From: Prochloron sp. SulCav_FS08_3_32_3330
GTDB taxonomy: Bacteria; Cyanobacteriota; Cyanobacteriia; Cyanobacteriales; DYNF01
DNA length: 61,742 nucleotides
NCBI GenBank assembly: GCA_020721205.1
Contig: DYNF01000012.1
Coordinates: 1 to 61,742, forward strand
Direction of reading: 5' to 3'
Translations under genes and position numbers: made by a program
Part shown: piece by piece, positions 1 to 61,742 of the stretch
Position numbering within the stretch: position 1 is the stretch's first letter
How the letters are laid out: the number at the start of each line of letters is the position of its first letter
The notes under the pieces: generated by a model
The model's database searches: none
The model's input: the letters and a program-made list of their open reading frames with translations, nothing else
What the model was told of the DNA's origin: nothing

Positions 1-105
1 GATAGTTGATAGTTGATAGTGGATAGTTGATAGTTGATAGTGGATAGTTGATAGTGGATAGTTGATAGTTGATAGTGGATAGTTGATAGTGGATAGTTGA
101 TAGTT
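1..105. repeat. Heptanucleotide tandem array (GATAGTT/GATAGTG)
   Basis: Fifteen consecutive 7-bp units read directly, each GATAGTT or GATAGTG. The array abuts the inverted end of the palindromic element that begins at 109. Short heptamer repeats of this kind (STRR-type) are known in cyanobacteria. No gene is seen in it, and it may continue beyond the window. Confidence 0.9.
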
Positions 106-108
106 GAT

Positions 109-274
109 AGCAGGGTATTTTCATTTTTTTTTTACGACAGGTTAAAACCTGTCGCTACCCAAACAAAACCCGTCTTTACGGGTTTTATGATTAAATATTA
201 ACTAATATTAAAAAATTAAACCTGCGCGACCCTGGGCTTTGCTTATGTAGCAAAGGGTTTCAACCCGTTGCTAC
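109..274 (-). repeat. Multi-hairpin palindromic element, copy 1 (divergent)
   Basis: This is the reverse-orientation copy of the element that forms arrays near 48.5 and 54 kb. The AGCAGGG end is at 109. The GACAGG/CCTGTC hairpin is at 135-154, the ACCCGTCTTTACGGGT hairpin at about 167-184, an AT-rich centre at about 190-220, and the GGGTTTCAACCC hairpin at about 257-269. Its first hairpin differs from most copies on both arms, which keeps the pairing. The copy is more degenerate than the others around 220-240. Confidence 0.8.
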
Positions 275-304
275 CCTAATAACTAATCGCTATCTGTTAT
301 ATAT

Positions 305-339
305 TATAATAAAAATAAAATGTTCTCAAATAGGAGAGT
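305..339 (+). promoter_or_regulatory. Putative -10 box and ribosome binding site
   Basis: A TATAAT hexamer at 305-310 lies 32 bases before the ATG at 343. An AGGAG-type Shine-Dalgarno sequence lies at about 332-337. No convincing -35 box was identified. The promoter is inferred from sequence only. Confidence 0.4.
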
Positions 340-342
340 AAA

Positions 343-735
343 ATGTTAAGAAATACTTTATCAAAATTAAGTTTAACCCTTATTTTAGGGCTTGGTAGTA
401 TCGGAATATTAACTTACGAGGCGATCGCCCCGAAAATTGCTTCTGCTTATCCTCAGAATGTAGAGATCTATTTAACCCGTCAAGGGGGAGAAACCTACGA
501 AAATCTTTTAGAGCGTTCATCCATTATTGCGAGAGCCGCTACTCAAAGAACCTTTGATACTGATGTATTAGTTTCGGAAGTGGCAATTACGATTTTAGCA
601 GATAATCAGGGTTTAATCGCCCCGTTACTGACTTTAAATGTGACAAGAGATCAATGGTGGCAACGTCCGGATCCGAAAGCGTGGATAGATTATTATGATG
701 GAATAGCCACTTTATTACAGTTGAATACACCATAA
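343..735 (+). CDS. Small exported protein of unknown function
   Basis: 130 residues. The N-terminus has Arg/Lys followed by a hydrophobic stretch (about residues 8-30) and small residues near 33-36, as expected for a Sec signal peptide, so the mature protein would be periplasmic or thylakoid-lumenal. The mature part has YLTRQGGETYENLL and RAATQRTFDTD segments and a WW-containing C-terminal region. Its layout recalls small lumenal or periplasmic cyanobacterial proteins, but I do not recognise a family. The start is supported by an AGGAG ribosome binding site 5-10 bases upstream. It precedes ndhO by 96 bp on the same strand, but nothing ties it to NDH-1. Confidence 0.8.
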   Translation: MLRNTLSKLSLTLILGLGSIGILTYEAIAPKIASAYPQNVEIYLTRQGGETYENLLERSSIIARAATQRTFDTDVLVSEVAITILADNQGLIAPLLTLNVTRDQWWQRPDPKAWIDYYDGIATLLQLNTP

Positions 736-831
736 TTTGATCATTTTAAAGTAATCAAAAATTTCCATGACTAATGACCAAACTTCTGATAAATTAAAAG
801 ATTAATCTTAATTAATCTGGAGTAAATTATT

Positions 832-1050
832 ATGGCAGTTAAAATCAAAAAAGGGACTAAAATTCGTGCGATTCGGGAAAAATTAGAAAATAGTCTTGAA
901 GCAAAAGCTAGTGATCCTCGCTTTCCTTCCTATCTTTTTGACAGTAAAGGCGAAATCTTAGAAATGAATGAAGAATATGCTTTAGTTAAATTCTATACTC
1001 CAACACCGAATATTTGGTTACGTCTTGATCAGTTAGAAATTGCTGAATAA
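832..1050 (+). CDS. ndhO: NAD(P)H-quinone oxidoreductase subunit O
   Basis: 72 residues, the usual length for NdhO, a small peripheral subunit of cyanobacterial and chloroplast NDH-1 that acts in photosystem I cyclic electron flow and respiration at the thylakoid membrane. The segments REKLENSLEAKASDPRFPSY and ALVKFYTPTPNIWLRLDQLE are family hallmarks. A GGAG ribosome binding site lies about 10 bases upstream of the ATG. It is followed 23 bp later by mdh on the same strand, so co-transcription is possible. Confidence 0.95.
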   Translation: MAVKIKKGTKIRAIREKLENSLEAKASDPRFPSYLFDSKGEILEMNEEYALVKFYTPTPNIWLRLDQLEIAE

Positions 1051-1073
1051 AGAAAAAATAAAGGTAAAACACT

Positions 1074-2045
1074 ATGAATTTTTACTCTCATACTCCCATT
1101 ATCTGTAAATCTTCTCAAGTCACGATTATTGGTGCTGGGAAGGTGGGAAGCACTCTCGCTCAACGTCTTGCCGAAAAAGATCTCACAGATGTGGTGCTTT
1201 TTGATATTGTGGAGGGTTTACCTCAAGGTATAGCCCTTGATCTGATGGAAGCCCAAGGGCTAGAATTACATAATTGTAAGGTTAAAGGCACAAATGATTA
1301 TGCTGATACCGTAGGCTCAAATATTATCATTATTACCGCCGGAATTGCTCGAAAACCGGGCATGACTAGGGATGATTTACTGAAAACTAATGCCAAAATT
1401 GTTACCCATGCCGCTCAAAAAGCCCTAGAATACTCTCCTAATGCTATTTTAATCGTGATCACAAACCCTTTAGATGTGATGACTTATTTAGCATGGAAAA
1501 CCACCGGAATTGATTCTCGCAGGGTAATGGGGATGGCTGGAGTTTTAGACTCAGCCCGTTTACAGACTTTTATTGCGATGGAGTTAAATTTGCCTCCCTC
1601 TGATATTCATACGATGGTATTAGGAGGACATGGGGATTTAATGTTACCTTTACCCCGTTATTGTACTGTCAGTGGGATGCCAATTACGGAATTAATGTCT
1701 GAAAGTACCATTGAAAGGTTAATTGAGCGCACTCGTCAAGGGGGGGCAGAAATTGTTAAATTACTGAAAACGGGCAGTGCTTATTTTGCCCCTTCATCTT
1801 CAGCTTGTTTAATGGTGGAAATGATCCTCAAACAACAACCCCGTCTCCTTACGGCGGCGGCTTATTTACAAGGGGAATATGGTTTAAATGATCTGTTTTT
1901 AGGAGTGCCTTGTCGTTTAGGTTGTCAAGGGGTGGAAAATGTGTTTGAGGTTAACTTAACACAGGCGGAAAAAGCTACTTTAAATGCTTCCGCTCAGTCT
2001 GTGCAAGAAAATATTAAGATCGCTTTGGCAAGTTTAAAAGAATAA
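1074..2045 (+). CDS. mdh: Malate dehydrogenase, LDH-type
   Basis: 323 residues. Converts malate and oxaloacetate with NAD in the cytosol. The N-terminal Rossmann motif GAGKVGSTLA (about residues 21-30), the coenzyme strand ending in Asp (VLFDI), the substrate loop arginines in ARKPGMTRDDL, the VITNPLDVMTY segment and the GGHGD catalytic His motif (about residue 182) are all present. The loop favours malate over lactate, and the overall sequence matches the cyanobacterial CitH/Mdh group. It ends only 3 bp from the convergent rnz stop codon, with no obvious strong terminator between them. Confidence 0.95.
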   Translation: MNFYSHTPIICKSSQVTIIGAGKVGSTLAQRLAEKDLTDVVLFDIVEGLPQGIALDLMEAQGLELHNCKVKGTNDYADTVGSNIIIITAGIARKPGMTRDDLLKTNAKIVTHAAQKALEYSPNAILIVITNPLDVMTYLAWKTTGIDSRRVMGMAGVLDSARLQTFIAMELNLPPSDIHTMVLGGHGDLMLPLPRYCTVSGMPITELMSESTIERLIERTRQGGAEIVKLLKTGSAYFAPSSSACLMVEMILKQQPRLLTAAAYLQGEYGLNDLFLGVPCRLGCQGVENVFEVNLTQAEKATLNASAQSVQENIKIALASLKE

Positions 2046-2048
2046 TTT

Positions 2049-2984
2049 TTAAGATTTATTTCTCTTAACTGAATAAGTCAAAAAATCATAAGCTAATTTT
2101 GTCCTCGGGAAAATAGCCTTCGCTTCCTCTAATAAATTACTTAATTGAATCGGATTACCCGGAGCATAACGAGGACTAAAATGAGTTAAAATTAATTGTT
2201 TTACCTGTGCCGCTAAAGCTACTTGTGCCGCCATCGTTGAAGTAGAATGAAGCCGATCAAAAGCCATTTGAGCATCTTGATGGGAAAACGTCGCTTCATG
2301 AATTAACACATCAGCATTTTGAGCTAACTCGATTGCCGATTCACAAAACACGGTATCCGTACAATAGACTACTTTTCTCCCTATTTCTGTTTCCCCACAA
2401 AAATCTGAACCTTTGAGGATTCTCCCATCTTCAAGGGTGACGGTTTTACCCTGTTTTAACTCTCCATAAACAGGTCCGGGGGGAATATTTAAAGCCTTCG
2501 CTTTTTCTAGGTTAAATGTACCCGCTCGATCTTTTTCCGTTATTCGATAACCAAAAGCTGTCACCCTATGTTTTAAAGGTAAACAACTTACCATAAATTC
2601 TGAATCTTCATATAAAATTCCGGGTTGAGCTACATGAACTTTAATCGGATAAGCAAAATGAGTTTGAGAATATTTAGTACAAGCACTCAGATAAGCTTCT
2701 AATCCGGGAGGGGCATAAATATCCATTGCTTCTACATTTCCCGCCAATCCACAACTTGCTAATAAACCCATTAAACCAAAAATATGATCACCGTGTAAAT
2801 GAGTCACAAAAATACGGCGTATTTGAGAGGTTTTAATGTCGCTATGTAGGAGTTGATGTTGAGTGCCTTCCCCACAATCAAATAGCCAAACTTCCGCCCG
2901 TTGAGGCAGTCTTAATGCCACACTAGACACATTTCGGACTTTAGTTGGTACACCTGAACTTGTTCCTAAAAAAGTAATATCCAT
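2049..2984 (-). CDS. rnz: Ribonuclease Z (tRNA 3' endonuclease)
   Basis: 311 residues. It is a zinc metallo-beta-lactamase-fold nuclease that removes 3' trailers from tRNA precursors. The N-terminal MDITFLGTSSGVPTK, the FVTHLHGDHIFGLMGLL zinc motif (HxHxDH, about residues 61-66), the YCTDT motif, the LIHEATF segment and the C-terminal LILTHFSPRY complete the family signature. The heptamer array AAAATTC lies 1-2 bases upstream of its ATG, so no normal Shine-Dalgarno sequence is present. Confidence 0.95.
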   Translation of the reverse strand: MDITFLGTSSGVPTKVRNVSSVALRLPQRAEVWLFDCGEGTQHQLLHSDIKTSQIRRIFVTHLHGDHIFGLMGLLASCGLAGNVEAMDIYAPPGLEAYLSACTKYSQTHFAYPIKVHVAQPGILYEDSEFMVSCLPLKHRVTAFGYRITEKDRAGTFNLEKAKALNIPPGPVYGELKQGKTVTLEDGRILKGSDFCGETEIGRKVVYCTDTVFCESAIELAQNADVLIHEATFSHQDAQMAFDRLHSTSTMAAQVALAAQVKQLILTHFSPRYAPGNPIQLSNLLEEAKAIFPRTKLAYDFLTYSVKRNKS

Positions 2985-2985
2985 T

Positions 2986-3019
2986 AAAATTCAAAATTCA
3001 AAATTCAAAATTCAAAATT
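2986..3019. repeat. Heptamer array (AAAATTC) at the rnz start codon
   Basis: Four AAAATTC units plus a partial fifth, directly upstream of the rnz ATG on the minus strand. They occupy the place where a ribosome binding site would normally lie. Confidence 0.85.
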
Positions 3020-3129
3020 AGCAATCAGCTATCAGCTAAATTTTATCATTTATTGTTCTTCATCTTGGCTCTTTTTTAATGATACACTTAAGTTTTAAAT
3101 TTATTATTCATCGTTCATAATTTAATTTT

Positions 3130-3996
3130 ATGTTTAGTATTTGGGAACTCGATTTTTATTCACGTCCGATTTTTGATGAAAATAATAAGAAAATTTGGGA
3201 AGTTTTAATTTGTGAAAGCCCTCTGACTGTCAATCGTTCAGAAGATACTCTCTTTAAATATGCTCAATTTTGTTCTAATAATAAAGTTAATTCGATTTTT
3301 TTGCGTGAAACTATTGAAAAAGCAATTGATATTTCTGGAATAACTCCTAAAAAAATTCGTTTTTTTCGTCGTCAAATGAATAATATGATTGCGAAAGCCT
3401 GTGAAGATGCAGGGATTGATACCGCCCAAAGTCGTCATACTTATACTTTAGAACAATGGTTAAAAGAGAGAGAACAAAATGTTTACCCTTTACAAGAGGG
3501 TTATAATCAAGAAGCCGCTAACTCACCTTCCGTACAATATCCTGAGTTAAATGCGATCCCTTTACCTGAAGCTGTGAGGGGTGATAAAGGAGATAAATGG
3601 AGTTTTGTGAATCTGGAAGCCAGTGCTTTTGCGGAAATGAATGAATGGGATATCGGTTTTGGTGAGGCTTTCCCCCTTTCAATGGTAGGATTAACCCCTG
3701 AAACGAAAATTCCGGGATTAATTATGTATTCTAAACGAGCGTTACCCCTTGCCGGGTGGATGTCTGGTTTAGAGTTAGGTTATTTAATGTTAGAAGAAGG
3801 CGAGTTTCCTCGGATTCGTTTAGAAACGGGAGTAAGTGATAGTTGGATTTTAGCTAATTTAATTAATGCTGATTTATTAACAGAAGCTAGGAATTTTGAT
3901 CAAGCGAAAAAAGAAGCTAGTGGAGTGCATTTTTTAGCAATTCAATCTAATGATAATTCTGAATCTTTTGCGGGTTTTTGGTTATTAAAAGGTTAA
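3130..3996 (+). CDS. Tab2/Atab2-family RNA-binding protein
   Basis: 288 residues, full length for the Tab2/Atab2 family (formerly DUF1092). These are AU-rich RNA-binding factors needed for translation of photosystem I (and, in plants, photosystem II) subunits. Family features seen are the N-terminal WELDFYSRPI, KIRFFRRQMNNMI, the conserved PLPEAVRGDKWxF-like segment with an insertion (GDKGDKWSFVNL), and the C-terminal LAIQ..SFAGFWLL ending. It is a single gene followed by a bidirectional terminator hairpin. The photosynthetic role is inferred from the family. Confidence 0.9.
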   Translation: MFSIWELDFYSRPIFDENNKKIWEVLICESPLTVNRSEDTLFKYAQFCSNNKVNSIFLRETIEKAIDISGITPKKIRFFRRQMNNMIAKACEDAGIDTAQSRHTYTLEQWLKEREQNVYPLQEGYNQEAANSPSVQYPELNAIPLPEAVRGDKGDKWSFVNLEASAFAEMNEWDIGFGEAFPLSMVGLTPETKIPGLIMYSKRALPLAGWMSGLELGYLMLEEGEFPRIRLETGVSDSWILANLINADLLTEARNFDQAKKEASGVHFLAIQSNDNSESFAGFWLLKG

Positions 3997-4011
3997 TTAA
4001 TTTAGACTTAA

Positions 4012-4044
4012 AAAAGTCGAGGATTGATTAAATTCTCGACTTTT
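4012..4044. terminator. Bidirectional terminator hairpin
   Basis: Perfect 10-bp stem AAAAGTCGAG / CTCGACTTTT with a 13-base loop, flanked by T-rich sequence on either strand. It lies between the convergent Tab2 gene and the small coiled-coil gene. The stem belongs to a hairpin family also seen at 6724, 8901, 36168 and 39614. Confidence 0.75.
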
Positions 4045-4054
4045 AAAAATTTTA

Positions 4055-4363
4055 TTAATCATCTTTTTTCTGTAAACTTTTTAAATATTCCATAATTTCT
4101 GTATGTCTAGCTTCAATCTGATCAAAACGATTATAAAAATCAGATTGTATTTCATAGAAATCAGACATAGAGCGAGTTAATCTTCCTAATAATTTATAAA
4201 TTCCTTTGCGATCTTTTTCCCATTGTTTGCGATCTTCTGCCCATTCTGTGCTTAAAGCTTGAATAGATTTAGCGTTAGAATCTGTGCGGTAGTTGAGTTG
4301 CACGATCCCTTCTAACATTTTTTCGGCAATACTTTCAAGGCGATCTAATCTATCTTCTGACAT
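4055..4363 (-). CDS. Small coiled-coil protein of unknown function
   Basis: 102 residues from the preferred start at 4363 (MSEDRLDRLES), where GAGG lies 8-10 bases upstream. A longer frame to 4393 lacks such a site. The protein is almost entirely charged alpha-helix with heptad-like spacing (LDRLESIAEKMLEG, LLGRLTRSMSDFYEIQSDFY). It has no membrane segment and no catalytic motif. It resembles the many small helical proteins of cyanobacterial genomes. No function is assigned. Confidence 0.65.
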   Translation of the reverse strand: MSEDRLDRLESIAEKMLEGIVQLNYRTDSNAKSIQALSTEWAEDRKQWEKDRKGIYKLLGRLTRSMSDFYEIQSDFYNRFDQIEARHTEIMEYLKSLQKKDD

Positions 4364-4435
4364 AATTAATCCTCTAGTTTGGTAAAATAACATTATAACA
4401 TAAAAAATTCTTATTAATTATTATTTATTCGTGAA

Positions 4436-4496
4436 ACAGGCATCTTGCCTGTTATTATAGTTTTCAATAAGTTTAACACAGGCTAGAAGCCTGTGC
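4436..4496. repeat. Pair of short palindromes (ACAGGC hairpins)
   Basis: Two palindromes, ACAGGCATCTTGCCTGT at 4436-4452 and CACAGGCTAGAAGCCTGTG at 4478-4496. The second overlaps the 3' end of the gene at 4483-5169 and supplies its stop codon (TAG) and last few codons. Confidence 0.75.
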
Positions 4497-5169
4497 CACG
4501 ATTTCTGGCTCTTTTTCTACTATTATAAACCGCTTTTAAATCTTCTCTTAAACTTAAAAAATAATCTCTTTTTAAATAAGGATAATCTCCGATCCATAAA
4601 TTATAACGAGGTAAATAAGCATCAGTAATTTGTTTAATACTACCTAAATCTGGTTGATTTGATAAGACAATTAACTCCGCCATTTCCCCCGCTTTAATTA
4701 CTTTATGAAGACGACTTAAAGGGGCTTGAATATCCGCTTTAAATCCCGTTTTATCTGCTATTTCTAAATTAATTCTTTTCTCTCTATTTTCCACAATTAC
4801 TAATTGCCCTTTTTGGTTAATTCTTTCTACTTCTCTCACTAATTCTTCTGTTATAAATACATCTAAAATTTTACATCTTAAAAAACCACTATAAGCAAAA
4901 CGCCGACAATTAATATTCCTAATACTTGCCCAATAAATCGGCGACCAAAACCAATATAAACCGCCTATTATTTGTAATAATAAGATTAATTGTTCCCCAC
5001 TTTTACCTAAAAAAGAACCGATAATTAATAAAATAATTATTATTACAAAAGAAATCAGCGATCGCCGTAAAAAATCATTAACTTTACCCCAATAATATAA
5101 ATATTGTTGCCAAGTAGCAATTAAAGGTACAATTTGTTCAAAAGATTCACGGGTAAGAGGAATTAACAT
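4483..5169 (-). CDS. Two-pass membrane protein, cyanobacterial conserved type
   Basis: 228 residues. Two hydrophobic helices at about residues 37-57 and 60-85, with soluble flanks. The C-terminal half is a mixed domain with many charged residues. Similar cyanobacterial proteins are often labelled phosphate ABC transporter permease, but no permease motif is visible, so I do not adopt that name. The last residues (RNRGTGF) are encoded inside a palindromic repeat, suggesting that repeat insertion reshaped the end of the gene. Confidence 0.65.
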   Translation of the reverse strand: MLIPLTRESFEQIVPLIATWQQYLYYWGKVNDFLRRSLISFVIIIILLIIGSFLGKSGEQLILLLQIIGGLYWFWSPIYWASIRNINCRRFAYSGFLRCKILDVFITEELVREVERINQKGQLVIVENREKRINLEIADKTGFKADIQAPLSRLHKVIKAGEMAELIVLSNQPDLGSIKQITDAYLPRYNLWIGDYPYLKRDYFLSLREDLKAVYNSRKRARNRGTGF

Positions 5170-5295
5170 AATTTAAAATTCAAAATTTTAGATAGATTGA
5201 CAAAAAATAGATTAATAATGAGAAAAAGGTTTGCTTGTTACAGGATTAAACTTTTAATAATTATACCACAATGAAATTTATTTCATTGCTCATAG

Positions 5296-8200
5296 TTAAT
5301 CCCCCTCCACAATTTTAATTTCATCCTCCGTTAAATCATATAATTTATATACTAATAAATCAATTTCTTTTTCTAATTTACTGGTATCAGTATTAGGATC
5401 ATTTTTCTTAATTTTAAGAATTTTCTCTACTTTTTCACAAATCATAAATTCTAAATTATTATTAATATATTTGGGTAAAGGAAAATTATTAATATCATAG
5501 ACAAGAATTTTTGGAAAAGCTCCTTTTGTTGCTTTTGGTGAAGAATTTACATGATAAAATGTCGTCAATTTTGAATTAAATATCCCTAATAAACATTCAA
5601 GAGATAAATTACCTTGAGGCTGATCAAGAATAATAATAATTGCTGGATCATGATAAAATTCTTCCCTTGTTAAAGTAGCAAAAATACTAGGATTTGTTAT
5701 TTCCCTAATCAGTATTCTTTTATTAACAAAAAATTTGGGTTCTCTAGGATTAGCTATTTTATCACAATAATTAATATATTCTTTCCCATTCCATTTAACA
5801 TTATATTTAGTTAAATCTTCTCCATACAACCAATATTTATAATTATCATTTAATTTTTTAGTTGAATGAAAAATTCTATTTTTAATTATTTCTTCACTTT
5901 GATTTTTATATTTATCATAAGCAATTAAACCTTGACTTGTTTCAGGAAAACAATTAATTAATGGCTGAGAATTTAATTTAATTTTTGTGATCAAACTAAT
6001 TATATTTTGAGAAAGTTTAAATAATAGTCCCCAATTTTGATTATTTTGCCTAACTAAATCTTGATTAATAGATAGTAATTCTCTATTTATTAAATCTTCA
6101 AAATTTCTAACTTTTTCGGTATTTTTATAGTTTAAAAATTTAGTATTTTTTGCTTTAGAAAGACTAATAATTATATTTTTAACAGTAGCTTCTGGAAATA
6201 TATTTAAGTCTGTACAATCCAATATTTCATTAATATCCCAGTTATTAAATAATTCAAGACGATAATTTTGAGCAAAAACATTAAATAAAATAGAATTAGG
6301 TATTATATAAGAGAATTTTCCATTATCTTTTAATAAAGAATTAGCTAAATTAATAAACCAATAATAAATTTCAAAATCTGGGACTTTCCCCTTATTTATT
6401 ATTAAATAATCCCTTTCTTTTCCTTTGATTGATACACCATAAGGTGGATTACCAATAATAATATCAAAACCAATAAAATCACCCTGATCATTTAACACTT
6501 CAGGAAACTCAAAACGCCATTCAAAAGCATTTTGATAAAGTTTACCCCTATCTATTTCTTCAATCTCAGTATTTAACTTATCAATTTCATTTTGTAACTT
6601 AATAATTTTCTTTTTAGTAACAGCAGAAATTAAAGCTTGATTACTCAAAGGAAAACGACTAATTAAAGAATTACCCACCTTAATATTAATATCAATATTA
6701 GGGAGAGTTTCTAGTTGTCTATAAATCCCCGACTTTTCTAAAAAGTCGAGGATTTGATTTTCATTATAATAACTATTTTTCAACAATTCAATCCACAATC
6801 TTAAACGGCAAATTTTCACAGAATTACTATTAATATCCACCCCAAATAAGCAATTTTCAATAATCGTTTGTTTCTCATGAAATAAAGTTTCTTGCACTCG
6901 TTGAGATTCTTGATTATTAGGATTATATGTAAAAAATTCACCATCCTCATTAATAATAATTAACTCATCATTTTCCACAGTTATTTGATAATCTCGTAAA
7001 GTTTTACCATTTTTATCTAATAAAATTTTTAACTCACTTTTAATTGCAATAATTTCATTTAATGCTGATACTAAAAAATGACCAGAGCCAACAGCCGGAT
7101 CACAAATTTTCAAACTATTAATAATAGTATTAGCTTCTTTTTTATCCTCAATTTTGTTATATAAATCATCAATATTTTGACAATTCCAGTTTTTAACATC
7201 ATTAAACTTTTGAATAACAGCACGTCTAATAGTTTCCTTACACATATACATGGTAATAAAGCCGGGAGTAAAAAATGAACCATCTTTATAACCGTTAATT
7301 TTCTCAAAAATTAAACCTAAAACAGAAGCATTGATTAAACTTTTTTGATCCCCCCTAGCCCCCCTTAGAAAAGGGGGAATTTCTTGAATATTTTGCTCTA
7401 GCTCCCCCCTTTTTAAGGGGGGCGGGGGGGGATCAAAATCTGTTTCCCCAAAGTCATAACTATCTAAAAAATTAAACAAATATTCTAAACAATTTAACTT
7501 ACCTTCTAACTTTTTCCCTTGACTATCTTTTAAAACAGAAAACTTAAAAATAGGTAAATTTTCAGTCTTTAAATTACTAATAACAATCGTTTGATGTTCA
7601 ATTTCTGTTACTTCAAAAAGAGAACTATTTAAGTAAGGAATATTACCCCATTTTTGATTAATATTTGTTTCCCTTTCCTCAATTTTACAAGCTAAAACTT
7701 GAAAAAATAAACTATTTAACTCCTCATAATTATTAATTTTATTAATATTAAGAAAAACAAATTGAGAAAATTCCTCTTGAGAATGATAACTTATTAATTG
7801 AGCTTCTAATAACTTTAAAAATAAAATACGATTAATCCATGTTATAATTAATTCTAAACCAAGATTAAATAATTGCTCCTCCTCATTTTCTCCATAAACT
7901 TCTACATTTTCTAAACGAGAAAGTTTATCTAAACTTTTAATTTGACTAAGGGCATTTTCTAACAAAGATCCTTGATTTCTATTACCTTCTTTTTCCCTTT
8001 GAATTAACTTTTTATTACCTTCCTTAACTTCCGTTAAACCTAAAAGATATAATAATTCACTATAAAAAGCCTTATTTAAACTATTACTATCATTAGCAAA
8101 AGGTAACTTTAATAAATGTTCAGGAGTAAAGATTTTATAGAGAGGAATTAATTTTTTTTCTAAGGCTAACTTCTCCCCCTCGCCTGTTGGGAGAGGGGGC

Positions 8201-8850
8201 TGGGGGGAGAGGGCTGTTAATAAAATATCTTGATATTCGGTTAAATTAAGATAAGTAAATATTAAATTATTTTTAACATTTTCAATAACAGGAAAAGCAA
8301 TTTGTTGATAAAAATAATCAGTTTTTTTACCCGTTAAACGATTTTCACTAAAATCAGTAAATTGTTTAATTAAAGTTTTATCATTAATAAAAAAATTCTC
8401 AAAAATTTGAGCATCAAAAATAAACCATTGAATATTATTAGTAATAATTAAATATTTAACTTCTAAATTTTTATTAATAACTCTTTCTTGTAAATAATAA
8501 TAAAGTAACTGCTGTAAAGCTTTACAGTTTAGATTATCTAATTTCGGAAAATCTTTTTTATCACTAACTTTTTTCGTTTCAAAAATGACATTAACAGGAA
8601 AAGTATTATTTTTACCCTTATAAATAACTAAATCATTTTTATCTTTCGTATTAATTAAAAATTGATCTTGATAATAAGTATTAACTAAAAAATCTCTTAA
8701 TAAATTTTTATTATACTCCTCAGACTCATTTTGATTAGTTTGAGTAAGTAATAGATGCAAATTAACTTTAAAAAGATTTAACTCATCACGAGTTAATTTA
8801 ACCTTAAGAAAAGCCTTATTTAAAGATTGTTGAGGACGCAAATAATTCAT
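5296..8850 (-). CDS. Type IIG-like restriction enzyme/DNA methyltransferase (Eco57I class)
   Basis: 1184 residues. Nuclease and adenine-N6 methyltransferase appear fused in one chain. The N-terminal region (about 1-200) holds an Asp at about 74 and FETKK at about 91-95, compatible with a PD-(D/E)xK nuclease. The SAM-binding motif I DPAVGSGHFL lies near 584 and the catalytic motif IV NPPYG near 802. The C-terminal part would recognise the target. No partner gene is adjacent. Three repeat sequences lie inside the gene in frame (about residues 213-226, 471-503 and 699-708) without breaking it. The gene is very AT-rich. The type IIG label comes from the architecture; BREX or other phage-defence methylases are less likely because no companion genes are seen. 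Confidence 0.85.
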   Translation of the reverse strand: MNYLRPQQSLNKAFLKVKLTRDELNLFKVNLHLLLTQTNQNESEEYNKNLLRDFLVNTYYQDQFLINTKDKNDLVIYKGKNNTFPVNVIFETKKVSDKKDFPKLDNLNCKALQQLLYYYLQERVINKNLEVKYLIITNNIQWFIFDAQIFENFFINDKTLIKQFTDFSENRLTGKKTDYFYQQIAFPVIENVKNNLIFTYLNLTEYQDILLTALSPQPPLPTGEGEKLALEKKLIPLYKIFTPEHLLKLPFANDSNSLNKAFYSELLYLLGLTEVKEGNKKLIQREKEGNRNQGSLLENALSQIKSLDKLSRLENVEVYGENEEEQLFNLGLELIITWINRILFLKLLEAQLISYHSQEEFSQFVFLNINKINNYEELNSLFFQVLACKIEERETNINQKWGNIPYLNSSLFEVTEIEHQTIVISNLKTENLPIFKFSVLKDSQGKKLEGKLNCLEYLFNFLDSYDFGETDFDPPPPPLKRGELEQNIQEIPPFLRGARGDQKSLINASVLGLIFEKINGYKDGSFFTPGFITMYMCKETIRRAVIQKFNDVKNWNCQNIDDLYNKIEDKKEANTIINSLKICDPAVGSGHFLVSALNEIIAIKSELKILLDKNGKTLRDYQITVENDELIIINEDGEFFTYNPNNQESQRVQETLFHEKQTIIENCLFGVDINSNSVKICRLRLWIELLKNSYYNENQILDFLEKSGIYRQLETLPNIDINIKVGNSLISRFPLSNQALISAVTKKKIIKLQNEIDKLNTEIEEIDRGKLYQNAFEWRFEFPEVLNDQGDFIGFDIIIGNPPYGVSIKGKERDYLIINKGKVPDFEIYYWFINLANSLLKDNGKFSYIIPNSILFNVFAQNYRLELFNNWDINEILDCTDLNIFPEATVKNIIISLSKAKNTKFLNYKNTEKVRNFEDLINRELLSINQDLVRQNNQNWGLLFKLSQNIISLITKIKLNSQPLINCFPETSQGLIAYDKYKNQSEEIIKNRIFHSTKKLNDNYKYWLYGEDLTKYNVKWNGKEYINYCDKIANPREPKFFVNKRILIREITNPSIFATLTREEFYHDPAIIIILDQPQGNLSLECLLGIFNSKLTTFYHVNSSPKATKGAFPKILVYDINNFPLPKYINNNLEFMICEKVEKILKIKKNDPNTDTSKLEKEIDLLVYKLYDLTEDEIKIVEGD
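6724..6754. repeat. Palindrome inside the type IIG-like gene
   Basis: An inverted repeat of the AAAAGTCGGGGAT hairpin family is embedded in the coding sequence. On the minus strand it reads in frame as ILDFLEKSGIY. The same stem type occurs in intergenic DNA at 8901-8927, 36168-36285 and 39614-39732. Confidence 0.8.
7343..7438. repeat. 96-bp element with inverted ends inserted in frame
   Basis: The ends are TTTTGATCCCCCC and GGGGGGATCAAAA, with two further internal C/G-rich hairpins. The length is 96 bp, exactly 32 codons, with no stop in the gene's frame. It encodes a Pro/Gly/Arg-rich segment containing DPPPPPLKRGE and PPFLRGARGD. GC content is far above the surrounding AT-rich gene. Confidence 0.85.
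8171..8210. repeat. Second G/C-rich repeat inside the type IIG-like gene
   Basis: A short GC-rich palindromic segment (CTCCCCCTCGCC... GGGAGAGGGGG...) that reads in frame as SPQPPLPTGEGEK. It resembles the widespread cyanobacterial short interspersed sequences and differs sharply in composition from the flanking coding DNA. Confidence 0.7.
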
Positions 8851-8900
8851 AATATTAATTATTTTAATTGATTTTCTTAACTATTTTATTGTACTATCAA

Positions 8901-8927
8901 TTCCCGACTTTTCTAAAAAGTCGGGAA
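8901..8927. terminator. Palindromic hairpin, possible terminator of the amidohydrolase
   Basis: The stem TTCCCGACTTTT / AAAAGTCGGGAA lies just downstream of the minus-strand amidohydrolase gene and upstream of the type IIG-like gene. It is the same hairpin family as 4012-4044 and 6724-6754. The terminator role is inferred. Confidence 0.5.
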
Positions 8928-8951
8928 TTTGATCTTCCACGCCGATTAAAG

Positions 8952-10166
8952 TTAAGAATTACAGAATTTTTCCACACAACGCACAAACATTTCTACCCCT
9001 ATTCCTAAAGCCGTTTCATCAAAATTAAAACGAGGATGATGATGGGGAAAATCTAACCCTTTTTGAGTATTTGCAGACCCCACAAAGAAATAACAACCGG
9101 GTATTTTTTGCAAAAAGAAAGACATATCTTCACCCCCCATAGTTTGACATTCAGGCACAATTCCGGCGGGAGTTTCTAACACATTCATTGCCACAGATTT
9201 AACCAATTCTGTCATTTTATCATGATTAATTACGGGAGGATAAAGTTGTTGATATTTTAACTCAAAACTTGCTCCGTATGCTTGACAAATTCCTGAAATA
9301 ATATCTTTAATTCGCTGATCTATTACCCGATCTAATTGAGGATTAAAATATCTTACCGTACCCTCCATTTTAGCCGTATCAGCGATCACATTGTGAGTGC
9401 TTCCCGCATGAAGGGATCCCACCGTCACCACCGCCGAGTCAAGGGGATTAACATTGCGAGAAACAATGGTTTGTAAGGCGTTGACGATTTGAGCGCTCAC
9501 CACCACAGCGTCAACAGTTTGATCCGGCATCGCCCCATGCCCCCCTTTCCCAAAAATAGTACATTCAAACAACTCCACTGCCGCCATCAAAGCCCCATTT
9601 TTCACGCCGATCGTACCTAATGGTAGGTTATTCCATAAATGTAATCCAATAATACCGTCAAGATTCGGATTTTTTAAGACTCCTTCCTCAATCATCGGTT
9701 TTGCACCGCCGGGTCCCTCCTCCGCAGGTTGAAAAATGATTTTCACCTGTCCCTGAAAGCGATCCCGATTTTTCCATAAATAATAGGCTGTGCCAAGGGC
9801 GATCGCCGTATGTCCATCATGACCACAACCGTGCATTTTACCCTCATAAAGAGAACAGTAGGAAACCTCATTTTCCTCTTGAATGGGTAAAGCATCCATA
9901 TCCGCTCTAATTCCTAAAACAGCACCGGGTTTTCCGCTATCAATCAGAGCGACAATTCCGGTTTGAGCGATATTAGTTTGATGAGGAATCCCCCATTTTG
10001 TGAGTTTTTCTGTGATAAAGGAAGCGGTAAAATATTCATTAAAAGCTAACTCTGGATGTTGGTGTAAAATTCTGCGCCATTCCACTAAATTAGGAAATAA
10101 ATCCCGAATTTCTGAGCGAATTTGAGTCAGATTAATTACATGAGGACTAGCAAGGGAAAGAGTCAT
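8952..10166 (-). CDS. M20-family amidohydrolase
   Basis: 404 residues, a typical length for the IAA-amino-acid hydrolase / hippurate hydrolase / N-acyl-amino-acid amidohydrolase group. It is a zinc or manganese peptidase-fold enzyme that cleaves N-acyl amino acids in the cytosol. Motifs seen: LHQHPELAFNEYFT (about 34-47), GIRADMDALPI, MHGCGHDGHTAIALG (metal ligands, about 110), FQPAEEGPGGAKPMIEEG, the dimerisation domain with GKGGHGAMPD, and the C-terminal MGGEDMSFFL and PHHHPRFNFDE. The exact substrate cannot be read from sequence. Confidence 0.9.
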   Translation of the reverse strand: MTLSLASPHVINLTQIRSEIRDLFPNLVEWRRILHQHPELAFNEYFTASFITEKLTKWGIPHQTNIAQTGIVALIDSGKPGAVLGIRADMDALPIQEENEVSYCSLYEGKMHGCGHDGHTAIALGTAYYLWKNRDRFQGQVKIIFQPAEEGPGGAKPMIEEGVLKNPNLDGIIGLHLWNNLPLGTIGVKNGALMAAVELFECTIFGKGGHGAMPDQTVDAVVVSAQIVNALQTIVSRNVNPLDSAVVTVGSLHAGSTHNVIADTAKMEGTVRYFNPQLDRVIDQRIKDIISGICQAYGASFELKYQQLYPPVINHDKMTELVKSVAMNVLETPAGIVPECQTMGGEDMSFFLQKIPGCYFFVGSANTQKGLDFPHHHPRFNFDETALGIGVEMFVRCVEKFCNS

Positions 10167-10302
10167 AATTAAATTTAGTTAAATTAATTTCTAATACTTT
10201 AAATATTAACTTATTTTAGAGAAAAGAGAAACTAAATTATTTTATTTAGCTAAATAGTAAAACAAATTTCAGCCCTAAAAAGGTTAAAATATTAACCAGA
10301 AT

Positions 10303-10431
10303 ATGAAAGAAAAATCGAGGGCAATTTTGAAAAATAATGAGCCAGTATTAATTACACAAGAAGAAACATTTGACTTAAATTTAATTCCTTATTATGGTGA
10401 ACCATCAGAAGAAGAAAAACCTTCTATTTAA
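10303..10431 (+). CDS. Possible small acidic protein (42 residues)
   Basis: An ATG-started frame of 42 codons that stops 6 bp before the convergent end of the large synthase gene. The peptide is Lys-rich at the N-terminus and Glu-rich at the C-terminus (GEPSEEEKPSI). No clear Shine-Dalgarno sequence is present. It might be a real small protein or a leftover fragment of a longer gene. I do not recognise it. Confidence 0.3.
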   Translation: MKEKSRAILKNNEPVLITQEETFDLNLIPYYGEPSEEEKPSI

Positions 10432-10437
10432 GCCTTG

Positions 10438-13400
10438 TTAAGATTTCCACAAAATCATTTCTATATTTTCAAGGGCTAAAACAATTTGATTTTGAGTATC
10501 TAAATAATAAGCGTTAAAATTTAGATTGGTTAATTCACAATTAGTAATGACAAAAATTAGTTTTAGTTCTTCATATAAAGATAAATCTTGGGCTTTAATA
10601 ATTTTAATTTTACCAAATTTTGTTGGTAAACAACCTTTATCTTGATAAATATGGGTCCAAATGAGAGCCATTTGTAAAGCAGAATCAACTAAACCCGGAT
10701 CAAATAACCAGTTAAAATCCAGTTTATTCTTATTTTTTAGAAAAGAATATTCTAGCCAATCACAAGGTTTACTTGTTTTTACAAAACTTTCTGATCCTTG
10801 TTTTCCAAAATGACTAATTTTTTGAATTAATTGTAATTTTTTTCCATGAAAACAATAATTTTTGTATGCTTTTGTAATATCTAAATCTGGTAACAATTCA
10901 AAAGATGGTAATGGTTTTGTCATTTCTTGTTTAAATTCTTTTTTTCTTAAAACAAATTCTCCTTGATAAAGTAATCTGTGACTTAAATTTTCAATTTTAA
11001 TTGTTGTCATTAAACACTGATATTTCTTCTCTTTACTTAAGGTTTTTGATTCCTGTTTGTGAGATTGAGCAACTAATTTAATCGTAACAGATTCAGCCTG
11101 TAATAAAATAATTCCTTTTAAAACTTGTAAATTATGCACTTCAATTATTTCCCAATCTTCCCATATTTTTTGAGCAAATTCTGCCATTAATTCCATCGCA
11201 ACCGCCGCCGGAACAACAGGATTATTTTTTAAACAATGGTCTAATAAATAGGGTTCTTTTTCTACAGAAATTGTTTTCTCAGTCGCCCAAATATTATTAT
11301 TTTCTTCTATTTCTTCTGTTAATAATAAAGGTAAATAATAATTATTTATCTCTAATTTTTTAACGGGCAAATTACGATAAATTCCCGCCATAATTTCTAC
11401 ATCATTTTGAGAACCATAATATAATTCTTGATGGAAAAATTGTCTTCCCGACTGAGTAGAAATAGGAATAACACCTCTTTCTTTAAATTGACGATTAACT
11501 TCAGCCGAAGCCATTCCTGTTACATCCCAAGGACCCCAATTAATACTAATAATTCTAGTATTAATCCAAGTTTGTCTCATTTTCCATGCTATTCTATTAA
11601 TTACTTCATTAGCACTAGCATAGTCACATTGTCCTTTATTGCCAGTTCTTCCCGCAATAGAAGCAAATAATACCATTAATTTTAAAGATTCAGGACGCAG
11701 ATATTTTAGTAAAATAAAGGTACTATCAACTTTAGTAGAAAATACTTGATCAAAAGAAGTTAAAGTTTTATTAATAATTAATTTATCTTGAATAATTCCT
11801 GCCCCTTGAATTACAGCATCTATTTTACCAAATCTGTCATAAATTTGATTAATAAAAGTGCAAAACTCTGATTCATTTCTTCCATCTAAACTATGATATT
11901 CAACTTTAACTCCTTTAGTTTGAAAATAATTAATATTCTCTAAGATTATACGATTATTTTGTAACTGTTTTATTTCTTGCTCTATTTCTATTGGTAACGG
12001 TTGTTTTCCTTGACCTAAAGCTTTTTTAATCAAGATATTTTTCAACTTATTAATATCTATTATACCTTGGGTTTCTTGATTTTCTGGTAAGGGAAATTTA
12101 CTGCGTCCAACGAGAATTAAAGTCATATTTGGTTTAATCATTTCTTTAACAATTTCAGCCGTAATTCCCCTCGCACCACCCATACTTAAAATTACCCAAT
12201 TTTCTTGAGGAATATAAGATTTAGAATCTTGTAAATTCTGGGTTAAATTTAAAGGTTGATTAACAATTTCAAATACAAATCTTTCTTTATTAAGATAACC
12301 AATTTCAAAATGATCATCCCAATTAATTAATTCTTGAATCAGAATAGATGGAGTTTCAGTAAAGGAATGATGATCAAAATCAATTACTTTCGCTTTAACA
12401 GTTTCCCATTCAATCATCATTGTTTTTAATAAACCATTATTTCCCCCTCCTAAAACAGAGCCAGGGGCTAATACATTATTTCTCCCATAAAAGCCCCCCA
12501 TTAAAGAAGTAGCAATAATTTTACCTTGATTTTTTTGTAAATCTTCCCGACAAATTTTTAAGATTTCAAAGAGACTTTTAGTTTGAATTTGACTTAATTT
12601 TCGCCATTGATTTAAGTTTTCAGGAGTAGGAACAATCTCAAGACTGGCTAAATGAATTATACCTGTTATTTCCCCTTCTTTTTGTTTTATTTGTTTAATT
12701 TTTTCTTCAATTTTTTCTGTATTAGTTAATTCTTCATGAGTAATAAGAGCAGTTTTTACTCCTAATTTTTCTAATTGTTTTTGTAGTCTATAAGTAACAA
12801 TTTGATCCCCTTGAGTTATTAGAAATAAACCTGTTAATTTTGACTCTAATGATTGAAAATTAATTGAGGACAATGGTTGAGATTTTGCCTCCATTACATA
12901 GCGATCGCATAATCCTTCCACTTGATTTGTCTGATTGAAACTTGAAGATTGATCGAGATTTTTAGACTTTCCCAAGCCATCTATTTCACCTCCAGTTAAA
13001 TTCTGAGTAAATTTAGTTAATAAATCAATTAAACTATTAAGATTTTTAACTTTCGTTAAAGAATCCATTTCTCGTTTAAAAATTTCAGATAAAGATGAAG
13101 GTAAAATTTTTGCTAATGCTCCTAATATTTCAACTCTTTTAATAGAATCTATACCTAATTCTGCTTCTAAATCTAAGTCTAATCCTAACATTTCTTGAGG
13201 ATAGCCTGTTCTTTCACTCACTAAATTTAAAAGAGTTTCTTGAAGATAATTTTTATCAAAAATTTTAGTCTGTGTTGCTAAAACTATGTTATTTTCTTGG
13301 GGTTTTTGTTCTGATTGAAAAGAAGGAATTTCTATAATTAAATCAACTAATTTATTTAAAGTTTTAACTTGATTAATAGTCTCTATTTTTATTTTTATAT

Positions 13401-16400
13401 TTTGAGCATATTCTTGAGGTAAAACTTTTTGTAAAGCCCCAAAAATTTCAACTCTTTTAATAGAATCTATGCCTAATTCTGCTTCTAAATCTAAGTCTAA
13501 TCCTAACATTTCTGAAGGATAACCTGTTCTTTCACTCACTAAATGAAGGAGAAGTTCAATTAAATTTGATCGGTTAATTGTGGAGGTTATTGCTTCAGTA
13601 ATAATAGGAGAAGGATTAAGGTCAGAAGTTTGAGCAATTTTCGCAGAAATAGTTGAAGATTGATGATTCGGTAAACTGGGTGTTTTTGCTACTATATTAG
13701 AAGATAAATCCCCAGAAGTAGGGGCAGAAAATGATTGATAATTATAAGTAGAATTTTCTGAAGGATTGGAAGATTGACCTGTTAAAAAAGATCGCATCAC
13801 TTCCTCTTGTAATTTGAGAAATTGACGCATAGTTTCTTGATAACTTTGATAAGCGGCTAGTCTTGTATCTTGAGATAGAAAAGTTTTTGAAGGTTGATTC
13901 ATAAATTTAGGTAAATTAGAATTATTAGATAATTTTGGCAGTGGATTTTGATGATTTATATTATTTAAAGTATCATAATTATTGGTTAAAGGGGTAATAA
14001 GATCTTGATTATCGTGATGATCATTCTTATTTAGGGGCTTTAATAAAGATTGATTAATGGTTTCCACCGTAAGAGGTGCAATTTTGCCAGTTAGTCCGAT
14101 TGATTGAGTTTGAGGTCTAATACTACCGCCATTAAGTAACCAAATATGATTAGGAAGCTTTTTCTTCAAAGATGTTAACTGATTGAGATTAAGTTTTTCA
14201 CAATTACGATGATTAAAAAGTTTGATCAAATCAAATTCAAAATGACAATTAATTAAGCTCATTAATCCAATTAAAAATCCTTTTAATCCTCTACCATTCC
14301 CATCTAAAGGTATAGTAATAAAATCCGTATATTCTGGTTTTAGAATATGATTAACGAGATTAGAAAGAATATGTTTTGGACCTATTTCTACAAAAATTTT
14401 AGCTCCATCATGATACATATTTTTGATTTGATTAACAAATTCTACTGGACTTAAAAGATGTTGAGATAACAATTGTTTAATTCCTTCTACCTCCTCAGGA
14501 TAAGTGTGTGCCGTAATATTAGAATATACTTTAATCTGGGGAGAAGTCATCGCTATATTTTCGATAACTTCATTGAGAATTTGTTGAGCAGATGCCATTA
14601 AATGAGAATGAAATGCCCCCGTTACAGGTAAAAGTCTTGCCGTTATATTCTGGTGTTGAAGTTTTTCAACTACTTTTTTGACAATATCTTTTTTTCCTGA
14701 AATAACTATTTGTAAAGGGGCATTATGATTAGCAATAATTATATCATCTAAATCTTTAATAATTTCCTCTAATTTTTCTCTCGTACATTTAACGACAGCC
14801 ATTGTACCATCTGAATTTTCACAAGCATTAGACATAATTTTTCCTCTTGCTTCAGAAAGGGTAATAAAATCTACTGGAGAGATAACACCTCCTGCCATTA
14901 AAGCGGAATATTCTCCATAACTATGACCTGCAACAAAATCAGGTTTGATGTTTAATCTTTTCATGATTTCAAAATAACCTAATTCAATAGCGGCTAAACA
15001 AGATTGAGCAATGTGAGTTTCACTAATTTCTGTTTGTGCTTTTTGTTCTTGTGCAGATGAATAGGCACTAGGAGGAAATAGATATTGATTTAATAATTGA
15101 GGAAGTTGATCTTTTAATAATTTTGTGGCAGTGGCGATCGCATTACGCATTTCTGGAAAACTTAAGGCAATCCCTGTTCCCATATTCGGATATTGTGCTA
15201 CTTGTCCGGGGAATAAAAAGGCTACTTTTCCCTTATGTTTTTGACCAGAAAGATTAAGTTTAATCTGGGGAGGAAATGAAGATAAATCCTCTAAGATTTG
15301 AGTAGAGGAAAGTTTTTGTAAAATTAGAGTTAGAGCTTCTTTTAATTCATCTAAATTATGAACGACTATACTAGCTGTATAACCATGACTGAGTAAAGGT
15401 TGAGCATCAACCGCATAACTATAAGCTAAATCTTTAAGAGAAGGTTTTATTCCAGTCCTTAAAGCGATCACTAAATTTTCAATTTTTTCTTTTAATTTAA
15501 TTACATTATCACTAGCAATCACAATTAATTCATAATTCCAATTAGATGTCCCGAAAATTTTATCGTCTAGCTCATTCGGTTCTTCTTCCAAGACAGCATG
15601 AAAATTAGTTCCGCCAAAACCAAAGGCACTCACAGCACCCCGTCGAGGATAATCGGGATGGGCGATCCAAGGTTTAGGAGATTGAAGTAAATAAAGAGGA
15701 CTTTCTTCTGCTTCAATCTCAGGTAAAGGATTATCTACATTCAGATGAGGTGGTAAAACTTGATAATATAATCCCAGAGCCACTTTAATTAATCCGGCTA
15801 TTCCAGCTGTACTTTTTGTATGCCCAATCATCGTTTTCACTGAGCCTAAAACACAGGATTTCGGTAAAGCTTGGTGTTGTTTTAAGAAGTTATAAATAGT
15901 AGTTAATTCTGCTCGATCTCCGGCAACAGTTCCCGTTCCATGAGCCTCATATAATCCTAATGTAGCAGGAGAAAATCCAGCTTGAGCATAAGCTCTTAAA
16001 AAGGCTTTTTGTTGTCCTGATGTAGCAGGGGCGGTAAGACTTAAACCTTTCCCATCACTAGAACTTCCTATTCCTTTAATCGTAGCATAAATGCGATCAC
16101 CATCTCTTTGGGCATCTACTAACGGTTTTAACAGAATCATTCCCACCCCCTCACTAATGACGATCCCATCAGCATTTTGATCAAAACTGCGTACTACACC
16201 TGACGGGGATAAAGCTTGAGTTTTGCTAAAACAAAAATAACCAAAAGCTGATTGAATGGTATCTACTCCCCCGGCGATCGCCACTTTTGCCTTACCCGTT
16301 ACTAACTGTTGTACAGCCAGATCCACCGCCGTTAAAGAAGAAGCACAAGCCGCATCCACAGTAAAATTAGCTCCTTCTAAATTAAAACGATTGGCAACTC

Positions 16401-18975
16401 TACCCGAGATCACATTCATTAATAAGCCCGGAAAAGATTCTTCTGTCCATTCTGGCAACCTTTCCCACACCTTTTGATCAGGGTTTTCTACCATTCGGGG
16501 AATTTCTGAGCGAGTTGCATATTGTTGTCCTAAGTTGCCCATGCCACCACTAGCACCAATAATGACACAAGTTTCCTCTTTCGGAAAATCACCTTTTTCA
16601 TAAGCAATACCTCCATCAATTAAAACCCGTCTTACCGCTTCTAATGCTAATAATTGCATCGGTTCAATAGATTTTAAAGATTTTGGTGGAATCCCGAATT
16701 GAAGGGGATCAAAGGGCAAATCTGCTAAAAATCCGCCCCATTTAGAATAGACCTTATCTCGGGCATGGCGATCACTACTGTAATATAAACGCCAGTCCCA
16801 ACGTTCTTGAGGAATTTCTGTAATACAATTGACCCGATGTAAAATATTATCCCAAAATGTTTCAGGATCTTGAGCTTGAGGTAATAAGCTACTAATACCA
16901 ATAATGGCGATATCTAAAGGACAATGAGCCAAGGATGAGAACGAAGGATCTTGATCTAAAGATAAATTTTGAATCAGTTGGTTACTTTCTTCTGATATCT
17001 CTTGATGTAACTGTTTAATCGTAAGGGTTTCCTTTCGCATTGTGGCTACTTCCCCTAACATATACATACCTTGAGTCAGTTGTTGCTTTTGATCTACCTG
17101 AGTTAATTCATCTCCTTGTCTGACAATGCCTTTAGTCGCTATGCGTAACCTACCTAAAGTTAAACTTTCAAGAGTATTTTTGACTTCATCAGCCGATTTA
17201 TTTTCCGTTAATAGTTGTCTGCGAGTAGCCAAAAATTCCTGCACAAAAGGAGTATCAGCACAACGACTGGCATGACCGGGAGCGGTGTGTAATTGATAAG
17301 TTAAAGTACATTCTATTGCTTGTTGTTGAAACTGAGGTAAAATAGCTCCTGAAGTTACCGCTTCTTGCGTAAATAAATAAGCACTCCCCATCAAAACTCC
17401 AATTTTTACCCCAACTTTTGCCAAAGGTGAAGCCATAACCGAAACCATTGCCGAGGAAGTAGCATCATGGATCCCTCCAGCAAATAAAACGTGTATTTCT
17501 TTTTGAATAGTAGGATCAAGATTTAAAATAAAAGCGATCGCACTTGACCATAACACAAAACTAGATAAAGGACCGATATGACCGCCACATTCTCGCCCTT
17601 CTAAGACAAAATGCCTAGCTCCTTGTTCCACAAACATTTCTAATAATGGTACATTTGGCACATGAAGATAAGTCGTAATTCCCTCTTGTTCTAATTCTTG
17701 TGCCTGATCAGGTCTGCCTCCGGCAATTAAAGCAAAAGGAGGTTTAATTCTTTTAACTACAGTTAATTGTTCTTGTCTAATATTTTGCGGAACAAAGCCT
17801 AAAATGCCAATTCCCCAAGATTTATTTCCTAATAATTGTTTTGTTTGGCTTAATAATTGATCTACTTGCTGTGCGTTCATTAAAGCTAATGCTAATAAAG
17901 GTAAACCTCCCCCATCGGCTACTGCCTGAGCAAAAACAGAGTGATCGCTTACCCTAGTCATAGGACCTTGAACAATGGGATATTTAGTCTTATGTGATTG
18001 TGCTAAAGGGGAATCAGGTGCTAAAAGTTTGTATTGTTGACTAAGTTTAATATTTTCTTGATCATCATTAATAATTGCCTGAATAAAACGTCCTGTCCTG
18101 TGATATTTTTCCTTAATTTGTTGTGCTAAACCAATACTTTGACCTAATGCCCATACTTTAATATTTGGTTCTCCCCACCCTACTAAATTTTTAATTGCTT
18201 CTTGCCAAAGTTGGGGTTTATTTTCTATTTCTGCTGTGTGTGCTATTTGTTCTAATTCATCAACCACTTTAAATTGTGGTCGTTTTAAAACTCTAATTGT
18301 TTGATTAATATTTTCACCAATTGTAATAGTTTCACTTCCTGTTAAATTTTGTAGATAAATTTGCCAATTTTGAGGGAAATAACTTTCAGGCATTAACAGT
18401 AATTCTTCATTTAAAATAACTCCTTTTGCTCCCACTGCCAAACAAGCTGAGGCTGTATATTTACTCATTCCTCCTTGTACATATATAGGGAAATCAGTAT
18501 TTTTCAACAATTTTTGGTTTAAGATAAAAGCTGAATCATTACCCACAATTCCTCCCGCTTCATTCCCTTTAGCGATCAATCCATTAACAATAATATTCTC
18601 TTTTTGTAGTGTAACTAATTCTTCTAACCTTTTTATTTCTAATAAAATTTTTGTATCTTCCAACGAAGAAATTAAAGTTAATATTTTTGGTAAAGATGAA
18701 CTATGCCAATTTGATATAATTAACCAATTAGGTTTAAATTTTAACTTGTTAAAACAAGTTAATAAAGATTCTACTCTATTCTGATTAATACTTAACCCAA
18801 AATTAGATTGTAAAGGCATTTGTGCTTGGATTTCGTTTAAGAATTGGCAAATCCAAGATAAATCATTTGCATCGTTAAAGTCTACTCTTAAGAGAGGAAT
18901 ACCACCTGCTTTTAGGGTTGCTAAAATTAAACTCAGGGGTTTAAGTTCAAGAGGGGCTAAAGTAAAACAAGTCAT
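10438..18975 (-). CDS. Giant iterative PUFA/Hgl-type polyketide (lipid) synthase
   Basis: 2845 residues. Domains in order: a nitronate-monooxygenase/PfaD-like flavin barrel (about 1-225, KGNEAGG near 139); a second, fuller one (about 320-600, GPMTR near 334, GRECGGHIGP near 462, FAGGIHD near 505); ketosynthase (about 687-1125, DAACASS with Cys877, EAHGTGT, MIGHTKSTAG); acyltransferase (about 1250-1550, GHSYGEY with Ser1352); an Asn/Ser-rich linker; two ACPs (LGIDSIKRVEI, phosphopantetheine Ser1838 and Ser1944); ketoreductase (about 2180-2520, Tyr2452); and a hot-dog dehydratase (about 2560-2845, His2580, Asp2764). The tandem ACPs and their sequence place it with PfaA and heterocyst-glycolipid (HglE) synthases. 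With the PfaD-like enoyl reductase fused in front, one chain could carry out a full reductive cycle. It is divergent from the TPR gene and is probably the core enzyme of the island. Product unknown. Confidence 0.9.
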   Translation of the reverse strand: MTCFTLAPLELKPLSLILATLKAGGIPLLRVDFNDANDLSWICQFLNEIQAQMPLQSNFGLSINQNRVESLLTCFNKLKFKPNWLIISNWHSSSLPKILTLISSLEDTKILLEIKRLEELVTLQKENIIVNGLIAKGNEAGGIVGNDSAFILNQKLLKNTDFPIYVQGGMSKYTASACLAVGAKGVILNEELLLMPESYFPQNWQIYLQNLTGSETITIGENINQTIRVLKRPQFKVVDELEQIAHTAEIENKPQLWQEAIKNLVGWGEPNIKVWALGQSIGLAQQIKEKYHRTGRFIQAIINDDQENIKLSQQYKLLAPDSPLAQSHKTKYPIVQGPMTRVSDHSVFAQAVADGGGLPLLALALMNAQQVDQLLSQTKQLLGNKSWGIGILGFVPQNIRQEQLTVVKRIKPPFALIAGGRPDQAQELEQEGITTYLHVPNVPLLEMFVEQGARHFVLEGRECGGHIGPLSSFVLWSSAIAFILNLDPTIQKEIHVLFAGGIHDATSSAMVSVMASPLAKVGVKIGVLMGSAYLFTQEAVTSGAILPQFQQQAIECTLTYQLHTAPGHASRCADTPFVQEFLATRRQLLTENKSADEVKNTLESLTLGRLRIATKGIVRQGDELTQVDQKQQLTQGMYMLGEVATMRKETLTIKQLHQEISEESNQLIQNLSLDQDPSFSSLAHCPLDIAIIGISSLLPQAQDPETFWDNILHRVNCITEIPQERWDWRLYYSSDRHARDKVYSKWGGFLADLPFDPLQFGIPPKSLKSIEPMQLLALEAVRRVLIDGGIAYEKGDFPKEETCVIIGASGGMGNLGQQYATRSEIPRMVENPDQKVWERLPEWTEESFPGLLMNVISGRVANRFNLEGANFTVDAACASSLTAVDLAVQQLVTGKAKVAIAGGVDTIQSAFGYFCFSKTQALSPSGVVRSFDQNADGIVISEGVGMILLKPLVDAQRDGDRIYATIKGIGSSSDGKGLSLTAPATSGQQKAFLRAYAQAGFSPATLGLYEAHGTGTVAGDRAELTTIYNFLKQHQALPKSCVLGSVKTMIGHTKSTAGIAGLIKVALGLYYQVLPPHLNVDNPLPEIEAEESPLYLLQSPKPWIAHPDYPRRGAVSAFGFGGTNFHAVLEEEPNELDDKIFGTSNWNYELIVIASDNVIKLKEKIENLVIALRTGIKPSLKDLAYSYAVDAQPLLSHGYTASIVVHNLDELKEALTLILQKLSSTQILEDLSSFPPQIKLNLSGQKHKGKVAFLFPGQVAQYPNMGTGIALSFPEMRNAIATATKLLKDQLPQLLNQYLFPPSAYSSAQEQKAQTEISETHIAQSCLAAIELGYFEIMKRLNIKPDFVAGHSYGEYSALMAGGVISPVDFITLSEARGKIMSNACENSDGTMAVVKCTREKLEEIIKDLDDIIIANHNAPLQIVISGKKDIVKKVVEKLQHQNITARLLPVTGAFHSHLMASAQQILNEVIENIAMTSPQIKVYSNITAHTYPEEVEGIKQLLSQHLLSPVEFVNQIKNMYHDGAKIFVEIGPKHILSNLVNHILKPEYTDFITIPLDGNGRGLKGFLIGLMSLINCHFEFDLIKLFNHRNCEKLNLNQLTSLKKKLPNHIWLLNGGSIRPQTQSIGLTGKIAPLTVETINQSLLKPLNKNDHHDNQDLITPLTNNYDTLNNINHQNPLPKLSNNSNLPKFMNQPSKTFLSQDTRLAAYQSYQETMRQFLKLQEEVMRSFLTGQSSNPSENSTYNYQSFSAPTSGDLSSNIVAKTPSLPNHQSSTISAKIAQTSDLNPSPIITEAITSTINRSNLIELLLHLVSERTGYPSEMLGLDLDLEAELGIDSIKRVEIFGALQKVLPQEYAQNIKIKIETINQVKTLNKLVDLIIEIPSFQSEQKPQENNIVLATQTKIFDKNYLQETLLNLVSERTGYPQEMLGLDLDLEAELGIDSIKRVEILGALAKILPSSLSEIFKREMDSLTKVKNLNSLIDLLTKFTQNLTGGEIDGLGKSKNLDQSSSFNQTNQVEGLCDRYVMEAKSQPLSSINFQSLESKLTGLFLITQGDQIVTYRLQKQLEKLGVKTALITHEELTNTEKIEEKIKQIKQKEGEITGIIHLASLEIVPTPENLNQWRKLSQIQTKSLFEILKICREDLQKNQGKIIATSLMGGFYGRNNVLAPGSVLGGGNNGLLKTMMIEWETVKAKVIDFDHHSFTETPSILIQELINWDDHFEIGYLNKERFVFEIVNQPLNLTQNLQDSKSYIPQENWVILSMGGARGITAEIVKEMIKPNMTLILVGRSKFPLPENQETQGIIDINKLKNILIKKALGQGKQPLPIEIEQEIKQLQNNRIILENINYFQTKGVKVEYHSLDGRNESEFCTFINQIYDRFGKIDAVIQGAGIIQDKLIINKTLTSFDQVFSTKVDSTFILLKYLRPESLKLMVLFASIAGRTGNKGQCDYASANEVINRIAWKMRQTWINTRIISINWGPWDVTGMASAEVNRQFKERGVIPISTQSGRQFFHQELYYGSQNDVEIMAGIYRNLPVKKLEINNYYLPLLLTEEIEENNNIWATEKTISVEKEPYLLDHCLKNNPVVPAAVAMELMAEFAQKIWEDWEIIEVHNLQVLKGIILLQAESVTIKLVAQSHKQESKTLSKEKKYQCLMTTIKIENLSHRLLYQGEFVLRKKEFKQEMTKPLPSFELLPDLDITKAYKNYCFHGKKLQLIQKISHFGKQGSESFVKTSKPCDWLEYSFLKNKNKLDFNWLFDPGLVDSALQMALIWTHIYQDKGCLPTKFGKIKIIKAQDLSLYEELKLIFVITNCELTNLNFNAYYLDTQNQIVLALENIEMILWKS

Positions 18976-19134
18976 TAATAGTGAAAAGTGATGTAAGGGA
19001 ACAGAATGAAAGGGAAAAAAAATTTTATCGCAAAAATAAAATTTAGAAACTAACTACAATATAATATTGCCAGTTTAAAAAATTACTTTTTAAGTAAAAT
19101 ATTATAACTATAGTTTAGATTAAAGCAAAAATCA

Positions 19135-19270
19135 CACTATCTATAGAACCCATTTGATATCTATGTTTATAACCTTGATCACAAAAGGTTTTCAGCACAA
19201 TTTAACAATTTGACTTCAAATTCTTGTTATGTAAGGATTACAGAAAAGATACCAAATGGATTCTATAGTG
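19135..19270. mobile_element. MITE-like element, 136 bp
   Basis: Imperfect inverted ends of about 23-27 bp face each other at 19135-19161 and 19248-19270. The shared core reads GATAyCAAATGGrTTCTATAG on one arm and its complement on the other. The 86-bp interior has no open frame. It occupies much of the 408-bp divergent intergenic region between the synthase and the TPR gene, so it could affect either promoter. No transposase is nearby. Confidence 0.6.
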
Positions 19271-19383
19271 TTTTTATCGGAAACTTTTGCTAAAAAATAT
19301 ACCGTATTTGAATTTAGTCCACACTACAGTTATAATATCAAAATTTGATTTATATTTTAGCGAGAAAATTAGGAGCTTAAAAA

Positions 19384-20400
19384 ATGTCTCAGTTTACCCC
19401 AAATATAAAAAAAGTTGAAACACAAGAAACAGCTATGCCTTCTCAAACCGGAAGCCTTAAAAAAACTCAAAATTTAATTAAAAAGAAGGAGTTTGCCCAA
19501 GCACTGACAGAAATAGAATTAGTGCTTCAACAAGAGCCAAATTCCGCAAAGGCACATATAATCGCTGGAAAATTAAAAGCTCGTCAAAAAAGACAAGATG
19601 AGGCTTTAGTTCACTTTCAGACAGCCCTCAGAATTGATCCCCAAACTATTCCCGCTTATCTCAGAACTGGTCGCATTTATTATGACAAAAAACAATATGA
19701 TTCTGCTATTAAAATTTTTGAAGCCGCAATTAAACAAGCTCCAAAACAGCCTTTGCCTTATGTAGGTCTAGCTCAAACTTATTTTCAACAAAAACAATAT
19801 ATACAAGCTGAACAAAACTTTATTAAAGCAATTAATCTCAATCCTCGCTTAACGGGTGCCAGAAGGGGACTTGCTTTAACCTATAAAGAGCAAAAGAGAT
19901 ATCCAGAAGCAATTAATTATTTTCAAAGTATTTTGAGAATTGAACCTGATAATGCGACTGCTTATCTTGGATTAGGGAGAATATATCTATTACAAGATAA
20001 TTTTGCTCTAGCAAAAGAGGCTTATCAAAAGGCTATTACCATTAAAGACAAAATTCCAGATTCTGCTTATATGGGACTTGCTGAAGCTTTGATTGCAGAA
20101 AACAATTTAACTAAAGCACAAGAAATTTTAACTTCAATTTCTAAAAGTTCCCAATTAGGATCAAGATTACAAAAACTTTGGGGTGATTTATATACACGCC
20201 AAGGTTTATACAAAGAAGCAACAGAGGCTTATCAAGCGGCTGTGTTACAAAGTTCTGATGAAAATACCGAATCTTCTGAATTAGAAGGGATTGATTTATT
20301 AAGAGAAATGGATGATTCTGAATGGGAAGAATTAGCTAAATCTTATCAAGTAACGGCTCAATCAAAGGTTAATCAAGTTCGTCAGCAATTGAATCGTTAA
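19384..20400 (+). CDS. Tetratricopeptide repeat protein
   Basis: 338 residues. After a short polar N-terminus (about 1-25) come about seven consecutive TPR units (about residues 30-285), such as AYLRTGRIYYDKKQYDSAIKIFEAAIKQAP and the following units with the usual A/G-Y-A pattern. The last 45 residues are acidic and helical (SELEGIDLLREMDDSEWEELAK). TPR arrays form protein-binding scaffolds. No signal peptide is present, so it is cytosolic. AGGAG lies 8-12 bases before the ATG. It heads the plus-strand half of the island, divergent from the giant synthase, so it may organise that enzyme or its partners, but this is inference. Confidence 0.85.
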   Translation: MSQFTPNIKKVETQETAMPSQTGSLKKTQNLIKKKEFAQALTEIELVLQQEPNSAKAHIIAGKLKARQKRQDEALVHFQTALRIDPQTIPAYLRTGRIYYDKKQYDSAIKIFEAAIKQAPKQPLPYVGLAQTYFQQKQYIQAEQNFIKAINLNPRLTGARRGLALTYKEQKRYPEAINYFQSILRIEPDNATAYLGLGRIYLLQDNFALAKEAYQKAITIKDKIPDSAYMGLAEALIAENNLTKAQEILTSISKSSQLGSRLQKLWGDLYTRQGLYKEATEAYQAAVLQSSDENTESSELEGIDLLREMDDSEWEELAKSYQVTAQSKVNQVRQQLNR

Positions 20401-20423
20401 ATTAACTATTAGTAAAACAAGAC

Positions 20424-20464
20424 TTCTCTTGTAGTACAATGATGATGATTATATTACAAGAGAA
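20424..20464. terminator. Hairpin after the TPR gene
   Basis: The 10-bp arms TTCTCTTGTA and its complement TACAAGAGAA-like sequence (20455-20464) enclose about 21 bases. No T-run follows on the plus strand, so it may be a weak or factor-dependent terminator, or an mRNA end protector. Confidence 0.4.
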
Positions 20465-20612
20465 AAAGAATTTTATCTAGCTGGGGAAAAACAGTTAAAA
20501 AGTTGATTTTAAGTCATTAGATCATGAAGTTTTAACCACAGTTCTAGTTGTTTCTCAAAAATACAAGTTTTTCTAAAAATTTAGCAATTATCTATGGTAA
20601 TTTAATCATGTT

Positions 20613-21263
20613 ATGACCCAAGAAAAAAATAGTTTACAGGAAAAAAGACAAAAGGCTTTAGAAAAGTTACAAAGTAATCGGGGAAAAAAAAGAACAGTTA
20701 CACCACCAACGATTAACAAAAAAACGGAAGGGCTTTATTTATTCACAAACAATAATCAAGAAATTACTGAAATTACTGATGATCTTAATTCTATTTCCCA
20801 AGAAATTGATATTAATGAGTTAAAACCTGATAGTTTACCTAAAATTGCTAAAGCTTCAGTAACAGTTAAAAAACGACAAGAAAAAATGACTGAAGCTATT
20901 AAAAGGTTAAAAGAAACTCGTCAGAAGATTAAAAAAAATCGCAAAGAAAAACAACAAAAACAAGAAGTACAAGATAAGTTTTCAGAAGATCAAAATTTAG
21001 AAGTTAATCGTCATCAACTTAAACAAGATATTTTAACTGCTGATTTTTGGCAACAAGCTTCTCAGTGGTTGAGTGGTATTAATACGGATATTTATTTAAG
21101 TTCTACTCCTAAAGAGGAGATTGAATTATTATATAAACAAGCAAAACATCGTTATAAAGCTTTAAAATTAATGCTCGAAGATACAGAAAAAGAATTAGAT
21201 GCTTTTGAGGCTTATTTTAGAAATTTAGATAGTCTTTCGGATCAAAAAAACAAACCTGAATAA
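20613..21263 (+). CDS. Lys/Glu-rich coiled-coil protein of unknown function
   Basis: 216 residues. Strongly charged throughout, with long helical stretches (residues about 80-130 with many KKRQEK-type runs, and 170-205 with YKQAKHRYKALKLMLEDTEK). No membrane segment or known motif. It follows the TPR gene by 212 bp on the same strand. Its high charge and lack of globular signature suggest a structural or scaffold role, but no function can be assigned. Confidence 0.6.
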   Translation: MTQEKNSLQEKRQKALEKLQSNRGKKRTVTPPTINKKTEGLYLFTNNNQEITEITDDLNSISQEIDINELKPDSLPKIAKASVTVKKRQEKMTEAIKRLKETRQKIKKNRKEKQQKQEVQDKFSEDQNLEVNRHQLKQDILTADFWQQASQWLSGINTDIYLSSTPKEEIELLYKQAKHRYKALKLMLEDTEKELDAFEAYFRNLDSLSDQKNKPE

Positions 21264-21418
21264 ATTAAAAATAGGCGAATCGAGGTATTATAAAGTTTTA
21301 CTGGATTTATCGAAAAATATAGAAATATATTGATATTTATGATAAACTAAAATTAGTAATTTGATGCAAGATTTTGTCTCAATTATTACTTCATTCTGTG
21401 CTAGACTTTATGGGATAA

Positions 21419-21907
21419 GGAGGAGAACTAGAAAAACAGCAACTCATTATTAAATGTTTAGAGGAAGATTTAGGAGTTAACAACTTGGCAACTGTAACAT
21501 CAAATAAAAAAGGTTTTATTCCTTTTATTATTAACGGCAGACCTGTCAAATCAATTAACCAATTTTACCATAAGAAAAAAGCTCTACTTCAATCCCAATT
21601 AAAGGAAATGAAGACAAGTAAAAAAATCCAAAAATTATCAACCAAAAGAAGTTTAAAAATCGAAGATTATTTACATAAAACTAGCCGTTATATTATCGAT
21701 CAGTTAATTGAGAATAATACGGGGACTTTAGTAATAGGCAATAATCCAGATTGGAAACAAGGGATAAATATTGGAGACATAAATAATCAAAACTTTGTTC
21801 AAATTCCTTTTAGTAGTTTGATTCAAAAATTACAATATAAAGCTGAATTAGTGGGAATAAAAGTAGTAATTATGGAGGAATCTTATACTTCTAAAAATAG
21901 CTTGTAA
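21419..21907 (+). pseudogene. TnpB (IS200/IS605 family) remnant
   Basis: The frame opens after a TAA at 21416 and has no good ATG start. From about 21470 it reads DLGVNNLATVTSNKKGF, NGRPVKSINQFYHKKKALL, EDYLHKTSRYIIDQLIENN, GTLVIGNNPDWKQ and VIMEESYTSK, which are conserved blocks in the C-terminal half of TnpB, the RuvC-like nuclease of IS605-type elements. The N-terminal half is missing and the frame stops just after SYTSKNSL, before the expected zinc-finger region. It is therefore a broken relic. No TnpA is visible nearby. Confidence 0.8.
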
Positions 21908-21951
21908 CAGGCAGGATTTTTATTTTAATCTAAAATTTGCTAAATGTACAG

Positions 21952-21967
21952 CCGTCCTAAAAGACGG
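21952..21967 (+). repeat. Hairpin, possible right end of the IS605-type relic
   Basis: The arms CCGTC and GACGG enclose CTAAAA, 45 bases after the TnpB remnant and 17 bases before the first sulfotransferase start. Such hairpins are typical of the right end (and overlapping guide RNA region) of IS605-type elements. The assignment is inference from position. Confidence 0.4.
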
Positions 21968-21983
21968 GATTTCGATTTTTCTG

Positions 21984-22916
21984 ATGAAAAAAATTTTAAT
22001 TATTCTGTGTCCACCACGATCTTTTTCTTCCGTTGTATCTACAATGATTGGACAACATCCTCAAATGTATGGTTTTCCTGAACTTCATTTATTTTCGGCA
22101 CAGACAGTTAAGGAAATTATAGAAACTAAATCAAAAAAGGGTAAAATAGCTTCTCCCGGGTTATTGAGAACTTTAGCACAAGAACATGATGGAGTTCAAT
22201 CTACTGAGACTATTCTCAAAGCAATCAATTGGTTAATGGAAAGAAAAGATTGGTCTACTAAACAGTTATTTGATTATTTAATAGATTTAATTAATCCTAA
22301 AATTGGAGTAGAAAAAACTCCTAATACTGCAAAAAGAAAAAAATATTTAGAAAGGGCTTATAATGATTATCAAAATGCTTATTTTTTACATTTAACTCGT
22401 CATCCTGTTTCTACTCGTAAATCAATGACTGAATTTGTACTTAAACGTTCTGGTAAAAAGAAAAAGAAAAATTTATCTTCAATTCAAAAAGATAATAACA
22501 CTGATGGTTTTTTTCTTTGGTATAATATGCACCGAAATATTCTTAATTTTACAAACACATTACCTGTAGGACAAACCATGAGACTTAAAGGTGAAGATTT
22601 ACTGTCCTATCCTGATTTATATTTACCTCAAGTAGCACAGTGGTTAGGTTTAAGCACAGATTCAGAGGCGATCGAGGCGATGAAACATCCTGAAAATTCT
22701 CCCTATGCTTATGTGGGTCCTGTTCCTTGTCCGGGGGGAAATGATCCTAATTTTATGAACAATCCTACTTTAAGAACTGGAATTATTAAAGAACCTTCTC
22801 TTTCTAACTTTTTAAGTCAAGAAAAATGGGCAAATCCTCAATTAAATTATTTTTCTTCTTTAGATCAATTTCAAAATGATATTTTATCTTTAGCAAATTT
22901 ATTAGGATATAACTAA
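21984..22916 (+). CDS. PAPS-dependent sulfotransferase, tandem copy 1
   Basis: 310 residues. Transfers sulfate from PAPS to a hydroxyl, with acceptor unknown. The N-terminal strand and 5'-phosphosulfate loop read LIILCPPRSFSSVVSTMIG (about 4-22), with PRSFSS in place of the usual PRSGST. PELHLF follows at about 32-37, as in lipid and polyketide sulfotransferases. The 3'-phosphate motif LTRHPVSTRKS (about 137-147) supplies the Arg and Ser that bind PAPS. No signal peptide or membrane helix, so cytosolic. It is followed 18 bp later by a close paralogue, then by a propeller-like and a hydrolase gene, probably one transcript. There is no clear ribosome binding site, and the leader carries the end of a TnpB relic. 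Confidence 0.85.
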   Translation: MKKILIILCPPRSFSSVVSTMIGQHPQMYGFPELHLFSAQTVKEIIETKSKKGKIASPGLLRTLAQEHDGVQSTETILKAINWLMERKDWSTKQLFDYLIDLINPKIGVEKTPNTAKRKKYLERAYNDYQNAYFLHLTRHPVSTRKSMTEFVLKRSGKKKKKNLSSIQKDNNTDGFFLWYNMHRNILNFTNTLPVGQTMRLKGEDLLSYPDLYLPQVAQWLGLSTDSEAIEAMKHPENSPYAYVGPVPCPGGNDPNFMNNPTLRTGIIKEPSLSNFLSQEKWANPQLNYFSSLDQFQNDILSLANLLGYN

Positions 22917-22934
22917 TTTTTAATTATTTCTTTT

Positions 22935-23882
22935 ATGAAAGATCCTTTAATTATTTTATGTCCACCTCGTTCTTTTTCTTCTGTCATTTCAACTATGATT
23001 GGAGAACATCCTCAAATTTATGGTTTTCCTGAACTTCATCTATTTTCAGGTCAAACTGTTGAGGATATTATGATTAGAGAAGAAAAAGCAGGTAATTCTG
23101 GTCCCCCCGGACTAATTAGAACTTTAGCACAAGAACACGATGGTGTTCAAAATAGTAGAAGTATTATCAAAGCGATCGCTTGGTTTCGACAAAGAAAACA
23201 TTGGTCTACTAAAAAATTATTTGATTATTTATTAAACTTAGTAGATCCATTAATGGGTTTAGAAAAAAGTCCTGAAACTGGTGGCAAAAAGAAATATTTA
23301 GAGAGATCTTATCGTTGGTTTCCCAATGCTTATTATCTTCATTTAACTCGTCATCCGGTATCCACCCGCAAATCTCTGAAAGAGTTTTATGAATCAAAAA
23401 AAAGAAAAAAAACAAAAATAACCGCTAAATATGAAGTTGATGGTTTAATTATTTGGTATTTAATGCACTATAATATTGTGAATTTTACAAACACATTACC
23501 TGTAGGACAAACCATGAGATTGAAAGGCGAAGATTTACTTTCAAACCCTGATTTATATTTACCTCAAGTGGCACAGTGGTTAGGTTTAAGCACAGATTCA
23601 GAGGCGATCGAGGCGATGAAACATCCTGAACATTCTCCTTATGCTTATGTAGGTCCCGCTCCAGTAAGAGGTGGAAATGATCCTAAATTTATGCGGGATC
23701 CTAAATTACGTTTGGGAAAAGTCAAAGAACCTTCTTTAACTCAATTTTTTGCCCAAAATAAATGGCAATGGGCTTCTGATCTTTATCGTGATATTTTAGA
23801 AGAAGCTGGTCTTAATTTATTAACGGAAACAGAAATTTCTGTAGAAATTATGAGATTAGCTAATGTATTAGGATATGATTAA
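22935..23882 (+). CDS. PAPS-dependent sulfotransferase, tandem copy 2
   Basis: 315 residues, paralogous to the preceding gene along its whole length. The PAPS loop ILCPPRSFSSVISTMIG, PELHLF, the 3'-phosphate motif LTRHPVSTRKS and the C-terminal PYAYVGPAP segment are all conserved. About 170 bp near 23481-23655 are almost identical to 22544-22720 of copy 1, while the flanks have diverged, which points to gene conversion or recent duplication of that segment. The segment lies in the C-terminal half (FTNTLPVGQTMRLKGEDLL, GLSTDSEAIEAMKHPE). Acceptor unknown. The two enzymes may act on different hydroxyls of one product. Confidence 0.85.
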   Translation: MKDPLIILCPPRSFSSVISTMIGEHPQIYGFPELHLFSGQTVEDIMIREEKAGNSGPPGLIRTLAQEHDGVQNSRSIIKAIAWFRQRKHWSTKKLFDYLLNLVDPLMGLEKSPETGGKKKYLERSYRWFPNAYYLHLTRHPVSTRKSLKEFYESKKRKKTKITAKYEVDGLIIWYLMHYNIVNFTNTLPVGQTMRLKGEDLLSNPDLYLPQVAQWLGLSTDSEAIEAMKHPEHSPYAYVGPAPVRGGNDPKFMRDPKLRLGKVKEPSLTQFFAQNKWQWASDLYRDILEEAGLNLLTETEISVEIMRLANVLGYD

Positions 23883-23932
23883 TTTCAGATTAACAAATTT
23901 ACTCATTTCTCTTGACATAACATTTTTAGATT

Positions 23933-25129
23933 ATGCTTGATTCTCTTTTTGATTTTCAACAGAATAGTTTTGAAAAAAACTATAAATTTGTAGTAGAAAA
24001 TATTGAAGATACATTATATTTAACTATTATTTATATTGATGAACAACTATTAGCTCTTGAGATTAAAGTTTTTATTTATGAGCCTCTTAATCAAAAATGG
24101 AAAACTTTATATCAACAAAATCTTAATCATAAAAATATTGATTTTTATAGCACAATTAAGGATCAATGTCAAATTAAAATTTTAAAAATAATTAATAAAA
24201 CTTTATTAATTATTTTTGAATATGCAGAACAATTTCTAATTTTAAGATTAAACAAGGACTATAATTTGATCGAGGAAATAGAATTAAATGATGACTTTGC
24301 TAAAAAACTTATCTCCTCTTGTTCCATCGGGGGTATTAATAATCTATTTTACTTAACAAATGTAGAGCAAACATTATTAGAAATAATTAAAATTAATGAG
24401 TTATTAGAAATTTCATCATTTGTAATTAATCTACCTCAGAATTTATTGAAAAATAACTTTAAAATTAGTCAAGTTTATTTGGCTAAAGATAATTTCTATT
24501 TAGGCATAGATCATGAACAAAAAGGATTTACCATTTCTAAAAAAGAGTATGAAGCTAATGAAAATAATGAGCAAAATTATTGGCATTCAATCATAGAAAA
24601 AGGAGCTTACCGTTACAGTCTTAATCAAAAAATTTCTTTTATAACTTTTTTTCAAGATTGTATCTATGTTGCTAGTGGATTAAATTTAGATGAACAAAAC
24701 TTAGAAAAAAATAAATATTATCCTAGTGGATTTGAAATAATTAGGATTTATAATGATGATGATTGGGATATTATTACAGGGAATCCTCAATTTACACCTC
24801 AAGGTTTAAAAGTACCTCTTTCTGGTTATGGTAGTGGATTTGATCATTGTTATAATTGTCTAGTAGAAAGTTTAATCGTTCATCAAGATCAATTGTGCCT
24901 TTTAACAAAAAATATAGATAATTTACAACTTTGGCAATCTTCTAATGGAGAAGATTGGCAGTTACAAACTATCGAATATAACCTAGAAAATTATACTCAA
25001 TTTAAAGTTATTAAAACTTTATCCTGTAGTTGGGGCTTAATTTATGTTGTAAATTTAAGGCAGTTAAATTTACAACAAAATTATCAAATTTTAGTTATTA
25101 TAGAAAATAAAAAGTTATCAAAAATATGA
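23933..25129 (+). CDS. Propeller-like protein of unknown function (paralogue of the protein at 32276)
   Basis: 398 residues. No signal peptide and no catalytic motif. The protein is beta-rich with spaced Trp/Tyr-containing segments. Its C-terminal half aligns by eye with the 495-residue protein at 32276-33763: SLNQKISFITFFQDCIYVASG, then FEIIRI, DIITGNPQ, PLSGYGSGFDHCYN and LQLWQSS correspond to LNQGIVSMKAFKGALYVGTG, EIIRI, DIIVGNTR, PLSGLTAGFHNYF and a later W-containing block. The stop codon overlaps the next gene's start by ATGA, so the two are translationally coupled. It might bind a glycan or act as a scaffold, but no function is known to me. Confidence 0.7.
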   Translation: MLDSLFDFQQNSFEKNYKFVVENIEDTLYLTIIYIDEQLLALEIKVFIYEPLNQKWKTLYQQNLNHKNIDFYSTIKDQCQIKILKIINKTLLIIFEYAEQFLILRLNKDYNLIEEIELNDDFAKKLISSCSIGGINNLFYLTNVEQTLLEIIKINELLEISSFVINLPQNLLKNNFKISQVYLAKDNFYLGIDHEQKGFTISKKEYEANENNEQNYWHSIIEKGAYRYSLNQKISFITFFQDCIYVASGLNLDEQNLEKNKYYPSGFEIIRIYNDDDWDIITGNPQFTPQGLKVPLSGYGSGFDHCYNCLVESLIVHQDQLCLLTKNIDNLQLWQSSNGEDWQLQTIEYNLENYTQFKVIKTLSCSWGLIYVVNLRQLNLQQNYQILVIIENKKLSKI

Positions 25130-26052
25130 ATAATCAAGTAGAAATAAGTTATCTTAATAATAAAAACGTCATTGTCTATAAAATTCCTCCTAAGCTAACA
25201 GATGTTAATATTGATAATTGGTTAGAACCTCATTATGTTGCTTTTAATTTGTCCTTAAAAATTCGTCCTGAATTATTTTTATTTTTAGGAGGTTCTTTTG
25301 GTAAACCCGGACAACAAAAACTATTTTTACAAGAAATTATTAATTTAGGTTATATTGTGATTCATCTTAATTATCCTAATGATTGGACAATTGCGAATCT
25401 TTGCCAAAATAGTAACCAATTTAATTGTCATGAAAAAAAAAGAAAAGCAATTATTTATGGACAAACAAATGCCAGAAATAATATTATCATTACTCCAGCA
25501 AACTCGATTGAAAATCGTTTAGCTAAATTATTACTTTTTCTCACAAATTATTTACCCGAATTATCTTGGTCAAATTATCTCAAACATAATCAGATAAAAT
25601 GGGAATCAATTATTATTGCAGGGCATTCTCAAGGGGGTGGTCATGCCGCTATCATTGCTCAAGATTACCTTGTCTCTAGGGTCATTATGTTAAGTTCCCC
25701 TGCTGATTATAACCAACATTATAACCAAATGGCATCATGGTTATCTACTCCCACAGTAACACCTAGCGAAAGATTTTATGGTTTTGTTCATCTTCAAGAT
25801 CCAGCTTATCCAAGAATTATTAAAGCATGGAATTTATTAGGTTTATCTAATCATGGTGATTTAATTAATATTGATCACATCCCCATATCTGAAGTTAATT
25901 CTCATCAATTAGTCACATCTAAATTAACTGCTACTCCTCATAAATTTCATGGGAGTATTTTTAATGATCGCCATACCCCTAAATTCAGTGATGGGAGACC
26001 TTTATATAAAGAAGTTTGGCAATATTTATGTCTTCATCCTAATCTAAATTAA
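25126..26052 (+). CDS. Alpha/beta hydrolase
   Basis: 308 residues. The nucleophile elbow AGHSQGGGHAA has Ser168. The preceding strand and the LFLFLGGSFGKPG oxyanion-type loop (about 51-63) fit the alpha/beta hydrolase fold. Likely acid and His are in the C-terminal half (for example HKFHGSIFNDRHTP, about 271-284). The GHSQGGGHAA form and the C-terminal layout resemble a family of bacterial hydrolases without known substrate. It is not closely similar to the thioesterase-like hydrolase at 33795. It begins inside the stop codon of the preceding gene (ATGA overlap) and ends 9 bp from the convergent export-adaptor gene. Confidence 0.8.
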   Translation: MNNQVEISYLNNKNVIVYKIPPKLTDVNIDNWLEPHYVAFNLSLKIRPELFLFLGGSFGKPGQQKLFLQEIINLGYIVIHLNYPNDWTIANLCQNSNQFNCHEKKRKAIIYGQTNARNNIIITPANSIENRLAKLLLFLTNYLPELSWSNYLKHNQIKWESIIIAGHSQGGGHAAIIAQDYLVSRVIMLSSPADYNQHYNQMASWLSTPTVTPSERFYGFVHLQDPAYPRIIKAWNLLGLSNHGDLINIDHIPISEVNSHQLVTSKLTATPHKFHGSIFNDRHTPKFSDGRPLYKEVWQYLCLHPNLN

Positions 26053-26061
26053 CTTAAAAAA

Positions 26062-28755
26062 TTAAGGAAGCCAAGACCAAAATTCTATTTGTAAAAATCG
26101 AATTAAAGGGCGAGTCAAAATAACAATAGTTGGTTTTTTTTCTTGTTTAATTTTTCCATAACCAGACATCCCCGGTTTTAAAATAAAATCTGTATTTTCT
26201 AATTTAATTTGTACAGTAAAAACCCTAACCAATAATTGATTATCTTCTTCTTGAGTAGCAGGTTCAATCGCAATAACTTTACCCGAAATAGGTTGATTAG
26301 GATAAGCTAAAAGTTTAACCTGTGCCGAGACATTTAGACTAAATTCCCCCACATCATATTCAGGAATTTTAAGTTCAGCTACTAAATTTGTTGCATCTTG
26401 TGCGGTAGCAAAAGTTTCTCCTTGGTTGAGATAACTACCAATATTTTTATCTAAATATGATTCAACTAAATAACCATCAAAAGGCATTAATAAATCACTA
26501 CTAAAATTTTTTTCTTGGGTATATTTTAACTCTTGTTGTAAACGATTTAATTCAGCAGTTGTTCGTTTCACTTCTTGCTGTGCTACTTCAATATCAGCCG
26601 GAATTGTACCAATTAAAACTAAGTTTAGTTTAGCTTGGGCTTCCTGTAAACTTTTTCTTTTAGTTAAAACATCTTGTTTTACTTGTTCTAAATGTTGACG
26701 TTGACTAGCTAATTTGGCTTCAATTTGTTGAATAATTCTTTGTTGAGTGTTTAAATTTTGTCTTTTTTCTACCACATTAATTTTATCAGTATCTGCTTTT
26801 TCTTGACTATTTTCTAATCTTTGTAAAGGGAATGCTCCTTCCTCATACAAAGATTCAAGTCTAGTAACTTCTTGCTCACTATATTTAGCTGTTATAATCG
26901 CACTTTCTAGTTGTTGTTCTAAACTTTTTAATTCTTCTTTTTTTACGCTTAATTCTGCTCTAACTTCTTCTACTTCTTGTCTAACTACTTCCACTGCCGA
27001 TAAAGCAACATTAACTTCTTGTCGAACTACTTCCACTTGTTTAGTTGAAATTTCAATTTCTTCTTTTCTAGCCCCTTCTTCTAATTTTTTTAAGGTAACT
27101 AGAGATTGTTTTTTTTGTGCTTCTTTTTCTTTCAGTTGTTCTTTTAATGTTAATATTTGATTTTCTAAATCGCTGGAAATTATATCAGCAATCATTGTTC
27201 CTTTTTTTATTAAAACGCCATCCCCACCTTGATAAAAAACCTGATCTATTTTTCCAGAAATGGGTGTTTGTATTTCTTGTTGTTTTGGGGGCAATATTTG
27301 ACAATCTCCACCAATCGAATAAGGCATGGGAATCATCAAGAGGCTAAATATTAGCAATAGGAAAAATATCAGTCTAACTCTTTTTGTTTTCACCGAAAAA
27401 TTATTAATATTTTTCTCATTATTAAAGTCTTTTATTTCTAAACTTTCTTCATTTAAAATTGGATTATTTTCTTTTTTCTTATTATTGTTTAATTTTGAGC
27501 GAGAAATATTAAAAAATACTTTTCTGATATAATTAAATCCTAATAATAGCAAAACAACTAAAATAATATAAAAAGTTCCTCGTCCAAAAATATCAGGAAA
27601 AGAACGACTTAATCCCGAAGCAAAGCGTAAGCTAATTTTAACCACAATAAAACAAAGTATTATAGTTATTATTAAACCAAATATAACAATTAACCATTCT
27701 TTTTTTGATAAAGACTTTTTTGATTGTTTACTAAATAAAGTGCCAAGACTTCTTCTCATTAATTGACGAGGATAATTAGCAGATTTATTCATTAATAATG
27801 ATAAAATTCTTGCCCCCGGAGAAGCAGGTCTTAAGGGTAAACTTCCTTGAATTAAACTAGCTAATCCAATAATAGCAAATAAAATACCACAAGAGGATAA
27901 AATATTCCCTTTTCCTAAGTTAAAATACCAAGTAAATGTACCAATAATAAATAACAGACTTCTAAAACATAAAGGAGAACCATAGATAAATAATTGTTGT
28001 TTTTTACTTAATTTATTAATATCTAGGAGTTTTGCATAAAATCTTGGCACAAATCCCCATCTAATTAACATTCCAAAATCACTAACTTTTCCGCCATAAT
28101 AAGTAGCAATTAAGCCTCTGCCAAATTTTGTGACAAAATTAATTAATAGTAAAGATAATAGGAAAAAAGTTAAAAAAGAGCCAAGTTGTTTTCCTATTTG
28201 TAATGATTCTTCAACTAATTGTTGTTCATTTAACCATAATTTAAAACAAATCGCACAAAGAGGAATTAAAGACCATAATAATAGTTTATATAAAATTAAT
28301 AAAGGTTTTAAAAATGAAACAATTTTCGTAAAAAGTGGGTCAGGATTTTTTAAAATTGACCAACGAGGAACATCATCTTTTTTTGAACCACCTACAAAAT
28401 CATCTTCATCATCATCACCTTCGTCCTCTTGTGGTAATTCTTGAGCATTAACTTGAATTTCTGTTGATATTTGAGGCGTTTCTAATAACCCATATTCGGT
28501 GATTTGTTGTAAAAAAAGATTAAAATTATCTTCACTAATTGCTACCCCAAAATTAAGCTCAAAATTTGCTATAATATTCTCTACCGTTGATTCCCCATCA
28601 AGAGACTGACATAAAAAAAACTCCTCCTCTCCAAATTCAAAAGTTTCCTTAGAATTAGGTTCTTGAAGATAGTAAATTTTTTTTAAATTATCTTGATTTT
28701 GTTCAACTTTAATTAATAAATCTTTTCTTAAGCAAGAACGGAATTTTTTTGACAT
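26062..28755 (-). CDS. PqqD/M50-like/HlyD fusion: membrane export adaptor
   Basis: 897 residues. Domains: an N-terminal PqqD-like helical domain (about 1-95) of the kind that binds leader peptides; an acidic linker (about 110-135, DEGDDDEDDF); a membrane region with about six helices that aligns by eye with M50/site-2-protease-like adaptors (YYGGKVSDFGMLIRWGFVPRFYA, about 219-241); then a HlyD-type periplasmic part (lipoyl-like half near 485-520, coiled coil about 525-740, second half near 765-890, ending EFWSWLP). At the usual HExxH position the sequence is KFGRGL, so the M50 part looks catalytically dead. It would span the inner membrane and reach toward the outer membrane. No ABC ATPase or TolC gene is nearby. 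It lies just downstream of the RTX gene, so it may export that protein. Confidence 0.8.
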   Translation of the reverse strand: MSKKFRSCLRKDLLIKVEQNQDNLKKIYYLQEPNSKETFEFGEEEFFLCQSLDGESTVENIIANFELNFGVAISEDNFNLFLQQITEYGLLETPQISTEIQVNAQELPQEDEGDDDEDDFVGGSKKDDVPRWSILKNPDPLFTKIVSFLKPLLILYKLLLWSLIPLCAICFKLWLNEQQLVEESLQIGKQLGSFLTFFLLSLLLINFVTKFGRGLIATYYGGKVSDFGMLIRWGFVPRFYAKLLDINKLSKKQQLFIYGSPLCFRSLLFIIGTFTWYFNLGKGNILSSCGILFAIIGLASLIQGSLPLRPASPGARILSLLMNKSANYPRQLMRRSLGTLFSKQSKKSLSKKEWLIVIFGLIITIILCFIVVKISLRFASGLSRSFPDIFGRGTFYIILVVLLLLGFNYIRKVFFNISRSKLNNNKKKENNPILNEESLEIKDFNNEKNINNFSVKTKRVRLIFFLLLIFSLLMIPMPYSIGGDCQILPPKQQEIQTPISGKIDQVFYQGGDGVLIKKGTMIADIISSDLENQILTLKEQLKEKEAQKKQSLVTLKKLEEGARKEEIEISTKQVEVVRQEVNVALSAVEVVRQEVEEVRAELSVKKEELKSLEQQLESAIITAKYSEQEVTRLESLYEEGAFPLQRLENSQEKADTDKINVVEKRQNLNTQQRIIQQIEAKLASQRQHLEQVKQDVLTKRKSLQEAQAKLNLVLIGTIPADIEVAQQEVKRTTAELNRLQQELKYTQEKNFSSDLLMPFDGYLVESYLDKNIGSYLNQGETFATAQDATNLVAELKIPEYDVGEFSLNVSAQVKLLAYPNQPISGKVIAIEPATQEEDNQLLVRVFTVQIKLENTDFILKPGMSGYGKIKQEKKPTIVILTRPLIRFLQIEFWSWLP

Positions 28756-28793
28756 TGATAATAATCAGTAGAATTTTCAGATAATTAATAATT

Positions 28794-28873
28794 AAGACTT
28801 ACTCAAAATTAAATTAATGTTATAAATATTAACAAAATAAAGATTAACTTTAATTTTTTAATGAGTAAGTCTT
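28794..28873. repeat. 80-bp inverted repeat between the RTX and adaptor genes
   Basis: A perfect 12-bp inverted pair, AAGACTTACTCA at 28794-28805 and TGAGTAAGTCTT at 28862-28873, encloses AT-rich DNA with further partial pairing (AAAATTAAA...TTTAATTTT). It may be a small MITE or an attenuating hairpin between the two genes. Confidence 0.55.
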
Positions 28874-28890
28874 GAAGATGATATTTTAAC

Positions 28891-31800
28891 TTAAACAAAA
28901 ATAAAATGATCTGAATTAAGGTCTTCTGCTTTAATATCTTTGAGAAAAGCAATTTCTTCACCTGTTTGGGCTAACATCATAATTGTGCCTTTATTTTGAT
29001 TCGTGGCAGTATAATCAGCAATTGAGCCTTTAACCTGTAAAAGATCCTCCATTAAATTAAAGTCCATAATTTTAGCAAAATCTCCCACACCATTAGCGGT
29101 ATAAAAGACAGAATCACTATTTCCTAAGACGAAAATATCTGCACCGCCCCCCCCTGTAAGGGTATCTACTGAATTTGCACCTAGATCATTAATATCAGCC
29201 CCCACCAGCACATCATCTCCATTTCCCCCAATTAAAATATCATTACCATTTCCACCTCTCAATTCATCATTATTAGCACCACCATCAAGGTGATCATTTC
29301 CCCCATTCCCAATTAAAATATCATTACCATCTCCACCGATGAGAGAATCTCCCCCTTTCCCACCAAAGATAGAATCCTCACCTTCTAAACCTTCTAAAAT
29401 ATCATTACCATCTAAACCGAAAATCAAATCATTCCCTAAACTACCTGTAATAGTATCATCACCATCAGTTCCTGTATATTCATTCGTTAGTTCTTCTTCA
29501 TTGCGATGAGTAGCACTTAAACCTGTATCAGCACGATAGACAATGCTTGATCCTCTTTCGGTATAGTAAATAACTACCCCTTGATCTGTAATAAAAGACT
29601 CAGGATCATTACGAACCATTGTAATATTAGGATCGTTGACTTGTCTGTAAAATTCCTGTGCTGGATCAACTCCTGCGATCCAAATTTCTGAGTTTTCACC
29701 TTTATCATTTTCTGTTAAAAATGAGATATAGGATTTATCTTCAAAGACAAAAGGTTCAGCCGAGCGAATATTCGTTAAATCTGAGGGAGGACGTAAAGTA
29801 TTAATTTGAGTCCATTGCCCTTCAATGTTAGTATAAATACCAATGGAGGTTAATTCTCCTTCACTTCTTTCTACTGTCATTAAACTTAATTCCCCATTAA
29901 ATTCTGGGGCTAACCACATAAAAGGAGTATCTTTAAAAGTAGAACTAAAGGTTAACTGGGTATTTGTATTAGTAGCCACATCATATAAAAATACCTGATC
30001 TATTCCATCTATAGTTTCACCATAGACTACTTGAGAACTTTCATTATTAACCCAACGTCCCATTGACGCAACCTGATCACTAATAATAGCTCCCTGATCT
30101 AAATTCAAATCTCGCCATGCCAAAATATTAGTACCACTTTGAGGAGTTGGCAATAAATATAACAAACGAGAATTATTATTTTGATCTAAACTACCAATCG
30201 GAGTTAAACCATTATTTCCTTCAGGAAAACTTATCATTTCTGAGAGTAATTCACTTTCCCAGTTGCCATTTATTAATTGTGATCGACCAATATACCATTC
30301 ATCAGGATCAATAATACTATCGTTATCATGATCCACAAATTGAGTATAGAGAATTTGAGCAGAATTACCATCATAGATCCATTCCGGTCCATTTCCTGTG
30401 CCTGTACGTTGACGATAAGAAGGAATAGGAGCTAAATTAGTGGCTAGTTGTTGTGCTTGATCAAGAAGTAAATCTCCTGTTTGTCTGTCAATGGGTGCAA
30501 CCCAGAGATTTTCCTCTTTATCTTGCCATGTTACTTGATAATTAAGCTGATCAAATTCAGGGTCAGGTAAGGGTTTGGCTGGATCTGAAACAATTATTTC
30601 ATTTGTCATAAATTCAGGAACAAATATATCTTCTGTATTTGGTAAGCCTAGTCCTGTTTCTGCACGACGTATTATTCCTTTTCCTAATTCTGCATAATAA
30701 ATATAAGCTCCTGTATTGGTAATAAAAGACTCAGGGTCATTTCGCATAAATACTTCTTCAGGATTACTTACTTGTCGCATAAAATCAAATTCAGGATTTA
30801 TTCCTGTAATCCAAACTTCAGAAAAATCTGAAGATGCGCCTACAAAAGAAATATAAGATACTCCATTATATACAAATGGTTCAGGAGACTTTATCAATAG
30901 CTCAGAAGACGGTGATTCTATCTTTTTGATTTGAGTCCATTGATCGTCTATTTTTCGATAAATCCCTAAATAATTTTCTGATGAACCTTTTTCTCTTTCT
31001 TTAGTAAAGAAAATCAATTCATTATTAAAATCAGGTGATCTCCACATAAAGACCCCAGATTTAAGTGTATCGCTGAAAGTCAGTTGACTGAGAGTTTGAG
31101 TATCAATATCAAAATAAAATATCTGTTTTTCATCACCTATCTTTCCCGTGAAAACTAAAGCTTTTTCTCCTTCTACCCATCGAGCTTGAGCACTTCCAAT
31201 AGATAAAGTGCCTCTTTTAGTTGGATCATTTAGTTCACGCCAATGTACAGTTCCTCTTTCTGTAGTCAGACCTGTAAAATATCTAATCAAAGGAGTTGAG
31301 TCATTATAGATCAAAGTACCAATAGGAGCAAAACCTTCTTCTTTTTCTCCATTTTCATTAAGTAAAAATTCTGTTTGCCAACCATCTGCTGTTAACTTTG
31401 CCGTTACTAAATAACATTTATCATCAACGTATTTATTGTAAATAATTTGTGAACCATTTTCTGTGTAAACCCATTCTGGACCATTACCACTACCACCATG
31501 ATCTATTGGGATCATAGGTAAACCTTGATCTACCATCACTGATTCTTCCAATAAAAATTCTCCAGTATCAGTATCTACTGGTGTCACCCAAAGTTTATTA
31601 TTGTTACCTATATTATTTTCTTGCCATACTATTTGATTCCCAATAGGATCAAATTCAGGATCAGGTAATTTATTCTCTATTTGGGAAACTATTTGCTCAT
31701 TAACAATAAACTCAGCCGAAAGGTTTAATTGGTAAGAAGTATTATTTTGTTCTTGTTGGTCTAATCTTACTAAAGCATAATAAATACCTGATTCTAAAGT

Positions 31801-32061
31801 TGTGATAATTAATTCATTATCATTGCCTTCATTATTAGAAGACAACAATAAATTTCCTTGTGAGTTAACAAGAAACAAATTAGCATCAGCATTAAGGTTT
31901 TCTAAACATAGCTCAACTTTACTATTAGCACTTACACTAAATTTATAATAATCTTTGACATCATCTTGACTAATATAATCTAAGAAAGTCTTAATATTTG
32001 GAGTTAAATCAATAATGCCAATATCTAAAGCATTTTCCGTGTTGTTTCCAGCTAAATCCAT
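28891..32061 (-). CDS. Secreted PPC/TolB-like/RTX calcium-binding protein
   Basis: 1056 residues. The N-terminal about 15-125 resembles a bacterial pre-peptidase C-terminal (PPC) beta-sandwich. Two long tandem homologous blocks follow (about 128-500 and 500-870). Each begins LPDPEFD.. WQ and contains GNGPEW, FTGK/VYGE..QIFY/QVFLYD, MW..PEFNGEL, ITNTGAYIYYAE/ITDQGVVIYYTE and RADTGL, like TolB/WD40 propeller modules. About 868-970 holds nine-residue RTX repeats (GGNGNDILIGGNGDD), which bind calcium and direct type I secretion of an unprocessed protein. The C-terminal 85 residues match typical RTX ends. No signal peptide is seen. No protease or lipase active site is visible. It is likely an extracellular binding or structural protein exported through the adaptor encoded downstream. 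Confidence 0.85.
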   Translation of the reverse strand: MDLAGNNTENALDIGIIDLTPNIKTFLDYISQDDVKDYYKFSVSANSKVELCLENLNADANLFLVNSQGNLLLSSNNEGNDNELIITTLESGIYYALVRLDQQEQNNTSYQLNLSAEFIVNEQIVSQIENKLPDPEFDPIGNQIVWQENNIGNNNKLWVTPVDTDTGEFLLEESVMVDQGLPMIPIDHGGSGNGPEWVYTENGSQIIYNKYVDDKCYLVTAKLTADGWQTEFLLNENGEKEEGFAPIGTLIYNDSTPLIRYFTGLTTERGTVHWRELNDPTKRGTLSIGSAQARWVEGEKALVFTGKIGDEKQIFYFDIDTQTLSQLTFSDTLKSGVFMWRSPDFNNELIFFTKEREKGSSENYLGIYRKIDDQWTQIKKIESPSSELLIKSPEPFVYNGVSYISFVGASSDFSEVWITGINPEFDFMRQVSNPEEVFMRNDPESFITNTGAYIYYAELGKGIIRRAETGLGLPNTEDIFVPEFMTNEIIVSDPAKPLPDPEFDQLNYQVTWQDKEENLWVAPIDRQTGDLLLDQAQQLATNLAPIPSYRQRTGTGNGPEWIYDGNSAQILYTQFVDHDNDSIIDPDEWYIGRSQLINGNWESELLSEMISFPEGNNGLTPIGSLDQNNNSRLLYLLPTPQSGTNILAWRDLNLDQGAIISDQVASMGRWVNNESSQVVYGETIDGIDQVFLYDVATNTNTQLTFSSTFKDTPFMWLAPEFNGELSLMTVERSEGELTSIGIYTNIEGQWTQINTLRPPSDLTNIRSAEPFVFEDKSYISFLTENDKGENSEIWIAGVDPAQEFYRQVNDPNITMVRNDPESFITDQGVVIYYTERGSSIVYRADTGLSATHRNEEELTNEYTGTDGDDTITGSLGNDLIFGLDGNDILEGLEGEDSIFGGKGGDSLIGGDGNDILIGNGGNDHLDGGANNDELRGGNGNDILIGGNGDDVLVGADINDLGANSVDTLTGGGGADIFVLGNSDSVFYTANGVGDFAKIMDFNLMEDLLQVKGSIADYTATNQNKGTIMMLAQTGEEIAFLKDIKAEDLNSDHFIFV

Positions 32062-32275
32062 AATTTTTATTGTCTTTTTTTATTTAAAATATACAAATAA
32101 TGAAAATAAGTGTTAGGTATTTATAAGTAAAAAATTGATAAGTATAATTTATTAATATTAAATTTAAGTTTATTTTTCCCTTTAAAGTTAAATTTAATAT
32201 CACAATCACATTTTAATAATTTAATGTTTATGATTCATTAGTTTGAAAATTAGTTTAGGGAAAATAGTCTGTAAT

Positions 32276-33763
32276 TTATTCGACTGGTTTTTTCTCCCGC
32301 CAAATTTCCAAACCCCCATCAGGGTTATCTTGATATTCCCATTCCCATAATTTACTTTTTCTAACTGCAACTTTCGGTCCAAAAGGATTAGCAGTTCCCA
32401 CAAATAAACCATGAGGGGTAGATAGAATAGTCCGAAAACCATAATTATAGGGGTTGCCAAAACCTCTTTTGGTTACAGCTACCCAATTTTCTCCGTCATA
32501 AGTACGCCATAGTTCACAACCTCCATATAACTCTAAAAAATCATCAATATTAGCACCCGCTAATATTTGAGAAATTCTTTTTGGTTTTTCCATGAGGTTT
32601 GTAAAACGCAGGATAATACTCCAGTCCATTGTACCTACATAGAGCCAATTATTATGAATTTCCATACGCCAAATATAACCGGAAAAATAGTTATGAAAAC
32701 CTGCGGTTAATCCACTTAAAGGTTGTTTTCCATTCCTAGTATTTCCTACAATAATATCATAACTCAGATCTGGATTAATTCTAATAATTTCTGCCGCCGC
32801 CGGACCCACATTAAAGCGTTGATCATAACCACCATTTTGAATACCCGTTCCTACATATAATGCTCCTTTAAATGCTTTCATACTGACAATACCTTGGTTT
32901 AACGCACCTCTACCTGCTCCTTTATCAATAATTTTTTCCCAATGATAAGGTTTTTTCCCTTCTCCTAAAGTTCGCCAAATTTGAAAACCATTGATTCCGG
33001 CTGTACCGACATAAAGATAATCTCCCCAAACTTCCATATCATAAATAACAGCTACTTCTTCAATCGTTTCAAAACCGGGTTCATTCACACATTCCCATTC
33101 TCCACTACTAGGGTCTTTCGTTTCATAAATTAAAGAACTCCATGCAATATTCACATTACCTTTGGCGGATCCTGTGGGAGCGGTATATAATTTATTTTTA
33201 AAAGGTACTAAAACTCGAATAGCATTAAAGGGTAAATTTTCAGAATTAGTTTTAAATGTTAAAGGGGGTGTGAGGGTAAAATTAAGACCATCTTCAGAGC
33301 GTAAAATTTCCGTTCCACTACTTTTTGATCTTGTCCATGTGGCTACATATAAAGCAGGTTCAAGGTCAGATGTTCCTTGAAAAACCACCATAGAACGAAA
33401 TCCTAAATAACGACTATATTCGATTCCTTCATTATTAGTAATTAAAGGGGCTTGATAAACTCTTTGCCAAATTTTAGTGATGGGATTATAACGCCAAATT
33501 TCACCTTTAGCGGCATGATGTTCAAATTCAGGGGTATAATTTTGATGAGGACAATCAACGGGCCAAACGTCAATTTTAACAAAAGGCATGGCAAATTTTA
33601 AGAGACATAAATTAGCTCTACCTGTACCAATATAAAGATGATTTTTAAACCAAGCATAGGAATAAGGATAGGCATTATAACCATCGCCAAAGCCATTTTG
33701 AGATATTTTTTGAAAGTCTGATTCTTTTAACCCCGGATTAGGATGAGGATTATATATTTTCAT
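32276..33763 (-). CDS. Propeller-like protein of unknown function (paralogue of the protein at 23933)
   Basis: 495 residues. Several copies of an LYVGT-type strand motif (HLYIGTG, ALYVATWT, YLYVGTAG, ALYVGTG, WLYVGTM, LFVGTANPFGP) at intervals of 40-80 residues, with W.R or EIWR segments between, indicating a beta-propeller fold. No signal peptide, lipobox or catalytic motif. It is homologous by eye to the C-terminal half of the protein at 23933-25129. The gene lies 31 bp downstream of the thioesterase-like hydrolase on the same strand, so they are probably co-transcribed. The two paralogues in two half-clusters suggest a role specific to this pathway. Function unknown. Confidence 0.75.
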   Translation of the reverse strand: MKIYNPHPNPGLKESDFQKISQNGFGDGYNAYPYSYAWFKNHLYIGTGRANLCLLKFAMPFVKIDVWPVDCPHQNYTPEFEHHAAKGEIWRYNPITKIWQRVYQAPLITNNEGIEYSRYLGFRSMVVFQGTSDLEPALYVATWTRSKSSGTEILRSEDGLNFTLTPPLTFKTNSENLPFNAIRVLVPFKNKLYTAPTGSAKGNVNIAWSSLIYETKDPSSGEWECVNEPGFETIEEVAVIYDMEVWGDYLYVGTAGINGFQIWRTLGEGKKPYHWEKIIDKGAGRGALNQGIVSMKAFKGALYVGTGIQNGGYDQRFNVGPAAAEIIRINPDLSYDIIVGNTRNGKQPLSGLTAGFHNYFSGYIWRMEIHNNWLYVGTMDWSIILRFTNLMEKPKRISQILAGANIDDFLELYGGCELWRTYDGENWVAVTKRGFGNPYNYGFRTILSTPHGLFVGTANPFGPKVAVRKSKLWEWEYQDNPDGGLEIWREKKPVE

Positions 33764-33794
33764 TTTAAAACTAATTTTTTATTTACAATCAAGT

Positions 33795-34721
33795 TTAATC
33801 AGGAATGTTTGATTCAATCTTTATAATTTTTTCTAAAAATTGACTGGTTTGATTCAGAAAAATATGGGGTTTTGATAAAGGAAAAAAATGTCCAGCTTTT
33901 TCTACAATATAACTATTGGTAATATTCCCTAATTGTTCAAGTTTTATTTTAGTAATTAAGTTAGGTGAATTAGCCCCATAAATTAAAAAAGTAGGTAGTT
34001 TAAGGTGTTGTAATTCTGATTCTGTAATAGGTTCAGGTTGTTTAAATTCTATCATAGCGGGAGTAGTTTCAATTAAGTTTAACCATTTTTTTGCTGTGTG
34101 AATATTTTGTTGAAAAGGAAGTAAATCAAGATTATTTTTGAGTTCAACACTAGAATTATTTTGTTGATTAACTTGTGATTTAGCAATTTCTGTTAAAAGT
34201 TGAAATCCTGCTTCAGATTCATCAGGCGATATATTAATATTAATCTGGCGTAATTGTTGATCTAAAATTTCCCAATTATGCCAATTAGATAAAAGTTGTT
34301 GAGGCTGAAGAATTTTTAATCTTACATCTGCTAACACTAAACTTTTAATTTTTTCAGGATATTTATGAGCAAAAGTTAAGCCGATACTACCGCCAAAACT
34401 ATGGGTAATTAAATGAATTTTTTTTAGGTTTAAATATTCTATTAATTCAGATAAAATTGATGACATATTATCACAGTTATAACCTGATTGTAGCATTGAA
34501 CTTCTACCGTGTCCGGGTAAATCAAAGAGAGTAATTCTGGTATTAATTTGTTTTCCTTGAGTATCTTTTAAATTTAATTGATTAGCAATATTATACCAGA
34601 AGGCTAAGTTTGTGGCTAAACCATGAATCATCACAATATCTTCAGGTTGTTGATCTTTGATATTATTATGATTAATTTGTATATAATTAATTTTACAATT
34701 TTCTAAAGTTGCGATCGGCAT
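33795..34721 (-). CDS. Alpha/beta hydrolase, thioesterase-like
   Basis: 308 residues. VMIHGLATNLAFWYNIA (about 28-44, HG oxyanion region), LFDLPGHGRSS, and the nucleophile elbow LITHSFGGSIGLTFAHKYPEKIKSLVLAD with Ser108 are seen. A C-terminal GHFFPLSKPHIFLNQ supplies the probable catalytic His. The fold and its position directly after an ACP-sulfotransferase match the thioesterase that follows the sulfotransferase domain in olefin synthases and CurM, where it hydrolyses the beta-sulfated acyl-ACP and triggers decarboxylation and sulfate loss. That role here is inferred from order and motif. A more ordinary hydrolase function is possible. Confidence 0.75.
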   Translation of the reverse strand: MPIATLENCKINYIQINHNNIKDQQPEDIVMIHGLATNLAFWYNIANQLNLKDTQGKQINTRITLFDLPGHGRSSMLQSGYNCDNMSSILSELIEYLNLKKIHLITHSFGGSIGLTFAHKYPEKIKSLVLADVRLKILQPQQLLSNWHNWEILDQQLRQININISPDESEAGFQLLTEIAKSQVNQQNNSSVELKNNLDLLPFQQNIHTAKKWLNLIETTPAMIEFKQPEPITESELQHLKLPTFLIYGANSPNLITKIKLEQLGNITNSYIVEKAGHFFPLSKPHIFLNQTSQFLEKIIKIESNIPD

Positions 34722-34788
34722 TGTTAATTCAGTAAATAAATAATAAACAGTCCAAAAACTTTTGTTAAGGATAGATTATAATTATTTT

Positions 34789-34807
34789 AACAAGCAAGAT
34801 GCTTGTT
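34789..34807. terminator. Short hairpin between the ACP-sulfotransferase and hydrolase genes
   Basis: The arms AACAAGCA and TGCTTGTT enclose 3 bases, in the 104-bp gap between the two genes. It could attenuate read-through from the ACP-sulfotransferase gene to the hydrolase gene. No T-run is seen on the minus strand. Confidence 0.4.
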
Positions 34808-34825
34808 TTACACAAGTAAAAATTC

Positions 34826-36121
34826 TTAATTTAATCTTTCTGGATCATAACCGAAAGACTGAGCGATTTCCCAAGTAAAATCACTTAAAAAATCAATTTG
34901 ATGATATTTGCGCCAACGATAGGCAATACTAGGTTCAATTTGACGATGTAAATGAAATTTTAAATCCCCACTCATGCGAGAATAATTTTTAAGTCCATCT
35001 GTCATTTTTTCTTGTTTATATTGATAAGGATTTAACATTTCTGCTGAGAAATCTACTTTTAAAAAAGCACATATTTTTTTGATAATTATTTCTGGCATAG
35101 TGACTAGATCTTCAAATTGAATTTTAATTTGTCTATGGGAGGGAATATTTTGAAGAAATGTCATAATATTTTGATGACAGACTAACCATGCCAACTCACC
35201 ATATTGTCGGCGGGAAAATTCTTGAGAATCCATAAAAGGCAATAATTTATCCATTTTAGCATCTTCAAAGGAGCGAATCATACCATAGGGATGTCGAGTT
35301 AAATGAATATAAAAAGCATTTTCAAATTGCATTTCTGCTCTTTTTAAGAAGTTAAGATGATAGGAATAAGAAGGAGTTTTATCTACTAATATTTTATCCT
35401 TAAGCCATACTTGTAATAAGGAATAAAAATCTTGAGTTGATAAGTTTTTTTCAAGCAAATCATTCATGATTTTTTCTGCTTCTTCAATAGGACATTTTTT
35501 AGCTGTTATAATTGATTTAATTGTACCATCTAAAAGATGTCTATTTTCCTGATTATTTAAGGCTTTATCTCTATTTTTAAGTGTATCAAAGGAAAGTAAA
35601 TGTAATTCAGGAGGAGCAAAAATTTGGGGATTTCCTGCTAAAATTACCCGGAACAAAGTTGAACCGGAACGAGATGGAGATAAAATAAATACCGCCGGAG
35701 GATTTTTGGTTTGATTTATCTGATTAACGAAAATAGGTTCTGGTATTTTTTTTCTAAATTCTTCTAGGTTTTCTAAAGTTAGTTTCTGACAACTATCTAC
35801 ATTATTACTAATAGATTTTTGCGTATTTTCCGGATTAAGCTCAATTGAAATATGCTCATTTTTTTCAATAAAAGAAATAAGTTGTTTTAAACTCAAATCG
35901 TCAATATATTTATCACCAATCATAATTAATTGATGGAAACCGAATTTCTGTTGAAATTGATTTTCTATTCTGACAAATAATTCCACAAAATCAATAGAAC
36001 TAAATCCTAAATCTTTAATTAATTGAGTGTGAGGTGTAATTTCATTTTCTATTTCTAATTCCCATTCGTCAATTAATAATTTAATTAGAGAAATTATCTC
36101 TTGTTTGATCTGATCATTCAT
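34826..36121 (-). CDS. ACP-sulfotransferase fusion, olefin-synthase/CurM-like
   Basis: 431 residues. An N-terminal acyl carrier protein (about 1-85) has DLGFSSIDFVEL, with Ser42 the probable phosphopantetheine site. After a linker comes a PAPS sulfotransferase domain (about 143-425): FILSPSRSGSTLFRVILAG (5'-phosphosulfate loop), PPELHLLSFDTL, FYIHLTRHPYGMIRSFEDA (3'-phosphate motif), and a C-terminal RMSGDLKFHLH..I and RWRKYH. These blocks match the sulfotransferase of cyanobacterial olefin synthases and CurM, which sulfates a beta-hydroxyacyl-ACP before decarboxylative alkene formation. In those enzymes ACP-ST-TE is one chain. Here the TE-like hydrolase is the next gene, after 104 bp. The same 118-bp block found upstream of the beta-helix gene lies 47 bp upstream of this start. 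Confidence 0.85.
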   Translation of the reverse strand: MNDQIKQEIISLIKLLIDEWELEIENEITPHTQLIKDLGFSSIDFVELFVRIENQFQQKFGFHQLIMIGDKYIDDLSLKQLISFIEKNEHISIELNPENTQKSISNNVDSCQKLTLENLEEFRKKIPEPIFVNQINQTKNPPAVFILSPSRSGSTLFRVILAGNPQIFAPPELHLLSFDTLKNRDKALNNQENRHLLDGTIKSIITAKKCPIEEAEKIMNDLLEKNLSTQDFYSLLQVWLKDKILVDKTPSYSYHLNFLKRAEMQFENAFYIHLTRHPYGMIRSFEDAKMDKLLPFMDSQEFSRRQYGELAWLVCHQNIMTFLQNIPSHRQIKIQFEDLVTMPEIIIKKICAFLKVDFSAEMLNPYQYKQEKMTDGLKNYSRMSGDLKFHLHRQIEPSIAYRWRKYHQIDFLSDFTWEIAQSFGYDPERLN

Positions 36122-36167
36122 AAGGATAATTAATACTTAAAAAGTAAATAAAGAATCAAAATATAGT

Positions 36168-36285
36168 ACAGAACGAGTTGATTTCCACAATTTTTAAAAG
36201 TCGGGGATTTTACTAAAACCTTATATTTAAGGATTAACTAGAATAAAATCCCCGACTTTTTTGTCCCTTCTTCCTCGTTTTATGC
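36168..36285. repeat. 118-bp block, copy upstream of the ACP-sulfotransferase
   Basis: Almost identical, in the same orientation, to 39614-39732. It contains a long hairpin, AAAAGTCGGGGATTTT paired with AAAATCCCCGACTTTT, around a 45-base AT-rich loop, plus TTGTCCCTTCTTCCTCGTTTTATGC. On the minus strand it lies 47 bp before the ACP-sulfotransferase start, so it may be a shared leader, attenuator or terminator. Confidence 0.8.
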
Positions 36286-36322
36286 GATAGAATCTATATA
36301 AAACTGTTAAAAACCCTTCTCA

Positions 36323-39300
36323 CTAGGGTGTTATAGGGCAAGATGCAATACTTGAAATAGTTCCATTAACAACGAAAATATCGTTATTAGCAATCGTGTT
36401 ATTAGTGGTAATATTAGTAATTGCAGTTGCATTATTATTTAATGCAATAACAGAACCAACAATAGATAAATTAGCATTATTAGCTTCTGAAAAGGCAAAT
36501 TCACGGAATAACCCCGCACTTAAATTAGAATTATTAACGGTATTATTTGTGAATATTGAACAGAAAGATGATTGTGCTGGAGTTGCAATACCAATACCAT
36601 AATTCTGAGAATTAGTTACCGTATTATTAGAAATAGTACCATTTGCAATCTTACTTGTATTTTGAGTACGAATTTCAAGACCAGTAGTTCCTGAGTTATT
36701 AATAGTATTATTAGAAAAGGTTAGATTTGTAATGCTACTACCATCTTGAGTATTAATTGCTACACCATTTTCAGTTGAATTATCAAGATTATTGTCAGAA
36801 ACCGTTAATGTTGTAATGATAGCATCATTTTCCGTTGTAATATCAATACCATTACTCCCTGAGTTGTTAAGAGTATTACCAGTTAGGGTCGCTGTCTCAA
36901 TCAAACTACCAGTATTTTGGGCATGAAGACGAATACCATAATTAGCAGAAGTATCAATATTATTATCCGATACTGTAAGAGTTGTAATACTACTATTATC
37001 TCCTGCGGTACGCACTAAAATACCATTATTAGCCGAATTAGTAATAGTATTACCTGTGAGAGTAGCTGTGGTAATTTGACTGGCATTTTGAGTACGAACT
37101 AAAATTCCATCTCCTCCTTGACTATTATCAATGGTATTTCCTGTAACCGTGATACTATTAATCTGATTATTGTCATTTTCAGTTTGCACTCGTATCCCGC
37201 TTTCTCCTGATCCTGTAATTGTATTATTAGAAACAATTACCGTATCTAAGATACTTTGATCGGGAATATTTTCATTGTGAGTATGAATTTGAATACCTTG
37301 TTGTCCCGCATTGGTAACAGTATTATCTGAGATAGTAGCATTACCAATAGTTCCCCCATCTTGACCATCAATTTCTATGCCTTCTTGTAAGGTATTACTG
37401 ATATTAACTCCCGTAATACTAACATTTTGAATTTGACTATTAGCACCACGAGCGCGAATTTCAATACCATCTCCCCCTGCTGTACTATTTTGTCCGGTAT
37501 TAGAAATTACATTACTACCAGAAATAGTTACATTATTAATAATACCACCCAGATTAGCATTAACAAAAAATCCATCATTACCCACAGTATTAATAGTATT
37601 TCCTATTAAGGTCATATTCGTAATTATGCCACCATTATTAGCTATAATTTCTATACCATCTTCGGTTGTACCTGTAATATTATTCATTGTGAGAATAACA
37701 TTATCTAATGTGCCAGTATTTTGAGTAACAGCAATACCGTCATTAGTTGAACCAGAAATCTGATTTTGATCAATAGTGGCTGTACCTGTCACATCAGCTA
37801 AATTGATGCCATTAAAACCACCATTAATCGTATTATATTCAATTAAAGGATTACTTACTCCTGTTGCATTTATGCCATTTTGTCCAGCATTATTAACGGT
37901 ATTTCTGGTTAAGGTAAAGTTGGTAATTGTGCCACCATTATTAGCTGTGATTGCTATTCCATCGCCTGTTGTATCTGTAATATTATTCATTGTGAGAATA
38001 ACATTATCTAATGTGCCAGTATTTTGAGTAACAGCAATACCGTCATTAGTTGAACCAGAAATCTGATTTTGATCAATAGTGGCTGTACCTGTCACATCAG
38101 CTAAATTGATGCCATTAACACCTCCACTAATAGTGTTATATTCAATTAAAGGATTACTCACTCCATTTGCTTCGATCCCATTTTGTCCATCAGGAGCATT
38201 AATAGTAAATCCAGATACAGTGTTATCATTACCCATAGTCACAGTACCCGCAATCGTGGGGAAAGTTGTACCATTCCCAGAAAAAGGAATTGAAATACTA
38301 CCTAACTCATTGGTATCTATATTCTGTAAAGGACCTCTTGATAATACTTGAATTAAATCAGGAATAGTAAAATCTCCGGGCAATACTGCAAAGTTATCTA
38401 CATAAATAATCGTATCTACATCAGAAGGGGCGACAGCGATCGCATCGGGCATATTACCAAAAGGATCTTCAAAAGTCCCATCAGAATTACCCCCCGGTGC
38501 CACATGAACAAAATACCAAGGATCCCCCGTTTTTGGGTTCGTGACGGGTATATCTTCTACCTTAATGGTTTCTGTTTGCTGTTGTACGGTAATATTTGTG
38601 CGACGGTTAAGCTGATCCCCTAACCTTGCCATCATTGAGTCTTCTAAAGTTTGATCTTCTTTTGCACTTTCAGCACCACCAAAGGATGCACCCACCGTAA
38701 ATACAACATTAGTACCATATTCGCCATCAGTAGTTAAAGAAACTCCGGCATTAAAATTATCGGTGACACGAGCTAGTAAACGACTGCTAAAACCAATCAC
38801 TCCAGCCGAGTTACTAGAGTCATACATATATGTTCCCAGATACCCTCGTAAATCTCCACTTGTCCAATCAAAAAGTCTCATTCCTCCTTCTAAGTCTAAG
38901 CCTGTGAGGGCTTCTTCGTAGGTTTTAATTTGAGCAGTATCATAAGCTAAATAATGTCCTTGAAAATTATAATCCCCAGTAGTAAATACTCCTGTATCCG
39001 CAATTAAATCCCGTTTATCTCCTACGGGAATATAACCATTAGCTCGAAATTCCCAAGGATCACCTAAAACTTCAAAACCTAAGCCGATTTGATTGAAGGT
39101 ACTATTATTAATCGTTTCTTGAATATCAGTACCAAGATAATAACCAAAAACAATATTAGCATTAGGATTATATTCCCGATAGCCTAAAATGATATTTCCA
39201 CCTAAATTAGCATCTTCTGTATCAATATTAAGACGACCATCAAAGAATAATAAATTATGCTCTGCTTCTTGAGTTACAGGAATAAAAACGGAAATACTAC

Positions 39301-39559
39301 CAAAAGAACTTTCATAACCTACACCATCTCCGGTGGTAAAAGTGCCACTGTATCGAGGTAATATGATTAAATTAGAAGGGGTATCAAGATCAGCCGTTTG
39401 AGCAAGAGAAGGTTCTTGATAAGATTGATTAATATTAACGGTAGGAACGATAGGCTCAAAATTTTCTAAATGACTGCTTTGAGCCATTCCAACTTTATTA
39501 GATAACAATAAACATAATAAGGTTAAGGCACTGAGAATGATAGAGAAGTGGAATTTCAT
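36323..39559 (-). CDS. Surface protein: inverse-autotransporter-like barrel plus beta-helix
   Basis: 1078 residues from the preferred start at 39559 (MKFHFSI). An upstream frame to 39634 would add 25 residues that spoil the signal peptide. Residues 1-26 form a signal peptide. About 55-300 is a beta-barrel-like region (LPRYSGTFTTGDGVGYESSFGS, LGYREYNPNANIVFGYYLG) resembling the barrel of inverse autotransporters. About 350-420 starts a beta-helix (WYFVHVAPGG.SDGTFEDPFGNMPDAI, DTIIYV). About 420-1040 is a long right-handed parallel beta-helix with repeated NTI/NTV...GI.I coils. It should sit in the outer membrane and expose the helix. A 303-bp segment is duplicated inside the helix. It is placed among the lipid-synthase genes and flanked by two copies of a 118-bp block. 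Confidence 0.8.
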   Translation of the reverse strand: MKFHFSIILSALTLLCLLLSNKVGMAQSSHLENFEPIVPTVNINQSYQEPSLAQTADLDTPSNLIILPRYSGTFTTGDGVGYESSFGSISVFIPVTQEAEHNLLFFDGRLNIDTEDANLGGNIILGYREYNPNANIVFGYYLGTDIQETINNSTFNQIGLGFEVLGDPWEFRANGYIPVGDKRDLIADTGVFTTGDYNFQGHYLAYDTAQIKTYEEALTGLDLEGGMRLFDWTSGDLRGYLGTYMYDSSNSAGVIGFSSRLLARVTDNFNAGVSLTTDGEYGTNVVFTVGASFGGAESAKEDQTLEDSMMARLGDQLNRRTNITVQQQTETIKVEDIPVTNPKTGDPWYFVHVAPGGNSDGTFEDPFGNMPDAIAVAPSDVDTIIYVDNFAVLPGDFTIPDLIQVLSRGPLQNIDTNELGSISIPFSGNGTTFPTIAGTVTMGNDNTVSGFTINAPDGQNGIEANGVSNPLIEYNTISGGVNGINLADVTGTATIDQNQISGSTNDGIAVTQNTGTLDNVILTMNNITDTTGDGIAITANNGGTITNFTLTRNTVNNAGQNGINATGVSNPLIEYNTINGGFNGINLADVTGTATIDQNQISGSTNDGIAVTQNTGTLDNVILTMNNITGTTEDGIEIIANNGGIITNMTLIGNTINTVGNDGFFVNANLGGIINNVTISGSNVISNTGQNSTAGGDGIEIRARGANSQIQNVSITGVNISNTLQEGIEIDGQDGGTIGNATISDNTVTNAGQQGIQIHTHNENIPDQSILDTVIVSNNTITGSGESGIRVQTENDNNQINSITVTGNTIDNSQGGDGILVRTQNASQITTATLTGNTITNSANNGILVRTAGDNSSITTLTVSDNNIDTSANYGIRLHAQNTGSLIETATLTGNTLNNSGSNGIDITTENDAIITTLTVSDNNLDNSTENGVAINTQDGSSITNLTFSNNTINNSGTTGLEIRTQNTSKIANGTISNNTVTNSQNYGIGIATPAQSSFCSIFTNNTVNNSNLSAGLFREFAFSEANNANLSIVGSVIALNNNATAITNITTNNTIANNDIFVVNGTISSIASCPITP
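37681..38177. repeat. Recent internal duplication in the beta-helix region
   Basis: About 135 bp starting near 37681 recur, essentially identical, starting near 37984, an offset of 303 bp (101 codons). Both copies encode the same DVTGTATIDQNQISGSTNDG-type coil, so the frame is kept. Confidence 0.85.
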
Positions 39560-39613
39560 GATCTTTTTTTTAATAAGAATAAGTTTTAATATGGATTTTA
39601 AGAAAATTGTACA

Positions 39614-39732
39614 ACAGAAGGAGTTGATCTCCACAATTTTTAAAAGTCGGGGATTTTGCTAAAACCTTAGTATTTAAGGATTAACTAGAATAAAATCCCC
39701 GACTTTTTTGTCCCTTCTTCCTCGTTTTATGC
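39614..39732. repeat. 118-bp block, copy upstream of the beta-helix gene
   Basis: Direct repeat of 36168-36285. The two copies lie about 50 bp upstream of the starts of the ACP-sulfotransferase and beta-helix genes respectively. The right edge meets the inverted end of the MITE-like element at 39733. Confidence 0.8.
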
Positions 39733-39856
39733 TAAGTAGGTGGTGATAATTAAATGTAAAATGTTTGTAGTTGGGAATTGGCACACCTCAGCAGGGAAAC
39801 CGAGCCTCTACTACGAATTTTTCCTTTTGTTATAAATAATTATGCTTACCTACTTA
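39733..39856. mobile_element. MITE-like element, 124 bp
   Basis: The inverted ends TAAGTAGGT (39733-39741) and ACCTACTTA (39848-39856) have further weak pairing inward. The interior carries a TTyGTAGT / ACTACGAA stem, related to the REP-like sequence at 44899, with CACACCTCAGCAGGGAAACC in its loop region. It ends 11 bp after the KS-AT stop codon. No open frame. It may be a MITE or a small structured RNA. Confidence 0.5.
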
Positions 39857-39867
39857 TCATAATTATA

Positions 39868-42800
39868 CTATTCATCTTTAAAGACCATGGAACTAATTTT
39901 AGATTGATTGTCAAGAAATTCTTGCATTAATTTAAAATGATTTTGGACAATTAAAGATTTTATTTCATCATCTATATCTAATAGTTCTTGGTTATTAGAG
40001 TTATTAGTAAGATTAGGGAGGTTCAAGTTTGGTTTAGAAGTATTATTAAATTCATTCGCAATATTCCTTTGATTATCCGAATTATTATTGCTTACTTTAC
40101 TATTAACTTTTTTTTGTTCAATTTGTTTTCTGAAATCTTCCACAAATTCCGGTTTTAATGTCATTTTCGGCAATAACATATTTAAAATTGGAGTTTTTTG
40201 AGGATTATGATCTATTTTTAGAACCAGATCTAAATTAAGTTTTTTGACTTGACGATGTTGATATAAACTATTAACTTTTAAAGGATAATTATTAATAAAT
40301 AATTGAGCTAATAATATTAAAAATTGTTTTAAATCTGAACTTTGTTTTTTATTAGTAGGATAAGCTTGATAATTTTTACCCTGTAAAATACTATGAATAA
40401 ATGTAGTTAAATTATGATTTGCTCCTACTTCAATAAAAGTTCTAACTCCCTGTTGGTAAAGTGTGTTAATTGTTTCTTGAAATTTGACAGGCATTGACCA
40501 TTGTTCTAAAGCTAATTTTCTGATTTCTTCCCTATCTTTAGGATAAGGTAGAGTGGTAGCACAACTATATAATTGTTGAGTATTATTTTCTAACTTTAAA
40601 TCTTGATAATGATTTTTTAAAGCCGTTGCACTATCATTAAATAAAGGAGTATGATAAGCTCTATTGAAAGGTTGAATTATATAAATCCCGCCTAATTCTT
40701 GAATTTTGTTTAAAATTTCTTTACTCTCTAAATTAGTAGCAAAAAGAATAGTTTGATTAGGACAATTATTAGCAACTAGAAATAAAGAATTAGCGTAATT
40801 TTCTAATAAATCATTAATAATTTCTGCACTTAAATTACCAACAGAAAAAACTACTCCAGTTATGATTTGATCATTGTGATTTAATTCTTGATAAATTTGA
40901 TTAACTCGTCGTAGATGGGAAATTAATTCTGTTTTAGATGTTACTTTCGATAAATAAGAAGCAGTAGCGGCAGTATGTTCTCCGGCACTATGTCCTAAAA
41001 TAACATCATATTTAATGTCAAAATCCCATAATAATTCATAAATACCCATACTAGCGGCAAATAAAGATTCTGTAGCTAGATCTCCAGCATAAAGTTGATT
41101 TTCTTGCCATTGTTTTTGTTGTGAAGTTAAAGCCGTAGGAGGGGGAAAAATCAAATGACTAGGTGGATTTTGCCGGGGAAAAGCTTGATCTAATAAATCA
41201 AACCATTGTCTTACTTGAGGAAAATAAAGACATAACTCTTTTAACATATTTACATATTGAGAACCTTCACTGGAAAAAACAAAGGCAATTTTGCCTAAAT
41301 CTTGAGCTTGATCACTGTAAAAAATTCCATTTCTTTCAGAAGATTGAAGTAAATTATGTTCAGTTAAAGATTGCAGACAAAGATTAATTTTACTAAGTAA
41401 ATCATCAATATTAGTAGCTAAAATTGCTAATTTATAATTGTTTTGACTAGAGATTTTATCAATCAAAGTATAGGCTAAATCTGCTAAATTTGTTTCGGGA
41501 AAATCCGTTAAAAATTGAGTTATTTGTTGCAGTAAATTTATTAATGCTTGTTCGGTTTTTCCTGAAAATAAGAGTAATTCCCATGTCCATTGATTTGGGA
41601 CCACAGAAGAATTAAAATTCAGAGGTAAGGGGGTACGAGAGGGAATTTGTGTGGCTGGGATATATTCCTCTAAAATGACGTGAGTATTAATGCCACCAAA
41701 ACCAAAAGCATTGACTCCAGCACGACGGGGATAATCTTCCGATTTAATCCAAGGACGAGTTTCTGTATTAACATAAAAAGGAGAAGTTTCTAAGTTTAAA
41801 TCGGGATTAATTTCCTCACAAATACTAGGGGGTAAAGTTTTATAATATAGAGCTAAGGTCATTTTGATTAAACTTGCCATACCTGAGGCGGGAATACAAT
41901 GTCCAATCATGGATTTAACTGAACCGATCGCAATGTTGGGTAAATTTCCTTCTCTTTGACCAAATACCCTAGTTAAAGCCTGAATTTCGGTGATATCTCC
42001 TAAAGGAATACCTGTACCATGAGCTTCAATTAAATCAATACTATGACAATCAATACCTGTTTCTTCATAAGCTCTTTGGATCGCTAAAATTTCTCCTTCT
42101 AATCTTGGGGCAAGTAAGCCTAAAGCCTTACCATCACTAGCCATTCCCACACCTTTAATTAAAGCATAAATGCGATCGCCATCTTTAATCGCATCCTCAA
42201 GACGTTTTAAAACTAAAAATCCTGATCCTTCACTCAATAAAGTCCCATTAGCCCCTGTCGCAAAAGGTTGAATCTCCGTACGAGATAAAGCATTTAATTG
42301 ACAAAAAAGTTGATAAATAACCGGAGGCATTGAAGCTTGTATTCCTCCGGCTAACATCATATCACAACGATGATTTAATAATTCTTCCATTGCCAATTTG
42401 ACGGCAATTAATGAAGAAGCACAAGCCGCATCAATAAGATAATTTGGTCCCATTAAATCTAAACGATTAGCAATTCTACCGCAAGTAACATTTGAGACTA
42501 AAGTAGGCGCTCTTTCAATGGGTGCGGGGGGTAAACTGCTTTTTAGTTGTTCTCGTAAAGTGGTCAATTCTTCTGATGTTAATTCAGGAATTAATTGTGT
42601 GATTAAATCAATCGTTTGATCTAAAACGAAACCATATTGAAGTCCAGTTACATCCCCACGATTGGGATTTGAACCTTTTCCCAAAATAATACCAGTTCTT
42701 TCCCGATTAAAGTTTCTCTCTAAATAATTAGCATCTGTGAGGGCTTCTTTCGCTGTTTTAAGAGCTAAAAAGTGACTGGGATCTCCTCCCACTGAGGTGG

Positions 42801-43050
42801 GAGGTATCCCAAATTCAAGAGGATTAAACTCAGCATTTTTACCTAATAGACCCACTTTGCGAGTGTAAATTCTCGCTAAATCTTCCATTGGCTTAGTCTG
42901 AGGATCAAAATAAGGTTTTGCCCATTGATCAGGGGCATCTTGAAGGCAATATTTTTGATTAAGAATATTTTGCCAATAGTGATTAATGTTTTTTGCTCCC
43001 GGGAAAATACCCGACATTCCGATAATAGCAATTTCTCTTTGTTGTGTCAT
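39868..43050 (-). CDS. Ketosynthase-acyltransferase protein (PfaB/HglC-type)
   Basis: 1060 residues. Ketosynthase about 4-455: AIIGMSGIFPGA, IDAACASS with Cys210, EAHGTGIPLGD and MIGHC..ASG carry the Cys-His-His triad, and GFGGINTHVILEE closes it. Acyltransferase about 585-885: GHSAGEHTAA with Ser688; the usual GQGSQ is replaced by SSEGSQ. Residues about 925-1060 form an Asn-rich linker and a helical tail recalling the linker before the ACPs of the giant synthase. There is no ACP, KR or DH, so it must work on carrier domains of another protein, either the tandem ACPs of the giant synthase or the ACP-sulfotransferase. The KS-AT layout recalls PfaB/PfaC and HglC partners. It follows a sulfotransferase gene by 65 bp on the same strand. 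Confidence 0.85.
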   Translation of the reverse strand: MTQQREIAIIGMSGIFPGAKNINHYWQNILNQKYCLQDAPDQWAKPYFDPQTKPMEDLARIYTRKVGLLGKNAEFNPLEFGIPPTSVGGDPSHFLALKTAKEALTDANYLERNFNRERTGIILGKGSNPNRGDVTGLQYGFVLDQTIDLITQLIPELTSEELTTLREQLKSSLPPAPIERAPTLVSNVTCGRIANRLDLMGPNYLIDAACASSLIAVKLAMEELLNHRCDMMLAGGIQASMPPVIYQLFCQLNALSRTEIQPFATGANGTLLSEGSGFLVLKRLEDAIKDGDRIYALIKGVGMASDGKALGLLAPRLEGEILAIQRAYEETGIDCHSIDLIEAHGTGIPLGDITEIQALTRVFGQREGNLPNIAIGSVKSMIGHCIPASGMASLIKMTLALYYKTLPPSICEEINPDLNLETSPFYVNTETRPWIKSEDYPRRAGVNAFGFGGINTHVILEEYIPATQIPSRTPLPLNFNSSVVPNQWTWELLLFSGKTEQALINLLQQITQFLTDFPETNLADLAYTLIDKISSQNNYKLAILATNIDDLLSKINLCLQSLTEHNLLQSSERNGIFYSDQAQDLGKIAFVFSSEGSQYVNMLKELCLYFPQVRQWFDLLDQAFPRQNPPSHLIFPPPTALTSQQKQWQENQLYAGDLATESLFAASMGIYELLWDFDIKYDVILGHSAGEHTAATASYLSKVTSKTELISHLRRVNQIYQELNHNDQIITGVVFSVGNLSAEIINDLLENYANSLFLVANNCPNQTILFATNLESKEILNKIQELGGIYIIQPFNRAYHTPLFNDSATALKNHYQDLKLENNTQQLYSCATTLPYPKDREEIRKLALEQWSMPVKFQETINTLYQQGVRTFIEVGANHNLTTFIHSILQGKNYQAYPTNKKQSSDLKQFLILLAQLFINNYPLKVNSLYQHRQVKKLNLDLVLKIDHNPQKTPILNMLLPKMTLKPEFVEDFRKQIEQKKVNSKVSNNNSDNQRNIANEFNNTSKPNLNLPNLTNNSNNQELLDIDDEIKSLIVQNHFKLMQEFLDNQSKISSMVFKDE

Positions 43051-43115
43051 AATTTATAAAAGTTTTGATTGAATAAATAACATATTTTCATTAAAAGGTA
43101 GTAATAAAACTACTC

Positions 43116-44024
43116 TTATCCATAGCCTAACTCAAGACATAATTTAATTACTTCAGGAATAAAACCTTTCTCATCATTACGCCAAGGAAGTTTCCCCTCT
43201 AAGGAACTAGGTTTAATTTTTTTATAACGAAAAGCAGGAGATTGCTGAAAACCCGGATTATTACCCCATTGTGCGCCCCAAGGTCCCATACAAGAATAAG
43301 GAGAATCTTCTGTTTTTAACATGGTTTGATAAATATTTTCATTCCAATCAAAATTTAACCAACGGCAAATTTTTTCTAAATAAAACGCTGGATCATTACA
43401 AAGGTCTTCACCTCTTAAAAACATCTGTTGAGAAGGGGGAATAGTTTGCAAAAAATTTAAGATTTTCTCTTGTCTACGATACCAAGCATATTGAGGATCA
43501 ATCGTTGGTGGAATAGTATCATAATCAACAGAATCTGCCGCAATCAAAGTGCCGATCGCTTGAGGGGCTTTCATCACAGATTTACCTTGTTCTCTAGGAT
43601 GACGGGTCAAATAAAGATAATGAGCATGGGGAAAAGTAGTTTTAATGGATTCTAAAACTCTTTGATTTTTAGAATAAGCTGGACTTTTATCAACTATTCT
43701 TAAAGGACTGACATAATGACATAATTCTTGATAAACATCAGCCGTTGTTGAGTGTAGACGGCGATTAATCCAGCGATGTGCCATTTCTACAGTTTGTCGA
43801 GTTTGTTCACCGCCATATAATTGTGCTACAGTGCGCAATAAACCATGAATCATAAAACTTCTTTGTTTTTTAGAGTAATTAACTAATTGTTCTAAAGATG
43901 TAGTGACAAAAAGATTAATTTCGGGAACACCATAGGCTTGAGGATGTTGACCTAACATCGCACAAACTAAAGAAGTAAATGAGCGTGGGGAAGCAAGAAT
44001 AATAATAGGTTCTAATACTAACAT
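43116..44024 (-). CDS. PAPS-dependent sulfotransferase
   Basis: 302 residues. The PAPS loop ILASPRSFTSLVCAMLG (about 8-24), PEINLF, the 3'-phosphate motif YLTRHPREQGKSVM (about 136-149), the LRGEDLCNDPAFYLEKICRWL block and the SPYSCMGPWGAQWGNNPGF segment make it a more distant member of the same family as the tandem pair at 21984-23882. It lacks an ACP domain and a signal peptide. It is the first gene of the long minus-strand run and lies 65 bp upstream of the KS-AT gene. The acceptor is unknown, perhaps a hydroxyl of the lipid made by the island. Confidence 0.85.
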   Translation of the reverse strand: MLVLEPIIILASPRSFTSLVCAMLGQHPQAYGVPEINLFVTTSLEQLVNYSKKQRSFMIHGLLRTVAQLYGGEQTRQTVEMAHRWINRRLHSTTADVYQELCHYVSPLRIVDKSPAYSKNQRVLESIKTTFPHAHYLYLTRHPREQGKSVMKAPQAIGTLIAADSVDYDTIPPTIDPQYAWYRRQEKILNFLQTIPPSQQMFLRGEDLCNDPAFYLEKICRWLNFDWNENIYQTMLKTEDSPYSCMGPWGAQWGNNPGFQQSPAFRYKKIKPSSLEGKLPWRNDEKGFIPEVIKLCLELGYG

Positions 44025-44123
44025 TGTTACAATTTATAAAACTTAGAAAGACCAATAATATCAATCCAAATACAAAGCTGAAGAATCATCAGGTGCAGAT
44101 GCCTTAAACCTCGTAAATTTTTC

Positions 44124-44159
44124 TCTCATTGATACCAGTACCTATAGTACAGAATGAGA
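44124..44159. promoter_or_regulatory. Interrupted palindrome upstream of the sulfotransferase
   Basis: The arms TCTCATT and AATGAGA enclose an inner GTAC...GTAC pair. It lies about 100-135 bp upstream of the minus-strand sulfotransferase start, in a 306-bp region without a gene. It may be an operator for the minus-strand run or a hairpin of unknown use. Nothing else was recognised in 44025-44330. Confidence 0.3.
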
Positions 44160-44330
44160 TCAATAGTCAAGGGGCTTTTACTTCGATTTATGGATAGTTT
44201 GTAAGTATATTTCCAGAAAAGGAAAGAAAAAACAAAGAAAATATTTTGCTTATGTTATATATAAACCAGCCATCAGTTTACAGAATATCTATGAAGATCC
44301 AAGTACCGTTAATTGATTTTATGGACTAGA

Positions 44331-44876
44331 CTATTCTATATTTAACTTAGCAACGGCTAAAGTTACAGCCCCTTTTTCTCCTTCTTTTTTAATAATTTGT
44401 TTGGGAATTATTAATGAATAATTTGGTATTTTATTTAATACTTGATCTGTTTTAAAAACAGAACTAAATTTAGTTACTGCACAAAGGGCTGATGCTTCTG
44501 CTACGCTTATAGTTTGTACTTTTTTTTTGACAAGATCACAAGGATTAGGTACGCAAATTTGATTTAATTCTTCTGAGGTAAAAAACCATAAGGGGAAATT
44601 ATATTCCTGACATAATTCTAAAATTCCCTTTTCTTCTTGTTTTAGATCAATTGTACTTAATCCAGCGATCGCCTCAAAAGTCAACTCATTCTGCGTTAAA
44701 ATATCTCTTAAACCCTGTTCAATTAAGGTTTTTGATATATTTTTTGTACAACCAATTCCTACCCACAAAACCCTTGAATACCGTTGTATTTGAGGAAGAT
44801 TTGAGTTTAGGTAAATTTGATTTTTAAGTTCAATATTTTTACTCATTAATGTAATAATTAAACCGAAGGTGGTCAT
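44331..44876 (-). CDS. CobE/CbiG C-terminal-domain protein
   Basis: 181 residues. RVLWVGIGCTKNISKTLIEQG (about 34-54), AIAGLSTIDLKQEEKGILEL, the Leu..PNPC segment and SVAEASALCAV match the CobE / CbiG C-terminal domain of cobalamin biosynthesis, which helps open the lactone at ring A and release the C20 fragment. In many cyanobacteria this domain is fused to other Cob/Cbi domains, whereas here it stands alone. An internal ATG at 44846 would remove 10 residues and is also plausible. No other cobalamin genes are nearby. Confidence 0.8.
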   Translation of the reverse strand: MTTFGLIITLMSKNIELKNQIYLNSNLPQIQRYSRVLWVGIGCTKNISKTLIEQGLRDILTQNELTFEAIAGLSTIDLKQEEKGILELCQEYNFPLWFFTSEELNQICVPNPCDLVKKKVQTISVAEASALCAVTKFSSVFKTDQVLNKIPNYSLIIPKQIIKKEGEKGAVTLAVAKLNIE

Positions 44877-44898
44877 AAATATTATTCTATATAAAAAA

Positions 44899-44952
44899 GT
44901 TCGTAGTTGGGCTGAAGCCCTATAGCGATAGGGCTTCAGCCCAACTACGAAC
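44899..44952. repeat. 54-bp perfect palindrome (back-to-back REP-like pair)
   Basis: 25-bp arms pair perfectly around a 4-base AGCG centre: each arm begins GTTCGTAGTTGGGCTGAAGC. It looks like two inverted copies of the GTTCGTTGTTGGGCTTTAGC sequence that frames the larger repeat arrays, but with no cargo between. It lies between the CobE-like gene and the next minus-strand gene, so it may also act as a terminator. Confidence 0.85.
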
Positions 44953-44982
44953 GATTTTCTTTTTGTTATTTCTACCCTACAA

Positions 44983-46470
44983 TTAAGGCAACCATTGAGG
45001 ATGATAACCGATAAAACGCTCTTGAGGAAATTTAATTTTTTCTGGTGTTATTTCCGGGTTATTTGTAGGGAGAGAAAATACCCATAATTTACCTAAAGCG
45101 ATTGTTTTTCCTTGTTCATTAATACCTCTAATTTTTAAATTATCCGTAGCTGGTTGAATTTGATCAAAGATTAAATAAGCACCATCGGAAGAAAAACTCA
45201 TGGTAAAATTAGGGTCATTTGGTAAACTAATTAAAGGGAAAAATTCAAGGTCTGAAAGTTCCATTCTCGCTAAAATTGATTTTTCACTATATGTCCCATC
45301 TTTTTGCATTATTTCGGTTTTAGCACAATAAATAATTTCTTCTTTCGCTGGTTGAAACTGACAGTGAATAAAGGGTGCAAAACTAATTCCTAATTCTTTT
45401 TCTTTCCCTTCTTTATTAACTAAAATTAAAGAGTAATTCTGATGAGAATTAAATTTTTCCATTAACTTTTGAGAACCGTCAGCAGAAAAGGCTAAAAATT
45501 GAGTATAACCTGAATAAAAACCCTGTTGACCATTAACATTTAATGCTTGTAATGCAATCCCTTCTGATAATGTTAAAATTAGGGTATTTCCATCGGGAGA
45601 AATGTCAAAATCTTGTCCTAAAATCCCTAATGGTTTAGGGTCTTGATCTTTAAAAATTACCCATAAACTATGATCATTTGGGTCTTGACGATTTTTTCTT
45701 TCTACAATTAAAGTTTGACCATTTTTTGATAATTTAAACTTGATATTTTCATAATCTTTATTATCTAATAAAAGGCGAATTTTTCCTACTGTATTGATAC
45801 TATCTTTGTTCTGAAAATTTAAGCCCGTTGTGACAGTAAATAATTTTTGTTGATTAAATCCTTCATTGGGATTAAAGGCGGAAATAACCGCTTGATCCCC
45901 TTCAGGATAAATGGCAAAATTGACAACTAAAAGGTCTGGAGTTGTTAAAATTGTAGATTCATTGAGGGTTTCATTATAAAAAATTAACTTTCCTTTTTCT
46001 TCTTTCTTTTTTTCTTCTAGGGTCTGTGCTTGTTGAGTTGTTTCTATTTCTTTAAGTCCAATATAACCATAAATTAAATCTCGACTTTTAAATTTACTGA
46101 TAAAAGATTGAATTTCTTTTCCTTGATTAAAGCGATTTAATTCTTTGGCGGAATTTAAACTTAAAGTATATTCTTTTCCATATTGAGGAATGTCAGTAAG
46201 AGTATAAGTTAAATCTCGTCCAGACCAACTTGTTTTCCCTTTTAAAGATGGCACAATTTCTATATTTTCTTCTACAGTTTTTTGAACCATTAAACGATTA
46301 AAATTAAGGGTAAAACTTTGATCATTTACCCCAATTTCTTTTCCTTCCCAACTAAAACCTATTACTTGGGGAAGATTCGGATTATCTAATATTAGTAAAA
46401 TACTAATAATGATAGTTAAACAAAGAATAATAAAAATAGCAACCAGATCAAGTCGTTGAAAATATTTCAT
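44983..46470 (-). CDS. Membrane-anchored periplasmic protein with Ig-like and propeller-like domains
   Basis: 495 residues from the preferred ATG at 46470 (MKYFQRLDLVA); an earlier in-frame ATG at 46494 adds eight residues. A single transmembrane helix (about 9-31) anchors it. About 40-130 resembles an SbsA-type bacterial Ig-like domain (FTLNFNRLMVQKTVEENIEI, DLTYTLTDIPQYGKEYTLSL). The rest (about 135-490) is beta-rich with TolB/WD40-like spacing (DISPDGNTLILTLSEG, SFSSDGAYLIFDQIQP). No enzyme motif. Probably faces the periplasm. Function unknown. Confidence 0.7.
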   Translation of the reverse strand: MKYFQRLDLVAIFIILCLTIIISILLILDNPNLPQVIGFSWEGKEIGVNDQSFTLNFNRLMVQKTVEENIEIVPSLKGKTSWSGRDLTYTLTDIPQYGKEYTLSLNSAKELNRFNQGKEIQSFISKFKSRDLIYGYIGLKEIETTQQAQTLEEKKKEEKGKLIFYNETLNESTILTTPDLLVVNFAIYPEGDQAVISAFNPNEGFNQQKLFTVTTGLNFQNKDSINTVGKIRLLLDNKDYENIKFKLSKNGQTLIVERKNRQDPNDHSLWVIFKDQDPKPLGILGQDFDISPDGNTLILTLSEGIALQALNVNGQQGFYSGYTQFLAFSADGSQKLMEKFNSHQNYSLILVNKEGKEKELGISFAPFIHCQFQPAKEEIIYCAKTEIMQKDGTYSEKSILARMELSDLEFFPLISLPNDPNFTMSFSSDGAYLIFDQIQPATDNLKIRGINEQGKTIALGKLWVFSLPTNNPEITPEKIKFPQERFIGYHPQWLP

Positions 46471-46670
46471 ATAATAATGATAATAAAATAGCAAATTAAT
46501 AACATAATTTTCTAGTTTTTTTTAAGCTAGAAACTTTATAATACATAAAAAAAGTTAAATTAGTTTTAACTGAAAACCGATCTCTTAAATAAAAAATGAT
46601 CCAAAAATGACTAAAAAGATTATATAATTTAATCTTTCCTTTGTTTTCACAGATTTTACCTTAATTTTTC

Positions 46671-47765
46671 ATGAATTATTCATCATCTGCCACACCCTTT
46701 GACCGAGAGATGATACAACGCTGTTTAAGCCTCGCCCGTCAAGCCCTCGGCAAAACCTCCCCAAACCCTTTAGTGGGGTCTGTGGTGGTGCAAGATGGTA
46801 TCATTGTGGGGGAAGGTTTTCATCCTCAAGCTGGTCAACCCCATGCTGAAGTTTTTGCTTTAAGGGATGCGGGGGAAAAAGCGATCGGAGCTACGGTTTA
46901 TGTTAATTTAGAGCCGTGTAATCATTATGGACGTACTCCCCCCTGTACTCAAGGTTTAATTGAGGCACAAGTTAAAAAAGTCGTGGTCGGAATGGTGGAT
47001 CCTAATCCTCTGGTGGCTGGAGAGGGGATTGAAACTTTAAGAAAAGCGGGAATAGAGGTTTTAGTAGGGGTGGAAGAAGAAGATTGTCAATTATTAAATG
47101 AGGCTTTTGTCCATCGGATTTTACATAAAACTCCTTTTGGTATTTTAAAATATGCGATGACTTTAGATGGAAAAATTGCCACTACAACGGGTCATAGTCG
47201 TTGGATCACCTCGAAGGCTTCTCGTTATTCTGTGCATCAGTTGCGCTCTAGTTGTGACGCTGTGATCGTTGGTGGGAATACTTTACGGCAAGATAATCCC
47301 TATTTAACCAGTCACGGGGTGGGGAATCATAATCCTTTAAGGGTGGTTATGAGTCGGACTTTAAATGTGCCAACCGATCGCCATTTATGGAAAGTTAATC
47401 AAGTTAAAACTTTGATTTTTACAGAGGAAGGTTGTGATAAAAAGGTGTTAGAAAAGTTATTAAAAAAGGGAGTAGAAATTAAAGTTTTAGCCCATTTAAC
47501 GCCTAAAAATGTGATGGAAAATTTATATGAGAGAGGTTTCTCAAAAATATTATGGGAATGTGGGGGAATTTTAGCGGCAAATGCGATTTCGGAAGGGGTG
47601 ATCCAAAAAGTAATCGCTTTTATTTCACCGAAAATAATTGGGGGTGAAGTAGCACCTTCTCCGGTGGGAAATTTAGGTTTAAATTTAATGAGTGAAGCTT
47701 TAGTTTTAAATCGAATAAAGTTAGAAAAAGTAGGCTCAGATTTTTTAATTGAAGGTTATTTTTGA
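46671..47765 (+). CDS. ribD: Riboflavin biosynthesis bifunctional deaminase/reductase
   Basis: 364 residues, the usual length. The N-terminal zinc deaminase domain has HAEVFAL and EPCNHYGRTPPCT (about 61-85), which deaminates the pyrimidine. The C-terminal NADPH reductase domain (about 145-364) has YAMTLDGKIATTTGHSRWIT and the nucleotide-binding segments. Together they make 5-amino-6-ribitylaminouracil phosphate in the cytosol. Single gene, no riboswitch recognised in the 5' region. Confidence 0.95.
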   Translation: MNYSSSATPFDREMIQRCLSLARQALGKTSPNPLVGSVVVQDGIIVGEGFHPQAGQPHAEVFALRDAGEKAIGATVYVNLEPCNHYGRTPPCTQGLIEAQVKKVVVGMVDPNPLVAGEGIETLRKAGIEVLVGVEEEDCQLLNEAFVHRILHKTPFGILKYAMTLDGKIATTTGHSRWITSKASRYSVHQLRSSCDAVIVGGNTLRQDNPYLTSHGVGNHNPLRVVMSRTLNVPTDRHLWKVNQVKTLIFTEEGCDKKVLEKLLKKGVEIKVLAHLTPKNVMENLYERGFSKILWECGGILAANAISEGVIQKVIAFISPKIIGGEVAPSPVGNLGLNLMSEALVLNRIKLEKVGSDFLIEGYF

Positions 47766-47916
47766 CCGAGAAATCCCTAGAAGGTTATAATTAAAAATGA
47801 TTGATTAAAAATAATTAAGTCAGTGGTTTTTAAATTATTAGTTCTTGTGGGGAACTAAAGTTAGAAAATTTTTGATTGATATTTGTTAAGTTCTTAATAA
47901 TTATAATTTTATTTTA

Positions 47917-48468
47917 GTGATGACTTTTAATAAATTTTTTATTTTACGATTTGCCTTTGTTACTTTTTTATGGGGAGAAATAATTGGGATTAATCTTATT
48001 CCTCATAAAAATTTAACGGTTTTAGCACAGGAAACGATTAGGATAACACAAATTAATAATATACCTCAACAATCTTCGGGTATTCAGATTTATTTAACGG
48101 GAGAAGTGACGGAAAAAGTCCCATTTTTGGGATTGAGTGCTTATGCTTTAAGGGATGAAACGGGTACAATATGGGTGTTTACGGATCAATTGATTCCGGT
48201 AACAGGGGAAAGAATTTTAATTGAAGGAGAAATCCAATATCAAAGTATTCCGATCGAGGGGCAGGAAGTGGGCGAATTTTATGTTAAACAAGTTCAACGC
48301 TTAGATATTAGTCAATATGTTTTAGAAAATACTGTGGCTTCTAATCCTATGATTGAGACTCCGATTATTGAAACTCCGATCGCTGAGACTCCTATAGAAA
48401 CAGTTATTATTGAGCCACCAAAACCTCGTAAACTTCCTTTTGAACCCGAATTTTTACCTCATAAATAA
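47917..48468 (+). CDS. Exported OB-fold-like protein of unknown function
   Basis: 183 residues. A signal-peptide-like hydrophobic segment (about 8-26) is followed by a mature domain (about 45-140) with QIYLTGEVTEKVPFLGLSAY, LRDETGTIWVFT and ILIEGEIQYQSIPI, which suggests an OB-fold of the periplasmic BOF type. The C-terminal 45 residues are Pro/Glu/Thr-rich with repeated ETPI units. Weakly conserved cyanobacterial type. A repeat array begins 12 bp after its stop codon. Confidence 0.65.
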   Translation: MMTFNKFFILRFAFVTFLWGEIIGINLIPHKNLTVLAQETIRITQINNIPQQSSGIQIYLTGEVTEKVPFLGLSAYALRDETGTIWVFTDQLIPVTGERILIEGEIQYQSIPIEGQEVGEFYVKQVQRLDISQYVLENTVASNPMIETPIIETPIAETPIETVIIEPPKPRKLPFEPEFLPHK

Positions 48469-48480
48469 TTATAAAAATAG

Positions 48481-48533
48481 GTTCGTTGTTGCGCTTTAGC
48501 GCTAAAAATAGGTTTGTTGTTGCGCTTTAGCGC
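48481..48533 (+). repeat. Two REP-like copies, left border of the triple array
   Basis: GTTCGTTGTTGCGCTTTAGC at 48481-48500 (complete unit to 48502) and again at 48512-48533. An inverted copy closes the array at 49123-49144. Confidence 0.85.
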
Positions 48534-48540
48534 TAAAAAT

Positions 48541-48729
48541 AGCAGGGTATTTTCATTCTCCAAAAAGCAACAGGTTGAAACCTGTTGCTACATAAGCAAA
48601 ACCTGCCTACGCAGGTTGAATTTTTTAATATTAGTTAATATTTAATCATATAACCCGTAAAGACGGGTTTTGTTTGGGTAGCAACGGGTTTTAACCCGTT
48701 GAAAAAAAAAAGAATGAAAACGCCCTGCT
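48541..48729 (+). repeat. Multi-hairpin palindromic element, array 1 copy a
   Basis: 189 bp. The ends AGCAGGG..TTTTCATTCT and AGAATGAAAA..CCCTGCT form inverted repeats. Inside are the GGTTGAAACC, ACCTGCCTACGCAGGT, ACCCGTAAAGACGGGT and GGGTTTTAACCC hairpins around an AATATTAGTTAATATT centre. Its first hairpin has AACAGG/CCTGTT where the next copies have AACGGG/CCCGTT. Confidence 0.9.
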
Positions 48730-48735
48730 AAAAAT

Positions 48736-48925
48736 AGCAGGGTATTTTCATTCTCCAAAAAGCAACGGGTTGAAACCCGTTGCTACATAAACAAAACCTG
48801 CATACGCAGGTTGAATTTTTTAATATTAGTTAATATTTAATCATATAACCCGTAAAGACGGGTTTTGTTTGGGTAGCAACGGGTTTTTAACCCGTTGGAA
48901 AAAAAAAGAATGAAAACGCCCTACT
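48736..48925 (+). repeat. Multi-hairpin palindromic element, array 1 copy b
   Basis: Tandem copy with period about 195 bp. First hairpin AACGGG/CCCGTT. The right end reads CCCTACT, one base off the usual CCCTGCT. Confidence 0.9.
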
Positions 48926-48931
48926 AAAAAT

Positions 48932-49110
48932 AGCAGGGTATTTTCATTCTCCAAAAAGCAACGGGTTGAAACCCGTTGCTACCCAAACAAAACCTGCCTA
49001 CGCAGGTTGAATTTTTTAATATTAGTTAATATTTAATCATAAAACCCGTAAAGACGGGTTTTGTTTGGGTAGCAACGGGTTTTTAACCCGTTGGAAAAAA
49101 AGAATGAAAA
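48932..49110 (+). repeat. Multi-hairpin palindromic element, array 1 copy c
   Basis: Third tandem copy. The right inverted end is cut after AGAATGAAAAC and runs into the inverted REP-like sequence at 49123. Confidence 0.9.
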
Positions 49111-49122
49111 CTAAAAATAGTG

Positions 49123-49144
49123 GTGCTAAAGCACAACAACGAAC
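49123..49144 (-). repeat. REP-like copy, right border of the triple array
   Basis: Reverse complement of the GTTCGTTGTTG(T/C/G)GCTTTAGC sequence, facing the copies at 48481-48533. It lies just after proS on the minus strand. Confidence 0.85.
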
Positions 49145-49162
49145 AATAGACACGTTCTATTT

Positions 49163-50971
49163 TTAAGATTTAATTGCCGTTTCCACCCAATTTTTAATAA
49201 TAGAAACTACCTCATTAATATTAATATCTTGAGACTCTTTTGTAGCCCGTTTAAATACTTCCACTTTGCCATCTTTTAAGGATCTTCCTGTGGTAATACG
49301 GAAAGGAATACCAATTAACTCAGAATCTTTAAATTTAACTCCGGCTCTTTCATCCCGATCATCAAATAAAGTCTCAATACCCTGTGAATTAAGCTCATTA
49401 TAAAGCTTTTCAGCTACTGCCATTTGTTCCGTATCACTGATATTAGGTACAACTACAATAGCGTGATACGGGGCGATCGCCACAGGGAAAATAATACCAT
49501 CTTTATCGTAGGATTGTTCCACAGCAGATTGAGCCAAACGGGAAACACCAATACCGTAACAGCCCATCACAAAAGGCTTTTCTTCCCCTTGCTCATTAGT
49601 GTAAGTAGCTCCCATAGCCTCTGAATATTTAGTACCTAATTGGAAAATATGACCCACCTCGATGCCCCTCGCCGTTTTTAATTTTTGATTAGGATCATGA
49701 GCAGAAATATCCCCTGCTTTAGCTTTGCGAAGATCTACCATTAATTTAGGGAGGTTACATTCTTTACCCCAATTTGCGCCTAAAATATGATAATTTGTTT
49801 CATTAGCACCCGTTACAAAGTCTTTTAAATCTACCGCAGTGTGATCCACAAATCGTAAAAATTGAGGTTCAATATCCTTTTGTTTTTCGATGTAATCATC
49901 TGCTAAATCAGGAGCAATATAACCTAAAGGTAAAGCCTTACTTGCCCATTTTTTCTGAGCAGTTTCATCAGGCACAGTTAAAGTTAAAAGTGCTTTAGCT
50001 TGATAGTTATGAGCTAGTTTTGTTAATTCATTTTGTAACTTAACTTCATTAACATCTTGATCACCCCTAATACTAACTAAAATTAAGACTGTTTTTCCAT
50101 TATCAAAAATTGCTTCATATAACACATTTTTAACGATATTACTAGGAGAACAGCCTAAAAAGTTACATAACTTATCAATGGTTTCACATTTAGGAGTTTC
50201 TCTTTTTTCGTAACTATTAAAAGGAGAAGATTTAGCTTTTTTAGGAATAGAAATAGCCTTTTCTACGTTAGCCGCATATTTACCATCTTCTGTATATAAA
50301 ACTTCATCTTCTCCAGCGTCAGCTAATACCATAAATTCTTGAGAGCCTGAGCCACCAATCGCACCAGAATCAGCCTCTACAGCCCTAAATTTTAAACCAC
50401 AACGGGTTAAAATATTGCGGTAAGCTTGATCCATATCTTGATAAGTTTTCTTTAAACTTTCTTCACTGGTATGGAAAGAATATCCATCTTTCATAATAAA
50501 TTCTCTCCCTCGCATTAAACCAAAACGAGGACGAATTTCATCTCGAAATTTTGTTTGAATTTGATATAAATGAATAGGTAATTGACGATAAGATTGGATC
50601 ATCTCTTTAGCGATCGTCGTAATAACTTCCTCATGGGTAGGTCCTAGCCCTAACTGCCTTCCCTGTCTATCTTCTAGGGCAAACATAATTCCTTCAGCTT
50701 TAGTGTAGGTATCCCATCTTCCTGACTCTTTCCAAAGCTCAGAAGGCTGAAGTTGAGGTAATAAGCACTCTTGAGCGCCTGTAGCATTCATTTCTTCGCG
50801 CACAATCTGAGAAACTTTTTGTAATACGCGCCACATAAAAGGAAGATAGGCATAAATTCCGCTACCAATCCGACGAATATATCCGGCTCTTAATAATAGT
50901 TTATGGGAAGGTATTTCCGCCTCAGCCGGGTTTTCCCGCAGAGTCACAAATAACATTTGAGATAATTTCAT
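49163..50971 (-). CDS. proS: Prolyl-tRNA synthetase, bacterial type
   Basis: 602 residues. Class II synthetase: motif 2 around [21 protein letters not shown] (about 141-161), an inserted YbaK-like editing domain (about 225-390, with GANETNYH), motif 3 in [10 protein letters not shown] (about 435), and a C-terminal anticodon-binding domain. Charges tRNA-Pro and hydrolyses mischarged Ala-tRNA. Starts [20 protein letters not shown], as in cyanobacterial proteins. Its 3' end lies 19 bp from the repeat array. Confidence 0.95.
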
Positions 50972-51078
50972 GGGTTATTTTCCTTGATAATTTGTTAAAC
51001 TTTTTATTCTACTATGGTTTATCAAAATTTTACTTATTGATTGAAATTAAAATTTAAGGATATGCGCTTTTTTTGCAC

Positions 51079-52743
51079 CTAAAAATCAATTTCTGGCATT
51101 AATTTTAATACTCCCATTCCTAACTCATGAGGATTAATAGATTTTGCTTCAAAAAGTGCCATCATATCTTTAAGTTGAGGATTTCCTTTTGATGCTCCTT
51201 TTAAGCCTTTAGCAACAATTAAACCACAACTACCATTATTTTTTTTGCATCTTTGATCCCATTTTTTTCTGGCTTCTACATGGGTAAAATCATCGCCGAA
51301 AAATTCAGCAAATAAATATAAATTATTATGTCCAGTTTGTAAGATTCCTAAATCATAATTGACCTCCCGAAATTCATCTTCTCCTTGATTAAAACAAATG
51401 GCACTTAAGCCTCCATCCTCTTTAATTTTTTCAATTAAAACTAATGCTTTTGGACGAGAAGTTTGAATTAAAATAATCGGTAAACCTTCTCCTTTTTCCG
51501 TAATATCTAAACCTTGATAATAAATTTTTGGGTCTTTTTTCAATAAATTAATGATTTCCCAAGGCATCATTCCTAAACTTAAAAAAGATTGATCAGGAAT
51601 TAAATCGTCTTTCAAGGGTATGTTTAATCTTTGTAAATCATCTTCATCTTCATCATCAAAATTTTCCATTATTTCGATAAATTCATTGACTAGATCCGGT
51701 AAGGTAGACACAGAAATTAATAAAGATTGTGGTACTATTTCTTCCTTTTTAATCTCTCTTTTTATTCCCGTTTTAATCTCACTTTTAACCTCAATTTGAT
51801 ATTCTTTTTTTACTAAAGGATAATGTTCTTTGATTAAGATTTCTTCATGGTCGTCAAAAAATTTGAGAAATGCTGATAAAGCTACATAAACAGCGATCGC
51901 TTCCTCCTCATCTAAAAAGGGACGCATTCCTTCGTAGGGATGAACACTACCAAAAACTATGTCAATATCCTCATAATCGGAGAACTCTAAATCTTCCTCA
52001 TCTTCCTCATCCTCATCATTGCTACTTTCATAATTCAAAAACCAACAATCCTGTGCTAAAAAAGCACTTTCTAACTTTTCAAAGGAATCATTATCTACAA
52101 CGGATTCTCTAAAGCGTTTTAAAGATTCAAGGGAACGATATAAAAGCACTCCATACTCCTGTCCTAACATTCCCATGACACAAATATAAACTTTATCAAT
52201 ACCCCATTGATTTAATTCTACTTCTAAAACGTCATGATCTGCTAAAATATGCCAAGGAGTTTTCTCCCAAATTTGTTCGGCTATACCGCTTAATAACTCC
52301 CGATAAACAGAGGGCAATGTATGGGAAGGTAGCCCTGCCATAGATTCAAAACCCCGAAATAACTCATCTATTAAAGGTAATTGGGGGACATATTCCACTA
52401 CAATGTCTAAATTTTGGAGCGCTCCTCTTAAGAAAAATTGAAGTTGTCGATCGCGCACAATAATTTTTTGAGGACGGGCTGGTTGGGCGGGACGGTGAGG
52501 ACTTTCGATCGCCTTAATCAAAGTTCTGACGATCGCTTCTGATCCCATTTCAGGAGAAACAATTTCCATCGCTCTGACAAAACCTTCTGATCCATCAATC
52601 CAAATAATACAATCGCCATTTTCTTCCAGTTCTGGATCCATATCAACATTCAAACCTGCGATCGGGCGACGATCGCCCTCCCAGACGCTAGGAACTTGAG
52701 GAACTTTAATTAACCGACGTTGAGAAAAATTTGAAATAGCCAT
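51079..52743 (-). CDS. DUF6930-like cyanobacterial protein of unknown function
   Basis: 554 residues from the ATG at 52743 (MAISNFSQRR); a TTG two codons earlier is less likely. The N-terminal half (about 1-200) carries blocks conserved in cyanobacteria: WEGDRRPIAGLNVDM, CIIWIDGSEGFVRAMEIVS and PQKIIVRDRQLQFFLRGAL. A strongly acidic segment (about 236-255, SNDEDEEDEEDLE) follows, then a C-terminal half with many charged residues. No catalytic motif recognised. A heptamer array lies 10 bases upstream of its start codon. Confidence 0.7.
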   Translation of the reverse strand: MAISNFSQRRLIKVPQVPSVWEGDRRPIAGLNVDMDPELEENGDCIIWIDGSEGFVRAMEIVSPEMGSEAIVRTLIKAIESPHRPAQPARPQKIIVRDRQLQFFLRGALQNLDIVVEYVPQLPLIDELFRGFESMAGLPSHTLPSVYRELLSGIAEQIWEKTPWHILADHDVLEVELNQWGIDKVYICVMGMLGQEYGVLLYRSLESLKRFRESVVDNDSFEKLESAFLAQDCWFLNYESSNDEDEEDEEDLEFSDYEDIDIVFGSVHPYEGMRPFLDEEEAIAVYVALSAFLKFFDDHEEILIKEHYPLVKKEYQIEVKSEIKTGIKREIKKEEIVPQSLLISVSTLPDLVNEFIEIMENFDDEDEDDLQRLNIPLKDDLIPDQSFLSLGMMPWEIINLLKKDPKIYYQGLDITEKGEGLPIILIQTSRPKALVLIEKIKEDGGLSAICFNQGEDEFREVNYDLGILQTGHNNLYLFAEFFGDDFTHVEARKKWDQRCKKNNGSCGLIVAKGLKGASKGNPQLKDMMALFEAKSINPHELGMGVLKLMPEIDF

Positions 52744-52753
52744 AAACAATTAT

Positions 52754-52781
52754 CAGTGAGCAGTGAGCAGTGAGCAGTGAG
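52754..52781. repeat. Heptamer array (CAGTGAG) near a start codon
   Basis: Four perfect CAGTGAG units and a partial fifth, 10 bases upstream of the minus-strand ATG at 52743. Confidence 0.9.
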
Positions 52782-52911
52782 CAGTCATCAGTTTTTCAGT
52801 TATCCATGATTAATGACTAATGACGAAGACTAAATCGTGTCTTTTTTAGGATACACTACAGTCATAACAAAGATCAGCAAAAACATTAATTATAACAAAA
52901 AGATTAGATTT

Positions 52912-54013
52912 ATGGAGATTACAGAGTTTAAACGGGAAATCGAAATGGTTAACTTACGCCTGGGGAAAACCCAGGAGTATCTTTGACTTAAGCACACTTC
53001 GCTCTAAAATCAAGGATTTAGAACATACTTGTACTCAAACGGATTTTTGGGATGATCAAGATTATGCTCAAACTATTCTTCAGGAATTAAATCTGATCAA
53101 AAGTACAGTAGAACAATTTTATCATTGGCAAGAAAAATTAGAGGATACAAAGACGATCGCCGAACTTTTAGAATTAGAGGAAGATCAGAGTTTAATTGAG
53201 GAAGCTCAGATTAATTTGAGTCAATTAAATCAAGAATTAGATCGTTGGGAAATAGAGCAACTTTTATCGGGTTTATATGATAGTAAAGGGGCGGTTTTAA
53301 CGATTAATGCGGGGGCGGGGGGTACAGATGCTCAAGACTGGGCGGAAATGCTCATGAGAATGTATACTCGTTGGGCAAATGATCACGGTTATAAAGTGCA
53401 TTTAGATGAGTTATCTCAAGGGGAAGAAGCGGGGATTAAATCTGTTACTTTAGAAATTGAAGGGCGTTATGCTTATGGTTATTTAAAAGGAGAAAAAGGG
53501 ACTCATCGTTTGGTCAGAATTTCGCCTTTTAATGCTAATGGAAAACGTCAAACCAGTTTCGCAGGAGTGGAAATTATGCCCTTATTAGATAATAATGAAA
53601 TCAGCTTAGAAATACCGGAAAAAGAGTTAGAAATTACCACCTCTCGATCGGGGGGAAAAGGGGGACAAAATGTAAATAAAGTGGAGACGGCAGTGAGGAT
53701 TTTACATATTCCTACGGGTATCGCTGTGCGTTGTACTCAAGAAAGATCTCAACTTTTAAATAAGGAAAAAGCTCTGACTATTTTAAAGGCTAAATTATTA
53801 ATTATTTTAGAAGAACAACGGGCTAAAGAAATTGCAGAAATTCGGGGAGATATGGTGGAAGCGGCGTGGGGAAATCAGATTAGAAATTACGTTTTTCATC
53901 CTTATCAAATGGTTAAGGATTTGCGTACAAATTATGAAACCAGTGCCGTTAATGATGTTTTAGATGGTTATTTAGATGAATTTATTGAAGCATATTTAAG
54001 AATAAATAATTAG
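52912..54013 (+). CDS. prfB: Peptide chain release factor 2, with programmed +1 frameshift
   Basis: 366 residues across two frames. The ATG at 52912 opens 24 codons ending CTT TGA at 52981-52986. Translation then resumes one base later at GAC (52985) to the stop at 54013. The slippery CTTTGAC preceded by an internal AGGAG (52973-52977) is the classic RF2 autoregulatory frameshift: low RF2 lets ribosomes shift at UGA. The distal part has the GGQ motif in [17 protein letters not shown] (about residue 245), which triggers peptidyl-tRNA hydrolysis, and [13 protein letters not shown] upstream. The visible frame alone from 53216 would be a misleading truncation. The stop is one base before a REP-like repeat. 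Confidence 0.95.
52973..52987 (+). promoter_or_regulatory. RF2 frameshift site
   Basis: AGGAG at 52973-52977, TAT, then CTT TGA C at 52981-52987, the same arrangement as in Escherichia coli prfB. The P-site tRNA shifts from CTT to TTT and reading continues at GAC. Confidence 0.9.
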
Positions 54014-54066
54014 GTTCGTTGTTGGGCTTTAGCACTATTTCCATGTTCGTTGTTGGGCTTTAGCCC
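54014..54066 (+). repeat. Two REP-like copies, left border of the second array
   Basis: GTTCGTTGTTGGGCTTTAGC at 54014 and again at 54045. The first starts right after the prfB stop codon. An inverted copy is at 54530-54551. Confidence 0.85.
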
Positions 54067-54082
54067 TATTTTATTCCTGAAT

Positions 54083-54521
54083 GCAACGGGTTGAAACCCG
54101 TTGCTACATAAGCAAAACCTGCCTACGCAGGTTGAATTTTTTTAATATTAGTTAATATTTAATCATATAACCCGTAAAGACGGGTTTTGTTTGGGTAGCA
54201 ACAGGTTTTAACCTGTTGGGAAAAAAAGCTGAATGCAACGGGTTGAAACCCGTTGCTACATAAGCAAAACAGGCATACGCAGGTTGAATTTTTTAATATT
54301 AGTTAATATTTAATCATATAACCCGTAAAGACGGGTTTTGTTTGGGTAGCAACAGGTTTTAACCTGTTGGGAAAAAAAGCTGAATGCAACGGGTTGAAAC
54401 CCGTTGCTACATAAGCAAAACAGGCATACGCAGGTTGAATTTTTTTAATATTAGTTAATATTTAATCATATAACCCGTAAAGACGGGTTTTGTTTGGGTA
54501 GCAACAGGTTTTAACCTGTTG
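54083..54521 (+). repeat. Multi-hairpin palindromic element, array 2 (three tandem copies)
   Basis: Three copies, starting at 54083, 54235 and 54386, with a period of about 151 bp. They have the same core as array 1, from GCAACGGGTTGAAACCCGTT to the last TTTTAACC hairpin, but the AGCAGGG/CCCTGCT outer ends are replaced by GAAAAAAAGCTGAAT junctions. The last hairpin is AACAGG/CCTGTT in all three, whereas the first is AACGGG/CCCGTT. Confidence 0.9.
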
Positions 54522-54529
54522 AAAACTGA

Positions 54530-54551
54530 GTGCTAAAGCCCAACAACAAAC
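54530..54551 (-). repeat. REP-like copy closing array 2, inside the end of the type IIG-like gene
   Basis: Inverted GTTTGTTGTTGGGCTTTAGC copy. Its bases encode the last residues (VVGL) and the TAG stop of the minus-strand gene ending at 54533. Confidence 0.85.
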
Positions 54552-57500
54552 CGATCATATTCTTGTTTAGTTAAAGTAAATTGAGGATCAATTATTTTAA
54601 CTTCTTGATAACTCAATTCGTAAATTTTGTAAAGTAAATTATCAATTTGTTGTTCTAAAATAGTTGTATTTTTCCCTTCAGATTGAAGTTTAATTATTTG
54701 ATCAGCTTGTTTAATAAATAAGTTTTGAATAGGCTGAGAAATTGAAGGAATAGGGATACGAGATGTGACAATATTATCAAAGTGCATTGTTCTAATCGCT
54801 TTCCCAAAAATAAATAAGTAAACATACCAATTTATTAACTTTGAATTTAACAAACACCAGATATATTTAGCTGAAATTATCCCATTATCATTAATTGTAA
54901 TTTGATTAATCGTATCCGTTAAAATTATTTCATTTGTGTTAGGAATACAACTAATAATTTGGATTTGTTCATAAGGCTTTTTAAGATGGGCTATAATATT
55001 TTGTACCAGTACAGAATTATGATTTATTTTCGCTTTTTTGCTAATTAAATTTAGATCATTAATAAATCCTTTAATTCCTCTAATTCCATATTTATTAATT
55101 TCTTTACCTCCAATCACAGCATATTTTCCATTTTTAATTAAATGCTTTTGTAATATCTCTCCTCTGCTATTATTAGCAATATTATTTAACCAATTACTTC
55201 GTTCAAATATTTTATTTCCAATCTTAAGTTCAAATTCATTAATTCCATTAAGAAAAAATCCAAATCTTGATGTTAATTCTTTATTTATATAACCGATAAA
55301 ATCAAAAGATTTATCAGTTTTAAACAAAATTGATTGATAAGTTTCTAATATTTGTCCTTTTCTTAGAGAAATAATACAAACTTCAAATTTAACATTTTCA
55401 AAAGCTTTTCCACAATCCGCAATCAAAGCAATTTCTTTGTAGACAAAATCTCTTATTTTAGAATAATTTGAAGCAAAAGTAAATGATTTTGGTATAATAT
55501 AAGTTTTTATGCCATTTTTCTTAGTCAAAGTAAGACCTTTTTCCATAAATAAAATCGCCGTTTCAGAAGTTTTTACTTGATAGTTTTCTTTAAAATATTT
55601 AAGTTCTAAATCACCTAAATTTGCACCATAAGGAGGATTTCCTATGACAATATCAAAACCCACATTTTCGACAATTTGTTCATTCATCACTTCAGGAAAA
55701 TCTAATTTCCAATCAAAAAAATTAAGAGATAAATCAGGTTTAGTTTTCAGTTTATTAAGGAGAATAATTTTATTTTTCCATGCCATAGTTTGTAAATAAA
55801 TTTTAGTTTCATTCGTTAATTTTTTACCTATACTTGTAGGTTTATTTTTCATTCCCTTACTTTTAACCATTAATTCTAATTGAGTGATTAAAAAATCAAT
55901 TTTTAAATTACGGATCTCCCTAGCCAAATTTTTCTTATTCCTATCAAGACGAAAAAAAATCTTTTGTTTCTCATTTATTTCGCTTAAAATTTCTTCAGAT
56001 TTTAATATATTATCAAAAATATTTGTTTGTTTATAACCCTTTATTTTCCAATTAATTTCAATAATTTCATCCTCTAATTTACTCACTAAACTATTACCAA
56101 CTACAATTTTATAATCCAGATTAGACAAGGGTTTTGGTTCAAATTTATCTCCAATTAAACTCAACCAAAAACGTAATTTTGCCATATCTACCGCTCCCTT
56201 TTCAATATCTATTCCATAGATACTATTTTGAATAATATTTAACTTAACTTCCGCTCTTTTAAAATTATTAGTATTGCCATATTTAAAGAGAAATAAAGTT
56301 TGTTTAGCCGTAAAAATTTCCTGTAATAAACCCATGGGAAAAGCCCCGGATCCAATGGCAGGATCACAAATTTTAACCGTATCTAAAGCCTTATTTAACT
56401 CTCTAAACCATAATTCTTTTAATTCCTTTGATTCTTTAAAAAGAGTTAAATTTATTTCTTTCTTTTTGATAAATTGTGTAATCAAATCCTTTTGATTTTC
56501 TTTAGTTAAAGTAATGTTTAAATCAGAAAAATTAAAGTTTAAACAATAAGTTATTAAATATTCAATCAAACTTTCTTGACACATATAATAGACAATTTCT
56601 TTCGGGGTATAATAAGCACCTTTATCCTTATTATCTTCAAGTAAATTCTCAAAAATATGACTTAACATTTCAGGATTTACAGCTACAGTATAATCATTAA
56701 GATCATCTTCATAAATCGTAAAATTATATTGATTAAAAAAGTTAAATAAATTTTCAAATAAATCAGTAGGAAAAATTAAATTACGTTGAATTTTATCATC
56801 TTCCTCAAATAAACCGCCGTTTAAATAAGGTATTCTACAAGGATTATTTTTAATTAATTCGATTAAATCATCTTTACGTTTTATGTTTAAAGTATCAAAA
56901 AATAACACCGCCAAAAAATCTTGATAAAAAAATTCTTTATGAGGATAATTATTAAATTGATTAGTTAAAAAATTCTGATCTCCTTCCCCCCAAATTTGAT
57001 TTTTTTGTACCCCTAACCAGCCCTTTTTTTGAATAAAATATAAAAAAATAATCCGCCCTAATAACTTTTTATTAAAATCTCTAATCGCCTTTTCATCACC
57101 ATTAAAAATCCTTTGAAAAATTCCTTTTTGAGAAACCATATATTGACAAAAAAGATCATATTGCTTTTTATATTGATCAAAAAAAGTTTTAGAAAGTTTC
57201 TCTACAGAAAAAGCCTCTTTAATATTATCTAAAGTAAGATTTTTACCCTTTTTAATAATAGTTTCAAATCTGTCAACAGCAGTTTTAATCTTTTCTCCTT
57301 TTCCGAATAAATAAGTATAATATTTAGGTTCAGTTTTAATGTGAATAAAATCTCCTTGTGTCTCATAATCCGTCAATTCTGAGACGTAAGTAAAATACCA
57401 ATTAGTATTTTTCGGGGGATAATAAACAATAAAAGCCCCGTCAATATTTTGCCAATATTTTCTTAATAAATTGCGTAAAATTAAGCGATTTTGTTCTAAA

Positions 57501-57736
57501 ATAACCCCTTGTGCCAGAGTTACATCATAAACACCAATTTGTCTTTCAATTCCATTTTCATATAATAGAATATAACCTAATTTTTGAGCATTAGAAGCTA
57601 CATTAATATCAATATTTGTTAAAGTTTCTGGTTTAATAAATAATTTAGTATTATTAAATATTTCCCCTAAAAATTGTTTCCATATTGCTTGATTATAAGA
57701 CTTAGTAAATACTTCTTTAATTAGTAATTGAGTCAT
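54533..57736 (-). CDS. Second type IIG-like restriction-modification enzyme (Eco57I class)
   Basis: 1067 residues. Adenine-methyltransferase signatures: DPAIGSGAFPMGL (motif I, near 461) and IGNPPYGANLGD (motif IV, near 699), with KGAYYTPKEIVYYM just before motif I as in related enzymes. The N-terminal about 350 residues form a separate region that may hold the nuclease, but I could not point to a firm PD-(D/E)xK motif. The C-terminal about 350 residues probably recognise the target. No helper genes adjacent. It differs from the 1184-residue enzyme at 5296 in most of its sequence. Its last codons lie in a REP-like repeat. Flanked on both sides by palindromic elements, which suggests a mobile or recombination-prone locus. 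Confidence 0.8.
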   Translation of the reverse strand: MTQLLIKEVFTKSYNQAIWKQFLGEIFNNTKLFIKPETLTNIDINVASNAQKLGYILLYENGIERQIGVYDVTLAQGVILEQNRLILRNLLRKYWQNIDGAFIVYYPPKNTNWYFTYVSELTDYETQGDFIHIKTEPKYYTYLFGKGEKIKTAVDRFETIIKKGKNLTLDNIKEAFSVEKLSKTFFDQYKKQYDLFCQYMVSQKGIFQRIFNGDEKAIRDFNKKLLGRIIFLYFIQKKGWLGVQKNQIWGEGDQNFLTNQFNNYPHKEFFYQDFLAVLFFDTLNIKRKDDLIELIKNNPCRIPYLNGGLFEEDDKIQRNLIFPTDLFENLFNFFNQYNFTIYEDDLNDYTVAVNPEMLSHIFENLLEDNKDKGAYYTPKEIVYYMCQESLIEYLITYCLNFNFSDLNITLTKENQKDLITQFIKKKEINLTLFKESKELKELWFRELNKALDTVKICDPAIGSGAFPMGLLQEIFTAKQTLFLFKYGNTNNFKRAEVKLNIIQNSIYGIDIEKGAVDMAKLRFWLSLIGDKFEPKPLSNLDYKIVVGNSLVSKLEDEIIEINWKIKGYKQTNIFDNILKSEEILSEINEKQKIFFRLDRNKKNLAREIRNLKIDFLITQLELMVKSKGMKNKPTSIGKKLTNETKIYLQTMAWKNKIILLNKLKTKPDLSLNFFDWKLDFPEVMNEQIVENVGFDIVIGNPPYGANLGDLELKYFKENYQVKTSETAILFMEKGLTLTKKNGIKTYIIPKSFTFASNYSKIRDFVYKEIALIADCGKAFENVKFEVCIISLRKGQILETYQSILFKTDKSFDFIGYINKELTSRFGFFLNGINEFELKIGNKIFERSNWLNNIANNSRGEILQKHLIKNGKYAVIGGKEINKYGIRGIKGFINDLNLISKKAKINHNSVLVQNIIAHLKKPYEQIQIISCIPNTNEIILTDTINQITINDNGIISAKYIWCLLNSKLINWYVYLFIFGKAIRTMHFDNIVTSRIPIPSISQPIQNLFIKQADQIIKLQSEGKNTTILEQQIDNLLYKIYELSYQEVKIIDPQFTLTKQEYDRFVVGL

Positions 57737-57760
57737 GATATTTTAATATTTAAAATTAAA

Positions 57761-57926
57761 GTAGCAACGGGTTAAAACCCATTGCTACATAAGCAAAACA
57801 GGCATACGCAGGTTGAATTTTTTTAATATTAGTTAATATTTAATTAGAAAACCCGTAAAGACGGGTTTTGTTTGGGTAGCAACGGGTTTTAACCCGTTGA
57901 AAAAAAAAGAATGAAAACGCCCTGCT
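57761..57926 (+). repeat. Multi-hairpin palindromic element, single copy
   Basis: Same core as the arrays, ending in AATGAAAACGCCCTGCT. The first hairpin reads AACGGGTTAAAACCCATT, with one unpaired position. It lies between serS and the type IIG-like gene, so the latter has elements on both sides. Confidence 0.85.
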
Positions 57927-57943
57927 TTTTGCCCTAGTAATTA

Positions 57944-59224
57944 TTACAAATATTCTTTCTTTAAATACGATTGTAACACATCAGGCACTTTTAAAGTTCC
58001 ATCTGCTAATTGATAATTTTCTAAAACTGCCGCCATTGTGCGCCCGATCGCCAAACCAGAGCCATTTAAAGTATGTAAAAATTGAGTACCTTTAACACCT
58101 TTTTCCTTAAAACGAATATTCGCCCTTCTTGCTTGGAAATCCTTAAAATTAGAACAACTAGAAATCTCTCTGTATGTACCCGCAGAAGGCAACCACACCT
58201 CTAAATCATAACATTTTGAAGCCCCAAAACCGAGGTCTCCGGTACATAATTCAATCACTCGATAAGGCAGTTTTAAAGCTTGTAAAATAGCCTCCGCATT
58301 CGCCACTAAATTTTCATGTTCCTGAGCCGAATTTTCCGGTTTAACAAACTTAACTAACTCTACTTTATTAAACTGATGAAGACGAATTAAACCCCTTGTA
58401 TCCTTGCCATAACTACCAGCTTCACGACGAAAACATGGAGTATAAGCACAGTGATATATCGGTAAATTTTCAGCCTCTAAAATTTCATCTCGATATAAAT
58501 TAGTAACAGGTACTTCCGCCGTAGGAATTAACCATAAATCATCATCACATTTAAAAAGTTCCTCCGCAAATTTAGGTAATTGTCCCGTACCTTTTAAAGA
58601 ATTACTATTAACTAATATCGGAGGTAATACTTCAGTATAACCCGCAGAAATTTGTTGATCTAACATAAAATTAATTAACGCTCTTTCTAAAGCCGCCCCC
58701 GCACCGATTAAAGCCACAAAACGAGCTTGAGCCACTTTTACCGCTCGACTAAAATCAGTAATTCCTAACTTTTCACCGATTTCCCAATGAGGTAAAATAT
58801 TAGGATTATTCGGCATATATTGATCACCCCAACGACGAATTTCTACATTTTCTTTTTCATTTTTACCAATAGGAGAAGACTCGCAGGGAATGTTAGGAAT
58901 TGCCAATAATAACTCCTCAATTTGTGCTTTAATACCCTTGGTATTAGGCTCTAATTCACTAATTTGGGTTTTAATATTATTACCTTCCTCTCTTAAATCT
59001 TGAATTTCTGATCCTTTTGGATCGCTTCCAGATTTAATTTTTTCCCCAATTAATTTGCCAATTTGATTACTACGAGTTTGGAGTTGATTTAACTGTATTT
59101 CTAACTCCCGTTGTTGTTGATCTAAATCTAAAATAGGTTGAAGATCATAGAGATCAGCCCCACGACGATTAAGTAATTCTTGTATTTTTGCCGGATTTTC
59201 CCGAATTTGTTTAATATCTAACAC
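57944..59224 (-). CDS. serS: Seryl-tRNA synthetase
   Basis: 426 residues. An N-terminal antiparallel coiled coil (about 1-105, with [20 protein letters not shown]) reaches the tRNA-Ser long arm. The class II core follows: motif 2 [22 protein letters not shown] (about 260-282, Arg contacts ATP) and motif 3 [19 protein letters not shown] (about 389-407). Charges serine, and selenocysteine tRNA where present. Standard length and start [11 protein letters not shown]. Confidence 0.95.
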
Positions 59225-59284
59225 TTTATTTTTATCCTTGACGATAATATGATCATTTAATAATATACAATTAATTGGTCATTT

Positions 59285-59337
59285 CAGTTACCAGTTACCA
59301 GTTACCAGTTACCAGTTACTACTGCCTAAAGGCAGTA
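59285..59337. repeat. Heptamer array (CAGTTAC) with adjacent hairpin
   Basis: Five perfect CAGTTAC units at 59285-59319, then a TACTGCC/GGCAGTA hairpin at 59320-59337. It lies in the 309-bp divergent region between serS and the next gene. A further AAATTTT heptamer run ends just before the ATG at 59534. Confidence 0.9.
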
Positions 59338-59501
59338 GCTTGAAATAAGGAATATTTTTATTTTTATCCCCTTGAAAGAGGAGGCTTGAAACCCTTTGTT
59401 CTTGGTCATTAATTATACGTTATTTATTATCAACGAAAGATTAATTTTTAACTTAAAAGTTGATATTTATTTTATTTGACAATAATAAATGACTAATTAA
59501 T

Positions 59502-59529
59502 TTTAAATTTTAAATTTTGAATTTTAAAT
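59502..59529. repeat. Heptamer array (TTTTAAA) before a start codon
   Basis: About four TTTTAAA/TTTTGAA units end 4-5 bases before the ATG at 59534 and leave no room for a Shine-Dalgarno sequence. Confidence 0.75.
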
Positions 59530-59533
59530 TATT

Positions 59534-59926
59534 ATGTTTGGTACATTTCAACAAAGTCAAATTCGGATCGAAGTATCAGCCCCTGCCAAAACTATTAAAA
59601 AAAGTTTACTTTATCCTGAAAAAATGGTAAAGTGGCTTTGGTATCAGCGTTTTACTTCTGAACTTCCTCAAAAACTTTATACAGGCTTAAAATTTACCAG
59701 TTATACAGGCATAATACCTGTAGATCATGAAGTAGAATTAGTCAATGATCACTCTTTAAGATTAATTTTAAGTAAGGGCATTGACGGTTATCATGAATGG
59801 TATTGGGGAGATCATTGGCTTCAATCTCGTTTAGAAGGAATCTCTATTTTACCTTTAAATTTAGGTAATAGTTTCGCATTATTAAGTCTCAAAAATAAAT
59901 TTTTAACTCAGACTTCTTCTGTCTAA
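59534..59926 (+). CDS. Conserved cyanobacterial protein of unknown function
   Basis: 130 residues. The sequence IRIEVSAPAKTIKKSLLYPEKMVKWLWYQRF (about 11-41), the LELVNDHSLRLILSKGIDGYHEWYWGD-like block and the LQSRLEGISILPLNLG end look like a small SRPBCC/START-like or lipid-binding fold, based on pattern only. No membrane segment or signal peptide. It may act alone, as the next gene is 200 bp away behind a hairpin. Confidence 0.65.
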   Translation: MFGTFQQSQIRIEVSAPAKTIKKSLLYPEKMVKWLWYQRFTSELPQKLYTGLKFTSYTGIIPVDHEVELVNDHSLRLILSKGIDGYHEWYWGDHWLQSRLEGISILPLNLGNSFALLSLKNKFLTQTSSV

Positions 59927-59939
59927 AAAATCTCTTTGA

Positions 59940-59972
59940 AAACTTCCGAAATTATTAAAATTTTGGAAGTTT
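59940..59972 (+). terminator. Hairpin after the 59534 gene
   Basis: The arms AAACTTCC and GGAAGTTT enclose AT-rich sequence that can pair further (AAAATT/AATTTT-like). No T-run follows, so it is a weak terminator candidate. Confidence 0.45.
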
Positions 59973-60125
59973 AGACGTTAAATTTTATGCCCTTGTGTCA
60001 ATTCTAATATTGTCCATTGTTTCCCGAAAAAACCTATGTCAATTGTATAGAATAGAAATAGAGGTAAATTCAGTTAAAATTAAAAATTGACTGATAACTG
60101 ATCACAGATGAGGGAGGAAAACTCC

Positions 60126-60599
60126 ATGAAACTTAATCTTAACCATTTAATCTCAATAATCTTTGTCTTAAGTGCGATCCCAGCGATCGCTCAAACTCGG
60201 AATAATATTTTGATTGCGCGTAATTCTAATCAATCGGTAATTGAAAATACTGTATCCGGTCAAACATTTTCTGCTTTTTCTTTGCCTTCTATTTTAGGAC
60301 AAATGAAAGATCGTCAAGGTAATGATTGTTTAGGATTTGTCGGAGATCTGCCTGATTATACTCTGAATTTAACAGAAAGCTTTTCTCAGTTAAATTTAGC
60401 GATTAATAGCCAAGGAGACACGACCATGGCGATCCAAGCACCTAATAATGTTTTATATTGTGGAGATGATATTAGTGCAACTAATCCTAATGCGAGTGTA
60501 ACTTTAACGAATCTTCCGACAGGAGAATATAAAGTTTGGGTAGGGGCTTTTGATCAAGGAGATAGACTTAATTATAGTTTAACAATTAATGCTCATTAA
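60126..60599 (+). CDS. Exported PPC-like small protein
   Basis: 157 residues from the ATG at 60126 (MKLNLNHLISIIF), with GGAGG 8-13 bases upstream. An upstream in-frame ATG at 60108 lies before the ribosome binding site and is less likely. Residues 1-22 are a signal peptide (AIPAIAQ at its end). The mature domain has DRQGNDCLGFVGDLPDYTLNL, AINSQGDTTMAIQAP, VLYCGDD and LPTGEYKVWVGAF, which match the beta-sandwich of PPC-type or related periplasmic domains. Function unknown. Confidence 0.75.
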   Translation: MKLNLNHLISIIFVLSAIPAIAQTRNNILIARNSNQSVIENTVSGQTFSAFSLPSILGQMKDRQGNDCLGFVGDLPDYTLNLTESFSQLNLAINSQGDTTMAIQAPNNVLYCGDDISATNPNASVTLTNLPTGEYKVWVGAFDQGDRLNYSLTINAH

Positions 60600-60710
60600 T
60601 TATTCGTTATCTTCAATCTTTAAGATTTGGTTAACTTTTTTGAGTCTGTACCTACTTTATGATTAGATCAGATATGATTAATTTTTAATACAATCTACTC
60701 ATGATTTTTT

Positions 60711-61463
60711 ATGTTATCTCTTGAAGCTCCATTCTCAAGTTCTAAAGCTCAATTAACCAAAAATGCTCGGATTCTAGTCATAGAAGATGAGGATTTGATC
60801 CGCAATATGATCGGTGTGTCCTTAAAAGAAGAAGGTTATGATGTAATAGAAATAAATGATGGACAAAAGGCTCTTAATTTTCTCCAAAGTCAAGAAACAG
60901 TCTCTATGGATGAAATGTTAGATTTAATTGTTTTAGATCTAATGCTTCCTCAAGTTAATGGATTAGATATTTGTCGTTTTTTACGTTATCAAGGTAATAC
61001 TGTACCCGTCTTAATTTTAAGTGCAAAAGTGAGTGAAACAGATCGAGTTTTAGGATTAGAAGTAGGTGCTGATGATTATTTAACAAAGCCTTTTAGTATG
61101 CGAGAGTTAGTAGCAAGATGTCGGGCTTTATTGCGTCGTCAACAATATTTGAATGTACCACAAACGGCGGTTAAACAGTTTAAAGATGTGATGATTTTTC
61201 CTGAAGAATGTCGGGCTACAGTAAGGGGAGAAGATCTTAATTTATCACCGAAAGAATATAAAATTTTAGAGTTATTTCTTAGTTATCCTAAACGAGTTTG
61301 GTCGAGGGAACAATTAATTGAAAATATTTGGGGTATGGATTTTGTTGGAGATACAAAAACCGTAGATGTACATATTCGTTGGTTACGAGAAAAATTAGAA
61401 TTAGATCCTAGTAATCCTGAATATATTATCACCGTTAGGGGTTTTGGTTATCGTTTTGGTTAG
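60711..61463 (+). CDS. OmpR/PhoB-type response regulator, SphR-like
   Basis: 250 residues. Receiver domain (about 20-140): the acidic pair ED at about 26-27, the phosphorylated Asp in LIVLDLMLPQVNGLD (about 74), the switch residue in ILSAKVSETDR and the Lys in ADDYLTKPF (about 127). DNA-binding winged helix (about 155-250) with LNLSPKEYKILELFLSYPKRVWSREQL and a recognition helix in TKTVDVHIRWLREKLE. The C-terminal domain resembles the PhoB/SphR-type regulators of cyanobacteria, but the exact orthologue was not determined. No sensor kinase is in the window. A REP-like sequence starts 10 bp after the stop. Confidence 0.9.
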   Translation: MLSLEAPFSSSKAQLTKNARILVIEDEDLIRNMIGVSLKEEGYDVIEINDGQKALNFLQSQETVSMDEMLDLIVLDLMLPQVNGLDICRFLRYQGNTVPVLILSAKVSETDRVLGLEVGADDYLTKPFSMRELVARCRALLRRQQYLNVPQTAVKQFKDVMIFPEECRATVRGEDLNLSPKEYKILELFLSYPKRVWSREQLIENIWGMDFVGDTKTVDVHIRWLREKLELDPSNPEYIITVRGFGYRFG

Positions 61464-61473
61464 ATGATCAAAA

Positions 61474-61495
61474 GTTCGTTGTTGTGCTTTAGCAC
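61474..61495 (+). repeat. REP-like copy framing the terminal repeat
   Basis: GTTCGTTGTTGTGCTTTAGC, the same outer border sequence as at 48481 and 54014. A GCTTTAGCACTA fragment recurs at 61678-61689, so a copy of the element appears to sit inside a REP-like sequence. Confidence 0.8.
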
Positions 61496-61497
61496 TA

Positions 61498-61680
61498 GGG
61501 CGTTTTCATTCTTTTTTTTCAACGGGTTAAAACCCGTTGCTACCCAAACAAAACCCGTCTTTACGGGTTTTATGATTAAATATTAACTAATATTAAAAAA
61601 TTCAACCTGCGAAGGCAGGTTTTGCTTATGTAGCAAAGGGTTTCAACCCGTTGCTTTTTGGAGAATGAAAACGCCCTGCT
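61498..61680 (-). repeat. Multi-hairpin palindromic element, terminal copy
   Basis: Reverse-orientation full copy, AGGGCGTTTTCATTCT at the left to GAATGAAAACGCCCTGCT at the right, 183 bp. It contains the same hairpins; the second is ACCTGCGAAGGCAGGT, shorter than in array 1. Confidence 0.9.
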
Positions 61681-61688
61681 TTAGCACT

Positions 61689-61742
61689 AGGGCGTTTTCA
61701 TTCTTTTTTTTCAACGGGTTAAAACCCGTTGCTACCCAAACA
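61689..61742 (-). repeat. Multi-hairpin palindromic element, cut by the window end
   Basis: The left part of another reverse-orientation copy, starting AGGGCGTTTTCATTCT and continuing through the AACGGGTTAAAACCCGTT hairpin to the last base of the window. Confidence 0.85.

Follow-up and report, generated by a model that had tools for sequence, protein, structure and literature searches.

A carrier protein-sulfotransferase fusion within a conserved, apparently undescribed and probable secondary-lipid gene cluster of cyanobacteria and proteobacteria

The window analysed here is a stretch of 61,742 nucleotides from Prochloron sp. SulCav_FS08_3_32_3330 (contig DYNF01000012.1); the genes of interest are collected in Table 1. 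Two neighbouring genes, encoding a carrier protein (ACP) fused to a sulfotransferase (ACP-ST) and an alpha/beta hydrolase, had been picked out in a preliminary description made from the sequence alone. Both open reading frames proved to be real and to lie on the minus strand as described, with the domains and motifs named there, including SRSGSTLFRVILAG, LTRHPYGMIRSFED and GDLKFH in ACP-ST and Ser108 in the hydrolase. The ACP-ST protein matched the Pfam families PP-binding (1.2e-5, residues 23-65) and Sulfotransfer_3 (4.4e-30, residues 142-359), the latter placing its sulfotransferase in PF13469. Ser42 lies within DLGFSS(42)IDF and was invariant across five aligned ACP-ST homologues, while Ser108, Asp132 and His278 of the hydrolase were invariant in 14 homologues. 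Promoter and terminator scans of positions 33600-36600 gave sites no more numerous than in shuffled sequences.

Table 1. Genes of the pair and of the surrounding cluster, in window coordinates
Feature	Position	Strand	Size, properties and basis
ACP-sulfotransferase fusion (ACP-ST)	34826..36121	-	431 aa; ACP at residues ~1-90 with Ser42, sulfotransferase at ~139-426
Alpha/beta hydrolase, putative chain-releasing thioesterase	33795..34721	-	308 aa; Abhydrolase_1 1.3e-25; triad Ser108-Asp132-His278
Iterative secondary-lipid synthase ER(NMO)-KS-AT-ACP-ACP-KR-DH, PfaD-PfaA-like fusion	10438..18975	-	Pfam; two GIDSIK ACP motifs
KS-AT protein; may feed the terminal ACP	39868..43050	-	KS Cys and AT Ser intact; Pfam, sequence motifs
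Conserved beta-propeller protein, cluster marker	32276..33763	-	495 aa; no Pfam or NCBIfam family; model pLDDT 89.3, propeller matches
Paralogue of the propeller protein	23933..25129	+	35% over 111 residues
Free sulfotransferase, kept in both cluster versions	43116..44024	-	Pfam, synteny
First of two tandem free sulfotransferases (second family)	21984..22916	+	
Second of the two tandem free sulfotransferases (second family)	22935..23882	+	
BPSS1187-family protein, co-conserved with the cluster	25126..26052	+	NF047580 1.6e-75
HlyD-type membrane-fusion protein, conserved in the cluster; putative export	26062..28755	-	
TPR protein, near the cluster in several genomes	19384..20400	+	

The large synthase has the Pfa-type layout, KS-AT-ACPn-KR-DH plus ER, with two ACPs. 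In the two synthase proteins of the window neither a FabA-like dehydratase/isomerase nor a KS-chain-length factor (PfaC) was found, and both KS domains look catalytic, so that the possibly polyunsaturated chain suggested earlier is not supported. The KS-AT protein was considered as a chain-length factor and rejected, because its KS Cys is kept. The three free sulfotransferases of the window are additional to the genes of the preliminary description. A fold search with the propeller protein pointed to no function; the two propeller proteins, both outside any Pfam or NCBIfam family, are co-conserved with the cluster and may be enzymes. Two more genes in the minus-strand row (36323-39634 and 28891-32061) encode a beta-helix protein whose barrel is of the inverse-autotransporter type and an RTX/PPC protein; a beta-helix relative lies near the cluster in genome G389 too. 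An Eco57I-type restriction-modification methylase with DUF7149/DUF7814 (5296-8850) lies near the synthase gene.

In a search against all PDB chains, the sulfotransferase domain of ACP-ST best matched those of CurM (4gbm, 2.5e-56) and of olefin synthase (OLS; 4gox, 4.6e-56), to both of which it aligned over its full length; these matches rule out chance open reading frames. None of the other PDB sulfotransferases scored better than 3e-3. A sulfotransferase tree was built from 68 sequences, comprising the OLS, CurM, NRPS-embedded and ACP-ST domains together with the free sulfotransferases of the same clusters. All carrier-linked enzymes (OLS, CurM, NRPS and ACP-ST) fell into one superclade (support 98/96), with the free cluster sulfotransferases outside it, and the PAPS-binding motifs RSG(S/T)T and RHP were invariant in the carrier-linked PF13469 enzymes, ACP-ST included. 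By these motifs, its fusion to an ACP and its place in the superclade, ACP-ST belongs to the carrier-linked PF13469 sulfotransferases. The OLS and CurM domains formed a clade of their own (97/96) that excluded ACP-ST, which grouped with the NRPS-embedded enzymes, at 100/100 in the tree without long-branch rows. Grouping of ACP-ST with OLS was rejected when the long-branch rows were left out (p-AU 0.025) and was not rejected with the full data set (p-AU 0.197). The kinship with OLS and CurM proposed at the outset therefore holds for the superclade and stops short of the OLS+CurM clade, since ACP-ST falls with the NRPS enzymes; a position away from OLS and CurM, which had been named as counter-evidence, was obtained in part. 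The PELHLL segment of ACP-ST matches OLS and CurM, whereas NRPS sulfotransferases have PELELL, PELYLL or PELQLL there.

Many of the NRPS-embedded relatives sit in large NRPS starter proteins, many of them of the glycerate-starter (cyanopeptolin) type. Cyanopeptolin-type peptides keep the sulfate on glycerate. The oci cyanopeptolin cluster has a glycerate-loading domain and a sulfotransferase domain (PMC2533009), and the near relative that we examined in detail was a starter protein of the order FkbM-FkbH-ACP-ST-C-A-T (FkbH, E 6e-93). Related sulfotransferases also occurred in the contexts FAAL-ACP-ST-C and C-A-T-ST-TE; given these three contexts, carrier-linked sulfotransferases are often not followed by an OLS-type thioesterase. 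Members of the same superclade were also found embedded in NRPS-like modules of Acidobacteria, Planctomycetes, Chloroflexi and Proteobacteria (L149-L212, for example L153, L161, L167, L171 and L200), and some of these proteins hold two sulfotransferase domains. Since the nearest sulfotransferases lie in starter modules with FkbH, and a free-standing carrier can serve either end of a chain, ACP-ST might act as a loading carrier that holds a small hydroxyacid during its sulfation and before its extension, placing the sulfate at the omega end. We regard this as unlikely: no FkbH glycerate-loading domain or ligase is fused to ACP-ST, which consists only of the ACP and the sulfotransferase, and its slot lies between the KS-AT protein and the hydrolase.

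Where a cluster has no ACP-ST, the corresponding position is occupied by a free ACP of 93-107 aa. With an HMM built from the free ACPs, the carrier domains of ACP-ST proteins reached 45-110 bits (median 88), compared with at most 4 bits for OLS ACPs and at most 8 bits for NRPS ACPs. On these scores the ACP of ACP-ST is an orthologue of the free ACP that other genomes carry in this cluster, and an origin from a split OLS ending was not borne out.

The hydrolase likewise gave a picture at odds with the OLS-type thioesterase that it had been taken for. Its best PDB matches were MhpC-type hydrolases (2e-12), and the CurM thioesterase 3qit scored far lower (1.2e-5), as one among many similar alpha/beta hydrolases; the thioesterase of a real OLS, by contrast, matched 3qit at 4.8e-90. 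The predicted structure (pLDDT 88.8) gave fold matches to generic esterases and C-C hydrolases, and 3qit was not among the 50 matches listed, an absence that does not rule out a resemblance. Equivalents of Arg205, Asn211 and Asn267 of the CurM thioesterase, which we take to be the sulfate-binding residues of the decarboxylating enzyme, were not found in the aligned cluster hydrolases, which have Thr or Pro, and the invariant Phe279, instead. Where OLS thioesterases and 3qit keep RTR...N and GHN, the cluster hydrolases have an LLETT(T)A segment without Arg, and an invariant Phe279 after the catalytic His (HF versus GHN). The acid Asp132 follows strand beta-6, in the same place as the Glu of the CurM thioesterase. 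Hydrolase genes occur in both versions of the cluster, including clusters without any carrier-linked sulfotransferase. Identification as an OLS thioesterase was rejected on these two grounds, the lack of the Arg/Asn residues and the occurrence without a carrier-linked sulfotransferase. With the ACP matching the free ACP of the cluster, and the hydrolase present in both versions and devoid of the CurM Arg and Asn residues, the sulfotransferase is the only part of the pair with OLS-like kinship.

A FAAL loading gene had been reported missing, which is true of the window: the architecture FAAL-ACP-KS-AT-KR-ACP-ST-TE, in one or two open reading frames, is absent from it. The same genome nevertheless carries, on contig C34 (L007:6165-14669), a complete OLS of 2834 aa with exactly this architecture, FAAL included, in which the Arg, Asn and His-Asn residues of the CurM thioesterase are kept. 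The organism thus has no need of the window cluster as its olefin synthase. The 11 other ACP-ST genomes searched showed no full-length OLS match; the PKS or FAAL homology seen there was partial. As of 2014, all 17 known OLS pathways shared one architecture, and the only described split separates FAAL (PMC3903477). Taken with the ACP, the hydrolase and the place of the sulfotransferase, the separate intact OLS leads us to set aside the split olefin-synthase ending of the preliminary description. What stands of its proposal is a carrier-linked, OLS/CurM-like sulfotransferase fused to an ACP and encoded in line with a hydrolase and an iterative Pfa/Hgl-like synthase.

The cluster could still have recruited a carrier-linked sulfotransferase and, together with its own hydrolase, make a terminal alkene, the chain being sulfated at the beta position, hydrolysed and then decarboxylated with loss of the sulfate. 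The superclade shared with OLS and CurM, the gene order KS-AT, ACP-ST, hydrolase in L138, which mirrors the OLS C-terminus, the hydrolase acid after beta-6 and the capacity of a beta-sulfated acid to decarboxylate are all compatible with this. The hydrolase, however, lacks the Arg205/Asn211/Asn267 equivalents and is conserved where no carrier-linked sulfotransferase is present, the sulfotransferase is closer to NRPS enzymes, an exporter and free sulfotransferases would be superfluous for an alkene, and the genome already holds an OLS. Terminal alkene formation is thus possible yet disfavoured, with little beyond the sulfotransferase itself pointing to it, and we give it a low probability.

Homologues of ACP-ST were found by an alignment-based scan of contigs, a single-protein scan having given none. 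The recurring gene set comprises the ER-KS-AT-ACP2-KR-DH synthase, the KS-AT protein, an ACP, the hydrolase, two beta-propellers, free sulfotransferases, HlyD and sometimes an APS kinase. Much of it recurs in Sphaerospermopsis, Leptolyngbyaceae, Cyanobium, Phormidesmis, Neptuniibacter, Chromatiaceae, Rhabdochromatium, Abyssibacter and Lysobacter; in Ideonella, ACP-ST and a free sulfotransferase were present within the stretch examined. Of 386 cyanobacterial genomes, eight carried the propeller gene at 32276-33763, among them all five with ACP-ST. An APS kinase, consistent with PAPS supply, adjoins four clusters; HlyD is present in nearly all, and a TolC-like outer-membrane efflux protein adjoins those of Neptuniibacter and Ideonella. 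The cluster is conserved and common to cyanobacteria and proteobacteria, and it is apparently undescribed.

The carrier slot exists in two versions. In place of the order seen in L138, genomes G389, G427, G464 and G312 have KS-AT, free ACP, a PF01663 enzyme and the hydrolase. Whole-genome searches recovered the PF01663 enzyme, at 43-100% identity to the query, from nine of nine genomes with a free ACP and from none of five with ACP-ST; a further 14 ACP-ST genomes gave one distant match only (29% identity, in a Leptolyngbyaceae MAG). The KS-AT tree requires at least three switches of slot version. All three independent pairs were opposite as expected (n=3, p 0.25), so that the mutual exclusion is striking, without amounting to statistical proof at three pairs. 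In Abyssibacter a free ACP adjoins KS-AT and the hydrolase, and a separate ACP-ST is present as well (L148:4419-5780, 8418-8735), while no PF01663 match was found; the two may serve one shared pathway.

The PF01663 enzyme, of the alkaline-phosphatase (AP) superfamily and 530 aa long, was seen at L055:6972-8570(+) and in G389, G427, G464, G632, G382, G312, G481 and G578, often directly beside the free ACP in clusters without ACP-ST. It gave no PDB match at 1e-4. Several free-ACP clusters also carry sulfatase-like (PF00884) and TauD-type dioxygenase genes (L123:9555-10397, L127:5420-6322), which suggests hydroxylation and the handling of sulfate esters. The alternation of ACP-ST with PF01663, with its three or more switches, would fit a cryptic sulfation in which the sulfate serves as leaving group, either in a displacement or in an elimination that does not decarboxylate the chain and gives an enoyl product, the PF01663 enzyme doing the step in another way. 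The synthase already has a DH, however, and we know of no AP-superfamily enzyme that makes such a leaving group; this is the least probable of the alternatives considered.

We favour, with a probability of about 0.5, the reading that in a conserved secondary-lipid pathway the pair carries the chain, tailors it and releases it, and that the product keeps its sulfate and is exported. It builds on the domains, motifs, gene order, ACP orthology, sulfotransferase placement, conservation and slot versions reported above. The iterative ER-KS-AT-ACP2-KR-DH synthase and its KS-AT partner would build a long chain, which, bearing a hydroxyl at a position that we infer, would pass to the ACP of ACP-ST as the presumed recipient. 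The fused sulfotransferase would transfer sulfate from PAPS to this hydroxyl while the chain is still on the phosphopantetheine arm, and the adjoining hydrolase would release the chain. The sulfate would stay on, the free sulfotransferases would add more, and the HlyD-type exporter would move the anionic lipid out.

The grouping of the sulfotransferase with NRPS enzymes, the ACP orthology, the synteny of the slot and the hydrolase in both versions speak in favour of this exported sulfated lipid. So do the free sulfotransferase at 43116-44024 in both versions, the APS kinase, HlyD and the outer-membrane efflux protein, the intact OLS elsewhere in the genome, the lack of a full-length OLS match in the other ACP-ST genomes searched and the NRPS contexts in which no OLS-type thioesterase follows the sulfotransferase. 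Against it stand Asp132 at the place of the CurM Glu, PELHLL, the p-AU of the full data set and the PF01663 alternation, for which it has no explanation. The beta-sulfated acids of OLS and CurM, moreover, lose their sulfate together with CO2. On balance there is an even chance that the cluster stands for a lipid family not yet described, namely exported, sulfated secondary lipids of cyanobacteria and proteobacteria that are the products of a PfaD-PfaA-type synthase, with a carrier slot repeatedly swapped between ACP-ST and free ACP plus PF01663.

An OLS-like sulfotransferase beside a hydrolase is no evidence of alkene production, because sulfotransferases of this type are also found in NRPS modules with a glycerate starter and in the lipid cluster described here. 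The cluster points to a conserved, apparently uncharacterised lipid pathway in named bacteria (Neptuniibacter, Sphaerospermopsis, Cyanobium and Rhabdochromatium), one in which a carrier-bound sulfotransferase alternates with an AP-superfamily enzyme. The earlier statement that no described pathway has this combination has stood: none was found in the open literature searched, nor any description of sulfotransferases with hgl/PUFA-type clusters, and the joining of a secondary-lipid synthase with a carrier-linked sulfotransferase is apparently undescribed there. The texts of the secondary-lipid survey of Shulse and Allen 2011 (PMC3098273) and of PMC13291983 make no mention of sulfotransferases.

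Compared with known systems, the pair resembles the C-terminus of OLS and CurM in having an ACP, then a PF13469 sulfotransferase of the same superclade, then a hydrolase. It differs in that its sulfotransferase lies outside the OLS+CurM clade, its ACP is not recognised as an OLS ACP2 by HMM, FAAL-KS-AT-KR is not in the same chain and its hydrolase lacks the residues presumed to bind sulfate. Cyanopeptolin (oci-type) glycerate starters and other sulfotransferase-bearing NRPS modules have the closest sulfotransferases, also next to a carrier protein, but these are NRPS-embedded with unrelated ACPs, whereas ACP-ST is free and accompanied by an iterative lipid synthase. With the secondary-lipid synthases, PUFA (Pfa) and heterocyst-glycolipid (Hgl) (PMC3098273), the window shares ER, KS-AT-ACPn-KR-DH and a second KS-AT protein. 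It is set apart from Pfa and Hgl by the fusion of ER to the PfaA-like protein, by two synthase proteins in which no FabA-like DH/I or CLF was found, and by the association of its cluster with sulfotransferases.
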